Of a stretch of 64,000 nucleotides of DNA, positions 1 through 64,000 are shown in pieces. Each line of letters begins with the position of its first letter. The first letter of the stretch is position 1. A program made the translations under genes and the position numbers. Source of the DNA: Diplonema papillatum (Eukaryota > Euglenozoa > Diplonemea > Diplonemida > Diplonemidae); assembly GCA_030068145.1 (NCBI GenBank), contig JAPJBO010000429.1, forward strand, positions 122,060-186,059, read 5' to 3'. Below the pieces are notes generated by a model. The model was not told the origin of the DNA. It did not search any database and saw nothing but the letters and a program-made list of their open reading frames with translations.

Positions 1-2755
1 ACGGACTACAACAAGGAGCAGTGGACCCTCTTCCGCTCCTTAAAGCAGTCAAGGGCCTCCGACGTTTCTGCGCTCTGCTGGGCCCCCACGCACGAGTACC
101 TGATCGCGGTCACCGCGAGAGGGCAAACCGTCGTGTGGGACGTGCGAACCGGCGCGACCCTCAACGTGTTCGACGACCACCAGTATCGGGCCTGCGGGAT
201 CGCCCTCGATCCCTTCGGGTCCGAGCTCGTAACCGTCGGAGACGACCAGAAAGTGTGCTTCTACCGCTTCGCGAACACCACCGACGGGTTCCAAACCCAG
301 CGCGTCCTGTCGACGGACGTCGCGAAGGGCCTTGTTGACCAGGACAAGTTCCGCAGCATTTTGCGACGCGCCGACTGGTCGCCCGACGGGATGTGGCTGC
401 TGGTCCCGACCGGGTTCCAAAAGGTGCAGAGGCCGAAGGACAACCTGAAGCGGAAGCTCGACGAAGGGGTCGAGGCGAAGGACCCGCTGTCGCAGTTCAC
501 CGAAGTGCACGGGTCGCACGTGTACCTGCGGGGCAAGTACGACAAGCCGGTTGCCTTCCTTGCGGCACCGGCGGGGATGACGCCGTATTGCGTGGCGTGG
601 TCGCCGAGGCTCTACGCGCAGGCGGCGGTGGACACAGGGATGGCGAGCATCTGGGGCGACCTGCCGTACCGCATGGCGTACTGCGTCGCGGCGAGGAGCC
701 GGGGCAGCAAGGCGAACAAGATCCTGCTGTACGACACCGCGCACGAGGCGCCGCTGCTCGAGTTCAACAACCTGCACTTCATGCCGGTCACCAACGCCTG
801 CTGGTGCCCGAGCGGCAACCGCCTGTTCGCCTCCTCCCGCGACGGGTACATCAGCTTCATCGAAATCGAACCCGGCGTCCTCGGCGACGACATCCCAGAC
901 GATTACGTATGCCCGCCTGCTCCCTGAGAACGCTGACAGCGGGTTTGCTGACAGCGGGTTTGGGAGGAGATTAGCCTCTCGATTCATATTCACTCTGTAT
1001 CGTTCACCAGCAGGCCATCGCCCTCGGCACGTACAAACAGACACACGCCTTCCTTTTTTTCGAAGAACAGAAGCAAGGCAAGGCTCTATTGTTTTACACA
1101 GGCGCCAGTTTGGAAGAAAATGCTCGACGATGCTGCCAGACAAAGAACCGAAGGGATCCGTAGCTATCGAACCACGTGTTGAGCGGACGTGAGGTCATGC
1201 GGGTCTACCCCCTACACAACAAGACACACACACGCAGTAGGAGGAAAAGTCCTGAGTGAAAAAAACAGCACACGGTGGTGTAAGCGAAGAACAAATTAGA
1301 TTGTGTTTGTATGTTTTGTTGGTACTAATCACTAGTAGTTGGCAGCGTACTGCATGCAATTTACCGAAGCAGGTGGATTTCGCGAAGTGCGCGCGAACAA
1401 AAGAAAACACCATATACTCGCACGTAAGATGTCACTGTACCGACCCTTCACCCCACAGCGCGAGGCACTCATGATGCAGGATGCCGTTCGCCAACTCAAA
1501 GCACGATTGCGTGAAAAGGTGTGTGTGTGTGTGTCCGCAGGTGGGCGACGCCGCGGGCTTTCCTTTGACCGCCCACGGGCAAGGGGCAGCAAGGGCACTT
1601 CAGGACGGATCTGGCGGGTGAGCAGCGACATCTCCCTCCCCGCGAGGAAGAAGAGGGCCCGCAGCGTTACAAGGCGGCGATCCCCCGCGAGACGAGCTCG
1701 CCCGCCGGCCAGAGCGTCCGCTGCAGCACCAACTCCGGTGCCGCCACTCACTGTAGCAGAGCCGCAACCTGCAGCGCGCCTCCGGAGCGACTTACGCCCG
1801 CCGTAGCAGTGCGAAGAGAAGCGAGGAGACCGGAAACTCCCCGGAGAGATGGTCCCTGCACTCTAACTCGTCTCTCTCTCTCTCTCTCTCTCCCTTTATT
1901 GCGAGTACGAGTGTACCGGGGAAAGCCTGCTATACGGAAGCCACGCTTCACGCGTTCGGCGGTACTGCAGAGCCACGGGCCTACGGGACAAGTGGCTACC
2001 GATTCATCAAGGCGTGGTGGCTTGGTGCTGCACAAGCTCGTCGGGATTGTTAGCCACAGGGCAGGGCGGACGGTTGTAACACTGTGCCTTCGACTCAAAA
2101 CTTTGCAAGCTGTGGTTGACCGTCACGTTCCTGGACCCGAAGCGGTCTTTTCTTATCTTCGTTCGGCGAGAATCTTGCCTTTCCGCATCCCTCAAAACCA
2201 GCACCAAGAACAACGTCCCCCCCGGTACATCTCGGCTCACAGACTCTTGTGTGCAGGTACCTGTGGTGTATTTCGTATTGATCCAAGTACGGAGGATGCG
2301 CCTCTCGGTACCTGCTGTTCTCGTTTGTCGGTGGTTTCGGCCGGTAGCGTGGTTTTGAAACAGGTGACGAACTGTTGTTTTCGCGTATTGGGGGAACTAC
2401 CACCAACCTACTCATTCTTTCCTATTTATGTCTCACCGCACAGGCCAACGGGGTGCTGGATACACTGAAGGAGCAGCTGAGGGCGCAGCAGGCGAAGCGG
2501 AAGGAGCAGCTTGCGGCGCAGAAGAAGCGGAAGCTCGACAAAGCGGCGGCGTCCGCAACCACGACGGCTAACGCCCCGTCGACCGGCACCGCAGCTTCCG
2601 GCGCCGCTGCTGCCGGCACTGCCACCGCTGCCGCCTCCGACGCAGCGCCCGCATCAGCAGCGTCTGCGGAGAAGCCGGCGGTGCCCCTGCCTGCACCTGG
2701 CGTGCACGTGCCGAAGGTCAAGAAGAGGATCACGCCTGTCATCGTCTCGACGTAG
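1..2755 (+). CDS. CHAF1B: CAF-1 p60 subunit (CHAF1B/Cac2-like), 5' end outside window
   Basis: This is the WD40 subunit of chromatin assembly factor 1, which deposits H3-H4 behind replication forks in the nucleus. The model joins 1..906 and 2444..2755; reading frame 1 is open from the left edge, so the start lies outside. The first exon holds WD blades, with VTARGQTVVWDVRTG, then RADWSPDGMWLLVPTG, then DLPYRMAYCVAARS and SSRDGYISFIE, in the order seen in CHAF1B. Its donor GTATGC follows DDIPDDY; the acceptor is CCGCACAG at 2443; both junctions are phase 0. The second exon is a K/R/E/Q-rich helix, an Ala-rich linker and a tail VKKRITPVIVST, which resembles the ASF1-binding B-domain motif of CAF-1 p60 and HIRA proteins. 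Without splicing the protein would end five residues past the donor, at 927, and lack this tail. The intron (907-2443) carries repeats A and C. Family call is firm; the intron is inferred from homology and phase. Confidence 0.87.
1081..1299 (+). repeat. Dispersed repeat A, copy 1 (in CAF-1 intron)
   Basis: About 200 bp are clearly alignable with 16383-16603 in CWC22 intron 3. Shared blocks include AATGCTCGAC, CCGAAGGGATCC, ACCACGTGTTGA, GTCATGCGGGTCTACCCC and CACACGGTGGTGTAAGCGAA. No coding capacity is seen. Confidence 0.85.
1755..1895 (+). repeat. Dispersed repeat C, copy 1, ending in a (CT)n tract
   Basis: The core reads GAGACCGGAAACTCC, then GAGAGATGGTCCCTGCACTC, then AACTCG and a CT run. 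It recurs at 9865-9928 and 25604-25784 and in worn form at 57025-57150. This copy lies in the CAF-1 intron. Confidence 0.8.
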
Positions 2756-3105
2756 CGGCGCCGTGCCTCTGTCTGCTGCCACTGTTGCCCGACGGTGTCG
2801 ATGACACAACGTAGCTGCGGTTGCTTTGTTGCCGATCTCGACGTGCGGCGCCGTGCCTGTGTATACTGCGGCTGTTGCCCGACGGTGTCAAGGACACAAC
2901 ATAGCTGCGGTTGCTTTGTTGCCGATCTCGACGTGCGGCGCCGTGCCTGTGTATACTGCGGCTGTTGCCCGACGGTGTCAAGGACACAACATAGCTGCGG
3001 TTGCTTTTTGCCGATCTCGACGTAGTGGCGCCGTACCTATGCTGCCGCTGTTGCCTGACGGTGTCGAGGACACAACGTAGCTGCGGTTGCGTTGTTGCCG
3101 AGTGT
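2744..3105 (+). repeat. Four-copy 90-bp tandem repeat starting at the CAF-1 stop codon
   Basis: Units begin near 2744, 2834, 2924 and 3013 (TCTCGACGT followed by GGCGCCGT). The first unit includes the last CAF-1 codons and its TAG stop, so the array was seeded by the 3' end of the gene. Units 2 and 3 are almost identical; unit 4 has lost one T. Confidence 0.88.
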
Positions 3106-3374
3106 AACCAGGCAGCCGCCACGACGGGGGTGGCTGCTTTGCAGCCCCTCCGCCCCCGGCTGATGAAGCGTGGCCTTCCCCTCTCCGCCCTTTAGTCTGT
3201 TGCCGTGTCCTGGATACGACAGCACCTGCAGCTTGTTTTCGTGGCTCCAGGCGAAATACAGAATCACCTCCCCCTGCCATCGTCTCGGAGTAGTGACGCG
3301 CGCAATGTGCTGTCATTGTTGTCGGACCATGTCGAGGACACAACGTAGTTGTGGTTGCTTTGTTGCCCTCCACT

Positions 3375-3690
3375 CCATCTAGGGCGTGTAGTAAGTGACA
3401 CGTGCCATTGTTGACTGTCGGTGGAACACCGCAGCCACGGGAGCTGCGCTGTCGTCCCTTCACTGCATCTAGATGAAGAAGGCGTGTAGAGTGCGACATG
3501 TAGCGGTGTCACATTAGCTGACTGTCTGTGGAACACCGCAGTCATGGGCGTCGTCCCTCCACTTCATCTAGATTAAGAGGGCGTGTAGTGTGCGACATGT
3601 GTCAGTGAAACATTGTCTGACTGTCTGTCGAACACAGCAGTCATGGGCTGGCGTCGTCAACTCCATCTGGGGAAGAGGAATCGCCCCCGT
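3375..3690 (+). repeat. Imperfect ~100-bp tandem repeat
   Basis: The motif GACTGTC..TGGAACACCGCAG recurs near 3413, 3521 and 3619, each followed by CTCCA(C/T)..CATCTAG and GGCGTGTAG. It is downstream of, and distinct from, the 90-bp array. No coding potential is seen. Confidence 0.7.
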
Positions 3691-4254
3691 CATTGCCTCA
3701 ACGTAGATAGCATGTAGTGTTGTCGTGGGCTCGTGCCACGTCGCCCGCCGTTGTCGAAACAGCCCTCCTATCGTGTGTTCTGCCCGACTTTAGACTTTAT
3801 GTGACGCCAGTCGACTGCAACCACAAACGACACGACAAATTTGCCACCCAGCGTCCCTGGGGTTGACGGCTTCTTAAGATACGCGTGTGCGTTTGTGTTC
3901 TGGACGCTGTTTTGTGCGTAAGCCCTTGCCTTCTGCGGTCGCTTGTCTCAGTACCAAACCGCGTACGTCACCTGCCCTTTCTGCAGCCGCTTTTTCCCCT
4001 TTCTTCTGCCGCTTTGTTGGTGTCCAACAGAGGACCGGCAGGCCAAGGTCTATGCTGAGGAGATCGTTCGCGCCAGTTCGGAGGGTGCCAGAATGGCCTC
4101 TTTTTTTGTAGATTGCGGGTCGGCTGCTTACTGCGGAGGACATGCGCGAGTCCGTAGTTGTTGTTGTCGGATTGAAGACTAAGAGACGGGTTCGCATGAG
4201 GGCTCGAGTTGGGGCTGTGTCATCGGTGTCAGCCGCGTCGAAGGTGGCGAGGAC
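3691..4254. other. Intergenic stretch, no gene recognised
   Basis: Short open frames on both strands show no recognisable domain. Nothing else is supported here. Confidence 0.5.
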
Positions 4255-4400
4255 GGGATGCTGCTGCTGCTGCTGGCTGTGGCGCAAACGGCGCCAGTGA
4301 AAGTGCAACATAGCGACGTTGCTTCCTGGGATGACACGGTTGGTGTGCCCCTTATTCGTGAACGGCCCGTGCCGTCAGGCAAGGACATCGTGTGCAACCG
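4255..4400 (+). pseudogene. Decayed 5' fragment of a serine carboxypeptidase gene
   Basis: It aligns with the first ~150 bp of the intact gene at 6460. Paired blocks are GTGGCGCAAACGGCGCC against GTGGCACAAGTGCCGCC, then CCTGGGATGAC against CCCGGGATGAC, then TTCGTGAACGGC and GCCGTCAGGCAA against GCCGTCGGGTAA. The frame is disrupted and no catalytic region follows. It is a short duplicated remnant. Confidence 0.6.
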
Positions 4401-4680
4401 CGTGGGCGCCTCGCAAAGCTCAAACCGCAGGCTTACTAGAACGAGAAAGTCGGTCACGGCCTGCCCTCCCCTCCATCCAGTTCTGCAGCTTGTGGAACTG
4501 AACAGGCGAGGCGGTTTGTCGGTAGGTGTCTAGACTCATCAACCCGATGCTGTGCAATGGGTCTGCTCTCAGCCCAGTGTTTGCCTGTTGGTGTCACTTC
4601 TGTCGCCCGTCGCCATACATCTCACTTGATACGCGCTTTGCCCTATTGCTCTTCTAACCCCTTGTTGCTACCTTAGTTGT

Positions 4681-5872
4681 AGTCGACCACTGGTCGACCA
4701 CTGCCTGGCCACACTGGGCGACCACTGCCTGGCCTCCACACTGGTCGACCACTGCCTGACCCCCCACACTGGGTGACCACGGTAAAAACGAGTGATCGAC
4801 CACTGCCTGGCCTCCACACTGGTCGACCACTGCCTGGCCACACTGGGCGACCACTGCCTGGCCTCCACACTGGTCGACCACTGCCTGACCCCCCACACTG
4901 GGTGACCACGGTAAAAACGAGTGATCGACCACTGCCTGGCCTCCACACTGGTCGACCACTGCCTGACCACACTGGGCGACCACTGCCTGGCCTCCACACT
5001 GGTCGACCACTGCCTGGCCCCCCACACTGGGTGACCACGGTAAAAACGAGTGATCGACCACTGCCTGGCCTCCACACTGGGCGACCACTGCCTGGCCTCC
5101 ACACTGGGCGACCACTGCCTACTGGTCGACCACTGCCTGGCCTCCACACTGGTCGACCACTGCCTGGCCCCCCACACTGGGTGACCACGGTAAAAACGAG
5201 TGATCGACCACTGCCTGGCCTCCACACTGGGCGACCACTGCCTGGCCTCCACACTGGGCGACCACTGCCTGGCCTCCACACTGGGCGACCACTGCCTGGC
5301 CTCCACACTGGTCGACCACTGCCTGGCCTCCACACTGGGCGACCACTGCCTGGCCTCCACACTGGGCGACCACTGCCTGGCCTCCACACTGGTCGACCAC
5401 TGCCTGGCCCCCCACACTGGGTGACCACGGTAAAAACGAGTGATCGACCACTGCCTGGCCTCCACACTGGGCGACCACTGCCTGGCCTCCACACTGGTCG
5501 ACCACTGCCTGGCCTCCACACTGGGCGACCACTGCCTGGCCTCCACACTGGGCGACCACTGCCTGGCCTCCACACTGGTCGACCACTGCCTGGCCTCCAC
5601 ACTGGTCGACCACTGCCTGGCCTCCACACTGGTCGACCACTGCCTGGCCTCCACACTGGTCGACCACTGCCTGGCCTCCACACTGGTCGACTACTGCCTG
5701 GCCTCCACACTGGGCGACCACTGCCTGGCCTCCACACTGGGCGACCACTGCCTGGCCGCCACACTGGTCGACCACTGCCTGGCCTCCACACTGGTCGACC
5801 ACTGCCTGGCCTCCACACTGGGCGACCACTGCCTGGCCTCCACACTGGTCGACCACTGCCTGGCCTGTCAGC
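4681..5872 (+). repeat. 27-bp minisatellite array
   Basis: About 40 units read GGTCGACCACTGCCTGG plus CCTCCACACT, with a second unit type having GGGCGACC. An interrupting segment, GGTGACCACGGTAAAAACG, recurs five times near 4770, 4900, 5030, 5180 and 5420 and gives higher-order structure. Because 27 is divisible by 3 and the unit lacks stops in most frames, long repetitive frames open on both strands; I treat these as incidental. No signal peptide, unique domain or splice context suggests a product. Confidence 0.93.
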
Positions 5873-6289
5873 TACGACCTGAAGCACTCAGTGGTCGTCC
5901 TCTGGATGTGCGACAATGGCGGCTTCGTCCAATTTTCTTTACGGTGTTCGGGCGATCCATGCGTGGCCCGTTCGTGTAGATGACATAGCGTCGGTTCTGC
6001 ACTGTCGGGCAATCACGTCAGAAAGACTTACCTGCCCGATTCCGTTGGTTCGGAGGATGCAGGACGTGTGGGCAGGGTAGCCCGCATTTCTTGTGTACAG
6101 TTGAGGTGCAAGTGCATCTATCGGCGATGTTTGTAGCGCACCGTAGCTTCTTTGTACACAACGAGATGCGAATTGGTTGTCGACAGTGCCACCGTCATCG
6201 CTTCCGCCATCATTGCTGCTGACATTGCTCCTCAAGCTCTCGTGCATTACTTGTTGCGTTTCAACACTCCAGCCTCAGTATACGCTGCC
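5873..6289. other. Intergenic stretch between minisatellite and carboxypeptidase
   Basis: No gene or clear repeat is seen. It presumably includes the upstream region of the carboxypeptidase gene. Confidence 0.5.
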
Positions 6290-6392
6290 TACGAAGTACG
6301 GCGTGATGTCGTTCACCGAAGTGATGTGCCCTCTCTCGCTGCAATGTGCTCCTGTTCGTGAACGGCGGTGTGCCGTCAGGTACACCGCCACG
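6290..6392 (+). pseudogene. Second decayed carboxypeptidase 5' fragment
   Basis: The block TTCGTGAACGGCGGTGTGCC plus GTCAGGTA at 6355-6382 repeats the coding segment at 6583-6613 of the intact gene (TTCGTGAACGGCGGCGTGCC). Preceding bases GCTGCAATGTGCTCC parallel TCTGCGATGTACTCC. It lies in the likely leader of the real gene. Confidence 0.65.
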
Positions 6393-6459
6393 CTTTGTGT
6401 TCTCCCTGTATCACTTGTATCATCATATTAGCAGGGCGGAATCGAAAGACATCAAAACG

Positions 6460-7965
6460 ATGAGGTTTACGGTGGCCCTCGCTGCCGTTGTAGCTGCCGT
6501 GGCACAAGTGCCGCCGACGAAGTTCCATGTGACGTCTCTTCCCGGGATGACGGGGCCGCTCCCGTCTGCGATGTACTCCGGGTTCGTGAACGGCGGCGTG
6601 CCGCCGTCGGGTAAAGGCACCATGTACTACCACTACGTGATGTTCGAGTCCGAGGAAGACCCTGCTCACGCCCCGACTGTCTTTTGGTACAACGGGGGTC
6701 CGGGTGCTTCGAGCCTGTTCGGATTGTTCCAGGAGCTCGGTCCGTTGTACCTGAACGCTGATTCGGAGATGACGGAAGAGTTCAACAAGACGGGAATCCC
6801 GACCCCTTTGTACAACCCGCACACCTGGACCAAGCATTTCAACCTCATCGCCATCGACAGCCCCGCACCTGTCGGGTACTCGTACTGCACTGAGTACGGG
6901 CCCAGTGGCAACGGGACTAGCTGCGGGCCCTGGAAGGACGAGGACGTGTTCAAGGCGAACCACAAAGTGGTCACAACGCTGATGAACGACATTTTCCCTG
7001 AGCTGAAACCCAACCCCCTTTACATCACGGGAGAGTCGTACGCGGGGGTGTACGTTCCAGGGTTGATCGGCGAGCTGTTGAACGACACGCAAGGGCTCAA
7101 CCTGAAGGGGTTCGCAGTGGGGGATGGATGCATGGGAATCGACGTCGTGTGTATGAACCTCACCGCCGGAAATTTTGAGTATCCGTCTACGTGGGCGGGA
7201 CCCTGGTACGACATCCAGTTCTTTGCAGGCCACGGGCAGGTGTCGAATGAGCTGTACAACAAGATCAGAACGCAGTGCCCCGAAGCAAACCTGCGGTCGG
7301 GGGACATGTCTGCGCAGTGCCACGGGTACGTCAAGGACATGGCGCGGGAGATCGGCGGGTTTTTCGTCTACGACTTGTACGACGACTGCCCGTCGAACAT
7401 GATCTCGCAGTCCTACGGCAAGCATAAAACGCACGCAAAGCGAAAGGCACTGGCAAGCGGACTCAGCGGGGCTGAGAATGACTACGCCTGCTCCGGCACA
7501 GCAATGACGGATTGGTTGGCTCGGCCTGAAGTCCTGGCTGCCCTGGGAATCCCGGCAGACGACTATTTCTTCAATGCGGACAATGGAATCGGGTTTCAGT
7601 ACACGGAAAGCGTGACAGACGTGCGTAGCATTTACAAAGCCGCGCAGAAGGCTGGATTGAGGATTCTAACGTATGAAGGAGACGCAGATGCATCCGGGTT
7701 GTCCTCGTATGGCCTTCAGGACGTGTACGTCGAGCTGTGGAAGTCTGTCGGGCTGAATAAGACGCAGACGTGGAGACCGTGGACCTACGATGGGCGGATG
7801 ATGGCCGGGTACGCAATGGAGTGGAACAACAACCAAGTGGCCCACTTGACCATCCGTGGCTCTGGACACATGGTGCCTCTCAACAAACCGAAGCCAGCCT
7901 TGACTATGATCACGAACTTTATCACCAACGTCGACTACCCTACGTACCCAAACACCAAGCACTGA
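6460..7965 (+). CDS. Serine carboxypeptidase, peptidase family S10
   Basis: It encodes a 501-residue secreted or lysosomal/vacuolar exopeptidase that removes C-terminal residues from peptides. The start at 6460 is chosen because a hydrophobic signal peptide, MRFTVALAAVVAAVAQ, follows at once; the open frame extends upstream but only through a duplicated gene fragment. Family landmarks appear in order: the oxyanion-hole motif FWYNGGPGASS (about residues 73-83), the nucleophile motif GESYAGVYVPG with Ser193, the acid motif YEGDAD (about 405-410) and the histidine motif GSGHMVP with His470. Several N-x-S/T sites fit passage through the secretory pathway. It is a single exon of usual family length, with no break. 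Substrate preference cannot be told. Two decayed copies of its 5' end lie upstream. Confidence 0.95.
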   Translation: MRFTVALAAVVAAVAQVPPTKFHVTSLPGMTGPLPSAMYSGFVNGGVPPSGKGTMYYHYVMFESEEDPAHAPTVFWYNGGPGASSLFGLFQELGPLYLNADSEMTEEFNKTGIPTPLYNPHTWTKHFNLIAIDSPAPVGYSYCTEYGPSGNGTSCGPWKDEDVFKANHKVVTTLMNDIFPELKPNPLYITGESYAGVYVPGLIGELLNDTQGLNLKGFAVGDGCMGIDVVCMNLTAGNFEYPSTWAGPWYDIQFFAGHGQVSNELYNKIRTQCPEANLRSGDMSAQCHGYVKDMAREIGGFFVYDLYDDCPSNMISQSYGKHKTHAKRKALASGLSGAENDYACSGTAMTDWLARPEVLAALGIPADDYFFNADNGIGFQYTESVTDVRSIYKAAQKAGLRILTYEGDADASGLSSYGLQDVYVELWKSVGLNKTQTWRPWTYDGRMMAGYAMEWNNNQVAHLTIRGSGHMVPLNKPKPALTMITNFITNVDYPTYPNTKH

Positions 7966-9864
7966 TCCCGGGTTTCAGCCGACCCCGTTCATAGAATGCA
8001 ACGCAGAGCAGCTATCCCACGTGCCCGCGTCCTCCCCAAGTCAGAAATCATTCGCATCCACCTAATTTTACGCACACGATTTGCTTTTGCAAAACACTTT
8101 CGCTCTTGAAAGCGGGGTTGGCACACTAGAAAAGAGTGAGGGTTCCTCTCTCTTCGCGCCTTCCCTGCAACCTGTTTCCATGAGGAACCGAAAACAAAAC
8201 GTTTCCCACTGAGGCATTCGAAGCTCTGTAAAACCGGGGGGACCTACTATGACAATGTGAACCAGTGCTGCCTGGCTCAATTCCCCTGCATGCTTTGGTG
8301 ACTGTCGTTCACGTCCGCAACGACTTTCTTTTTCGTTGTGCCAACGTCATATCGGGTAGCCCTTCGATGATTGGGTAAAGCTTGGGTACCACGTTTCTAA
8401 GCTCGAACAATCATGAGCTCGCTCAAGGTTTTCTAGAACTAAGCAGTCAGTAGGTTACTCCTTTTCCATCAGTAAGACGTAGTTCCAGGCCTCGTGCAAT
8501 ACCTCCCTTCCCCACCTCTCCCGAACAGAGCAAACTACGGTTTCCCTTTGAACGAACTTTCCCCCCTGCCACAGGACGCCGTTCGAAATTCGATCCAATG
8601 AAAAATGAGCATGCATCTGCTTAGCTTGTGGCAGACCCGCTCCAAGTAGTGAAAAGATAAAGTGTTGTTCGGCTGAGACGCCTCCGCTGCATGGCGAAGT
8701 CGTGGGCATACCGTTGAACGCTGGTAAGTTGAAGTGGTGGCAGATGTAGCAACAAAACGTCTTTTATGCGCACAAGAGATTACCTGGTAGGATGAGGTTC
8801 TTTTGCAGAGAGAGGCCTGATTGTCTGCAGACAGGACAGCGATGGAGTCCAGTTCGTCAGGTGATCTCCAAAACAAGAGTCTTTGCGACGCGGACGTGTT
8901 GCAAGCGTGCAGCAGAGCCTAGTTCTGTCAGGATGATTTCCATCTCACAGAAGTGAGCTTTTCAGTGCGAGCTCTTCTTGGTGATCCCCCCCGGATGGGT
9001 ATTTTCGTTTTGCTGTGCGATGCCAGTGATGTTTTTGACCTGGATCCTTTTCCTTCGTTCCAGCAGTTGCAACGCGCAGTACAAAGGTGCAGACAGGCCA
9101 GCAAGCAGAATTTCCCGTCCCCCGCTTGCACTGTGGACTAGTCATCAAGGGATCCAATACATGAGATGCAGGCGATGGACAAGAACGGTAGCGAAAGCAC
9201 CAGCGCCTGATGGGGAACGTCTACGACCCGAAGACGGCCGCACCTGATGCAGGGGCGCGTCGAAGGGAGAAGAGGGCTTGGGTTCATCTTGTGTAGTCTC
9301 CAATCAGAATTGAGAAAGAATTAGCTCCGCAAGCTTCACAAAATTTCAGTCCGGAGGCGACGATGTCACATGGTTAAGAAGAGCATGGACTCTGTTCACC
9401 TAGCCTGTGTGGTGTTGCAGGCATGTATGTATTACCGTTTTGGAAGCCACGTACCAGGAAAAACACGGCCCTTGCATGTGACTATCTGGCCCCTGATGAA
9501 GATAACCTATGACAGCCGTCGAACTCGCCTTAGATTTTGAGGCATTGACACGGTCGCAGCTGCCTGGAACGACGACTTGCTCCGAAGGGACCAAACATGA
9601 CCTTGTGCGAGCCATCAACAACTTATGCTTCGCTGACACAGGGGCACCCTCCTTGGCAACACAGCATTTCACACCATCTGGCGCCTGATGAATATGAAGT
9701 GGGGTGACGTGCGCGAGAGGCAGCATCCTGCTCCAACGCTAAACTAATATTTAGGATTCCTCCCCGTCATCGAACATCGACGCAAGGGAAAAGCGAAGAA
9801 AATATGCCAACCTCTGCACGCCCCGCCAAGACGACTTGATGCTAACATTCAAAGTGGTTGTAGT
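7966..9864. other. 1.9-kb intergenic region, no gene recognised
   Basis: Only short unmatched frames on both strands; none shows a recognisable domain or codon pattern. I see no tRNA, tandem array or transposon end here. Confidence 0.55.
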
Positions 9865-9928
9865 GAGGCGACCGGAAACTCCTCGGAGAGATGGTCCCTG
9901 CACTCCAACTCGTCTCTCTCTCTCTCTC
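9865..9928 (+). repeat. Dispersed repeat C, copy 2
   Basis: GGCGACCGGAAACTCCTCGG, then GAGATGGTCCCTGCACTCC, AACTCG and a CT run. It ends about 150 bp before the CWC22 start codon. A C-tract follows at about 10018-10032. Confidence 0.8.
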
Positions 9929-10080
9929 AAACATAAATGAGAGGTGAAATGCTGCCGAAATCACTAAACCAACGGTTCCCTCCACTGGCAACACAGCATT
10001 TTGACAGGGTGCATCCCACCCCCCCCCCCCCCTTCCCACCCCTCGTTGCACTGTAAAAGTATCATCAATAATCAAAGAAG

Positions 10081-13000
10081 ATGAGCGACAAAGCCGTCGC
10101 CTCGGCGCCGGCAAGCGGCAAGAAGAAGGATGCCGGCGTCGTCGAGGTTGACGCGAGCCGGAGCGGTGGTGTCTACATCCCGCCGTTCAAACTGGCGCAG
10201 ATGAAGCAGGCGATGGACAAGAACAGCCGGGAGTACCAGCGCCTGATGTGGGACGCTTTGAAGAAGAGTCTCAACGGGATCGTGAACAAGGTCAACGTCG
10301 ACAACATCCACAACCTCGTCCTCGAAGCGTTCCAAGAGAACCTGGTCTGGGGAATGGGCTTGTTCTGCAGAGCTTTGCTGAAGGCGCAGGCCGCATCTCC
10401 GTCGTTCACGAACGTGTTCTGCGCTTTGGTCTCCATCATCAACTCGAAGCTTCCCGAAATCGGGGACCTCCTCATCAAGCGCATCCTGTTCAACTACAAG
10501 AAGGCGCACCAGCGCAACGACAAGATCATGCTGCTGACCCTCTCGAAGTTCCTCGCCCACCTCATCAACCAAAAGGTAGCCCACGAAGTCCTCGGGCTCG
10601 AGCTCCTCACGCTCCTGCTGCGGGACCCCCCGACCCACGACTCCGTCGAGGTCGCCGTCAGCTTCTTCAAAGAAGCCGGGAAAACGCTCGAAACCGTGTC
10701 GCAGAAGGGGTTCCTCATGGTGCAGGAGCGGTTCAGGGCGATCCTGCAGGAGGGGAAGCTGGACAAACGGACGCAGTACATCATCGAGGGCCTGTTCGCG
10801 GTGATCAAGAAGAAGTTCGCCGACTTCCCGGACGTGATCGAGGCGCTCGACCTGGTCGAAGAAGAGGACCAAATGACGCACGAAATGGGGCTCTTCGAAG
10901 ACTACGACGTCCGCTCCGGGCTCGACTTCTTCAAGTTCGACCCCAACTGGCTCGAGAAGCAGGAGCAGTACAACGAGATCAAGGCGGAGATCCTGGGGGA
11001 GGACGACGACGACGAAGACGACGAAGGCGCGAACGCCGCCGACAACGGGGAGAACCCGAACGCGGGCGCCGCGGGCGACGACGCGGAGGAGCAGAAGGAC
11101 GAGGTCACCGACATGACCGCCGAGGAGGCCACACGGCTCCGCCTGGCCATCTACCTCGCCATCAGGTCGTCCATCAACCACGACGAGGCAGCTCACAAGC
11201 TTTTGAACGGGCCCTGCGCGAACTACACGGTACGTTTTTTATTTATATACGCACCTGCTTTGTAGGAAATACATGAGGAGGCTGCCAGTTGCGAAATCTC
11301 ATAGGGGATGAACGTGCATAGTGGTACTCATCAGCATGCCGATGACTCCCCACCAGGGGTTCACCTAAATCCGGGGGGGCCAGGGGGTCGATCCCCGGGC
11401 CCCGGGCCCCTAGTTAGCGTTCACCCAGCCTGTAGGCATCTGTGGTTGGATGCATCACTGTTTTCCAACGTTCGAGGTGTCAAAATGACTTCAATGTCTC
11501 GTCTGGACCCGAATCTGAACAGCCTACTCGATGGATTTGGTATCGCCGTTCTCATGTGCAGCAGTGAATGGAATGGAATCTCGTAGGAAATCATTGCGAA
11601 AGGGGTCTCGTTGATGTGGCTAAAACTTCGTTTTGAAAGCCACAAAGAAATGAAATGAAAACTACACGATCACCTCGAAAAACTGGCAAAACACAGGGCC
11701 CACTCATGACATCCTCGTGCGCTTGCGCTTAGCAGGGGCTTTTTCTTCTGGATCCTCTTCTGCTTCCTCCTTGTCTTCGTCTTCATCGTCGACATCGCCC
11801 TCTTCTTCATCATCGCCCTCTTCGTCTTCTTCTTCTTCTTCGTCTTCTTCGTCCTCTTCGTCCTCTTCATACTCTTCATACTCTTCGTCTTCTTCGTCTT
11901 CTTCTTCTTCGGGGTTCGAATCCGCATCCGTGCCTGTGTCTTTCGCTTCAGCTGTTGTATCCTTGGGGAAATGTTTTGATTCTCCAGAAGCCTGGAGCAG
12001 TTTCTGCTCAATTTTCGTAAACAGCGACTCCTTTGCGGTTGGGGCGTTCTTCTTTCGGGCGAGTCGTCTGGTTGTTTGTTGCAACCACGCCACTGTATCT
12101 CTGCGGATAAAGTCTTGGGCGTCGGACGATGCTGGACCCCCATCGCGGATCAAGATTTCATTTGACAATGTAGCGGGCATTATGTCAGTCCTCTTTTGTG
12201 TCGCAGCACGCAACACTGCAAACAAGCGCTCCGCTTTGTTTGACGAACACGAGGAGAAGATGAGCCCGTACTCTATTGCTAGCTTCACCTTACCTTCCAC
12301 CGAATTGACCACCTTTATCCACCCAGCCCAACAAGCACTTTCTTTAGCCAGCTTCTTTGCGACCAGCCACTGACCGGTCGTTTTCTCGCCACTCTCTTGA
12401 GGAAGCCGTTTCTGGAGTGCCATCGACTCAAGCACAAGGTCCAGCTCCTTGTTTCCGTAATCCGCCAGCTCCTCTTCAGAGAGGGAAGCCAGCTTGTACG
12501 TGTTCATCATGACCAGCAGTGCTTTTGAAATGCAGTCGTACTTTCGGACTTTCTGCAGTCCAGTAAGCACCAAATCGCAGGCATCGCTGTTAACTTTCTC
12601 TACTTGGCGTAATTTTAGCTTCAGCACCTCCTCGTGCGCTTCCCCTACTGCAAAGTCGAAGTGGAGGAGCACAGCACCGTCACTCTGACCGACCAGGCTT
12701 GGCTTTTGTAAAATCGAGAACAGCTCGTCGTAAAAGACAAGGGCAAGCGAAATGGCCTCGGATCTGATAGCCTTGCGAAGAAGTGTCTGTGTCTGTGCGA
12801 GATTCAACTGTGTGCCTGTCTTGCCGGTCTCAGCTGCCTTGGCTGAAGCCCACGCAGTGCCAGTCTCAACATGAGACTTCCAAAGCGGCCACATGCGCTT
12901 TGCCCGTGCGACGCTCGTCCTCATCTTCGCCAGCCACCGAATGCGGTACGATATCGATGGCCTGAGTACTAGTTTGCGTGCTTTCGGGGGCTTTTTGAAT

Positions 13001-16000
13001 TTCTTTGCGGACTCGACCTCAAGTTCACGGTACAGCTTGGGTGACTGGGAGTATGCCCTGTCAAAGTGACGGATCGTCCCGGTAAGCTCGGATAACCCTG
13101 GCAGGGTTAGCAGCGGTTTCATTGCATTCTGTAAGTCATGAGGGGCATCAGAGAAATGCGCTTGCTTAGTTCGCTGGGGCAGCGAGATTTGCCCAGCTAG
13201 CCCCTTTTTCCAGCCGGTAATAGTACGACAGCTGTCACTAATAAGTCCCCAGAGGTCGTACACTGTCAAATCCACGGTTTGCAAAGCGCGTTCCAGCTGC
13301 TGGCGCAGAGAGAAGCCACTCGCAGACACAAGCAGGTTTTCCTGCAAGTTGAGAAAGCGTTCCTCCACACGAACTGCCTTGCCGGAGTGGTAGAGGAGGT
13401 AGCGGAACACGAAGACATTCAAGTCCTTCGTGACCGCGCGCAACGAAGAGCCGTCAGTAATACAGGCAACGATGTTACTCTGCTGCATCTCCGCAGATAT
13501 CCGTTTCCGAACCTGCATGGACCACACCTTGATCATGTCTGTGACATGTCTCTTATTTGCATATTTTTTTGGGATGCCGTCTACAACCGCTTTGCTGGCG
13601 GCAGCGTGCTCCATTCCTTTGTACACAGCCGCGTACATCACAATGTGCAGCTTCAAAAAGATGTTCACCTTCTCTTCAGACGGCGGTTTTGGTGCAGGGA
13701 CTGGCGCCTGGCCAGAAGCTGTCGATGCGCTCGCAGTTTTGTGCACTTGGGAGGTGAGATGCTTGTTTTGCGCACGGCGTAGATTGTCTTTGGTGTGCGT
13801 GACGGCAAAGTCGATCCAGTGGTTTTTCTCCTTTTGCTTAAACCTCCTAATCTTCTCTTTTGCAAGAGCTTCAACACACACGACGCAACCTATACCTGAA
13901 GGTTTTCGCACAAAGCATGCTTTGGGATCCGGATCCTCTCTCGGCCTGGGAACCTCAACCTGCTCGCCTGTCATCGACACACGGACGAATATCCCCCCGC
14001 GTAACTCGAGTTGCATTTTTGGCGCCCGCTGCTGAGTGGCATACACAAAGAACACACTGAAGTGACTTATAGTCTGTCGTCCTGCTGGAGGGAGGTACAG
14101 AATGTAGCTTTTGGCTGCAGGGGGGCGGCTTCTGAATTCAGGGGGCGTGACAACCTGGCAGCTACGGAAGCGTTTCGCAAAAGCATCGACTTCCAGGTTG
14201 GACAGTGCCGGCAGTTCGTCTCGACGGAGTCCTTTCGCATGGATGTTCGCCCATCGTGACTCAGTCATGCAAAAGTCCGAGGCTGTTGTTGTCACCCACC
14301 ATGATTGCACCTCAGCTTCTGTTGGGCACTTGCGGAGTATCCGTCCTTGCTCCCAATCTCTTGCTGCAATCAGAGCAATGTATCCACAAAGTGCACCAGT
14401 CTGTGTGTCTTTCATGCAGGTGCGAACTTCATCTTTGTCCGCATACTTCCGCAGGTGCTCCTCACAGGCCAGCTTGCGCTTTGGTAGGTAATTCCAAGCG
14501 AAGTCCACGACAAAGTACGCGAAGTCCATTTTTGTATGATATGTGGCGGTCTTGTATTCCTTTTGAGGTTGCGGGTAGAGTCAACACTGCACAACAATAG
14601 ACCAGGTGACCAGGGACCATGTAGTCCACGGCGCACATCGAACTGCAGGACCACCCTATTTTTATTCTCTCCGAGAACAACGTATTTGGAAAGATCGAGT
14701 AGGTTTGGACCCAGACCCCAAGTGCGGCCCCTGCCAAAAATGCAAAAAAAATGCCAACCCCTTGATGAGAGATTTTTCACCTGAAATTGTACAGGGGGAA
14801 AACTGAGGCTGAAAACCAGGGGCCCGATCCCCTACTTATGTGAACACCTGCTCCCCACTATTGCAACAATATTCCAATCTCAAAAGAGTCAGGTAATGTG
14901 CTGTAGCCCACACGAAACACTGGTAAATCTGGGTTTTGTGGCGGCGTAAGCGTTCAGAAAAGACTCACTTTGTAGTTGTTTTCTCCTGGGAAGTCCAGTA
15001 AGGTCTGTGACTCACTCAAACTACAACACAAAACACACCATCAGAACGCGGACCACTTGGCGGCGATGATTATCGAAGCCGCATCGCGAGAGAAGAGCTA
15101 CTTGCGGTACCACGGCCTGCTGGCCGAGCGCTTCTGCTTGCTGAACCGAAACTTCCAATCCGCGTTCGAAGAAGAGTTCACGCAGCAGTACGCCGAGTGC
15201 TTCAACTTGGAAACCAACAAGCTGCGGAACGTTGCGAAGCTGTTCGCCCACATCCTCGAGACCGATGCGCTGCCTTGGGAGGTCCTCAAGTGCGTCAAGC
15301 TCACCGAGGCGGACACCACGTCGGGCTCCCGTATCTTCATCAAAATCTTGTTCGTTGACCTCGCCCAGCACATGGGCCTCGCCAAGGTGTGGCCCTAAGT
15401 GATACCACGCAATCTTATTTTTCTTTCGTCTTTTCTTCAGCCTTTCCACGTAAGACACACAAGAGTATTCGCTGATCGAAGCGATCTTTTGCGGCGTTTA
15501 ACAAAGTCGCTGATGACAACAACACAAGCCATATTTCGCGTTAACGACGTCTCAATTGTTCGACCACATGCCTTCGCTGTGTGCACACAGCACGCATCCG
15601 AGCTACCCACTTCCGGACGAACTACCACAGTGGTAGTTATTTCAAGGTTCGCGGGTGTCTAGTTCGCGGGTGTCTAGTTCGCGGGTGAGAGGCCAAAGAA
15701 AGGTCGAAATTGGTCGCCATTTATTTTACTGGAAAGATCTGACACAAATCTTTTGAAATGCGTCCTTCATTGGGCAGAAGTCATGCTCCGAGCTTTTGAG
15801 TGAACAATGCTTTGTTGGTACTAGAAAGCCTCCCGGCCTCAATGGCAATGGCCAACCGGAGACTCTAAAACACCGGACTTTTGAACCTCAAAAAAACGCT
15901 GAAAGTTAGTAGTTGGCAGCGCGCTGCGTGTGTAGCCCAAGCAGCGGCGAGGCGCAAACAAAAAATCTGGTGAGATCTTGGTGTCGGTCATAAATTGTTA

Positions 16001-17070
16001 CGAAGCAGGCTTGACAAAGCAAGCAAGTAAAGTGTACACGAAGGAAGCCATGCATGCCCCCTCCAACCCCCTATGCATAAGCTTTAAAACCCCCCATTTG
16101 ACGAAGGTCGCCCGGAGACTCTTAATCCCGATTTCTCAAGCGATCTTTAACTCTAAAAACGAAAGTGAGCTCGGTCGGTCGCAAGAACCGCGGGTATGAG
16201 TAGACTAATTGGGAAATGAGAGCCGACCATCAAAATAAACCCCGCCACAGCTGTGCGCGCGCATCAACGAACCCGTTCTTGCGCCATACATTGCTGGCAT
16301 CTTCCCTCGAGACTCTGCCAAGAACATGAGATTCGCCATCAACTTCTTCTCTGCGCCCTCGGTCGGTCTAGGTATGGGGAGAGCGAAGCTTTTTTTTTGC
16401 ACAAGCGCCAGCTTCGAAGTAAATGCTCGACAAAGCTGCGAGACAAAGGACCGAAGGGATCCCAAGTGCTGTACTACCGAACCACGTGTTGAAAGGACGT
16501 GGGGTCATGCGGGTCTACCCCTACACGACAAGACACACAATCAAAACAGGTCAAAGTCCTGAGGGAGAAAACAGCACACGGTGGTGTAAGCGAAGAACAA
16601 ATCGCACAAAGGAAAAAATAACAGATTAAGTGCCCCACACCGCACACCCGTTGTGATCCTGCTTTGATACCACTGGTCGACCACTCGTTTTACGTTTTTT
16701 GTGGTAGGATCGCCGGGTCAGTGTGGGCTGGTGGTGCCGATTCAGGCGTATCTTCCTATTGAATTCGAAGGGTAGGGCCATGGTGCCACCTGCCGCGACG
16801 AAGTGTGACAACCAAAAGGAAGACCCAAAACAGACACCCACCACACACACAGGCGGGCTTACTGAGGAACTCCGTGAAGCGCTGAGCGCCGTGCCTAAAC
16901 AGCAAGCGCAACTTTTGCCCGAAGACGTGTCATCCGGTAGCGACCTTGACTCGGACAGTGACGACTCTTCGTCGTCGTCTTCGTCGTCATCTTCTTCCTC
17001 GTCGTCATCTAGCTCCTCTTCTTCCTCCTCTTCAGAACAGCCCAAGAAGAAGAAGCGGAAGAAGAAGTGA
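10081..17070 (+). CDS. CWC22: Pre-mRNA-splicing factor CWC22 homolog, four exons
   Basis: CWC22 is the spliceosome component that recruits eIF4A3 and starts exon-junction-complex loading. The model joins 10081..11229, 15045..15386, 16251..16371 and 16853..17070 (609 residues). Exon 1 carries the MIF4G domain, with GVYIPPFKLAQMKQ, then LLKAQAASPSFTNVF and ALVSIINSKLPEIGDLLIKR, then an acidic linker. Exon 2 carries the MA3 domain, with ETNKLRNVAKLFAHILETD and SRIFIKILFVDLAQHMGL. Exon 3 gives IFPRDSAKN, MRFAINFF and, across the split Gly codon, VGLGGLTEELRE, matching the family closely. All introns are GT-AG with phases 0, 0 and 1. The tail is a Ser run and KKKKRKKK; it is much shorter than the RS-rich tail of animal CWC22. 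Intron 1 (3815 bp) holds a hAT transposon. The model has no break. Confidence 0.93.
11354..14850 (-). mobile_element. Complete hAT-superfamily DNA transposon
   Basis: This 3497-bp element lies in CWC22 intron 1. The left end reads CAGGGGTTCACCTAAAT and the right end, reverse-complemented, reads CAGGTGTTCACATAAGT (14 of 17 identical). It is flanked by the perfect 8-bp duplication CTCCCCAC at 11346-11353 and 14851-14858; 8 bp is the hAT hallmark and the sequence fits the loose nTnnnnAn preference. The transposase runs antisense to CWC22. A related empty site is present in the TMEM65 gene intron. The intact frame and perfect duplication suggest a recent insertion. Confidence 0.95.
11704..14529 (-). 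CDS. hAT-family transposase
   Basis: It encodes 941 residues from an ATG with no break, and would cut and move the surrounding element. The N-terminal third has a zinc-binding pattern (GIGCVVC followed by NKHLTSQVH) resembling the BED/TTF-type fingers of hAT proteins. The RNase-H-like core shows ITDGSSLRAVTK, GLISDSCRTITGWKKGL (second acidic residue context) and APHDLQNAMKPLL, which matches the C/H helix of hAT enzymes. The C-terminal dimerisation segment SSNKAERLFAVLRAATQKR contains the conserved Glu. An unusual run of about 70 Asp/Glu-rich residues and a basic KRKR tail close the protein. The catalytic assignments are by family pattern, not proof of activity. Confidence 0.9.
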   Translation of the reverse strand: MDFAYFVVDFAWNYLPKRKLACEEHLRKYADKDEVRTCMKDTQTGALCGYIALIAARDWEQGRILRKCPTEAEVQSWWVTTTASDFCMTESRWANIHAKGLRRDELPALSNLEVDAFAKRFRSCQVVTPPEFRSRPPAAKSYILYLPPAGRQTISHFSVFFVYATQQRAPKMQLELRGGIFVRVSMTGEQVEVPRPREDPDPKACFVRKPSGIGCVVCVEALAKEKIRRFKQKEKNHWIDFAVTHTKDNLRRAQNKHLTSQVHKTASASTASGQAPVPAPKPPSEEKVNIFLKLHIVMYAAVYKGMEHAAASKAVVDGIPKKYANKRHVTDMIKVWSMQVRKRISAEMQQSNIVACITDGSSLRAVTKDLNVFVFRYLLYHSGKAVRVEERFLNLQENLLVSASGFSLRQQLERALQTVDLTVYDLWGLISDSCRTITGWKKGLAGQISLPQRTKQAHFSDAPHDLQNAMKPLLTLPGLSELTGTIRHFDRAYSQSPKLYRELEVESAKKFKKPPKARKLVLRPSISYRIRWLAKMRTSVARAKRMWPLWKSHVETGTAWASAKAAETGKTGTQLNLAQTQTLLRKAIRSEAISLALVFYDELFSILQKPSLVGQSDGAVLLHFDFAVGEAHEEVLKLKLRQVEKVNSDACDLVLTGLQKVRKYDCISKALLVMMNTYKLASLSEEELADYGNKELDLVLESMALQKRLPQESGEKTTGQWLVAKKLAKESACWAGWIKVVNSVEGKVKLAIEYGLIFSSCSSNKAERLFAVLRAATQKRTDIMPATLSNEILIRDGGPASSDAQDFIRRDTVAWLQQTTRRLARKKNAPTAKESLFTKIEQKLLQASGESKHFPKDTTAEAKDTGTDADSNPEEEEDEEDEEYEEYEEDEEDEEDEEEEEDEEGDDEEEGDVDDEDEDKEEAEEDPEEKAPAKRKRTRMS
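15387..16250 (+). other. CWC22 intron 2
   Basis: It runs from donor AAG|GTGTGG to acceptor CCGCCACAG. It includes AGTAGTTGGCAGCG at about 15907, also found at about 1334 in the CAF-1 intron with partly alignable flanks. No gene is inside. Confidence 0.75.
16383..16603 (+). repeat. Dispersed repeat A, copy 2 (in CWC22 intron 3)
   Basis: It aligns with 1081-1299 over about 200 bp with scattered substitutions. It begins about 11 bp after the donor of intron 3 (16372-16852), so it makes up nearly half of this intron. Confidence 0.85.
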
Positions 17071-18131
17071 TCCATCGCCGTTGATGCTAAACTGCTAGAA
17101 ACAGCTTACAGCGGAAACGGAACAACGACAACCTCGTAGTCGTCACTCCGCGATAGCCGGTTGGTGATCCGTTATGTTTGATGCCACTCTGTCCAAAAGG
17201 ACCTTCCTGTCTGATGCCAACATGCGTAATTGCAGAACAAGTCATCCTGCTTGTTTGCCGTGTTTGCGTCTACTGTCACGGAGCTACGGTCGTACCCTCA
17301 GCGCAAAGCAAGAACGAATTGCGCTCATTGCAATGGAGGTCGCATTAACCTACCTACACTTTCAAGAGTGTTCCTCCCTTTCAGAGTGAGACTTTAGTCA
17401 GCCTCACGGCCGACCAGTATGGTAGTCATACGTCTGTTGCACGCGCAGTTGCATCGTCGTCAACATGTGCTGTCATCAACAGCTCTACGTGTCAAAGTAG
17501 TATTAGTACAGACACTCTGAACCCTTGATGCCCTCGAGAACAATCTTCTCACCTCGCCGTCGATGCGGTCGGGTACGAGCCTTCCTTGCTGACCAGTCGT
17601 GTCTTGCCCCATGCTAGCACCACCGAACCCCGCTGGTACGAACTTTGTCGTTTAATTGGCGGTAGCCGTTTGCACTTTTTCTTCGGTTTTTCGAGATATT
17701 GCAATGTGTTCCAAAGGAGCAAGCCTGAGCAATGAGCCAACACCAACTGAAGATCGTGTCACTGTTACAGCTTCGAAATCCTCTCGGCTGCCGACGGGGC
17801 AGGACGCCGGAACCTGCACTGGGAGGAGGCGCGCCTTTGCAGAGAAAGACTGAGCTCGCGGTGAAGATAGTCGCCGAGAGGGCACCGAATTTCCCACAAA
17901 AGGGGCATTCTCCTCAACTTACTCCCCTCCCTTTCTACCAACCTTCCGTCAGCACTTTTCGTATAATTTCACAACAATTCCGATTCATAACTCGAAAGAG
18001 AACGCTGGCAGCAGAGTGTATTCGTACAAACAAACACACCCACACTGGAAGGGAGAACTGCGGGTGGAGGTGACACACCACGCATATGAGCATATGAAGG
18101 GCGAGGCCACCCTTCTGCGCTGCCTCTCTCC
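17071..18131. other. Intergenic region between CWC22 and PDK1
   Basis: No recognisable gene. An upstream non-coding exon of the kinase gene could lie here but I cannot show one. Confidence 0.5.
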
Positions 18132-19298
18132 ATGAAAGACAGCACGCGGTTCACGGTGTTCCACACCCGGAGACTCGGCGGCGGCAGCTGCAGCGTCGTC
18201 GTGCGCGGGCAGGAGAACGCGACCCGCGAAGGAGTCGCTGTGAAGGTCGTCGACTTGAAGGCGCTGCGGCGGAGCCGGCTGGCCGCCGAGTCGTCGGACC
18301 CGCGGCGCGAGGTCGAAATCCTCTCCGCCGCCGGCGCGCCGCGGCACCCGAACCTGCTGCGGCTGCTGGGCCACTGGGAGGAGGCGTGCGCCTTCTACCT
18401 GGTGACAGACCTCTGCGCTACGTCCCTCGCCCACTACATCTCGCGATGCGGGCCGGAGCCGAGGGTTGCCCCACGGCTCATGGCAGAAACGGTCCTCGGC
18501 CTGGCCCAGCTGGAGGCCCTGGCGATTGTACACCGCGACGTGAAGCCGGAAAACCTGCTCCTCACGGCCGCGAACCACGTCAAGGTAGCCGACTTCGGCT
18601 CTGCCGTGTGGCTGAAGGACGTCGAGCAGTCGGGCTTCGCCGGGTCGCCCGAGTACGCGTCCCCCGAGATGCTCGAAAACTCACGGGCAGGCGGCCACGC
18701 CACCGACGTCTGGTCCTTCGGGTGCGTGCTCTTCGAGCTGTACTCGGGCATTTCGCCCTTCCGCGACTGCGATACGGAGCCGGCGATGTTTGAGGCGATC
18801 AAATCGGCGTCCTTTGCGTTCCCGCCGTACATCCCACCCCCGGTCCGCGACTTAGTCTCGCGTATGCTTGTATCGGACCCAGACGCCCGCCCGGGGCTGT
18901 CGGCCGTTCGGGAGCACGAGTACTTCGACGGAATCGACTGGGAGAACCTGCACGAAATGTGCAACATCACCGTCCTGAACGCCGACTACACGACGTACCT
19001 GGAGCGCTTCCTGTACCAAGGCGAGCACGTCGTGCACTCGGGCTTGGTGACGAAAACGCACAGGCTGTCCACGAAGACGCGGATGCTGGTGGCGACGTCG
19101 ACGCCGCGGCTGTTCTACTTCGACAAGGAGACGGACACTGTGAAGGGGTCGGTCCCGCTGGACGCGTCCACCTTCGCGACGGCGCTCGACGAGTCGCAGT
19201 TCCGCGTGCACACGCCGAGAAGAGTGTACGTGTTCGCCGACATGGCGGGGCAGGCCAACGTCTGGGCGGGCAAGATTAACGACGTCGTCAAAAACTGA
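18132..19298 (+). CDS. PDK1-like AGC kinase with C-terminal PH domain
   Basis: It encodes a 388-residue Ser/Thr kinase of the 3-phosphoinositide-dependent kinase 1 type, which phosphorylates the activation loops of other AGC kinases at membranes. Seen in order: Gly loop RLGGGSCSVVVRG, VAVKVV with Lys38, the catalytic loop IVHRDVKPENLLL with Asp136, VADFGSAVW with Asp154, the activation segment and SPEYASPEML, then VWSFGCVLFELYSG. The C-terminal ~95 residues form a PDK1-type PH domain (GLVTKTHRL, LFYFDKETD, FRVHTPRRVYVF and a final W with KINDVVK). Odd points are the near absence of sequence before the kinase domain and an activation loop with one extra residue before F-A-G-S, so the usual autophosphorylation Ser is not in register. 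The ATG used is the first in frame next to the domain; an upstream exon is possible. Confidence 0.9.
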   Translation: MKDSTRFTVFHTRRLGGGSCSVVVRGQENATREGVAVKVVDLKALRRSRLAAESSDPRREVEILSAAGAPRHPNLLRLLGHWEEACAFYLVTDLCATSLAHYISRCGPEPRVAPRLMAETVLGLAQLEALAIVHRDVKPENLLLTAANHVKVADFGSAVWLKDVEQSGFAGSPEYASPEMLENSRAGGHATDVWSFGCVLFELYSGISPFRDCDTEPAMFEAIKSASFAFPPYIPPPVRDLVSRMLVSDPDARPGLSAVREHEYFDGIDWENLHEMCNITVLNADYTTYLERFLYQGEHVVHSGLVTKTHRLSTKTRMLVATSTPRLFYFDKETDTVKGSVPLDASTFATALDESQFRVHTPRRVYVFADMAGQANVWAGKINDVVKN

Positions 19299-21390
19299 GC
19301 CCGCAAACTGGCGCTCCGGGCCCTGCGGCACACCCCCCTCTTGTGGCCTCTCACAAGTAAGTTACGCTAGTCCCGCACTTCAGACGGCACGCGCACAGCT
19401 GTAAAAAGCATGTCACACATTCGATTGATTCAGCGTGCAGGGAGCTGCTTCAGCAGTAGAAAGTCTGAGTCGTGAACTGGCGAAATCTTTCATAAGCTCA
19501 GCTTCCTGACAAAGTGGTCGCCACGGGGACAGAAGCATCCGACTCTGCAAAGACGCGGTAGAGACGTCAAATCCGGCTTTTTTTGCCGACGAAAAAGGGA
19601 GGCTGGCGCTGCGGAGGGGTCGCTTCCACGTTCTCCACGGCGCCAGACAAACCGCTGTCCTCCCACTACACCACAAGCTTTGCTTGAGCATCTAGTGGAA
19701 CCACGCCTCTTTAGCTCGTGTTGATCGTCGCGCTGAGGCCCGCGCTTGGTGCTTCGCTTCTCCTTCGACTGCTCGTCCAGCTTCATCGGTTGCGCGTCGA
19801 TATCTGCTTCTTCTCGGCGCTCGGCGCTGGCCGTGTTATTTTCCGTGAGCCGTAAGCATCGACGCCGTTCACTTCTCTGACTGTACTCCCCCTTTCCTGT
19901 ATCCCGCTTCTGCGGCCAACATGGCGCAGCGGGCCGCACGTCTGGGCGGACAAGATAACGACAAAGTCAAAGCCTCCGAGTCCTTACCGTAAAGCGCTCC
20001 TCGCACCGTCTACCCTAGCCAACGGTGTGTGGTGTGTGTGTGTGGGGGTGAGGTCACGGTTTCCACTAGCCACGTGATGCCTGTCGGTGTAAGACAACGC
20101 ACCGTATTCGAAATAATCCTGGACCGTAAAAACCGTGCTCAAAAGCCAAAATCAGGCCAAAAGGCTCGCGTTCTTTTCTTTTCAGGGAGGGGAGGCACTC
20201 TTTTTTGGTGACCCCACGACCCAGTTTGGTGGAAAAGGTCGCGCCTGGATGCGTCACAACTTCCCTCACAACGTACAACTTCGCACCACACGTCCACACG
20301 TTTCCCCCAAGTCTGTACGATTGCTCATCTTGGATTTTCTTAGCCAGAAGAACGGTTGCCCTGCGTACCTGGAACGCTCCCCTGTCTGGCTGTTCTTTTT
20401 GAACTCATTCGAGCAGCAGACGATTTGACCGATTTCACAGATCTTCTGAGTGCATGAAGCACATGAGTAAGCAATCATTCACAGGCTGAGCATCGACATT
20501 CTTTCAGGGCCTCGAGTGGTTTTCCAAACAAAAAGAGTTTCTCAAGCGAGCTCTCACTCTTAACGAGACCATCAAGCATGGCGTAATCCTGCGACTTGGC
20601 GTTTTTAATGAAAACAGACCCGTGGGACGGAGCAGCAGGACGGGGTTGTGGCAGTGTGCGATACTTCGACGCAAGCTTTGCATGCCAATCTGCTCTCGCC
20701 TCGGAGCATCCTTCTTCCCCCGGACTAAGGCGCGTTTTGCGTGCAGCAGGCGCGACCGTTCGTGCCCTCGTCGATCGCACAGAGGCCTCGTTTCACGTTC
20801 ACTGTTTCTTGCATGCGTCAAGGGGGGGAGCCTTACCTAGAAACGTCGTTTCCGTGGAAGGCACAGGTGCGCGGCACCACTTCCGCTCGCGAGTTGGATA
20901 GATCCCGCTCCTTCATCGTTTCGGAACAAATGTGTTCGCGGAAGGAAATACCAGTAGGCCGTATACCAGTATTTTTTTTGGTCGCAGATAAGGTGGCCCA
21001 GCACGCTCCCTGATGAGAGGCAGTGCTCTGCCTTACATTAAACTAACCCCGACAGTTCTGGGGTGCAACTGCAACTACCAGCTGCTCAAAACAATGCATC
21101 GAGTAGCGGCGCTTGAGCCAATGAGTGCACTGACGAACGCGACTTCATTTCCTCAAGGTTGTTGCCCGCCGAATGTGCATAGGCGCTCTCGGCCGCCACC
21201 TGATCATCATTGGTGGGCTCTGCGCATCGGCTGACATTCAACCACAACTACGCATTTCATTCGGAAACCAGGATCGGGCGCGAAGAGTTTTAAGCGTACA
21301 AGCATTAAGCTGAACCCCACAAGTGCACAAAAGGTCGAAGACACGATTTGTACGCCCATCTGTTCGCACGAAAAATCAAACTCGAAGTAG
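19299..21390. other. 2.1-kb intergenic region, no intact gene
   Basis: Only unmatched short frames and a remnant of the PDK1 3' end at 19919-19976. No tandem array or transposon end was recognised. Confidence 0.5.
19919..19976 (+). pseudogene. Short duplicated fragment of the PDK1 3' end
   Basis: The sequence ACATGGCGCAGCGGGCC, then CGTCTGGGCGG, ACAAGAT and AACGAC parallels the final PH-domain codons at 19241-19293 (ACATGGCGGGGCAGGCC, CGTCTGGGCGG, GCAAGATTAACGAC). About 55 bp align, with substitutions and a one-base gap. It is too short to encode anything. Confidence 0.6.
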
Positions 21391-21457
21391 TTGAGCCGTC
21401 TCAGTGGTGGAAAACAAAAGAAATTGCATACCAAAAGCAAAAGCCAAAAGACAAACG

Positions 21458-22327
21458 ATGGACTTCCTGCACGGCAATGATGCCGCGTTCGCTGCACTGT
21501 TCGACCAGGGCAACCATGCTTCCGACAACTGGGCCAGTGCCTTCCTCGGCGAGGGCGAGATGGGCGGCTTGGACGATGACCCAACCGGATTTGCCGCTTT
21601 ATCCCCACACGGAGAACCGTCGGACGAGATGTCCCAGCACTTGTTGAACTCCAGCCAGCAGCAGTTGCTGCAGCAGCATCAGCATCAGCAGCAGCAGCAG
21701 CAGGAACATAAGCAGCAGCAGCAGCAGCAGCTAGAAAGCAGGATGCCCGCCGTAGCACTGTCGACGCACTCACAGGGCATGGCAGAGCCTGCCAGACCCT
21801 ACCCGGCCCCTCCTGCAGTGCCCCAGCAGCAACAGAAGCACCAGCAACCGAGCCACCGCGCCACGCTGCATGGAAGCAACCGCCCGGTACCGTCTGAGCC
21901 CAAGAGCAGAACGACACCACCGCCTGCAGACCAAAGCGTGGCCAATCATCAAACAGCTGCGCGGCCTTCGCCGGGCGTGCCCGCAGAACCAGCCCCCGAA
22001 GACAAACCCTTGAGCAAGCTAGCACAGGACGCTCGTCTGCAGCAGGAGCAACACCACTCGTCACAGCAACGTATCAACGAAGCAGAGCTGGATGCCAGTC
22101 TTGCGGGAGCCAGCGGCGAGCATTTCACCCGCGACCCCATTGCCATTGCCCCGCCGGCAGGCAAAGCTGATAAATGGCAAACGCTGGCGCGTGAGCTCAA
22201 CGATGCCTTCACTCTGGTCGACAAAGACGATGAGGAGTATCAGCATTTGAACGAGAACCACGCCGCCTTTCTGCAGAACTGTGAGTATGCACCCTCATTT
22301 ACATCGCTGGACCACGAGCCCAGTTAA
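21458..22327 (+). CDS. Q-rich protein of unknown function, copy 1
   Basis: I do not recognise the family. The predicted product opens with MDFLHGNDAAFAALFDQG, has Gln/His runs at about residues 65-90, a Pro/Gln/Ser-rich low-complexity middle and a more ordered acidic end containing LNDAFTLVDKDDEEY. The same gene recurs at 26659 with mostly in-frame differences. Both share AACT|GTGAGTATG at the end of the similarity (here 22280/22281), which is a strong splice donor, so this is probably a first exon ending at 22280 rather than a protein ending at 22327. A downstream exon was not found. Unmatched frames on the other strand are shadows. It may be a transposon-associated or regulatory gene; function unknown. 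Confidence 0.6.
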   Translation: MDFLHGNDAAFAALFDQGNHASDNWASAFLGEGEMGGLDDDPTGFAALSPHGEPSDEMSQHLLNSSQQQLLQQHQHQQQQQQEHKQQQQQQLESRMPAVALSTHSQGMAEPARPYPAPPAVPQQQQKHQQPSHRATLHGSNRPVPSEPKSRTTPPPADQSVANHQTAARPSPGVPAEPAPEDKPLSKLAQDARLQQEQHHSSQQRINEAELDASLAGASGEHFTRDPIAIAPPAGKADKWQTLARELNDAFTLVDKDDEEYQHLNENHAAFLQNCEYAPSFTSLDHEPS

Positions 22328-22909
22328 AGGCGTTTGGGGGTTGGCAGGTTTTCCAGGGTCTTGTACCTTGCCATGAGCCCAGCGTCCTGCAAGTAAGCGA
22401 GCGCCCGCTTCTGAGGGGTTGAAGAGGAGCCACCAGTGCATGTTGTACCTCGAACTTGGCGTAGGTATCTTCCTCGTAACGTCGGGGATCGGCTTTGAAT
22501 ACCTTCCTCCACACTGGTGCCCTCATGTGTGTCGTAGTCGACCTTAGTTGGCTTGGTCTGATAATCTGGACCGTCCCCAACTACAGACAGCTCTCGCGTG
22601 ACGCCAGGAGTCTATCGAAGGCACTTCTGCTGGGTGGAATCAATACTCAAGAGGTGTGTGTGGTTGTTTTCAGCGTTCTCATCCCCCCCTTTCGTACTAC
22701 AGCTGGAAGCGGCGCGGGACACTAACATGTTCATCGAAACAATGAATTGCAAACTCAAAGAGAACGATCAATGTTACTGACAAGCCCACTTTTCCCCCGT
22801 GCAACCAACCCCGCACCTGTCTTTTCTAGTGCTGGCGATTCTGTGTGTTATCTTCGAAGGCTCAGAAGACGTAGGCAGTGCCTTGTGGCGGTTATTCAGA
22901 ACTCTTACT

Positions 22910-23437
22910 TGGGGGGGTCGAATACAAGAGGTACCTGTTCTGTTCGGCGTGCCGATCCTGCAATTTTCCAGAAAAAGAAATGGAAAAAAGAACCGCAAAC
23001 CCGGAACCCGCAGGAACTCCCCTCTTCTTGAAAGACGCACGTAATTTGTGGTCCCCGGGTCTATTTTCCACGGCTCTCTTCATCGGAGCTGAACGTGAGC
23101 ACGAATTCGCCGAAAAAGGTCTGCTACATGGGCCAGCAAAGAAATGTCACAACCAGTGGGTCCATTCCCGTCCTTCCCAATGAAAACCTGTGGTTTCCAT
23201 GCCCGGTGCCCCGCATCTGGTAACTAGACCCACGAACCACGCAAATAACTTTTGGTCCCCGGGCCTATTTTTCACGGCTCTCTTCATCGGAGCTCATCGC
23301 GATCAGAAAACCCTCATAAAAGGTCTGTTATGCGGACCAAGAAAAAATCCAACCTTTTCCAGATTTCCAAAATGCTTCTTGTATTCAAGGTACCTCTTCT
23401 ATTCAAGGTACCTCCTGTATTCGACCCCCCCCCCAGT
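22910..23437. mobile_element. Non-coding element with ~30-bp inverted ends
   Basis: The left end, TTACT.GGGGGGGTCGAATA with CA.GAGGTACC, is mirrored at 23395-23437, where a second partial copy of the right arm also occurs. Inside are two direct copies of an ~85-bp segment (near 23050 and 23252) containing GGTCCCCGGG and CACGGCTCTCTTCATCGGAG. It is absent from the matching point of unit B, which supports insertion. No coding sequence or clear target duplication is seen. Confidence 0.55.
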
Positions 23438-23524
23438 AACCCGAGTCAGAATTGGTAGGCCAGTCAAGCAGAGACGCACAAACCAAAGGAAGTGCCTCAG
23501 CAGGCCCTGACCTTTTTTTTTTGG

Positions 23525-23840
23525 GAAAATTACAAACATGCCCCCATACTTTGGCCGACTTTTCAAGTTTGCCCCTGGAAGTTCTTACTTTTTACAAGTT
23601 TGCCCCATATATTTACTACTTTTTACAAGGTTGTCCCCTATATTTACTAATTCTTACAAACATGCCCCTTGATAGTTCTTACTTTTTATAAACATGCCCA
23701 TGAAGTTTCCCCTTTTTACAAACATGCCCAAAAAGTTTCCATTTCTTACAAACATGCCCATGAAGTTTCTACTTCTTACAAGGTTGCCCAATATAGTTTA
23801 CAGATCTTACAAACTTGCCCTGGGTACCCAGGTTCTTGCT
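23525..23840 (+). repeat. ~31-bp tandem array in the MULE left end
   Basis: About ten units carry TTACAAACATGCCC or TTACAAGGTTGCCC variants near 23530, 23560, 23590, 23621, 23653, 23684, 23713, 23745, 23776 and 23807. The last unit is the one mirrored at the right end of the element. Confidence 0.85.
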
Positions 23841-24365
23841 CGATGGAATTGCTGTTGTGCACCCGGGATGATCTGTACTGTAACCTCTTCATTGTGTTGT
23901 GACTCTGTTGTGCGCAGGTATTCACCATCGGAGAACGAGAAGGGCGGAAGAAAGACTGGTCTCCAAGATAAAACACACCCAGGACTTGTAAGCCTGTCCA
24001 AAAACAAAAGAAAGGCTACAGCGCCGAAAGGTTTGAAATATTCGGACATATGGAGAGCAATAGAAAGAGCAGGTGCGTCTCGGCCCGGAGGAAGCAGCGA
24101 GAGGAACGCGGGGTAACCCCCTTCAGACCCAATAGAAGGGCCTTGCAGGACAGCTGGGATGTCAGCTGACCGGGAGCTACGCTAAATTATGCGTCATGTG
24201 ATACCTGATACGTGTGTGCGATGGTCGTTCAGTGGCTTGCATCCCAGGTGATGCTTAAGTGCAGCCGACGATTCGAACCGGAGATTCGTTTGCGAAAATG
24301 AACCATCGAGAAAACAAAGAGATTAGGACGGAGGGTTGGGGTTTGAAAAGGGGAGAACATTCACA

Positions 24366-25230
24366 GATCTGCTATTTGTCATCCTGTTTTTTGCATGTCA
24401 AAACGTTGTGACCCGAATCACCACATCTGGTGCACTTTCGTTTCTTTGCTGCTGGCGGTGGGTCACTTGACGTGCCGCGCTTTGAGCCCTTTTGTGGTTT
24501 GTTGATCACATCGGAGCATGTTCGTTTGTTGTGCCCTGTAGATTTGCAATCGAAGGGGACGGACCTCGCCATTGCTTTCCATCCTTCGCTTTTTTTCCCC
24601 CTCAGCAGTACACGGGAGGAAGTATATACTTGTACTCAAGGGTTTCAAGGTCACCTACCACGGGCAAAATTATTCATTACAAAACGCTCAGCTGCATTGT
24701 CACGCAGAGAGTTCAGCAGCTGGATGACGTTCTTTCCCCGAGCTTCTCTGAGAGTGCCGTTCATGGCCACTGCTGTTTGTATATATCGAACCGAGGCTTG
24801 GTGATACACACATCAGCCCACAGACACTCCTTCTTTTTCAGGTAGTCGTAATCGTGCTTGTTTTCCTTTTGTATTTTCTGCATTGGCTTTTGTATTCTGA
24901 CGTTGAGCCGGCCTGTGCAGCCTCCATGAGAAGGGATTCCCGTACCTTTCCACTGTGCAGCTTTGACTTGAGGTGGTGCGCGCAGGATACTTGCGGGAAG
25001 TCAGGGAATACATTCTCCAAAGCAGCCTTGATCCCTTTGTCCTGGTCGCTGATGAATATTGTTTCGCCAGAGAGTGACCTTTCAAAAGCTTCCGGTTCAA
25101 GGCGTAGGTCCACCAAAGGGTGTTTTCGCATGGGACTATGGCAGCCCAGAGGATGACAACCTTTCGGTTTCCAACTCGGAGGAAAGCAGTCGTTGCATTT
25201 TCATCTTCTTGAGCATGTTTAGTTGGTTCT
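24366..25230 (-). pseudogene. Broken MULE transposase
   Basis: Four family segments follow one another in different frames on the minus strand. They are VGNRKVVILWAAIVP with CENTLWW (about 25190-25100), ISDQDKGIKAALENVFP with CAHHLKSKL (about 25050-24960), MNGTLREARGKNVIQLLNSL (about 24770-24710), and a zinc knuckle CTRCGDSGHNVLTC near 24410. Frame changes near 25090 and 24780 and a stop after the third segment show that the frame is not intact. The N-terminal part is missing or diverged. It is recognisable as a PF10551-type MULE domain and is very probably inactive. Confidence 0.8.
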
Positions 25231-25603
25231 CGGGTGAGAACTTGGGTACCCGGGGCAAGTTTGTAAGATCTGTAAACTATATATACGAAACCTCTAGTTT
25301 CCCTTTCTACTTTCTCCTACTCTCGCGGTGTACGGTTTTTGTGTTCTGCAATGCGGCCCACGTTGATGACTGCGGGCTCCGGTCAGAAAGGACAACCGTA
25401 CCGCTAACCGAACCTCGCACACAGCTGGCGAACGAGCTCATCAAGGTTGTGACCGGCCAAGCATAAGAGAGAATCGCTGACGCTTTTTCTGAGCGACGTA
25501 AGCTGCTGTATTTATGTTTTCGTACGCTTGGGCAAGACGAGGACGTTCCCTCTAGGGTAGCGACACTGTTTGCTCTTGGTAGGTTATTCTACTCGTCCGC
25601 CAG

Positions 25604-25784
25604 TCAGAACGCCCCCGGCTGCGCCACCATCGGTGCAACAATCATCTTTGACAGGGCCACGGCTCGCTCCGCGCCCACGGCGCAACGACTTGCGCCCGCG
25701 TAGTAGTACGGGATAGTAGTGGGGCGACCGGAGACTCCTCGGAGAGATGGTCCCTGCACTCTAACTCGTCTCTCTCTCTCTCTT
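25604..25784 (+). repeat. Dispersed repeat C, copy 3 (long copy)
   Basis: It contains CAGAACGCCCCCGG, GACTTGCGCCCGCG, GGCGACCGGAGACTCCTCGG, GAGATGGTCCCTGCACTC and a CT run. Upstream parts match copies 1 and 4, defining a unit of about 180 bp. Confidence 0.8.
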
Positions 25785-26658
25785 CTACTTCTGTCTGAGT
25801 TCACGAGTTGAAGCGCCGAGTTCGAAACATAACATTGATGCTGGGGAGTGTCCTGGACAGGAGTTCTCGGGACCGCATGAGGAGAGTGTCGTGTTTCACA
25901 AAATAACGAAGGAAAAAGGAATGCCTTGCAAGTCGAGTGCCATCCACTCGATTTCGGCCTGGTTCATCCGCACCGCTGCTGTTGCTCGGTGGTTCTCGCA
26001 ACCAACACGCAGCACTGCACAGCTTGTTGGCGGCAGCTTTATATTTGTTGGTCAGGGTTACCCTCTCCCCTCCCGACCTTTTTACCACAGCCGCTGCCAT
26101 GGCAGCCATCTCTCATATCGTGCAAGAAAATGTCGATCAGCAGTGTATTTACACTCGGTCGCGGCACGCAGCTTCCTCTCTCTGACTCGAAACGAGCAAA
26201 TACAAAGTAACCACTATTTTTCTTTTGACTCTCTGGCGGTGAGAATGGCGCAAAGGCAACGCACTTTCAAGATGGCTTTGATGAAGTGACACGTCAACCA
26301 AGTGTTGCGAAAGCGCAGGACAAGTAGCCGTCCGACAGTAAACGCAGGCAGGCATTAGCCGGTGATGGTCCTGATTAGCTCCCTTCCCGAAGTTCAGGCG
26401 GTTCCGTATGCCCGGTCTCTGTGGTGTTCAGCATCCATCTCGACTCGTCGCTGTCGAAGGGGTTGTATTATGCACCGCAACCAACGTAGCCCTAGGGTCA
26501 TTCTCTGTTCCAGAACAGCGCTCGACCGCAGAAAAAGTGTATTTGTGCACGAAGCAGTTCCAATTTGAGCCGTCTTTACAAAGCCTTCGGCACCGCAAAA
26601 TATGCAGCGATTGGATAAGAAACAGTGACACACCAAAAGCAACTCCAAAAGACAAACG

Positions 26659-27498
26659 ATGGACTTCCTGCACGGCAACGATGCCGCGTTCGCTGCACTG
26701 TTCGACCAGGGCAACCACGCTTCCGACAACTGGGCCAGTGCCTTCCTCGGCGAGGGCGAGATGGGCGGCCTGGACGACGGTCCAACCGGATTTGCCGCTT
26801 TATCCCCACACGGAGAACCGGTGGATGAGATGTCTCAGCACTTGTTGAACTCCAGCCAGCAGCAGTTGCAGCATCAGCATCAGCTAGAAAGCAGGATGCC
26901 CGCCGTAGCACTGTCGACGCACTCACAGAGCATGACAGAGCCTGCCAGACCCTACCCGGCCCCTCCTGCAGTGCCCCAGCAGCAACAGAAGCACCAGCAA
27001 CCGAGCCACCGCGCCACGCTGCACGGAAGCAACCGCCCGGTACCGTCTGAGCCCAAGAGCAGAACGACACCACCGCCTGCAGACCAAGCCATGGCCAATC
27101 ATCAAACAGCTGCGCGGCCTTTGCCTGATGTGCCCTCAGAACCAGCCCCCGAAGACAAACCCTTGAGCAAGCTAGCACAGGACTCTCGTCTGCAGCAGGA
27201 GCAACACCACTCGTCACAGCAACGTACCAACGAAGCTGTGCCACATGCCAGTCTTGAGAGAGGCAGCAGCGAGCATTTCACCCACGACCCCATTGCCCCG
27301 CCGGCAGGAAAAGCTGATGAAAGGCAAATGCTGGTGCGTGAGCTCAACGATGCCTTCACTCTGGTCGACAAAGACGATGAGGAGTATCAGCATTTGAACG
27401 AAAACCACGCCGCCTTTCTGCAGAACTGTGAGTATGCACCCTCATTTAACGAACCTGAAAACGGTTTTCTGCATCGCCCAGTCGAAGATGTGTCGTAA
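26659..27498 (+). CDS. Q-rich protein of unknown function, copy 2
   Basis: This close paralog of 21458-22327 starts with the same MDFLHGNDAAFAALFDQG. It lacks part of the Gln/His run and differs by in-frame deletions (for example DPIAPPAG against DPIAIAPPAG) and substitutions, so the frame has been kept since duplication. Similarity stops about 20 bp after the shared donor AACT|GTGAGTATG (27427/27428), so the real coding exon may end at 27427 and the tail to 27498 may be intronic. The immediate leaders are also shared (CCAAAAGACAAACG before the ATG). Upstream lies block Z of segmental unit A. No domain is recognised and no function is claimed. Confidence 0.6.
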   Translation: MDFLHGNDAAFAALFDQGNHASDNWASAFLGEGEMGGLDDGPTGFAALSPHGEPVDEMSQHLLNSSQQQLQHQHQLESRMPAVALSTHSQSMTEPARPYPAPPAVPQQQQKHQQPSHRATLHGSNRPVPSEPKSRTTPPPADQAMANHQTAARPLPDVPSEPAPEDKPLSKLAQDSRLQQEQHHSSQQRTNEAVPHASLERGSSEHFTHDPIAPPAGKADERQMLVRELNDAFTLVDKDDEEYQHLNENHAAFLQNCEYAPSFNEPENGFLHRPVEDVS

Positions 27499-29190
27499 AC
27501 GACCTTGTTTGGCTTGGTTTCGATACGGGATACAAGTGCGCCGGTACCTTAGGTCTCTCGACTACTTTCACTCTGAGGCATGTCAGACACTGTCGGCTGG
27601 ACTCTGTTTCCTGCGGGTCATTAGCTCCTGGTTACAGCTCGCCCCCTGAAGGGCGCTCCTGCACGGTAGCCATGACAGCGAGAACACATATAGGTGGGTG
27701 GAGATAGGCCCTGGGACTGTTAAGGCGACTTACTATCTCTCTCTTGCTCTCTCTCTCTCTCTGTTTTCCATTCTGTGTGAAGCATTGACGATGCTTAGTT
27801 ATGTAAGCCACTCACTTGATTGGCGTCTGAACGATGTGGTTGGCATTCACAAATATCAAAAACAATAAAGAGATCGCCAATGTACCAAGAGTTTTGTGCG
27901 AGCTCTGTACAAGCAAAGGCGGCATGCTGGAGATGGTACCACTGCGACTCGGCGATGATGCCCCGAAACAGCCGCAATAGCTGAAACATCCCCGCAGCCG
28001 ACAGGGAGAGCAATCAGAACAAGACCAAAACCACCGATTCCACTCGGGGGCCCTCACTACACTGCGACTGTGGTCATGCTCCACGCCTACATTGTGTCTT
28101 CTTTGATCTATTTTGGTCTTTCGAGTGGGGGCAGCAGTGTCAAGGAACGTGCGCCCACGGTCGCCGCGGAATGCGTGCGGCGAGTCACCTACTACGGCAC
28201 CAGGTTGAACGCTTGCGACTAAAGAAACGAGTGTGCGCTACGTGCAGGGTGGGACAGGACAAGCGGCAGAAGCCGGGCTTCAACACGGTCGGAGACATGG
28301 GTGCTTTTTAACCCGTGCTTCTCACCCTGCCAGTTCATCCAGCGAGTGACGTGCATTCGTGGTCGACAACGGGTCGGAGTCTCGAAGCCGGCATACATGC
28401 TATCGTACGTTCGAGGTAGGCGCCCTTTTGGCTGGTGATCTTCCGTAACTTAGTGAGAAAGGTGGTTCGTGCAGAACGGCCTCCTGCACACCTGCACATC
28501 ACAAGTGCACAGAACGCCCTGGATGTTCATAGATCATCAAAAGTGTTTTGAATTTCTGCATCTTGGGAGCCTTCCCCGAGCTAAACCGCAAACCCTGTGC
28601 CCTCCACCCCCTGACAGCAAGCAACAGCATTTGGCGTGTGACTACGGTCCTTTTTGGTCTCTTTTGAAAAAAGACACACAAAAAGAGGGAGGAAGAATGA
28701 TGGCGTGGTCCGCCCCGAAAAGCAAACTCGTGTGGATGCATTGCCTCCCATTCCGTGGAGATTGACCATGTCGTCTCCGTCCGCTCTTCGTCGTATCACC
28801 TTTCTTTTTGCATAGATACACCTGCTCAGCGACCCCGAGCCGAATTTCTTTGGCCAAACCTAACTTTTAAGGGGTGGTCGAACCGCATCGGACGCGAATG
28901 ACTGCCCATTTCTTTCCTCTTCTTCGACTCGAAGTCGTATAACCAGCTACTTGTGCGTCCATCGTCACACGTTGTTGCTGCATATCAGTCAGAAGTTCAA
29001 CTATTCCGACTCGTAATACTTGACCACTGGCACAGTCAAAATATGCTTGATCGCCACGTCAGTGGGAGAGCATTTTCCTGGAGCTACCGACGGGAGGGCA
29101 GTTTCGTGTTTTCCTCGCCGGGGGGGACCGCCGTATTGCCGCCTCTGCCGCTCACACGAAGACGAGCGTCTCACTTTCTCTTTTTTGTCA
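27499..29190. other. 1.7-kb intergenic region
   Basis: It holds a CT-rich microsatellite at about 27736-27763. No recognisable gene. Confidence 0.5.
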
Positions 29191-29595
29191 CTCCGACACG
29201 GCTATTGACACGGCTATTGACACACGGCTATTGACACACGGCTATTGACACGGCTATTGACACACGGCTATTGACACACGGCTATTGACACACGGCTATT
29301 GACACACGGCTATTGACACACGGCTATTGACACACGGCTATTGACACACGGCTATTGACACACGGCTATTGACACACGGCTATTGACACACGGCTATTGA
29401 CACACGGCTATTGACACACGGCTATTGACACACGGCTATTGACACACGGCTATTGACACACGGCTATTGACACACGGCTATTGACACACGGCTATTGACA
29501 CACGGCTATTGACACACGGCTATTGACACACGGCTATTGACACGGCTATTGACACACGGCTATTGACACACGGCTATTGACACACGGCTATTGGG
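29191..29595 (+). repeat. 14-bp minisatellite
   Basis: About 29 near-perfect copies of CACACGGCTATTGA; a few 12-bp units lack one CA. No coding sense. Confidence 0.95.
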
Positions 29596-29764
29596 TCGTC
29601 CGATGCCGTGCGAATTCACACATTATCTGCGCCCGCGCACTGTCGCGACAACTTCGTCGGGACCAAAAAGCTCTCCATCTGGAACTTCCTCTTGGCACGG
29701 CAGTGCCACTGCTTTTTCGATTCCCGAAAAGGAAATAAGACGTGGCAGCAAAGTCTAACCCGCC

Positions 29765-30830
29765 CCAACTACAGACGGCTCTCGCGTGATGCTAGGAGTC
29801 TGTCGAAGTCACTTCTGCTGGGCGGGATCAATAATCAAGAGGTGTGTGTGCTTGTCTTCAGCGTTCACATCCCTTTTCCATGCTGGTCGAGACGGGCTGC
29901 GCGGAGCACTGGAGTTTACCGAAACAATGATTTGCAAACTCAAAGAGAATGATCATGCAATTCAATGTGTGTTGGGCCTAAAAAAAAAAAAAGGCTGAAA
30001 AAGACGTAGACGGCGCGATGTGGCGATTGATCAGCATAACCCGAATCAGAGAGGGAGGCGAGTTAAGCAGCGACGCACTTGCAAACTAAAGAATGCCTGG
30101 AATGCAGCCCAATATTCAATATTATACACTACTGCGGGCTGCGGTTACAAAAGACGAGCGGAAACATGTACCGCTAACCGAACATGCACACAGCTTGCGT
30201 ACGAGCTCATCAAGGTTGTGACCGGCCAAGCATGAAGAGAGAATCGCCGCTTCTGCTTTTTCTGAGCACCGCAAAAGCTACTCTGACTCTGGATTCGATG
30301 CTTGGACAAGACGAGAACCTTCGCGGTACGTGGTTCTGTTTGCTCCGTTCGAGCTGGTTGGCGGATATTTCAAGTCTGTCTGTTCGCCAGTTGAAGTGTC
30401 GCGGCGTCTGGGCGGGGTTTTGGACAGGAGTTCTTCGCTGGCTTACTTTCGACTGCGGAGGTGGTGTTTCACTAAAACGAAATTCCGCACCGCTGTTATT
30501 GCTCGCGGTGCTTCTTCATGGTTCAACTAACAAGCAGCACTACTCTGCTGCGTGGCTGCAACCATATCTGTTGGGTTGGGATCACACTCTCCCTTCCCGA
30601 CTCCTTTTTCACAGCCACCAGGCGGCAACCATCTCTCATATCCACGTGCAAAAAGGGTCGATTACCAGTGTATTTCCACTCGGTCGAGACATGCATCTTC
30701 CTCTCTCTGAATCCACCATCTCTTTCCCTTTCGACTCAACAGTCAATAGGCGGGTTCGAAACGCGAAGCACAAAACTGCATTTCACAAGCTCGGATTCGA
30801 AGGGGACTCCAGGAAGGGAGTCAGCCATGA
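29765..30830 (+). repeat. Segmental duplication unit B (more compact copy)
   Basis: It is collinear with blocks of unit A: CCAACTACAGAC at 29764, then a poly-A tract, GTTAAGCAGCGACGCAC, TCATCAAGGTTGTGACCGGC near 30208 and a distal block with ACCATCTCTCATATC near 30630. No Q-rich gene copy follows it, unlike unit A. Confidence 0.7.
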
Positions 30831-31935
30831 CCACCACCGATTTAGTGTCTGCCTGCTTGACGTCGACTTTCTGCGCTTTCGCAGCATTTCGTTACTGTGC
30901 TGACGTCTTCTAGTTACAGTATGGTGGTCAGGTCTCTGTGGTCTTCGCTGGTCGTTTCAGGTTAGTGTGTGTTTGGTAAAAGTAACATCAAGGCAGCCCT
31001 TTCGAAGACCAGTCACAGTCAACACCGCGTGGGTGCGGGCTGCAGACACAATTCATCATGTTTCAAACCCCCGATTGCGCGTTACCTGGAAGCACCCAGA
31101 GGGTGTCGTGGTACGAAGATGCAGTTGCCAGCTCAAAAAGCAAGATCGGCCATGGTAACACATGTCCACGGGTTCGTTCATCGGATTTCAGAGCTCTTGC
31201 AACGATCGTGCGCTTATTGCCGGCGTGCTTATATGTAGTGTCACGTCTCGTAAGCTCCAACTAAGAGGCACGAAACCCACAGTCACTACCATATCACACC
31301 ACCATAGGCATATAACTAGGTCGCGTACCATCTGCTGTGACGTAGACACGGAGTGTGCTTAGTGCGTTGCTCAGGGTAGTCGAAGGCCTGACAATCACAC
31401 GAATGCAACAAATTTCCCCCCGCCCGACAGCGGCTGCAGCGGCAGCAACAGCGGCAGCGACATCGACAGCGGCGACGTTGCGAGAACGCACGGAAGATAC
31501 CGCGGCACAGCATCAGTCCATTCCCCACGCGGGGTGGGATGGCCGTGGAACCCTCCCTCGGGATGACGAAGGCCGGGGAGAGCCGGGGGCAGTGAAGTGA
31601 CGAAGCCCGCGAACGATGGGTGGTGACCCATGAGCCAGGAACCTCAAGGGGAGCAGCACGAGAGGCATCATCCACGCTTCAAAGGCCCACACACTAATGC
31701 AACACATTTACCAGCTAGGTCCGCTACCCACAAGCCCGAGGTGCATACACCTGTATCTGCCACGCAGACCTTGAAATCAGCGTCCTCTTTGGATTGATCA
31801 GTTTCATTATTACCGCGTAGCACCTTGCAGGAACCTCCCCCCCCAAAGGGTAGTGTGACAGTGCTTGGAAGCCTGAGGGAGGAGAGTACTTCTACACGAT
31901 AAGCGTGTAGACTAACTCCTCCCCTGCACCCCGTG
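30831..31935. other. Intergenic region upstream of the giant HECT gene
   Basis: A GCGGCAGC-rich stretch at about 31425-31480 is the only notable composition. No gene or transposon end was recognised. Confidence 0.5.
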
Positions 31936-34900
31936 ATGGATGGCGCAAAGAAGGAAAGAACGAAGAACGAGAAGGATGCGGTGACGGGGATCGCGATGAG
32001 TCGACCTGACACGATGGCGACCCCCGTGTTCGGCGAGTACATCGGCAGCGGCAAGGCGCTGCGCGAGATCTACTCGGAAAGCTGCAAGAAATACGGCTGC
32101 AAGCGAAACAGCGGCTTGTACGAACTCCTCAGCGCGAAGCCAGCCGACTACGACCAACTGGAAGAACTCGACCTATCGAACAACGTTATTGGCAGTAGAG
32201 GCGTGCTCTCCCTCCTCCAAGTAGTCGCTGTATGCAGGTCGATCCGCCGGTTAGGACTGAGCGGGAATTCCCTCGATCATCGGTGTGTGATGCACATCGT
32301 TGACGTTGCGAAACATCACAAGTCATTACAGAGCCTCGACTTGTCCCACAACAGGATCGGTACCACTGGTAAGGCAGTCTATGACCTCATTCGCACCAAC
32401 AGCGCGGTGACCGATGTTTGCTTGGAAAACACGTACATTGATGCGTACATGCTCAAGCGGATCAACGAGCGACTAGCAGCAAACAAGATACACGCCAGGT
32501 TGTTGAAAACACACGGTACAACCAACAACAACAACAACACCGGCAACGTCAACACACCGCCGCCGCCGACGCCTTCTCCGCCGCCCACGGATGTCAGCGA
32601 TCACCGTGATAAATCCGACCAGCTTCACCCAAAGCAAGCTACCACCGAAACGGCGGTGGCCCACCTGCATACCGACGATGCCGCAGAAAAGCACAACCCC
32701 GTCACCCCCAAGGCACCCCACCCGCCCCCAACCGACCGCCAGGTCAGCGAGCCATCACCTGTCCGCAGTAGCGCAGACCCACTGAGCACGGACTCTAATA
32801 ATCCGGCTCCCACACCCAACCCAAACCAGACAGTCCCCACCCCAAATCCAAGCAGCGTGCCGAGCATTCACGCAGCAGCAAACCCGAACTCGAAACAATC
32901 ATCCCTCCTGAGCAGAACAACCGATACAACTCCGCCTGCCAGCGCAGATCCAACAAGCCGTCCTTCGCTACAGCCTCGGAAAACCTCCGCAGTTCGATCA
33001 CATAGTTCATCACCGGAGCATTGTGTTCACGACGATCGGACACTCGCTTCCCAAGGAAGCCAAGGCGGGTCTACGTCAGCTGGAAAAAATACATACGGCA
33101 AGCAAAGATCCACCAGCGTGGCGATGTCGAATGCATCGGGCGAAGACGGAACCCATGACATGTTCCCCGAGTCTTGGTGGGACGCAGCGACGCCGATCGA
33201 AAGCGGCGATTCGTTTCAGCCGACCCCTTTGCTGGAAGGCGCGTACGGCACCGACTGGGCTTCGTTTCCCCTCCAAGATTTGTACACCGAACAGCGGTAC
33301 GACCAGTACCACCCGACCGCGACGAAGCTTCTTCAACTGCACGCGATTTCAGACCCCCTCGGGCAGCCGCCGATGCAGGCCGATGACTCGACCCTCCAGC
33401 CTGGGGGCAATATGAACAGTGCCGCCGCGCTCCTCCGAGAACTCTCCGCGCACTCAACGACTTCAGAAGAAATGAGCTTGCTGGACTACTCGGATGCCAG
33501 CTCCCTCCATGCCTCCGTCCCCACCACCACTGACGCAAGCAGCGTGCACACCTCCGAATTCTCCGAGGATGAGCTCGCGGAAGCACAAGCCCACCCGTCG
33601 TCACTGTGTGACGACTTCCGCACGGACGACGACGTTTTTGAGCCTCTTTTGAGCGAGTCGCCCACAGCTCGCCCCGATTCGGGACCGGAAGATCACCGCC
33701 AGGAGGAGGTTGACCTCGATCCCGTGGCGCCCGGCGACGTCGTGAACCTGCCGCCGCACCAGCTCGAAGCGCTGTTCGCCCGCGTCGTGGCGAAGAGCGC
33801 CTTCGACGGCGGGTCCCACGGCTCGTACTTGCTGCTGCACGAAAAGAGACTGGCCCTCCTCAACTTGATCTACTCGGCGGCTCTCGCCCCGCTCTTGTCG
33901 ACACCCTTGCACACGCATTACACCGCGCAAATGCCGGTGCAACTACGTTCGCTCTCGTTCTTCCGCCGGCCTCGGATTGGCACCGAAGGTCTGCGCGCCG
34001 ACTCAGAGCGAATGGGGTTGCTATTCGCACTGATGGACCACGCCGCGATGGCGCAGCTGCCGGGGGTCGCCGAAAACATGCTCAATGTCATCTCCTCGTC
34101 GCTTGCGGCCGCTGCCCCGTTTTCGTTGACTGGAGGCTCGGCGCAGGCGCTGCCGGCAGACTTGGTGTCGGCCATGGAGGACTTTTTATCCACGTCCGCC
34201 CGCACGATTTTGCACGACGCCCCTGCAAACCCGCCGGCCGGTGCCAGCTCTCTGCATGCGACCGTTTCGGAGTGCTTGGTGCAACTCTCCGTGGCTACTG
34301 GACACCTGCGGAACGTGCTGACCGCTGTTTCCTTGCTAGAACGACTGCAACGCATCGAAGAATATTCTCCGCGCGTCGTCCCGTCGCTGTCGGCGTTCGC
34401 TTTGTCAGCCTTGGAACCGTTTTTGACGACCACCGACTGTTTAGCTCCGCCTTTAGCCACCGAGCCTCTTTCCTGGACCACTGTAAGCGGCCTCTTCCCC
34501 CCTTCTTCTGAGGCGACCGCCCATGCCTGCGCGGTCACCGAGAACATGATCGTCATTTCCCGCGGGCTTTCCCTCTTCAGCCTCTGCCGACAGAGCAAAG
34601 CACACGGCTTCTCCATATCCTCGCACCTCCCGTCCACTGCGCCCCGTCTATCCGATCCCACCGCGTCCGTTTCCGTCGCAGGCCTCGTCGCTTCGTACAG
34701 GCCGAGCACACTTCCAACGCAAGCCGGTTCGAACCAAAACGCGCCGAATCCTCTCGATTTAAGCGTGATTTGGGTACTTTATCGGGTTCGTGCTGACGCT
34801 GCGGGTGCGCTGTCTTGGCGGGTGAAGCCTGTGGGCGTGGGTGAGTTCGGGAAGCTCGTGGACATTGCGGAAGGTGCGGCTGAGGTGCTGGGTTGTTTTG

Positions 34901-37900
34901 AACATGAAGTCAACGTTTCCGAGTTGTTGGGTGTGGTGTACGGTGTCGTCCCTGACATGGGAGGACGGAGAAAGTGGCGTTGGCGCGAGGGTAAGCGAAA
35001 GGATCGAATGGGGGACAACCAAAATGTTGCACCTGCCACGAAATCCGCGTATTCCGGCAGCAGATTCAACATTATCGGAGAGTCCGTCACCAACCGAGAC
35101 CTAACGTTCGTTCTTTGGGACCCGTGGTCGCGAACACAAGTGTCAACACTGCCCACGACTCCCTGTCCTACACCGGCACCCCCACCTTCCGTCCTCCGTG
35201 TGTGGGCCACACATGGCGGTCTCGCTGTCGGCACCCGCACCGGTCGATATGACTTCACGAAACGGGTTTCCACTCTTTCACCACACGAATCCTTGAGTGG
35301 TCAAAAGCCGCGTGCTGAATCTAACACCGATGCCCTCACATCATCTTGGCCCCCTCCGGGCAAGAGTAACGGGACGCCCAGCAACCAGACCTACTCGAGC
35401 GATCTGCAAGCGCGGATTGGCGCTCCCGCTTTGCCGCAGCTGACGGTCGAGTTATGGTTCAAACTCGCGCGGACGCTGGGTGATGGCGAATTGGTGGTGT
35501 TGTGCGGGTTCTCGTCCTTCAAAAGCGAAGTGCAGATTACGATCACCCCGCACGACGGCTCCGCAGCGACCGTGCGCGCCGGATACGTGCTGGGCAGAGG
35601 GCCCGCTGCGTGCGGGGTTCTTGCCAGCAGCGCGTTGCTGCAGTGGTGTCACGTCGCGCTCGTGTATCAGAATGCGTGCTTTTCGGTGATCGTCAACGGC
35701 GAAGCTTTGGGCACTTCGCCTGTGTGCGCGACGTTGCCTAAGTTCACCGGAAAGCCGTGGTCTTTGGCATCCGGACTCAACGGGTATTTAACGGAGGTCA
35801 GAGTCTGGCACGTCGCTAAGACCATCGCCGACATCCAGCGTGACATGTCAACGCGGCTAACTGGCACCGAGCCGGGCCTCTCGTCGTACCTACCGCTAAC
35901 GGAAGGGGCCGGTCAGGTTATGATCGACAAACTGTCGTTTTGCGGGTTGACGAAGCCCGTCGATGTCTCGGACGCGTGGCACAACGACGCGGCCGTGGCC
36001 GCCGTCGTATTCAACGGGGTCATCGAGTGGTCCGTGCAGGACGCGCCTCCCTTGGCCTTGGCCTTGGCCGCTTCCTCTGACACCGAGTGTGCCCTTGTGA
36101 TCCTACCGTCTCGATTGGAGATCGCTTCTTCTACAGAACCGGTGCGACTGTACGGTGAAGGGACGTCCACTGTGATCATGTTCCCGGAGTCATGCTTTAC
36201 GTTCTCCTCGCTGATCAAGAGCCACGCCGTTACCGGCCGATCGTTCAGTGCCGGGGAGCACCAGTCCGTCCTGCAGCATGCGTGCGGATCAACCAATCCC
36301 GTATCTTGGTACTGGGGTACGACGCCGCATGGCAACGCGTGTTTTTTGACGAAAAACACGACCGGAACTCTGCTCCCCGACGGCACCGTCCTCTTCATCC
36401 AAGATGACGGCTCGATGTCGACCACCGTCGTCGGCACCCCGGATGACTCGGAACCGCCGCTTTGCGAGTTCCCAACGCAGCTTCTCTCTTCGGCGATCAT
36501 TGGTCCAGAAACAGACGGCGAGCTTGCCGTTTGCCATGCCGCTGACCTGCAGCTCCAATTGCTCCATGAAGCTGTCCGCAACGTTCCTCCCGAAGGGGTG
36601 AGCTCACCGGCCAAAGGAAACGGCGAGGTAGCTGTGGTTGTTTCAGACCGCCGCAATGCCGGTGGAAGTGCTGCCCGCCGCGCGTCTTCGGCGTTGCTCC
36701 GGGCGTGCGTGCTGTCCGTGGACGCGGTGAAGGCGCGAGACAGGCTCGGGTTTGATATCCCGTTTGCAACGGATGTTAACCAGTCGACGTTCTTGATGCT
36801 CGGGCGTGTTTCGCAACGTTGCGACGACCTCACCCTGTACGCGTACTTTCGCATGGCGCAGGTCAACGTGACGGTACTCCACCGCGCGCGCGTTCTACCA
36901 GCGTCGGTGGGCTTGACCGGCGATATGTCTTGCCAGCTGGCTGGCCTGGTCACCGCAGCTGAAAAAGTGCTCGATACCCAGACTCCTTCCGCCGGCGAGA
37001 AGAAGAGATTCGGAGGGTTGATCCGGCTGGCCGCAGCCGAGTTTCTCTGCGCGTATGCTGCGTGTGTGTGGAAACCGTCGGTTCCCGAAAAAGTGGCGAG
37101 TGTCGTGCAAGGGCTCCCACCGAGGACCCGGAAAAAGAGACCCGCTGACACGCAAAAGCAGCAGCGGCAGCATCAACAACAAGACCGACAACAACAGCAG
37201 CAGCAGAACGAGGCAAGAGACGTGTGCCTCTCCTCTTGTGACGTGAAGCTAGTTGGCGTGCTGCTATCGCTGGCAGCGGATCCCGGCTTCGGCGCGCTGG
37301 TACGCGAGGCCCACGCGGCTCTGCACGACCCTTCGCGCAACGGCGGCATCCTGCAACTGGCCCGGGTGCTGCTGTCAGCAGTCACGCCCTCTTCGGAGTG
37401 CTGCTTCGCCCTGCGCCAAGCCAGCGTCCGCGCACTGCAACAGCTGCAAAAACACGTGTCATCCCTGGCCGTCATCCTGCACCGCGTGGGTGCCCAGAAC
37501 CGAGTCCTCCACCCCCAAGCGCCGGAGCCGTTCGCCGACCGTGAATCTGGCACGCCCACTTTTTCCGAACAGCAGGACCCCCCCTCTTCCCCGGTCCCCT
37601 CGCACGCGCACGCCGCGCACACGCAAAGGTGGCAGCCAGCCTCGTGCGTCGACGACAGCCTTCGGTACATGAAAACGCTGTTCTTCCCGTTCATGCGGGA
37701 CGTGTTTTCCGCCGCGGTTGCTGATCTCAAGTACGTGAAGCGGCACCCCCAAGCGAAGCCGGTCATTCTTTCCGAGGTCTTCCCCGTGTTCATTGGTACG
37801 TTGCCCCTGCTGAACGCGTACGCCGAAGAGTTCTTGAAAGGTCTCTCCCCGTTGCTCTCTGTCTTCGTCTTCGGTGCGAGCGAACTCGCGCCTGTGGCTC

Positions 37901-40900
37901 GATCGGAGCGCAGGCTACGGTCTGGTGACGCCTGCAAAGCGAAGACGGTGAGCTTCTCGAAGGAAGTGCACGCGATGTCTCGGCAAGGCGACGCTTGTTT
38001 GACACAAAAGGTGTGCATCCCCGGAACCACGGCTCTTTCCGTGTCGTTCGATCCATCGTGGACCCTCAACGGCGAAACCCTTGTCGTCCACCTCCCGGGA
38101 AAGGACGCGGAAACCGAGGGCGAACCGTTCGGACAGGACCGGTCGTGGCCCGAAGAAGCCGTCACGTTCGGCACCGACACCCTCCTTTTCCTTTTCGACC
38201 CAAGCACCGGCAAACCGGACACGCTGCAAGGGCCGCGCGCCAGGCGCCAGGCGGGGTTCAAAGCAACCGTTTCGGGCACCGTTTCGGTGACTTACCCCTC
38301 CCTGCACTGGCTGCATGACGTCGTACTGGGAGTCATGTTCGCCTCGGCCAGGGTGTGCCACGCGCTGACTTCGTCGTACACCGTCGCCTGCACGCCCATC
38401 GACGACCTGTTGACGCCATGGATCACCGAGTTGTCACTAGAGGTCGAAACCTGCACTTCCCCGCACCCGTTCTGGACGGAGGTCGTCGAAAACGCCGGCG
38501 TCGGCGCCCGGCTGGTGGCGGGGCTGGTTAAGAAGAACCACGCCACCGCCCAGCCGCACCTGGGCGGCCCCGCCATCAGCCGGGCCCTGCGCGCCGTCTT
38601 CGCAGCCCTGCTGTGCCACCTGGGCATCTCGCCTCAGAAGCTCGCGGCGTCGGTCGACTTCGGCGACGAGGCGCCTCGCATCGCGGTCAGGCTGTGGAGG
38701 AAAGTCGAAGGCCTCCGACACTGGCTGCTCGAATTGCGGCAGAAGTGCAACCGCGCCGCGGACGAAGACGACGGGTTCGTGGACACGACGGGTGCTTCGG
38801 ATCCGATCGACGAGGTCACCGGAAGGGCGTTGGTGCTGTTGGCGCACCCTCCGACGAGAGAAGTCGCGTCGTCGCTGCGGGAAGCCGAGGAACACGTCGC
38901 GAACCAACCGCTGCTGGCGTCCGGCGCGGACTTGATGCGGAGTGAAAGCGCGGTCGAGGTCAAGAAGCTGCCAAGTTCCACCTGGCGCAGGGCGACCGAC
39001 GGTTGCGTCGTATTCCACCGCCTACGGCGCCTCCTCCGAAAAAGCCGGCACGCCGCCGTGGGCGCGACGCCGGAGCGCAGGGAGGCCGCCGTGCTGCTGT
39101 TCTGCCAAGACGAGTCGATCACCAAAGCCCTCTTCGACGACTTCGTCTCCCGCCGCAAGCTGCTCGCCCGCCGCCGGCTCTCTGCCGTCGCCTGCTTCGA
39201 AAAACTGATTTTCGACCACGCGGCGCTGCACACCCCAAGCGGCGCGATCGGCCAGCAACCCGTGCCTTCCTCCTCGGGGCTGCCCTCGCCAACCCCTCCT
39301 GTGCGTGGTGAAACGTTCGCGTCTGCAAACCCTGGGTTGGTACGTGCGTTCATCCGGTCGATCACGGGGCATCACTACCTCGACAACCTCTCGTGCTGTG
39401 GGAGGACAGCGGAAATTGGGATCCAGAGCAACGTCTACAGCATCGTTGCTCGGTTGGCCGAGCGGTTGGGAACGGATCCAGGGCAGGAGGGGCAAGGGTC
39501 CGAGCAGGATTTGGAGCGGATAGACCTGTTCCTGGACCTGATGTCGTGCGCGTGGAAGGGAGCCGACTACGGATTGGTGCTCAAGCTCGACGTAGTCGCG
39601 ACGCTCCGCAGGCTGTTCGGCGAAAGGGGGTCCCGCGCCGGCGGGAACACCAAAAGCAACACAAGCAACAGCCGAGGTTCCGCCGACAATGCCGCCAACG
39701 CCGAAACCGACGCCAAAGCGAACACGAACGCGGACGCGAACGACGCCGAGGATCCCGCGAGCGAAGCCAACAAAAACGCCGGCGGGCCCACCCCTAGCAA
39801 GCTGGCGCCCCTGCGGGCAAAAGCATGGCACGTCCTGCAGCTGCTGGCACTCCGCGCAGCGATGGAGACTGGAGGCGTCACCGGGGCGGAGCACTCCAAT
39901 TCCTTTGCCTTCGGCGACGTTTCGCTGCCGGTCGACATCGAGCGGTTCGATCAACAGCAGCGCGAACGGTTCGATCAACAGCAGCAATCCTTACGAAGGT
40001 GTGGTGCTCCCCCCCTCTCGTTTTCGCTTTTTGCTCGGAGCCAAAAGTGGTGTTCACTTCCATGCCCAGCAACCAGTGCGAAGACCGAAGACAGCGAACA
40101 TTAACTGCTTGGCCACCTTCTCCGACTCCGAAATAGTGTTGACCTCAAGGAAACACGTCACGCAAGTTGTGTGCTCTGTAAACAGCGCGTGGCTGTGTAC
40201 ACGGGCTGTATACGTTGAAAGCGATACTTGCTTTTGTTTGTGTGCACCCCCGGTTTTTATGCTTTATGCGAAAGGTTGCATTGCCTCTGACAGGTGAGTG
40301 AGTAGATGGTGTCTGCACTCTTAGCTCCTTTGCCTCTAGGTATTTGTGCCGGACACTCTTTTCATGTCTCAACAATATTACTTCCTATTCAATTAAAACA
40401 GTGGGGACGAGCAACCGCGAAGATCGGTTGTATGCTCCGAGACTGCAGCAGAGGACTCGGAAGGCGACGGCGAATCGGACGGTGGCCGAGGGGCTTGTGC
40501 GCACCAAGTGCAGTTCTTGAAGCGTGTAATGACGGTGGCTGGGGAAGAGCTGTTCCATGGTCTAGCGGAGCTGGTAGATGCACATGCAAAGTATGCCGCG
40601 CTGCGGAAGCGACTGGCCCGCCTACGGTCCAGACGTGACGAAGTCGAACACAGCATCCGGTTGTACCGCATTCGCGCCCACATCGCGAAGCGATCCAAAT
40701 CCACCCTCTGCGGCTCACCCTACGCCGACACTACCCGCACCCTCCTCGGCCACTCCCCCGCCCTCACCGACGCAGCCAACAAACAACCCCTGCCTCTTCC
40801 TCCCACCACGACACCGTCACGAAGACCGACACCTTGCCAATCCCCTCATTCGAACCACTCCAACGCGAAACTGCACAACCCGCCGTCCACCCCCGTGGCA

Positions 40901-43900
40901 GCAGCCGCAGCCCCTGCTTGCCCAGCAAGCGCGCCTCCTCCTCCTCCTACTACGGCCGAGCAGCTGCTGAAAAAGCTGAAGGACGCCATGCGCCGCGACC
41001 GAGCAGACCTCCTCTGCTTGAGGGCAGCCATCGACGAAAAGTCGTCGTTCGCAGCGTCTTGGGTCGCCCTGGCCACCGCGCTGGTCAGCGCCTCGCCGTC
41101 GGTAGTGATGGAGCTCGTCACCGAGTGCAACGTGTTGCTCGCCGCCATGCAGCTCCTTACCTCCTTCGACCCCAGGGGGAACGCGTTGGTCAGTCGGACC
41201 TGTTTCGCCCTTTTCAGGGTGACGCTGCCGTACATCTCGAGCCAACGCGCCGACGACGCTGCTCATTTCGCGCGCGCCGCTCACTACTTTTGCAGAAAGC
41301 AACCGGGCGAATCGTCGCTGGCCGACGAGATCGCAGCGCGGAGCAACTCCGGGGGGCGGCCGGACCTGCCGCCCGGCACTACGACGTGCGCGCTTTTCGT
41401 CGAATTCGCGGCGCAGCACGGGCCGCCGGTGCTGCACCAGAGGCGGCAGGTTGTGCAGGGGTTTTCGAATTTCGACCTCGAACTAGCCACGAGCCGGTTG
41501 CTCCGGGTGCTGATGCAGCAAGCAGCGTGGGAAGAAGCGGTGCTCACGACGGCGGTTCATGTGATTTCGGCGTGCGGCGAGTGCTGGCTGCGCCGAGACA
41601 CGGGTCCGGCGGGCGAAGAAGAAGACGAGGAGGAAGGCGAAACTGACACACCTAGAGACGCGCCGAACGTATCAAGCATTGACAACAACGGAAAAGGGCA
41701 ACCGGTCTGCTCAGCTGCCACGGATGGGCACGAAGCTGGAGCTGTAGAACGCGAAACCGACGTTGCCAGTGTCACAGAAGACGTCGATCCATTTCTCAGC
41801 ATTCCTACCTTCGAAACTTTTGCGCACAGGTCTTTCAACCCAGCCGAGCCGGGGGCCCCGACAGCCCCCAAGCAACCTGATGGAGATGGGACCAATATCG
41901 GCGGTGAAGGCAAGGCTAGTGGCGAGCAAGTTGCAAAGACCCGGGATGTCACTGATGATGACCTGCAGCTTTTCCGTGCGGTCAAAACCGCTAACGGCGA
42001 AGAGGTCACTGAAGAGGACGTAAACCGGTACCGCGCGTTCAAGAGCAGCGCGGCGGCCCGTCGAAGAAACGCCGTCACGCACGTTGGGAACGCCAGCGCA
42101 AAACCCACCGAACCGCAACACCCCGCCAAATCCAGCGTCCCAGACGCACACGGCGATCAGAACACAAGCGACGAAACCGGGAACGCATCAAACCAGGCCC
42201 CGGCGCAGCCCGCCGGCGAAAAGCCGGACCCTGGCCCAAGGCTCAAACGAGCCTCGGCCAGTGGACGCGAGCGTTCCGTGTGCACGGCGGAGGAGAAGCC
42301 GCTCGATGACAGCGACAATGCGTTCTGCGGCGGCTCCGCAGGTGCTGAGGAGCGGCACGGCCGCAATTCGGCCGGCAGGAGCCACACACAGCAGAAAACC
42401 CGAAGCAAAGACGCGTCGGAAGGTGAAGAGAACACCGATACCGACGAAGAGAGTTCTGAGAGTGATCGGGACGCAAGACGGAAGGCCAGGCGCATTCAAC
42501 GCCGGAAAAGCAGGATACAGCGCTGTCGTCAAGGTAGTGGAGAAGAAGCGAATGGGTACAACAATGGCAGTGTGGCTGCAGACGGCGGGCTGCTACCTGT
42601 AAGGTCGAAAGACAGCGACTTGGCAAAAGAACGGCAGCTTTCCATTGCATTAACTGTCCTGGGCGGCGGTGATGTGCGAGTACAAGAAGGACGGTTGGCC
42701 ACGTGCAGACTAAGAAGGGGCGCGAAGCAGCGAGTCTTTGTGCAGAGGCTGAGCGGAACCGTGGCAACCGTGGTGCCGCTGACTGCGAAAGGCTTGTATT
42801 TGGCCGCCAACAATATCCGATCGACGGCCCACCCATTCGTCGATGTCACGCATAACCCCCCTCGAGAGGTCCAAAGTGACCGCGTCGTTGTCTCTGGCAA
42901 CGACATGCTCTCTGTCTCATCAGAGGTGAAGTCGCCAGCCATCCCCGGCCGCACTCTTAGTGTCTTCAGTAATTTACTCGTCCAAATGCTGGAGCCCTGT
43001 GCTTCGATGGAAGCGATGTACAGCCATCGGCCGCCTGCCGATCCAAACAGCGAACCGCTGGTCCGGTTGCCTACTTTGAAGTTGTCACAGTTGAAGTCGC
43101 GGTTATCCAACAGCAAAACGCTGCCGAGTCTTCTCCGCGCTCTGCACTCCGGGTTGTGCGGGACAAACGGTGTCGAAGCCGCTTCCGTCCTAACGAGCGG
43201 TGTCGGTGTCTTGCTCTTGAGGTTGTGCTCGTTGAGAATAGAGATGGCACCGCCGCTTCCGTTTCAGCACTTAGGCGAGATGTGCGCATTGATGAATTGG
43301 GTACTGCCGCACCGTTCCGTGGGAAAGAGGAAGAAGGATCCGTGCGAGGACGACATGTCAGATCGTGATGAGTATGAAGAGGACGAAAACTGTAACGATG
43401 ATGACGATGAAGAAGAAGACGAAGCCGACGACTGCGACGATGAACCGTGCATGGAAGGTGAGGAAGAAGACGCGTTTCATGCCACAGATGACACTTCACT
43501 GCGTGATGGTTGTTGCTACCCGGGAAGGGATCACGACGAAGAGTTAGATCAAGAGGACGAGCTGGCTTCGTTGCCTGAGGTCGCTACTGAGTACAATTTT
43601 GCTACATTCCAAGAAGGCACCGACGAGGGCGACGACGACATCTGGGACTCATACACAGAAGGAAACGCCAACGACACGGATGAAGAAGAAGCGTACATTG
43701 TGTTTAAGCGTGCAGAATCCCTCCGGCGGCTCTGCACTGACCCCGACCTGTTCTCGGACGTGTGGAAACACAACGTGTCCCTCGCTTGCACCTTCTCCGC
43801 TCGATGCATCTTGCAGCTCCTGTCCCTTACAGCCGTTGCCCTCGACACTAAGCATCTCCACCAAACATCCCACAATTCCGCGACATCACCTATTCCACCC

Positions 43901-46900
43901 ATCAGCAACCCGGCACAAGAGGCATCTCCCCGTACAAACACCGTGCGCAAAAACGACACCGACATCTCAACTCGCGAAACCGCACAGGACGACGACAACT
44001 CCGACGTTCCTGACTGCAAAGAGGTTTCTGCCGTCAATAACAACCCGGCCGATGATCCGGCTCGGAACGGCGGAAAGCTGGCCGCCGCAGCAGTGCAGGA
44101 TTTGTGGACAGAGGCAGCCGTCGGGCCCCCTCTCTTGGTGCTGAAGTTTGTGGCGAAGGCAGCGGCCATGGCGCATCGCGGGCTGGTCGAGCAGGAGAGC
44201 GTCAACGGCGCCATCGGGACCCTGCTGCGATGCTACGAGAGGAGGGTCGAGCTGGCCGAGTTGTTCGTGGCCCAGGCGCTGCTGCTGCTGAGCGACGAGT
44301 ACGTCGGGTGCCAGGAGAACAACTTCCACCTCGGCATCCTCCTCGTCGAGGCCGTCGCTGCGAGCAGTCTGCACCAAGCCGCGATCCGCTGGAAGACCCT
44401 CTCCGACCTCATCGCCCTGGCACACGCCTGCGTCGGGTCTCGGCGCCGGCAGGTCTTGTACCTCATCGCAAACCTCCTCCACCTCACCGCCGAGACCGAG
44501 CCCCCGAATATTAAGTCCTCCCCCGACACGAGTCGCACACTGACAACTGAGCGACTCGAAGGCACTGAATCCGGCGTCACCGCAAAAGCGCATCCTCCTC
44601 CCTCCTCGCCAGACGGCTGGCGCAGGCGCGTCGACGTCGTGAAGCTCGACTCGCGCTTCGGCTCGCTGCTCGGATGCTACCGGAAGCAGCTCGTCCAGGA
44701 GCTCACCGCGAAGGCGGGCGGCTTCGACAATTTGTCAATGTACCTGCAGGCCCTCGCGGCGGCGCTGCAAGGGCGGAACGACTTGGCGCGCGCACAGCGC
44801 GGCCCGGCCGGGCCGGGGACCCCGTTCGGCGGCAAGGCTCTCCCCGAAGAGGAGGCCGCCCATGCCGCGGTCGACCGGCTGACGCTGTTTTTTGACCGCA
44901 TCGCGGGCGGCTTTGCTTCCTCCGGACCCGACGACGCCGTGTCCGTTCCCGCGGCACTGTTGCACGACGCTCATATGGATGAGCTACCGAGTACGTGGGT
45001 CCGCTTTGGGGGTCCAGTTGCGGAGTGTGTTGCCCTCGGCGCCGGCATGACCATCCGAGGCGTCTGGCACGACTCGTTCGCGTTGGAACCTCTGAACCCC
45101 GACCTGCCTGGAAACAGCAACCCCGCGGACAGCAGCCCCGCCGGCGCCCAGACCCACACCGCTACTGATTTTCCTCAGCCCGCGGGGTACTGCCCCGCCC
45201 CCGCGTTTCCTCGGGGATCCCCTGTGTTCCCCTCCGCACCGCCGCCCGCGGGCGAGGCGCAGAACGCGTCGCATTTCTTGGGAAACGTGCTCGGATGCAA
45301 ACCGAGCGGTCCAGCCAGCTTCGGCGACGCAAGCCGCGGAGTTGGCAGCGAAACAGGCGCGACGGCGCTGCTGCTGGCGTCGGCGTGCGCGAAGGTTCGG
45401 GCGGAGAGCTTCAGCAACTTTGCGACGGTGCTCGCAAACGTGAGCGTCGGCACCGGACAGTGGTATTATGAGGTGGAAGTCGAGGCGTCGACTCTGCTGC
45501 AGGTAGGTTGGGTGGACGCGCAGAACTTCGCGTGCGATTCCGAAGAAGGACACGGTGTGGGCGACGACAGGTACAGCTGGTCTTACGACGGCACCCGCTG
45601 TTGCATTTGGCACGCGAAGACGTCGAAGCCGTATGCAACGCAATCAGACACGCTCGACTCGCGAAGCCGGTCGAACGACGACGGCAAGCGCAGGCGAACC
45701 GCCGAACGCAGGAAGCGCCGTCGGCAGAAAGCGAGGAGAAAGCGCCGCCAGCAATCAGGCGGACTTTACAGCGCGAGCAATAACAACACGACCGTGTCCA
45801 GCTGCGCGACGACGACAGGCAACCAGCCATCGTCTTGCTGCGGCGACACGTTGAAAGAAGCGAATACTTCGCACGATACCCTCTGCGACGAACTCGAGCC
45901 TGAAGAAGGTAGCACAGAAGGAGACTGGGCAGGAGACGATGCCGGTCTTCTGAGCGAGGACCATGATGAAATTGATGCGTACGACGACGACCATGCATCC
46001 TTCGGCGCGAGCGGATGGCGCGCAGGCGATGTGATTGGTTGCCTGCTCGACGTGCCCGCCGGCGACGCCGGCGCAACGATACGGTTCACACTCAACGGGA
46101 CCGACCTGGGCACCGCGTTCTCCGGCGTGAAGATCGCGAATGCGACGCGTTCCCTGAGCCCTGCAGCTTCGCTCCGCTCCGGCGACGTCATCGGCCTCAA
46201 CCTGGGCGCGGCACCGTTCAAACACGCGCCGAACGGTTACCGTGGGGTAGCCGCGTCGGTGGCTTGGCTGCACGGGGTGCTGCACAGCGGAGCCAAACAC
46301 AGCGAAACTGACGAACTCTCAAAAAGAGCCTTGGTAGACGTAGCCGGTGGTTACGCGGATGCTTGGTACAAGGCAGTGGTCCACAGTACTCTCGACCCGT
46401 CGTCATCAGACGATCGGCGGCGCGCACAGCCATTTGAAGTTGATGATGCCACCATGTGCATCAACACCGGAAAGATACTACACGACATAAATCGAGGAAA
46501 GCCTTCTTGCAACTCGGGAGAGGATCGAGTGGCAGAAGAAGACCCCTCGCGCACCACCGGCGATCAACCCGAAAAAACGGCGGGAGACCAAGCACCTCAC
46601 AGCCGGGAAAGAGCGGGCGGCTGGTACTTGAGCGTCCTTTGTAGAATCTCGGTCGTCGCGCGCCTGGTGCGCCCGTTTGTTGGACCGGAACACGCGCTGC
46701 CGAACTGGTTGGGATCCTGCGGTGCGATGCGGGGGCGGCACAGGAGTTGGCTGGGCAAGTTCGTCGAGCTGAAGGACGTCCTCTTGCCCTGGGCGAAGGA
46801 GCCGCTGATAGAAGGAGTCGTTTCGGGGAGCACCAGCGAGTCGCACGTGGCGTCCATCTTTCTCTCTCGGAATTACTTCTCGCAAAACCTGGCGAAGTCG

Positions 46901-48112
46901 GGGCAGACGGAGACGCTCTTTGACCAGCTGCACGCACTGTACCGGCACAAGAGGTCGTGGGCATTCCGGTCTCACGAGAGCTGCGACTCGTCGGCTCGCC
47001 TTTGGACTGTCGTTTTTGAAGGCGAAGCCGCCGAAGACGCGGGGGGGCCGTTCCGCGAATCGCTCACCACCGTCTGCGAAGAACTCTCCGAAGAAACCCC
47101 TTCGAGCTTGTTCATCGCGTCCCCCAACCAAAAAGGAAACTTCGGCGACACTCGCGACAAGCTCGTAGCGCGCCCCGCCCTCGCCAGCACCGCCGACGCC
47201 ACGCCCCAAGCGATAGTTGAGCACGAGTTGCTCCTTTCCAAGTTCAGATTTCTGGGGCGGCTGATGGCCGGGTGTCTCTCCATCAACGAGCCGATGGATC
47301 TCTCCCTCAGCTCCCTTGTGTGGAAAACACTGACGAGAACGCCGTGCGATCGGTCCGACCTGGCTAGTGTCGATCAGATGTGTTTGAACGCCTTGGACGG
47401 GATCGTCAACATTGACAAAAAGGGGGTCACCCCAGAGCTTTTCAGAGACGCCATCGATGAGTGCTTCGTCACGACGCTCAGCGACGGGCAAGAGGTTGAG
47501 CTGGTTAAGAATGGGAGGGATGTAGAAGTCACGTTTCAGACGCGCGAAGCCTACGCCCGGCTTGTGATTGAGAAGCGGCTGAGGGAGAGTGAAGTGTACC
47601 TCGAAGAAATGCGTAAGGGGTTTGCCGACGTGCTTCCCGAGTCGGTGCTTGATTTGTTTACGTGGAAAGAGTTGGAGAGGCGGGTCTGCGGCGCATCTGG
47701 CATTAGCGTGCCGGAGTTGCAGAAGTTGGCGATCTACGAGGACATCGACGAACAGAGCACGACGGTGCAGTACTTTTGGGCGGCCGTTGAAACTTTCAGC
47801 GACCCCGACCTGACCAATCTTTTACGCTTCGTCGCTGCTCGTAGCCGGCTGCCGGTGGCGATGAAGGTGCAGTCCTTTGCGGTTGACGGCAACCCAGACC
47901 ACTACCTGCCGCAGGCGCACACATGCTTCTTTTCGATCGAGCTGCCCGCGTACTCTTCGGTTGATATCATGCGCCACCGGCTGCTATACGCCATCTATAA
48001 CTGCAGAGCTATCGACACCGACGGCACCCCTGTCGGCCTCGATGACATGGACGCCGACGACGAAGAGGAGTTTGAGTTCGACGATGAGCACACAAGCGCC
48101 GGCGAACTATAA
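31936..48112 (+). CDS. Giant HECT E3 ubiquitin ligase (LRR, LamG-like, SPRY, HECT)
   Basis: It joins 31936..39998 and 40402..48112 into about 5,257 residues. The donor ACGAAG|GTGTGG and acceptor TTAAAACAG leave phase 2 and phase 1 parts that rejoin as AGT; the second exon is open right up to this acceptor. In order: leucine-rich repeats (about 75-190; LEELDLSNNVIGSRG, LQSLDLSHNRIG), a long Pro/Ser/Thr-rich linker, a LamG/concanavalin-like domain (about 1165-1325; LTVELWFKL, WCHVALVYQ, GYLTEVRVW), helical regions and low-complexity inserts, an acidic run near 3680, a SPRY domain (about 4340-4635) split by a basic/acidic insert, and a C-terminal HECT domain (about 4880-5250) with FFSIELPAYSS after the catalytic Cys5196 in LPQAHTC. 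As in the family, it should carry ubiquitin on that Cys and pass it to a substrate; the substrate is unknown. The first frame codon is GTG at 31933; I use the ATG three bases on. Confidence 0.88.
39999..40401 (+). other. Intron of the giant HECT gene
   Basis: 403 bp with GT and AG ends. The upstream frame stops inside it at 40104, and the downstream frame has no ATG before 40529. It shows no similarity that I can see to repeats A or B. Confidence 0.75.
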
Positions 48113-48812
48113 ACAGCAGGCGACCAAAATATACTGTCCTCGGGTTATCGATCCGTCGCTACGTCTTGGCGATCTGTGTCCTTGCCCTCGGGATATCGGC
48201 AGCTCGAGCACAGCGGCAGTAGCGAATGGACAGCTTCGATCATCGCGTAGCTCCTTTCCCTTTTTTTGTCTGAGATTCTGGGATTGGCCAACTGTCGGAG
48301 ATCACAGAGACAGGCCGGTTGCTGGTGTACATGTCTTTTTTCAACCCTCCACAGAGCCTCTGATGTGAATAGTCCAACGGCCACACAGCTGTTGCAAAAA
48401 AAAAAAAAAAAATACAAAACATTTCAACCGAACAAAAACGGGAAGGAAAACACAAGTTGGAATAGCAGGCCGGCCAAAGTCAAGAATGTACGAAAATTAC
48501 TCGTTTTACCCCAGGGCCGCCCCCAGACTACATCAGCTCCGATGGAATGATTGGCAATCCATCTGTGAGAGCTACATACACCAACCAGGTTGGCAAATCA
48601 GACTCACTTCTGTCCTGTCTGCAAACTCAGGTTCTGTGCTATGATTGTCCGCCTAATGTGTGGATTCAAGACTGAAACACGGTGATAGTGCAGACCCGGA
48701 TCCCGCAAGACCCACAAATTGATTGAGAAACTCAACTTCTCGGACAAGGACGGGTATCAAGACAGGTTGTTGCTGCGGACCGTGTGCTCTGCCTGTTCGT
48801 GGCAGACGTTGC
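48113..48812. other. Intergenic region downstream of the HECT gene
   Basis: It contains an A-tract at about 48396-48411. A segment near 48618 (CTGTCCTGTCTGC with following bases) has a counterpart near 56588. No gene. Confidence 0.5.
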
Positions 48813-49288
48813 ATATCACTCATTCCACGAAAAAGTGTCACAGATTTCGGCTTTTTTCGGAGTTCTGCCGAAAATTTCCATCTGCAGGTCCGAAAATGGT
48901 CGGTTTCGAGATTTTTAAGACACGTTTGAATCCGTTGAGGACAGGGCTTTCCGAATATCTGGTCGGATAAAAATTTTGACCGACCCCCCCCCCCATAAAT
49001 TGAGGCCGGGTCTCCAAAATATGGGGTCTGAAAATCGACTTTTTTTTTTCTCGGCATGCAGGAACAAGTCAGATTTGACTCGCCGCAGAATTCTACGGGG
49101 GTGCCGATACGGTCCCGTGACAGAACTACGCGATTCCTCAAAAATTTGGCGGAAAATCCCAAAATTGTGCCTCCTCCTGCCGGATACGACGAAATTCTTT
49201 TCGAGAAAAAAAAACACCCAAAGCGGGACTCGAACCGGCGACCAAAAGAGTCATTGGTGAGTGCACTGACGGCTATGCTACTTGTGCC
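48813..49288 (-). repeat. tRNA-headed SINE-like element, minus strand
   Basis: Read on the minus strand, the 5' head has a good A box (TAGCATAGCCG) and B box (GGTTCGAGTCCC), an ACCAA/TTGGT anticodon-like stem and a following T-run. A ~400-bp body ends with AAATCTGTGACAC and TTTTCGTGGAATGAGTGATA, the same tail as the plus-strand element at 49505-49792. The acceptor stem does not pair well, so it is not a functional tRNA. Confidence 0.6.
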
Positions 49289-49504
49289 AAAAATCCGAAA
49301 ATATTTTTCTCTTCTTCCGTCGCAAACCACCAAAATGGTCGCTGGTTCGATTCCTCGGGGCGTCGAGCGTTTTGGAGCTCGTAGTGCGTGTTCTGCTTAC
49401 AGTGGTGGTGTAGCGGGGGTCAAACTGCAGACTTCCTGACGGGGCACGCGAACCACCGGGAGGATGGTTCAAATACCGAAAATGAAATCGCCCGCGTTTT
49501 TTTC

Positions 49505-49792
49505 GCCCGTGGTCTAACGGGTAGCACGCCCACTTGTGGTTCTGGGGGTACTTGATTCGATTCCTGCGAGGAGTGTTTTTTTTGAGGACCGAAAATCGGC
49601 CCAAAAACGTCTAAAGTGCCATCTGGGGGTCAGATTTTTGGCTATATCGAGTTCCAAAAAGGTGCCGATACTTGCCGTGGATAGCTCTTTCCATTCCAAA
49701 AAAAATTTCCGAATTTTGCTCAAAATTTGACCTGAACATGTCGGATATGAGGAAGCAAAATCTGTGACACGTTTTCGTGGAATGAGTGATAT
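49505..49792 (+). repeat. tRNA-headed SINE-like element, plus strand
   Basis: The head GCCCGTGGTCTAACGGGTAG contains an A-box-like core and is followed by GATTCGATTCC (B-box-like) and a T-run. The body shares GGTGCCGATAC with the minus-strand element and ends with AAATCTGTGACAC and TTTTCGTGGAATGAGTGATA. Confidence 0.6.
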
Positions 49793-51377
49793 ATTTGTGG
49801 CGATAGCCATAATTGGAAGTTTGCGATTTCCATCCACTCGATCACAACCCGCACATCGGGTTTTGCAAATGGTATATTCCGAAGGGAACTGCGAATCCCG
49901 CCACAGGTTTGGCGTACCCAACAACACGGCGAAAGAGGCTTCTTGTTATGCTTCCTTTCTCTGACGGTGAAAGAGGCTTCTTGTTATGCTTCCTTTCTCT
50001 GACAGTGAAAGAGGCTTTTTGTCATGCTTCCTTTCTCTATGTCACCGAATCGTGTACTTTTGGCGAACCTTCAAAACCTGTCTTGGGCTTTCCCGGGCAG
50101 CCTCGCCAACACTGAAAGTACTCTCATGTATCAATACGAAACAGACAAAAAAACGTACCGCATAGACAATACAAAAAAGAAAAGAAGGATATATTATTCA
50201 TACTCTTTCCTGTTTCTCTTTCCTGAGTTCTGGTATTTTTGATGCGGCAACAGAGAAAACCCGTATTCTTTCTCTGTAGGTAGTCCCAGTCTTAATCTTC
50301 CTATGCCCCAAGTGCCAGTTAGGCTAGGGTTAAGGTTAGACGTGCTCGAGGACTGCTTTCTTTTCTGCAATTTTCTTTCTAATTCCCATTGTTCTTTACT
50401 TCTTGGTTTGACTCGAAACACAGTCCAGCTGCCCAAAAAGCCGTTTCAAGCCAACATGGCACACTTCCACCATTCGTATCCTTTTTATATTTCCCTTCAA
50501 ATTCTGAGTCATTCAATTCAAAAATAGCCCCCGCCTTCCCCCCAAACGCGTAAAGAACAGGGAGCTTTTTTGAGTCTCCGTTTGCTTGCATTTCTATGCG
50601 CCCGTACGACAACAAATCAAAAACAATATAAAAAAAAGGCTGTCACCATTTTTTCGTTATCTTTGCTCGTGTCGAAATACACGGTGTGCGATCGCATCGA
50701 TTTCACGGCAAGCGGATCTCAACACATTGATTTGCCACCCAAAGCCTGTTATGGCTTCTTACCGCTTGTTACCGTAATACCTTTTGCACCATGTCAAAAT
50801 TGTCCGCAGCAAAACGGAAATACGCAATGAGAGTGAAGTTGGAGTTCTTCGTTCCTAACCTTTGGTGCATCAGGGGTCGTCCTTCCTTCACAAATCAAAT
50901 GTTGATTTCTGACCCGAACTGGAACAAGGAAGCACTCACACACTTGTGGTGTTGTTTGCACAGCAGTGTTCTCAAATTCCCACACAGAAACAGGCGGGAG
51001 GGGGAAACACCACAGCCGCAAAAAAGCAAGAGGCAGAAGCGGAAGAAAACAACAGGGCGGTGTAGGGGAAAAGAATTACCGCCGGAAAACAATTCAGGTC
51101 TTGGCAAGGCACCCGTCAGGAAGCGGGGGGCAGAAAGCCCCCTCAGGTCTACCTCGCATCGTGTCCAGAGGCTTTCTTCCTTTCTGTATCACCCTGAGAG
51201 AAAACCCGGGGTGAAGAAAGAGGCAAACAAAATAAGTACCAAGGCAGCTAAGACGGAAAACACGCCTGTTTCATTTCAACACGATCTGCTGCTTCGCGCG
51301 ATACCAACAGCTACAGCAGAGTCTGAAGGGCTGCGTGTGGAGGCGTGTAGAAAGCCGCAACGGCGGCTGCCAGCTAA
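49793..51377. other. 1.6-kb intergenic region
   Basis: A short direct repeat (GAAAGAGGCTTCTTGTTATG, CTTCCTTTCTCTGAC) occurs two to three times at about 49932-50035. No gene recognised. Confidence 0.5.
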
Positions 51378-54122
51378 ATGAGACTGCAACGCCGGCTCCC
51401 GGCGATGCAGGGCACCTGGCTCGGGGGCCTTCCCTTGCGGCCACGACGGTGGTACTGCCGACCAGAACCCCCGCCCGTGGGCAACCAACCCCCGCCTGCG
51501 AGTCATCCGCCCCCACCTGCAGGCCATCAGCCCGAAGAGGTATTTAGTGCTTTTGTCGTTTTCTTTTTTTGTATACGCACCCAGTGTGCGCGCGATCAGC
51601 CGGCTTGCCGGCTGATTAAATTTCGAGCCCTTTTTTTACCGGCAGACTCGCACAAAGTCAGCCGATTTTCAACAGTGCAAGCTTTGGCTTTGCCACCCAC
51701 AGCGGAATCAGCTTGATGCACCGACAAGATGTTGTCGTAAACCCCTTCTGATCGGCAGACCTTCCAAAAATCAGCCGGCTGGCTATCAGCTGGTCAGTTC
51801 TTCAGGAACTATTTTTCCGGCTGAAATCAGCCGCTTTTTTCCCTAGCGCGAACACTGTACGCACCTGCTTTGCAGGATATACTTGAGGAGGCTGCCAGTT
51901 GCGAAATATCAAAGGAGTGTTGGAATATTGTTGTCCATTCCCACTATCGCAACAGTATTCCGATATCAAAGAAGGTAAATGTGCTGCAACCCACACGATC
52001 TGGGTTCAGGGGCAGGCGTAAGCGTTCAACACAAAATACCCACTTTTAGTTGTATTGTTTCTCCCCTCTAGCCTCCTTTGAAGTAAGCACAAGGTAGCCC
52101 TCGAGTATTCTCGACCGTGTCTCGTCTACTCTTGATACCGTTACGAAAATTGTTGCCTTCGTCCCCGGATCCAATGTGCCAGCGCATGCAGGGATTGGGA
52201 AAGAGTACTTTATCAAAGACTACACTACCGCTATCGTGTGCTCGGTCGTGCATACTCCAAAAAAACGTGTTACATTACCATGTCGTTACCAATAGCGTGA
52301 ACGACAGAAAGAGAGGTACCCAGATCGCGACCAACCATGTGCCTGCGTGTGCACCCCGACATACTGGGCATCTCAATGCAAGCCCTCTGCTCCTGATCAC
52401 AGGCCACAGGTTTCACCCCAGTTCCTATCATTCAAAACTCAGGTCCTCCTGGCTGTGTCTCGGACGGTCGGTACTGATCCAGAGGTGGCCCGGATGGTAG
52501 TGACGAAGCTGCCCCCGCACACCACTGTGCAGCTGGAGGCGGCTCTTGAGGGCACCACAGGTGCCCAAGCGGCTGCGACCGTCACACCTGGCGCCACAGA
52601 GCTGCGGCTGGTTGCCATTGCAGCAGCGTGCCCGTTCATTGGGTTCGGAATCCTCGACAACATGCTGATGATCATCTGCGGTGACTGGATTGATCAGACG
52701 CTTTGCGTGACCTGTGGGTTCAGTACCATGGCAGCCGCAGCTTTGGGGAATACCATAAGTGATGCAGGAGGCGTATACAGTGGTGGTCTCGTGGAAGACA
52801 TGGCTGCAACGTGGGGCATTGAGCCCCCGCGCCTCACCCGAGCGCAAGAAAGCATGTCCATCACTAAATTCTGGGAACGGATCGGGCAGGTAATCGGGGT
52901 TGTCATCGGCTGCTTGATCGGGATGTTCCCGTTGCTGCTGATGGATGCGAGGAAGGCTGAGAAACTGAAGCAGACTAAGCGGATGGACGAAATGTATACA
53001 GGTGTCCTCGAAGGCTTGTCCGAGATGTTGGGCGCCGAAGCAGCCATTCTAATGTTGGTGGATGCAGACGAAGGCGAATTGGTGACAAGAGGTCGGGACA
53101 ACATACCTGAGTTCCGCTGCCCTTTGGCCGAAGGTGTCAAAGGCGCCGTCGCGCTTTCTGGAAAGTTCATGAACATCGAAGACATCCGAACAACGTCTTA
53201 CTTCGACAAGGTCAGACACGAAAACTATCAAGGAACCGGCATCTCGGTCAAGTCTGTCCTCGTGCTGCCTGTGCTGGGGCCGGACGACAAAGTGCTCGGC
53301 GTGGTGGAGGTCATCAACAAGGTCGGAGAGCCGCATTTCTCGGAAAAGGACGAAGACGTCCTCAGCGCGATCTGCTCACACATCAGCACCGCCATCATGT
53401 CTGTGGACGAAACGGAGGGAGCGTTCAAACAGACAATGCAACTTTGCGAACGAAGCCTGCGCAACCAAGGGTACCGTTTGAATTCAGCGCAAAATGCTCG
53501 GATTGATTACCTGTTCCGTCTGGTTGTTGAAGAGGTTACCACCGCTCTTGACGCCGAAGCGGCGCAACTTCTTGTCGTGGACAGGACCAAGGAAGAGTTG
53601 TACACAAAGGTAGCAGACAATCTGCCGCCTATGCGAGCCGATATCAACCGGGGTATTATGGGGAAGGTCGTGAAGACAGGCGAAGTTCTTTGCATCGACG
53701 ATGTGTCGAAGTCGCCTTATTTTGACACCCTCCGGCACCGGAACTACCAAGGCAACGAAATCACGGTCCGCTGCGTGTTGTGCCACCCGATTCTGGACTC
53801 GAACAACCAGGTCATCGGAGTTATTGAAGTCATTAACAAAAAAGGCAAAGACGGTGTGTTTAACAGCCGAGACATGGCATTTGTCAACGCGGTGGCCTCT
53901 CACCTGGCGCTGAACATGCAAGGCCCTGGGACGTCGTTGAAGTCTGTGTTGCGCATGATCGGCAAGCAACAGGAGACGGGTCGTCAGCAAACATCGCGCA
54001 ACCTGCAGAAAGTTCTCAACGCCGCGTTCAACGAAGCAGACAAAAATGGTGATGGTGTTATCTCGAAGGCTGAGTTCGAGGCTGCTGCCAGACGCATCCT
54101 TGCAGGCACGCCTATTGGCTGA
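51378..54122 (+). CDS. TMEM65-GAF-GAF-EF-hand fusion protein
   Basis: It joins 51378..51539 and 52422..54122 (620 residues); the donor GAG|GTATTT and acceptor CACCCCAG are both phase 0. A second in-frame acceptor at 52442 is possible. Exon 1 gives an Arg-rich, acid-free start (MRLQRRLPAMQGTWLGG) like a mitochondrial presequence. Residues about 75-230 form a TMEM65 domain with three membrane helices, containing FIGFGILDNMLMI, CGFSTMAAAALGN and GVVIGCLIGMFPLLLMD. TMEM65 is an inner mitochondrial membrane protein linked to Na+/Ca2+ exchange in animals. GAF1 (about 242-381) has the NKxnFx3DE-type motif NKVGEPHFSEKDE; GAF2 (about 412-554) has NKKGKDGVFNSRD, without the final acidic residue. A single canonical EF-hand loop, DKNGDGVISKAE, starts at residue 594. 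Ligand and location are inferred, not shown. Confidence 0.88.
51571..52070 (+). repeat. Dispersed repeat B, copy 2 (in TMEM65-fusion intron)
   Basis: It matches the rejoined copy in CWC22 intron 1. It is itself interrupted by a 276-bp hAT-like MITE after its first ~11 bp. At the place where copy 1 carries the 3.5-kb hAT element, this copy reads straight through (ATTCCCACTATCGCAAC). Confidence 0.85.
51582..51857. mobile_element. Non-autonomous hAT-type MITE
   Basis: It has ends CAGTGTGCGCGC and, reverse-complemented, CAGTGTTCGCGC (11 of 12 identical), and a perfect 8-bp duplication TACGCACC at 51574-51581 and 51858-51865. The motif ATCAGCCG and close variants recur several times just inside both ends, as in hAT subterminal regions. 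There is no coding sequence. The ends differ from those of the 11354-14850 element, so another transposase family would mobilise it. Confidence 0.9.
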
Positions 54123-57024
54123 GCCTTTTAAATAACGGTGACGGCTATCGCAACGGCGATCCAGACCGAAAGGTCTTCGAGACTAGCTGGGAAAGCGGGA
54201 GTGATTGGGACTATGTCCTCTGCTAGTAAGGTAAGGCGTTCAGAGTGTGCAAACTAACATTCAGTACATAGCTGGCTTCAAAGAACTCAACACACAACAA
54301 GAGACTCCTGGAGAGCGAGAGTCCTCGTGTTTCAAGGGGAAACCCATAGCAAGAATAGCCGACTTAACTGGGAGGGTTAGGCGTCTGAGTGATGAGTCAA
54401 ACAGCTGGCCAGCAACACGATGCAGCAAACATGACCTTGGCACATTGCACTATTTGTATAGTGGCTGAAGTGCGAGAGACGTCAGACTGGCGTGCAGGGG
54501 TTTCCCGGTTGAACGTGCCTTGCCTGTGCACCACTTTGTCGATAGGTGCCGTGTTAGGAAGAAAATAGCGAGAACGAGGCTGGAATGGACTCTTTTGGCC
54601 CGAAGGTTCGGAACCCGCTCCTGTCTATTAGCGATTTCTTCAAAACATCCCCTGACAAGGCGAACTTGAATGTTAACCAATCCGCGAAGACGACCTGCTG
54701 CGATCATGACACACCCAACCTACCTGGAATAGGAGGGCGTGCTGACCCAAAGCAGGGGGTTTGATTTGTCGCAATACTGAGTATTCAACACATGAAGTAC
54801 AACAACTGTTGCTTTTGCATAGTGAGATAGAATGGGAAATAAAGCAGTTTTGGCGAACGGATGTCAAAAACGATATCTGTCAAGTGCAGAAGCTGCTACT
54901 AGCGCGATACTTCGATATTTCGCAGCATACCGGGCATGACTTTGTTCAGCATTTTCCTAGGGGGGTGAAAATGCTTCGTAGTTGGCTGCAATATTTTCAA
55001 AGCGGATCCATTTTGACTCTGATGGCATGAGCAAGCCCAAAAAGCAAAACAGCATAAAGAACTTGCATGGTCGAATGCCGTGGCTGTGGGTTATGTCTAG
55101 GAGCCAGCTGGTGCAACAGACTTCTTCGTTGAAGGTGGTTGGTGAAACACTGTTGCTTCGTTTGTGTATTATTCTCGTTAATTTGCGTTTCACTTTTGCT
55201 TGCCACCGGTTTTCTGGCCCTTGGCTTGAGGTCATCTACTCCGAAAAACGGAAACCGGTCTCTAGCCACAATCAGTTTTTCATTTCTGGTCATAGCGGCG
55301 AGAGATGACCCTCTCGGGTAAGCTGCTTCGAAAATAGTTCCAGAGCTGAACTGACACGATGTTCCATTGGTCAATCAGATCCGTGTCCGGGAAACAAGTA
55401 GCCGTTTTCGACATGAAAGAGTCTGCTCAAGGAAGCCTGTTCGGGAGCTTGAATGATACCGAAATTAGACGTGTGTCGACGTAGTCGGATACACCGGTGT
55501 TGACACCGGCAAGAAGCATTCAAAATGTTTTCCCGTCCGAATCGTGTTCCCAGACAGAACACTTCTCCCTGCCCTTGACTTTGTATGCCTGGGGTAAGAC
55601 GTTTGCTGATGAAGAAGAAGTACTCTCACACCGTTCCACCGCGATTGTGCCATACAACCTACCTTCTATAGCTTCTTTGCAGTGAAAGACATTTGTTTCT
55701 CGTGTACTTCAATTATGCACACGGTACTTGAAGCGAAGGAACTTTAAGCCAAGGAAATGGCCACCCCCTGTACCGATCCTCAAACAAAATAAATAAGAGG
55801 AATAGCGAGTTAAGGGGCGCAGGTTCCTTTCAAGACTGTTCATTCCTCCTCAGCGAATGTTTCTGGCGCATTTTACCTGCGCGCGATACACGAAAGGGAG
55901 AGTATCCAGGTGTTGCAGAGATAGCGGCCACGAGCTTCTCAGCACGGGCCTTTACTATGTGGGTCTGGTAAAAAAAAATCAAACTCACACAGTTGTCTTT
56001 TCGCAGAAGAAAAGGCGTCTCAAAAAACAACGAGCGCAACTGTCGTAGATCATTTTCTTGGGTAATTGCCTGTCTCTGACAAGCTTCAGTCTAGCACGTG
56101 CCGGAAGGTCTACTTGTGCGCTTGCTAGGCATCGCAATCCACGTACTCCATCATTGTGTAGACCCGAGCCAACGAAGCAAGAGGCTTTACGTCTCTCTCT
56201 GTCTCTGTCTCTTTCTCTCTCCCTCTCGACTACCCTAGCCCAGGCTCGGCCCGAATCTAGTCTAGCCCATACAGAAGGAGAAAGGGGGTTCCGTGAAAAT
56301 TGTGGAGAAACTAGCACCCTAAGGCGCAGTGTACAGCAGAATCTTTCTGCATAAATGTATCCCTCGTTTGTTTCGGGTGGGAGTTCCGGCGTGATTCCGA
56401 AACAAGATAACGTCTCGTTGAAGGCTCAGGCCTCTAGTACATTGGTGTTTTCACCTGCTCTTTCGTTTATCCCACCCGTGTCTCGTACCTATTGTCCGGT
56501 TTATGATTACCCCTCCCAGGCGGACAGTGAAGTATCGACAAAGACAGTAGCTGCCTCTCCGGACCCAGTTTTGCGGAGGTTATCGCTGTCCTGTCTGCGG
56601 ACACTCAGTTCATGCTATTGATGGTCAGCCTAACATGTCCGTACCAGTGTGTATACCCTTCCCAGACAATGCACCTCCAAGGAGAATACATTACCACTTC
56701 CCCGGGTCTCTGTAACAACACAGCCATTCGACACCTGTTTTCTGCCCCGCAGTCTAGTTCTCTTTTTCTTTTCTTGTAACGTACTTGAGAATGGAAACAA
56801 ACGTGAAAGCCACCTCTTCTCCCTTCCATCTCTCTCGCTGGCTATTCTCTTATTGATCTCTCTATCTATCTCGCTGTAACAACCTTCGTTAGGCACTTTT
56901 AGTGCGGGGTTGAGGACCAACAGAATTACGACAGAAAGCCCTTCCGCATGGTCAATGGAGTTGAAGTTTAGTCGCTATGCACAGCAGCTAAAAAAAAACC
57001 GCCAGCTGTGAACCGATTCTCTGC
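54123..57024. other. 2.9-kb region without a recognised gene
   Basis: It includes CT-rich tracts near 56192-56226. Frames are short and show no domain. Confidence 0.5.
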
Positions 57025-57150
57025 CAGAACGCCCCTGGTTGTGCCCACGGGTCACCTGTTCCTCTAACGAACCGCCTGCCGTTGTAAGTATGGAGTAGTG
57101 AGGAGATCCCCAGGGAAATGGTCCCAGCTTGTCTCTCTGTCTCTCTGCAT
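57025..57150 (+). repeat. Dispersed repeat C, worn copy 4
   Basis: CAGAACGCCCCTGGTTGTGCC matches the start of copy 3 (25604), and GAAATGGTCCC followed by TCTCTCTGTCTCTC matches its end. The centre is diverged. Confidence 0.55.
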
Positions 57151-57709
57151 TATGCTGTTCAAGCCCCTTCAAGTAAGCATCCACCCTCGTCAGGGGAGAG
57201 GGGTTCCCCCGAACGTTCTTTTGTACACTTTTTCTACTTTCTTTTTCGAAAAGAAGTATATAACAACCCACACTTAACAGACAGATTGGAGCCTAAGAAA
57301 GAGCCGTTTACTTTTTGTTTTGCTTGCTGTTTTATCTGCATCCATTTTTCTTCATCTTTTTTCATGCTTTATGAATGAACCGGAAAACGAAGCGTAACAA
57401 TGCCGACCAAACGAAAGACATCCCCTTTCTGCTCTTCTCACAGGTGCCACTTTTGACGAACCGTTTATTGGGCGAGTTCTAGACCCAGCTCCAATCTCTT
57501 CAATTCAGAACAATCTCAAACAGCTCGGACCTGTAGTTTCAGGCAGCTTTTGCTGCACAAAATGCACACAAGCAGCAAAATCTTGAAGCAGTGTATTCAA
57601 AGCACTTACGTCTGAAAACCAGAGTCATCGACAATTTGGCGACCTACAGCTGAAGGTATACTGTGAACAGGAGGGCGTGGGGGGAGTGCACACTAAAACA
57701 CAAGCACCC

Positions 57710-58255
57710 ATGCGACGGCAAGCATGGGTGCAGCAGCAGCGATGGTTGGTCAGCACCGGTCATTTTTCGCACATTGATGAACACGACAGAAGCAAGCCAG
57801 CAATGGTAGATGTCAGCTCAAAGGGTGAAACACGTCGCCGAGCATCAGCGGAGGCTACACTGTGGATCGAGCGCAGCCTTACCAAGCGAGAAGAGAACGA
57901 CCTCATAGACATAGTGAAGAACCTCGAGAAGGTTGTTCAGGCAGCAGCCATTAACGGAGCACTGCAAACAAGCCGTGTTATCCCGTTCTGCCACCCGTTG
58001 TCCCCTCTGAGTGTTGAAGCTGCTGTCCACCTGGACTACATCACAAGGAGACAGCTCACTATTTCGGTCGAAGCAACGACTTCAGGCAAGACAGGTGTCG
58101 AGATGGAGGCTCTCTCTGGCGCTGCTTGGGCGGCCTTGACCACTGCCCCGTTGCTACCACAGCCAACAAATGTTGGTCTCATCCGTTTGACACACAAGTC
58201 TGGTGGAAAGAGCGGTTCAGTGGACTATGATGTGGCTGGGAATGCAGTAGTGTAG
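57710..58255 (+). CDS. moaC: Cyclic pyranopterin monophosphate synthase (MoaC/CNX3)
   Basis: It encodes 181 residues. MoaC completes conversion of GTP to cyclic pyranopterin monophosphate, the first step of molybdenum-cofactor synthesis, together with the radical-SAM enzyme MoaA, which is not in the window. Seen in order: FSHIDEHDRSKPAMVDVS, ETRRRASAEA, VIPFCHPLSPLSVE, TGKTGVEMEALSGAA (here SGKTGVEMEALSGAAWAAL) and the active-site loop THKSGGKSGSVDYD. The start is the first ATG of the frame; it gives an Arg/Gln-rich leader (MRRQAWVQQQRWLVS) of the kind expected for mitochondrial import, as for plant CNX3. The frame is open to 57677 with only a GTG, and an AG sits at 57669-57670, so a further upstream exon is possible. 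The domain is complete and unbroken. Confidence 0.92.
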   Translation: MRRQAWVQQQRWLVSTGHFSHIDEHDRSKPAMVDVSSKGETRRRASAEATLWIERSLTKREENDLIDIVKNLEKVVQAAAINGALQTSRVIPFCHPLSPLSVEAAVHLDYITRRQLTISVEATTSGKTGVEMEALSGAAWAALTTAPLLPQPTNVGLIRLTHKSGGKSGSVDYDVAGNAVV

Positions 58256-59118
58256 GCATCACATGGCCATGGAGACACAGCCTTGAAACAAATGTGTTAC
58301 TCATTAAGATGACAGTATCCGTGCATGTGCTATTTCGAAACCTTGTCTTTTGTGGTTGCGAGTTTCAAAACAACAGAGGTTCAGTAGACCGTTTCGCTTC
58401 ATGCTTTCACAAGCAACCGGCGAAGAGCCTCAACTCTGCTCTCTTGAACCATCCCCCTTGCTTGATTGTGCACGTTCCTGCCAAACAAACACATTGTCAG
58501 AAAGATTGGCTTTCCGTGGTGAGTACCTAGCCACCAACTTTGTCTCTTCTCTGGTACCTGACCGGCTTCTCAGTGGCACTAAGACGGCCTGACCCACAGT
58601 GAAACACTGACCAATCAGCCATTTTTCGGCAACCAACCAAAGTACTTTGCCAGACGTAGCATCAGGAAGGGCTCACTTAAACAGCAAAACAATTCGGGAC
58701 GTACACACACCACTGCAACATGGTTCTTGTAGAGAGGTTCAGCCTAAACGAGCATCCGACCACTTTTCCCGCCGTTTTGGAGCATTTTATGGGCACCTGA
58801 GTGTTGGGTTTCGAGTTCACACCCCGCTTGGGGTTTCTGATGTTTTCCTTAAGGAATTGCCTTGTGGGAGCTAAAAAAAAAAGGTGATTCTGTCTTGTTT
58901 TTGCATTCTGCAGCCATTATTTCAGCCTAAACGAGCATCGGACCAGTTATTTTGAATTTCCCGAGCATTTTGAAGTGGTAGGTTTCTGGTTTTGGGCTGC
59001 TGGGGTTCCCCTTTTTTTGGAAAAACAGGGGTCTTTCAGGGTCCTTTCAGGGTCCTGTCGGGTTCCCGGCGGTTTGGCGACACATTTTGCGGGCATTTTA
59101 TGAACCCACACCGGTGAC
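58256..59118. other. Intergenic region with a diverged direct repeat
   Basis: TTCAGCCTAAACGAGCATC occurs at about 58738 and 58921, followed by similar GAGCATTTT segments. An A-tract sits near 58874. No gene. Confidence 0.6.
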
Positions 59119-61330
59119 TTGCCACCTCCTCGTGGTGTCCCCTGGAAACGTGTTTTTCGAAACGCGGCCAAGGCAAGCAGTACCTCTCTGCTCCCTCGTG
59201 GGGCGGAAAGGTTGAAGATCGAAGGCTCGAAGGCAGAAGCGGCTTGACAAACCGTTTCCTTACCCGAAGGCAGGTTCTGCCCCCTTGTGGCGGAGAGGTT
59301 GAAAATCGAAGGCTCGAAGGCAGAAGCGGCTTGACAAACCGTTTCCGTTTCCGGAAGGCTGTACTCCCCAGTGGGTCTTTCTTGCTGCGAAGGCGAGGTT
59401 GCTTTGGTGCTTGGCTTTTCTTGCGGGGCCAAAGTTGTGGAATTTCCTGTGTCTGTGCGAGAAAGGGTTGCTTGTGGCGAAGCGGCGGCCTTTCCAGGCT
59501 CCCAGCTGAACCCCCAGAAAGAAAAAGAAGGGGTTCCCCAGTGCCGTGTGGCAGGTGCCGGTTCAATGTGAACCGGTGCAGTCAAAAACTGCGCCTGCTA
59601 GTGGTGTGGTTGTGCCTTTTGCTGTTTGTGTGTACGAACCGAAAAAAGGTGGTCCGCCACCAAAACTGAACCAGCCCTGATAAAATAGATTAAATTGGCC
59701 ATGCTTATGTGTTTTTGTGGTGAATCTTTTGTCTCTTTCTGTTTTTCTTTGGTCTCTCTTTTGGTCCCCCGTTATTACAAAGGAAAAAAAAATCTCCCCA
59801 TCGGTGCTGGCGTGGAGGCCCCTTTCGCAGCAAGGCCAAAGACAGGAACCACAGATGCCAGCACATGGGTACTTCACTGGCTTATCGTAAAAAAAAAAAA
59901 AAAAAAAAGCCCTGGTGGTGAAGAAGCCGGCGGGGTCGGGGAGGCAAGGAGCAGCCGGGGGGACAAAATCTGACTTGCCACCTCCTCGCGGTGTCCCCTG
60001 GAAACGTGTTTTTCGAAACGCGGCCAAGGCAAGCAATACCTCTCTGCTCCCTCGTGGGGCGGAAAGGTTGAAGATCGAAGGCTCGAAGGCAGAAGTGGCT
60101 TGACAAACCGTTTCCTCACCCGAAGGCTGGTTCTGCCCCTTGTGGGGCGGGGAGGTTGAAGATCGAAGGCTCGAAGGCAGAAGCGGCTTGACAAACCGTT
60201 TCCTCACCCAAAGGCTGGTTCTGCCCCCTTGTGGGGCGGAGAGGTTGAATATCGAAGGCTCGAAGGCAGAAGCGGCTTGACAAACCGTTTCCGTTTCCGG
60301 AAGGCTGGACTCCGGAAGGGGGGACAAAATCTGACTTGCCACCTCCTCGCGGTGTCCCCTGGAAACGTGTTTTTCGAAACGCGGCCAAGGCAAGCAGTAC
60401 CTTTGCTGTGGGTGAAAGCCCCTTACTTCGTATCTGGCGTCCGAGCTGCGCACCTACCCTTCCCGGGCGTAAAAGATCCTGCCCCAAGCTGCCCAGCAGG
60501 AACGGGGGGGGCGGTGCAAAGAGGCACCTTCCAGGTGAGCCTTGCCAAGTTTGACTCCCTTGTGGCCCTCTCATCGTGAAGGCGGGGTAAAATCGGGATG
60601 GTTACCAATGTGCCCCCGGTTTTTTGAATTAGTTGGCCCCAGTCTGAGTGACAGGTGGCGGCTTGTGGCTGAGCCGCGGCCTTTCCAGGCCCTTAGCCGC
60701 AAACCCGCACTCGGTGGCCCTGCGGGCCCCCTCGTGCATTTGATGGATTCTTAGTGCTTCGATGTGGGCCTTCTTGTCCAGGTTCGGCCTCTTGTGTGAA
60801 GAGGCCGACTCGAAAGAAAACAGGATTCAGCACACACAACGCAAACAGGAACTAGAAGAAGAAAAGAAATTCACAAGATGGTTCGGGTCGGAGTTGTGCT
60901 TGAAAAATCTGGTGTTCGAGAGTTCGTGTGGAAGCAGTCAAGGTATGTGAAGTTCCGAGTCAGCGAAAAGGTTCTGACAGAGCTATGGGTACATATTTTT
61001 GTTGATATTTTGACCGATGCATCCAACGAAACCGTCACAGGAATTCGAAGCTCCTACGAACGACGTTCTTTCAAGGGTCGCAACTTCGGGAGAACGTGCC
61101 CCCCCATTTCGACATGCAACAGTTGCCTATCACGTTTTCGGTGTTCCTTTAGCAAAGTGCTCCTGAGAGGTCGTGAAGTCCAAGAAGCTGGCCATCAAAG
61201 GCCCCGGAATTCTCAATGGGTGGTCTTGGGGTTGGGGGACAAAATCTGACTTGCCACCTCCTCGCGGTGTCCCCTGGAAACGTGTTTTTCGAAACGCGGC
61301 CAAGGCAAGCAGTTCCTTTGCTGTGGGTGA
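59119..61330 (+). repeat. Composite repeat cluster D
   Basis: An ~80-bp unit with CTTGCCACCTCCTCG, GGTGTCCCCTGGAAACGTG and TTCGAAACGCGGCCAAGGCA occurs near 59119, 59979, 60335 and 61250. A second ~88-bp unit with ATCGAAGGCTCGAAGGCAG and GGCTTGACAAACCGTTTCC occurs near 59217, 59298, 60075, 60161 and 60248. The two are arranged in mixed tandem order. Open frames here follow the repeats and are not accepted as genes. Confidence 0.85.
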
Positions 61331-61394
61331 AAGCCCCTAACTTCGTATCTGGCCTCCGAGCTGTGCACCTACTCTTCCCAGGCGTAAAAAAGGT

Positions 61395-61705
61395 CGGCAA
61401 GAAAGCAGCAGCAGCAGCAAGGCAGCAGCAGCAAGGCAGGCAGCAGTAGAAGCAAGGCAGCAGCAGCAAGGCAGCAGCAGCAAGGCAGCAGCAGCAAGGC
61501 AGCCACGGCAAGGCAGCCGCGGCAAGGCAGCAACGGCAATGCAGCAGCAGAAGCAAGACAGCAGCGGCAAGGCAGCAGCAGCAAGGCAAGACAGCAGCGG
61601 CAAGGCAGGAGCGGCAGCAGGACAGCAGCAGCAAGGCAGCAGCAGCAAGGCAGCAGCGGCAAGGCAGCAGCAGCAAGGCAGCCAGAGCAAGACAGCAGCG
61701 GTTAA
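61395..61705 (+). repeat. GCA-rich tandem repeat
   Basis: Variable-length units of AAGGCAGCAGCAGC and AAGGCAGC(C/G)ACGG. Long Gln- or Ala/Leu-rich frames on either strand are a consequence of the repeat. Confidence 0.9.
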
Positions 61706-61759
61706 TCAGCAGGAGGAAGAGCACCAACAGAAGGCAGCAGACAGGATAGGAGCTTTGAA

Positions 61760-62200
61760 TTCAAATAAACATAAACAGAAAATCAAAACACAGACGAAGT
61801 TTGTTTGAAGCGCTTAAGAAGGAAATCGGAGCTTGCAATGAAAGCAGTCTTTGCAAGCGAAGGTCCTTGACTGCAGTGTTTGGTTTTGCGAGAATTCCAC
61901 AGCTTCGGAGAAAGGCAGCAGAGCAGCAGGAGCAAGAGTAGCAGCAAGAAGAGCAGCAAGAGGAGGAGCAAGGCAGCAGCAAGGCAGACAGCAACTTTCG
62001 TTTCAAAGAAACCTAAACAGGAAATTAAAACACAGACGAAGTTTGCGAATCGGGGCTTCGATGAAAAATGCAAGCCTTTCCATTTCGAAGGGGGAGGGTC
62101 GTTTACTGCAGCGTTTGGTTTTGAGAGAGTTTCACAGCTTCGATGAAAGGCAACAAGAGAAGCAGGAGCAAGAGCAGCACCAGCACCAAACACAGGAACA
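61760..62200 (+). repeat. Tandem duplication of a ~230-bp unit
   Basis: Two copies (about 61760-61950 and 61990-62190) share AAAACACAGACGAAGTTTG, GTTTGGTTTTG.GAGA and CACAGCTTCG, each followed by a GCA/GGAGCAAGAG-rich tail. Confidence 0.75.
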
Positions 62201-63039
62201 ACAGGAGCAGCTAGATGAGCAGCAGCAAGGCAGCAAAAACCCCATCGAAGTCAAGAGAAGGTTGCTTTAAGCCTTTTGCCCACACTTTTCTTCTTATTTT
62301 AAAGAAATGAATGTAAAGAAATGAAAAGATGTCCCAGTGCTGGCATGGCAGGCCCCTTTTGGCCCAAAGAACAGGTAGCCACCGTTGTCAGCACATGGGG
62401 TTTCCACTCATTCGCATTTTTTTTTGTAGCAGCAGAAACATCAACAAGACTGAAGCACCAGCAGGGGGAGAAGGAGAAGGAGCAGAAGCAGCAGCAGCAG
62501 CAGCAGCAGAAGTAGCAGCAGAAGCAGCACAGCATCAGCAGAACCAAACCAGGAACCCAAAACATTGGGAGGAAGGATGGGGGAGGGGAAAATGGCTATT
62601 GGTTGTCTCTTGTGTGCGTGCTTTGTCCTATCTTTGAAGGGTTGAAAGGAAGCTGCACTTTGCAACGCGGGAGTACCTGTCGAGCCAGTCAGCAAGATCA
62701 ACCCGTGTCACTATGCCAGCATTTTGGATCAGATGCGAGCCCCTCCATAGGCTTTGTTGAGCGTCCTTGACGTTCATGCTTTGAGCAACTCCTGCAGGCA
62801 GTTCCTCGCAACTGGCCGAAAAAACTTTGTCTCACGACATTGTATGTGGCTAACCGCAGTGGAAACAAAACAGGAGGAAGCAAACCTTTCGAGGTCTGCG
62901 TGTTCATAGTTCTGATGATCCCTAATCGGTGGAAGTTTTGGGCAGATTAGAGACAGACAAAGCACACGCATAGCAACAATCTTTGGCACGGGGACTTTGA
63001 TACTTGGGTATATTTTTCGAATTTTCAAGTTTTGGAAAA

Positions 63040-63405
63040 AATATTATGAGCACCAGGCAGCACCAGCAGGAGGCACACACCAGCCAGCACCAGCAGCAGG
63101 CAGCACCAACGGCAGGCAGCACCAACGGCAGGCAGCACACGCAGGCACCAGCAGGAAGCACATAGCAGGCAGCGCAGTACCAGCAGACACCCACCCAGGC
63201 CAGCACCCAGCAAGTCAGCACCAGCAAGTCAGCACCAGCAAGTCAGCACCAGCAAGTCAGCACCAGCAAGTCAGCACCAGCAAGTCAGCACCAGCAAGTC
63301 AGCACCAGCAAGTCAGCACCAGCAAGTCAGCACCAGCAAGTCAGCACCAGCAAGTCAGCACCAGCAAGTCAGCACCAGCAAGTCAGCAGCCAGCAAGCCA
63401 GCCAA
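63040..63405 (+). repeat. CAGCACCAGCA-type minisatellite
   Basis: An irregular GCAGGCAGCACC region (63050-63200) passes into about 14 copies of the 14-bp unit AGTCAGCACCAGCA (63210-63395). Confidence 0.92.
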
Positions 63406-63560
63406 CAAAAAGCCTTGAGTGAGAGACAAGCCCCTAGACACACAGGACTCCCACCACTCATCCTTTTGCTTCCCATTCTGCGCGTTCTTTGGGGGTCCTG
63501 TGTTGCCAAGCCTGATTGGAAGAGATAGAGGGGGGCACACCTCCTGCAAACCCGGGCAAA

Positions 63561-64000
63561 CCTGACCTGTGGAATTGGATGCTGCCAAAAAATGGCTGGT
63601 TTGCGGGTCTGGTTCATAGGAAAACCAATAGAAACTGGATTCTGAATTTTGAGTTTTTCAGAATTTTTTTTTGACAAAGGTGAAATTTTTGCTTGGAATT
63701 TTTCATTGTGACGAACAGACAGACAGACAGACAGACAGACGGACACAGCCACATAATTATATAGTAACCTGACCTGTGGAATTGGATGCTGCCAAAAAAT
63801 GGCTGGTTTGCGGGTCTGGTTCGTAGGAAAACCAATAGAAACTGGATTCTGAATTTTGAGTTTTTCAGAATTTTTTTTTGACAAAGGTGAAATTTTTGCT
63901 TGGGATTTTTCATTGTGACGAACAGACAGAAGACAGACAGGAGACAGCCACATAATTATATAGTAACCTGACCTGTGGAATTGGATGCTGCTAAAAAATG
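63561..64000 (+). repeat. ~200-bp satellite, running off the right edge
   Basis: Units begin at 63561, 63768 and 63967 with CCTGACCTGTGGAATTGGAT. Each unit contains CAATAGAAACTGGATTCTGA, a T-tract, a GACA microsatellite of different length and CACATAATTATATAGTAA. The third unit is cut by the window end. Confidence 0.92.

Follow-up and report, generated by a model that had tools for sequence, protein, structure and literature searches.

TMEM65 has reportedly been recognized as a mitochondrial Na+/Ca2+ exchanger only recently, and to our knowledge the control of its activity is an open question. According to PMC13254257 the protein carries out Na+-dependent exchange of Ca2+ in mitochondria and self-associates, which agrees with the tie to mitochondrial Na+/Ca2+ exchange assumed in the original prediction for the locus described here. 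Human TMEM65, a protein of 240 amino acids, resides in the inner membrane and has its presequence cleaved off; its third membrane segment (TM3) lies at residues 211-227, hence there is no sensor tail, and its orientation with the N terminus in the matrix and the C terminus in the intermembrane space was deduced from the three membrane segments and not measured (PMC3994636). Vertebrates are said to be without TMEM65 relatives (PMC13254257). Non-metazoan TMEM65 orthologs with an EF-hand have already been published (PMC13254257, Supplementary Fig. 1), and in the main text of that source, which deals with these orthologs, the term GAF does not occur. Two further systems are comparable in parts: the tandem-GAF phosphodiesterases and cyclases (PDE2A, PDE5, PDE6, CyaB2), in which a GAF pair is joined to an effector, and the regulatory subunit of kinetoplastid PKA, whose cyclic nucleotide-binding domain (CNB) site B regulates a kinase (6ftf; PMC10959531).

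The locus analyzed in this work is situated in a stretch of 64,000 nucleotides from the diplonemid Diplonema papillatum (contig JAPJBO010000429.1, positions 122,060 to 186,059 of the forward strand), which is called the window in the following. Its product shares with animal TMEM65 (PMC13254257, PMC3994636) the PF10507 core and, probably, three membrane segments and a presequence-like N terminus; unlike the human protein, it continues into a putative sensor tail of two GAF domains and one EF-hand. With the published EF-hand orthologs it has the combination of TMEM65 and EF-hand in common, thus the EF-hand is an already known part of this architecture. Our literature search yielded no paper containing both TMEM65 and a GAF domain, none naming PF10507 and none combining TMEM65, diplonemids and a genome; uncurated entries may exist in protein databases. 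Neither TMEM65 nor calcium is mentioned in the main text of PMC10161547 or of PMC7052976. The assumption that no protein of this layout had been described is in line with the papers searched as regards the pairing of TMEM65 with GAF domains, and falls for the EF-hand. What appears to be new is the TMEM65-GAF variant; its novelty is strengthened by the sensor-swapping family to which it belongs and weakened for the EF-hand part.

The window gene and its paralogs

The main open reading frame of the window gene (52296-54122, forward strand) comprises 608 codons free of stops, and its main coding exon, exon 2, extends over 52422-54122 and ends with TGA. Pfam searches with this frame confirmed the predicted order of one TMEM65 domain, two GAF domains and one canonical EF-hand. 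The TMEM65 domain (52623-52946; residues 110-217, numbered from 52296) matched PF10507 with an E-value of 1.3e-39 and 135 bits (cut-off 25), covering positions 2-109 of the 109 profile positions, and has 40-46% identity to three paralogs of the same genome; positions invariant among the TMEM65 cores of four paralogs are kept. A charged linker, presumably a helix, leads from TM3 to GAF1 (52947-52979). GAF1 (52980-53396) and GAF2 (53508-53922) were recognized as two stretches both by GAF_2 (100.2 bits, cut-off 28.6, E 1.5e-28) and by the GAF model (95.9 bits, cut-off 22.4, E 3.6e-27). The single EF-hand (54015-54095) lies just above the cut-offs of EF-hand_1 (residues 574-600, 26.6 bits against 25.4, E 3.6e-6) and EF-hand_5 (28.2 bits against 25.9, E 1.1e-6) and below those of three other EF-hand models; its loop at 54039-54074, DKNGDGVISKAE, is by inspection a canonical loop of 12 residues, as had been proposed. 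Since all domains share one reading frame and one exon, the junction between TMEM65 and GAF1 does not need a splice. On either side of it codons are used as in coding sequence, with scores of 0.10 bits per codon for TMEM65, 0.27 for GAF1, 0.18 for GAF2 and 0.07 for the EF part; the 19 codons separating the GAF domains scored -0.08, the intergenic median being -0.30. A structure predicted from a two-row alignment reached a mean pLDDT of 38.9 and was not used, and a PDB search with the TMEM65 part yielded no relative at an E-value of 1 or better.

The window protein is not isolated. In the genome (271 Mb in 2910 contigs) PF10507 gave six matches, which were read as five genes with differing sensors, compared with the vertebrates mentioned above. 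L002 carries two N-terminal EF-hands, above the cut-off, in front of TMEM65, L003 a C-terminal CNB (8.4e-17) behind it, and L004 consists of TMEM65 only. The fifth gene, on contig C371 (matches L005 and L006, in L010), has a TMEM65 domain split by a putative intron of 2484 nt, followed by the start of a GAF domain. The position of the EF-hand differs as well, being N-terminal in L002 and C-terminal, behind two GAF domains, in the window protein.

We regard as the best explanation, and as rather probable, a mitochondrial inner-membrane protein of the Na+/Ca2+ exchanger type with exchangeable sensor modules and a regulatory GAF-EF tail. The nuclear-encoded protein would combine a TMEM65 transport core with a C-terminal regulatory module, TM3 passing through the charged, probably helical linker into the GAF pair and then into the EF-hand. 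The EF-hand would read Ca2+ on the same side as the GAF pair, and ligand and Ca2+ would change the exchange rate through the linker. For the window protein we infer transport activity, mitochondrial location, dimerisation, regulation and a ligand. The five-gene family would present the same core with an N-terminal EF-hand pair, a C-terminal nucleoside-type CNB, a C-terminal GAF module or no sensor. Since the other copies of the TMEM65 gene bear different sensors, interchangeable sensors may tune one and the same transporter. That the core is fused to no fewer than three sensor types (GAF, CNB, EF-hand) hints at allosteric control through the tails, and the sensor-fused paralogs represent natural constructs for testing whether transport is gated by the N- or the C-terminal end of TMEM65. 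Paradiplonema papillatum has been described as genetically manipulable (PMC12621601).

The genome further contains three matches to MCU over the cut-off and 32 matches to Na_Ca_ex, so that the organism probably possesses a route for Ca2+ into mitochondria as well as further exchangers. More tentatively, and with some doubt, we propose that mitochondrial Ca2+ efflux in diplonemids proceeds via TMEM65 exchangers with swapped sensors, namely a CNB of the trypanosome PKA type responding to nucleosides, GAF domains for a small molecule together with Ca2+, and an N-terminal EF-hand pair. If so, metabolite levels would act on Na+/Ca2+ exchange in mitochondria directly, with no kinase involved.

The GAF pair and the putative sensor of a paralog

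As predicted, GAF1 carries a motif of the NKxnFx3DE type, NK-x5-F-x3-DE, and thus the full NKFDE signature. In GAF2 the elements NK, F and D are kept and the Glu is replaced by Met. NKFDE has been described as the distinguishing mark of cyclic-nucleotide GAFs, and PDE2 GAF-B lost cGMP binding on single mutations of this motif (PMC11977230). GAF1 and GAF2 are identical at 54 of 136 residues (local score 269) and have in common the stretch YFDxxRHxNYQG, which occurs in none of 11 other GAF segments of the genome that were compared. The window pair and the GAF tandems of L013 (a PDE), L014 and L015 (both GAF only in the frame read) share 26-29% identity. As the likeness of GAF1 and GAF2 to each other exceeds that to these tandem GAFs, the sequences suggest that the pair arose by duplication inside its own protein and not by capture of a PDE pair.

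A second element of the binding pocket is the motif G[YF]xT of the pocket strand, the threonine of which contacts the cyclic-nucleotide ligand; PDE5 GAF-B and PDE6 GAF-B are not known to bind such ligands. At the position of this threonine both window GAFs have Val. Eight GAFs from PDB alignments served as references (CyaB2 A/B, PDE2A-A/B, PDE5-A/B, PDE6-A/B). Thr is present in five of them, CyaB2 A, CyaB2 B, PDE2A-B, PDE5-A and PDE6-A (the PDE6 equivalent of the motif being TEYQT), and replaced by Leu in PDE2A GAF-A and by Ile in PDE5 GAF-B and PDE6 GAF-B. Within the genome, 8 of the 11 other GAF segments compared have Thr (6 of 6 in one alignment); the exceptions are the second GAF of L017, L022 and L027. 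Residue 3 of the GIAG stretch is Lys or Met in the window GAFs and Ala or Val in the five Thr-bearing references.

With pocket positions altered in this manner, the GAF pair might serve as a dimerisation or folding module alone, the EF-hand being the sole sensor, which would suit the reported self-association of TMEM65 (PMC13254257). The complete NKFDE motif of GAF1 does not fit such a role, and L003 bears a ligand-type module, the CNB, at the same place, which suggests sensing; we therefore consider this explanation rather unlikely. A PDE- or cyclase-derived cyclic-nucleotide sensor that places the exchanger under direct control of cAMP or cGMP appears improbable. It would be in line with the closest solved structures of the window GAFs, which are those of CyaB2, PDE2A, PDE5 and PDE6, with the closest GAFs of the genome, which include those of PDEs and cyclases, and with the NKFDE motif of GAF1; the genome contains GAF-bearing PDEs, adenylate/guanylate cyclases and histidine kinases. 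However, since NKFDE is complete only in GAF1 and Val replaces Thr in both domains, we do not favour a cyclic nucleotide as the ligand, and both the deviating GIAG residue and the mutual likeness of GAF1 and GAF2 argue against such an origin. Binding of cyclic nucleotides by the window GAFs is thus unlikely, judged from their pocket residues. The proposal that the tail could sense a small ligand would fit the complete motif in GAF1, and it is the cyclic nucleotide as its ligand that is disfavoured. In the exchanger with exchangeable sensors, which we prefer, the GAF pair would most likely join two subunits and respond to a small molecule that is probably no classical cyclic nucleotide. The window protein would then differ from the tandem-GAF PDEs and cyclases in its effector, a membrane transporter core, in its altered cyclic-nucleotide pocket and in GAF domains that look like sister domains.

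For the CNB of L003, which is fused to TMEM65 and not part of a kinase regulator, the closest solved relative is site B of the trypanosomatid PKA regulatory subunit (6ftf, 3.5e-23; 6flo, 9.8e-22), with mammalian RI-alpha (7.7e-18) behind. The trypanosomatid PKA sites bind nucleosides; conserved glutamates, Glu435 in site B, contact the ribose, and the phosphate-binding Arg is missing (PMC10959531). The pocket of L003, GELEIINNHPCVAD, keeps Glu 433 and Glu 435 as well as Asn438, His440 and Val443 of site B, and the phosphate Arg is absent. Because the ribose-contacting Glu pair is kept and the Arg is lacking as in trypanosomatid PKA, a nucleoside is the best prediction for the ligand of L003. 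Sites of the nucleoside class were also found in other CNB proteins of the genome. An extra last exon spliced onto L003 ends with QYVWYRMKMDK and changed the score from 85.4 to 85.3 bits for 6ftf, from 80.7 to 81.6 for 6flo and from 67.9 to 69.9 for 1rgs (RI-alpha); a lid helix formed by this exon is only a suggestion.

Membrane segments, N terminus and location

In the spliced window protein clear hydropathy peaks are located at residues 122-140 (1.80) and 210-228 (2.32). The middle membrane segment (148-166) is weak, with a hydropathy of 1.37 and overlapping lesser peaks; peaks of 1.53 (249-267) and 1.39 (334-352) within the GAF region reach at least this value. In four of the five paralogs the net charge behind TM3 is more positive than that in front of TM1, the remaining one being a tie. 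According to the positive-inside rule this would place the tail in the matrix, and it would fit this better than the published orientation with N terminus inside and C terminus outside. As the charge pattern conflicts with that published orientation, the GAF/EF tail may face either compartment. With the N terminus in the matrix, Ca2+ of the matrix would be sensed by the EF-hands of L002, and ligands of the intermembrane space, which is cytosol-like, by the tails of the other paralogs; in the opposite orientation, the EF-hands of L002 and the tails would swap the compartments sensed.

The N terminus of the window protein would be encoded by putative exon 1 (51378-51539, forward strand, 54 codons). 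Its start is the ATG that comes first behind a TAA of the same frame, and its translation is an Arg-rich, presequence-like N terminus followed by a proline-rich stretch. The presequence-like composition that had been noted for it was found again, with a net charge of +6 and one acidic residue within 30 amino acids. All five paralogs have Arg-rich N termini with net charges of +5 to +8 and 0-1 acidic residues per 30. Of 1363 internal sequence windows, 4 combined a charge of at least 4 with no acidic residue, a stricter rule outside of which the N terminus of the window protein falls with its one acidic residue. The amphipathic moment of the N terminus exceeded that of shuffled sequence in none of the five paralogs (p 0.12-0.82; p 0.68 for the window protein on putative exon 1). 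A mitochondrial location of the window protein is predicted. Tmem65 of the mouse has also been reported at the intercalated disc (PMC9579145), and with the first exon of the window gene uncertain the protein could reside in another membrane; given the presequence-like composition in 5/5 paralogs, we deem this quite unlikely.

The fusion point, relatives outside the genome and the gene start

The C371 paralog allowed a comparison of the fusion point. The window gene and this paralog have 40% identity over 179 aligned positions, from the TMEM65 domain through TM3 into GAF1. The linker behind TM3 together with the start of GAF1 aligned to the paralog with a score of 61, the best of 5000 shuffles being 51, whereas the same stretch reached scores of 33-46 with three GAF starts of other genes of the genome. 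The GAF start of the paralog lies below the cut-off of the model (E 0.007), behind it the contig ends in a 41-bp satellite, and a candidate continuation of the gene on contig C202 lies away from the contig end. The fusion of TMEM65 to GAF therefore appears to be common to two unlinked genes, which makes an accident of assembly unlikely, and a chimera or assembly error at the window gene was rejected for this reason. That the TMEM65 and GAF halves are separate genes, or were joined by assembly or annotation in a repeat-rich genome, is highly improbable, as 608 codons without a stop cross the junction, codon usage is coding-like on either side (0.10 and 0.27) and the unlinked paralog has a homologous linker, which also speaks against transcripts in which TMEM65 and GAF1 are split by splicing.

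Outside of the genome one relative was identified, L041, with TMEM65 at 2.4e-42 and one N-terminal EF-hand-like loop recognized by eye (model score 20.2, cut-off 25.4). It is filed as a Verrucomicrobiaceae MAG and is taken as a eukaryotic contaminant of it, because models for Myb, ARID and amine oxidase match in frames beside it, some of which are broken as by introns. A bacterial origin of TMEM65 was rejected, since the scans of genome contigs gave only L041. The viral contigs scanned contained no relatives.

The putative intron between exons 1 and 2 (51540-52421, 882 nt, phase 0) begins with GT at 51540 and ends with AG at 52420-52421. Introns of D. papillatum are mostly of the GT-AG type with a median below 1 kb, and the published assembly comprises 280 Mb with repeats beside genes (PMC10161547). 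Between 49400 and 52440, 582 combinations of ATG, donor and acceptor keep the frame open. The codon score of exon 1 is 0.062 in its own frame and 0.318 and 0.067 in the other two; of 3740 open intergenic stretches, 114 scored at least as high as exon 1 does in its own frame. As exon 1, 51378-51539 is a good guess and the best candidate, with a plausible junction at 51539/52422.

Upstream of the TMEM65 domain the frame contains a single Met, at 52494, which lies within a pre-membrane segment common to relatives (52443-52550) that starts 5' of it. In local alignments the codons in front of this Met align with L003 (p 0.03), L041 (p 0.048) and L004 (p 0.056); L002 gave no match (p 0.22). An ungapped test anchored on a shared Leu-Pro resulted in p 0.001 for L004, 0.10 for L003 and 0.004 for both together. 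Since the frame in front of 52494 aligns with relatives, the coding region likely begins further upstream, and some upstream exon is probably needed, with modest support from these alignments. A gene starting at Met 52494 after trans-splicing at 52421, without exon 1, is disfavoured by the alignment with three of four relatives, each with a p of only 0.03-0.06.

In agreement with a diplonemid genome, that of D. papillatum or a close relative, the 3' end of the euglenozoan spliced leader was found at 628 sites (329 forward, 299 reverse), whereas the sequence written backward, as a control, was found at none. Of 10 loci inspected, 7 carry CCAACGATTTAAAAGCTA in front of this 3' end, which is the diplonemid form of the spliced leader.

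TMEM65 paralogs with EF-hand, CNB or GAF domains

An EF-hand pair precedes the TMEM65 domain in the paralog at locus L002 of the D. papillatum genome (1426-2346 on contig C337, minus strand). On L041, a contig filed under a Verrucomicrobiaceae metagenome-assembled genome (MAG), an ORF at 2557-3396 combines a TMEM65 core of 41% identity with one N-terminal EF-hand-like loop, which scored below the cut-off. Adjoining Myb and ARID frames suggest that L041 is a eukaryotic contamination within the MAG.

A further paralog, encoded on the minus strand at L003 (1054-2085, genome contig C39), is fused to a C-terminal cyclic-nucleotide-type binding domain (CNB). The ribose-binding cassette of this CNB is of the nucleoside type, as in the regulatory subunit of trypanosomatid PKA, and its lid helix is possibly encoded by one more exon. 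The fifth TMEM65 gene of the genome runs into a GAF domain and was found at L010 5002-8355 and at the end of contig C371 (L011), where a 41-bp tandem satellite follows the last readable exon and extends almost to the contig end.

The same diplonemid genome also encodes GAF proteins of the histidine kinase type at L021, L024 and L025; HisKA was present in all three and HATPase_c in two of them.

Repeats and spliced-leader copies

A dispersed repeat lies at 51866-52027 of the window, within the putative intron of the TMEM65 gene, and occurs also at L003 1-165, located 3' of the CNB-bearing paralog. Alignment of both copies comprised 124 identities, 24 mismatches and 31 gap positions and reached a score of 93, compared to 25 as the best score in 500 shuffles.

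Genome-wide, 628 copies of the spliced-leader core were detected, distributed over both strands. Among the ten copies which were read (L031-L040), the 3' flanks differ from each other with the exception of L031 and L035, which have a common flank, and some other copies are regularly spaced (C91, about 1994 bp). The spliced-leader copies of this genome may comprise retroposed trans-spliced mRNAs alongside true SL arrays.

Further open frames of the window

Two adjacent giant frames at 31903-40104 and 40397-48112 (2733 and 2571 amino acids) carry LRR, LamG-like, SPRY and HECT domains. They are perhaps two parts of a single very large gene for a HECT ubiquitin ligase, interrupted by a short intron or by a change of frame. 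A frame of 958 amino acids on the minus strand (11704-14580), which ends with an acidic run and gave no match in a Pfam search, perhaps encodes a mobile-element protein. The frames at 21395-22327 and 26629-27498 are duplicates with 245 of 271 aligned residues identical, and neither had a match in the Pfam search. Downstream of the TMEM65 gene, a MoaC-family (molybdenum cofactor) gene is located at 57587-58255.
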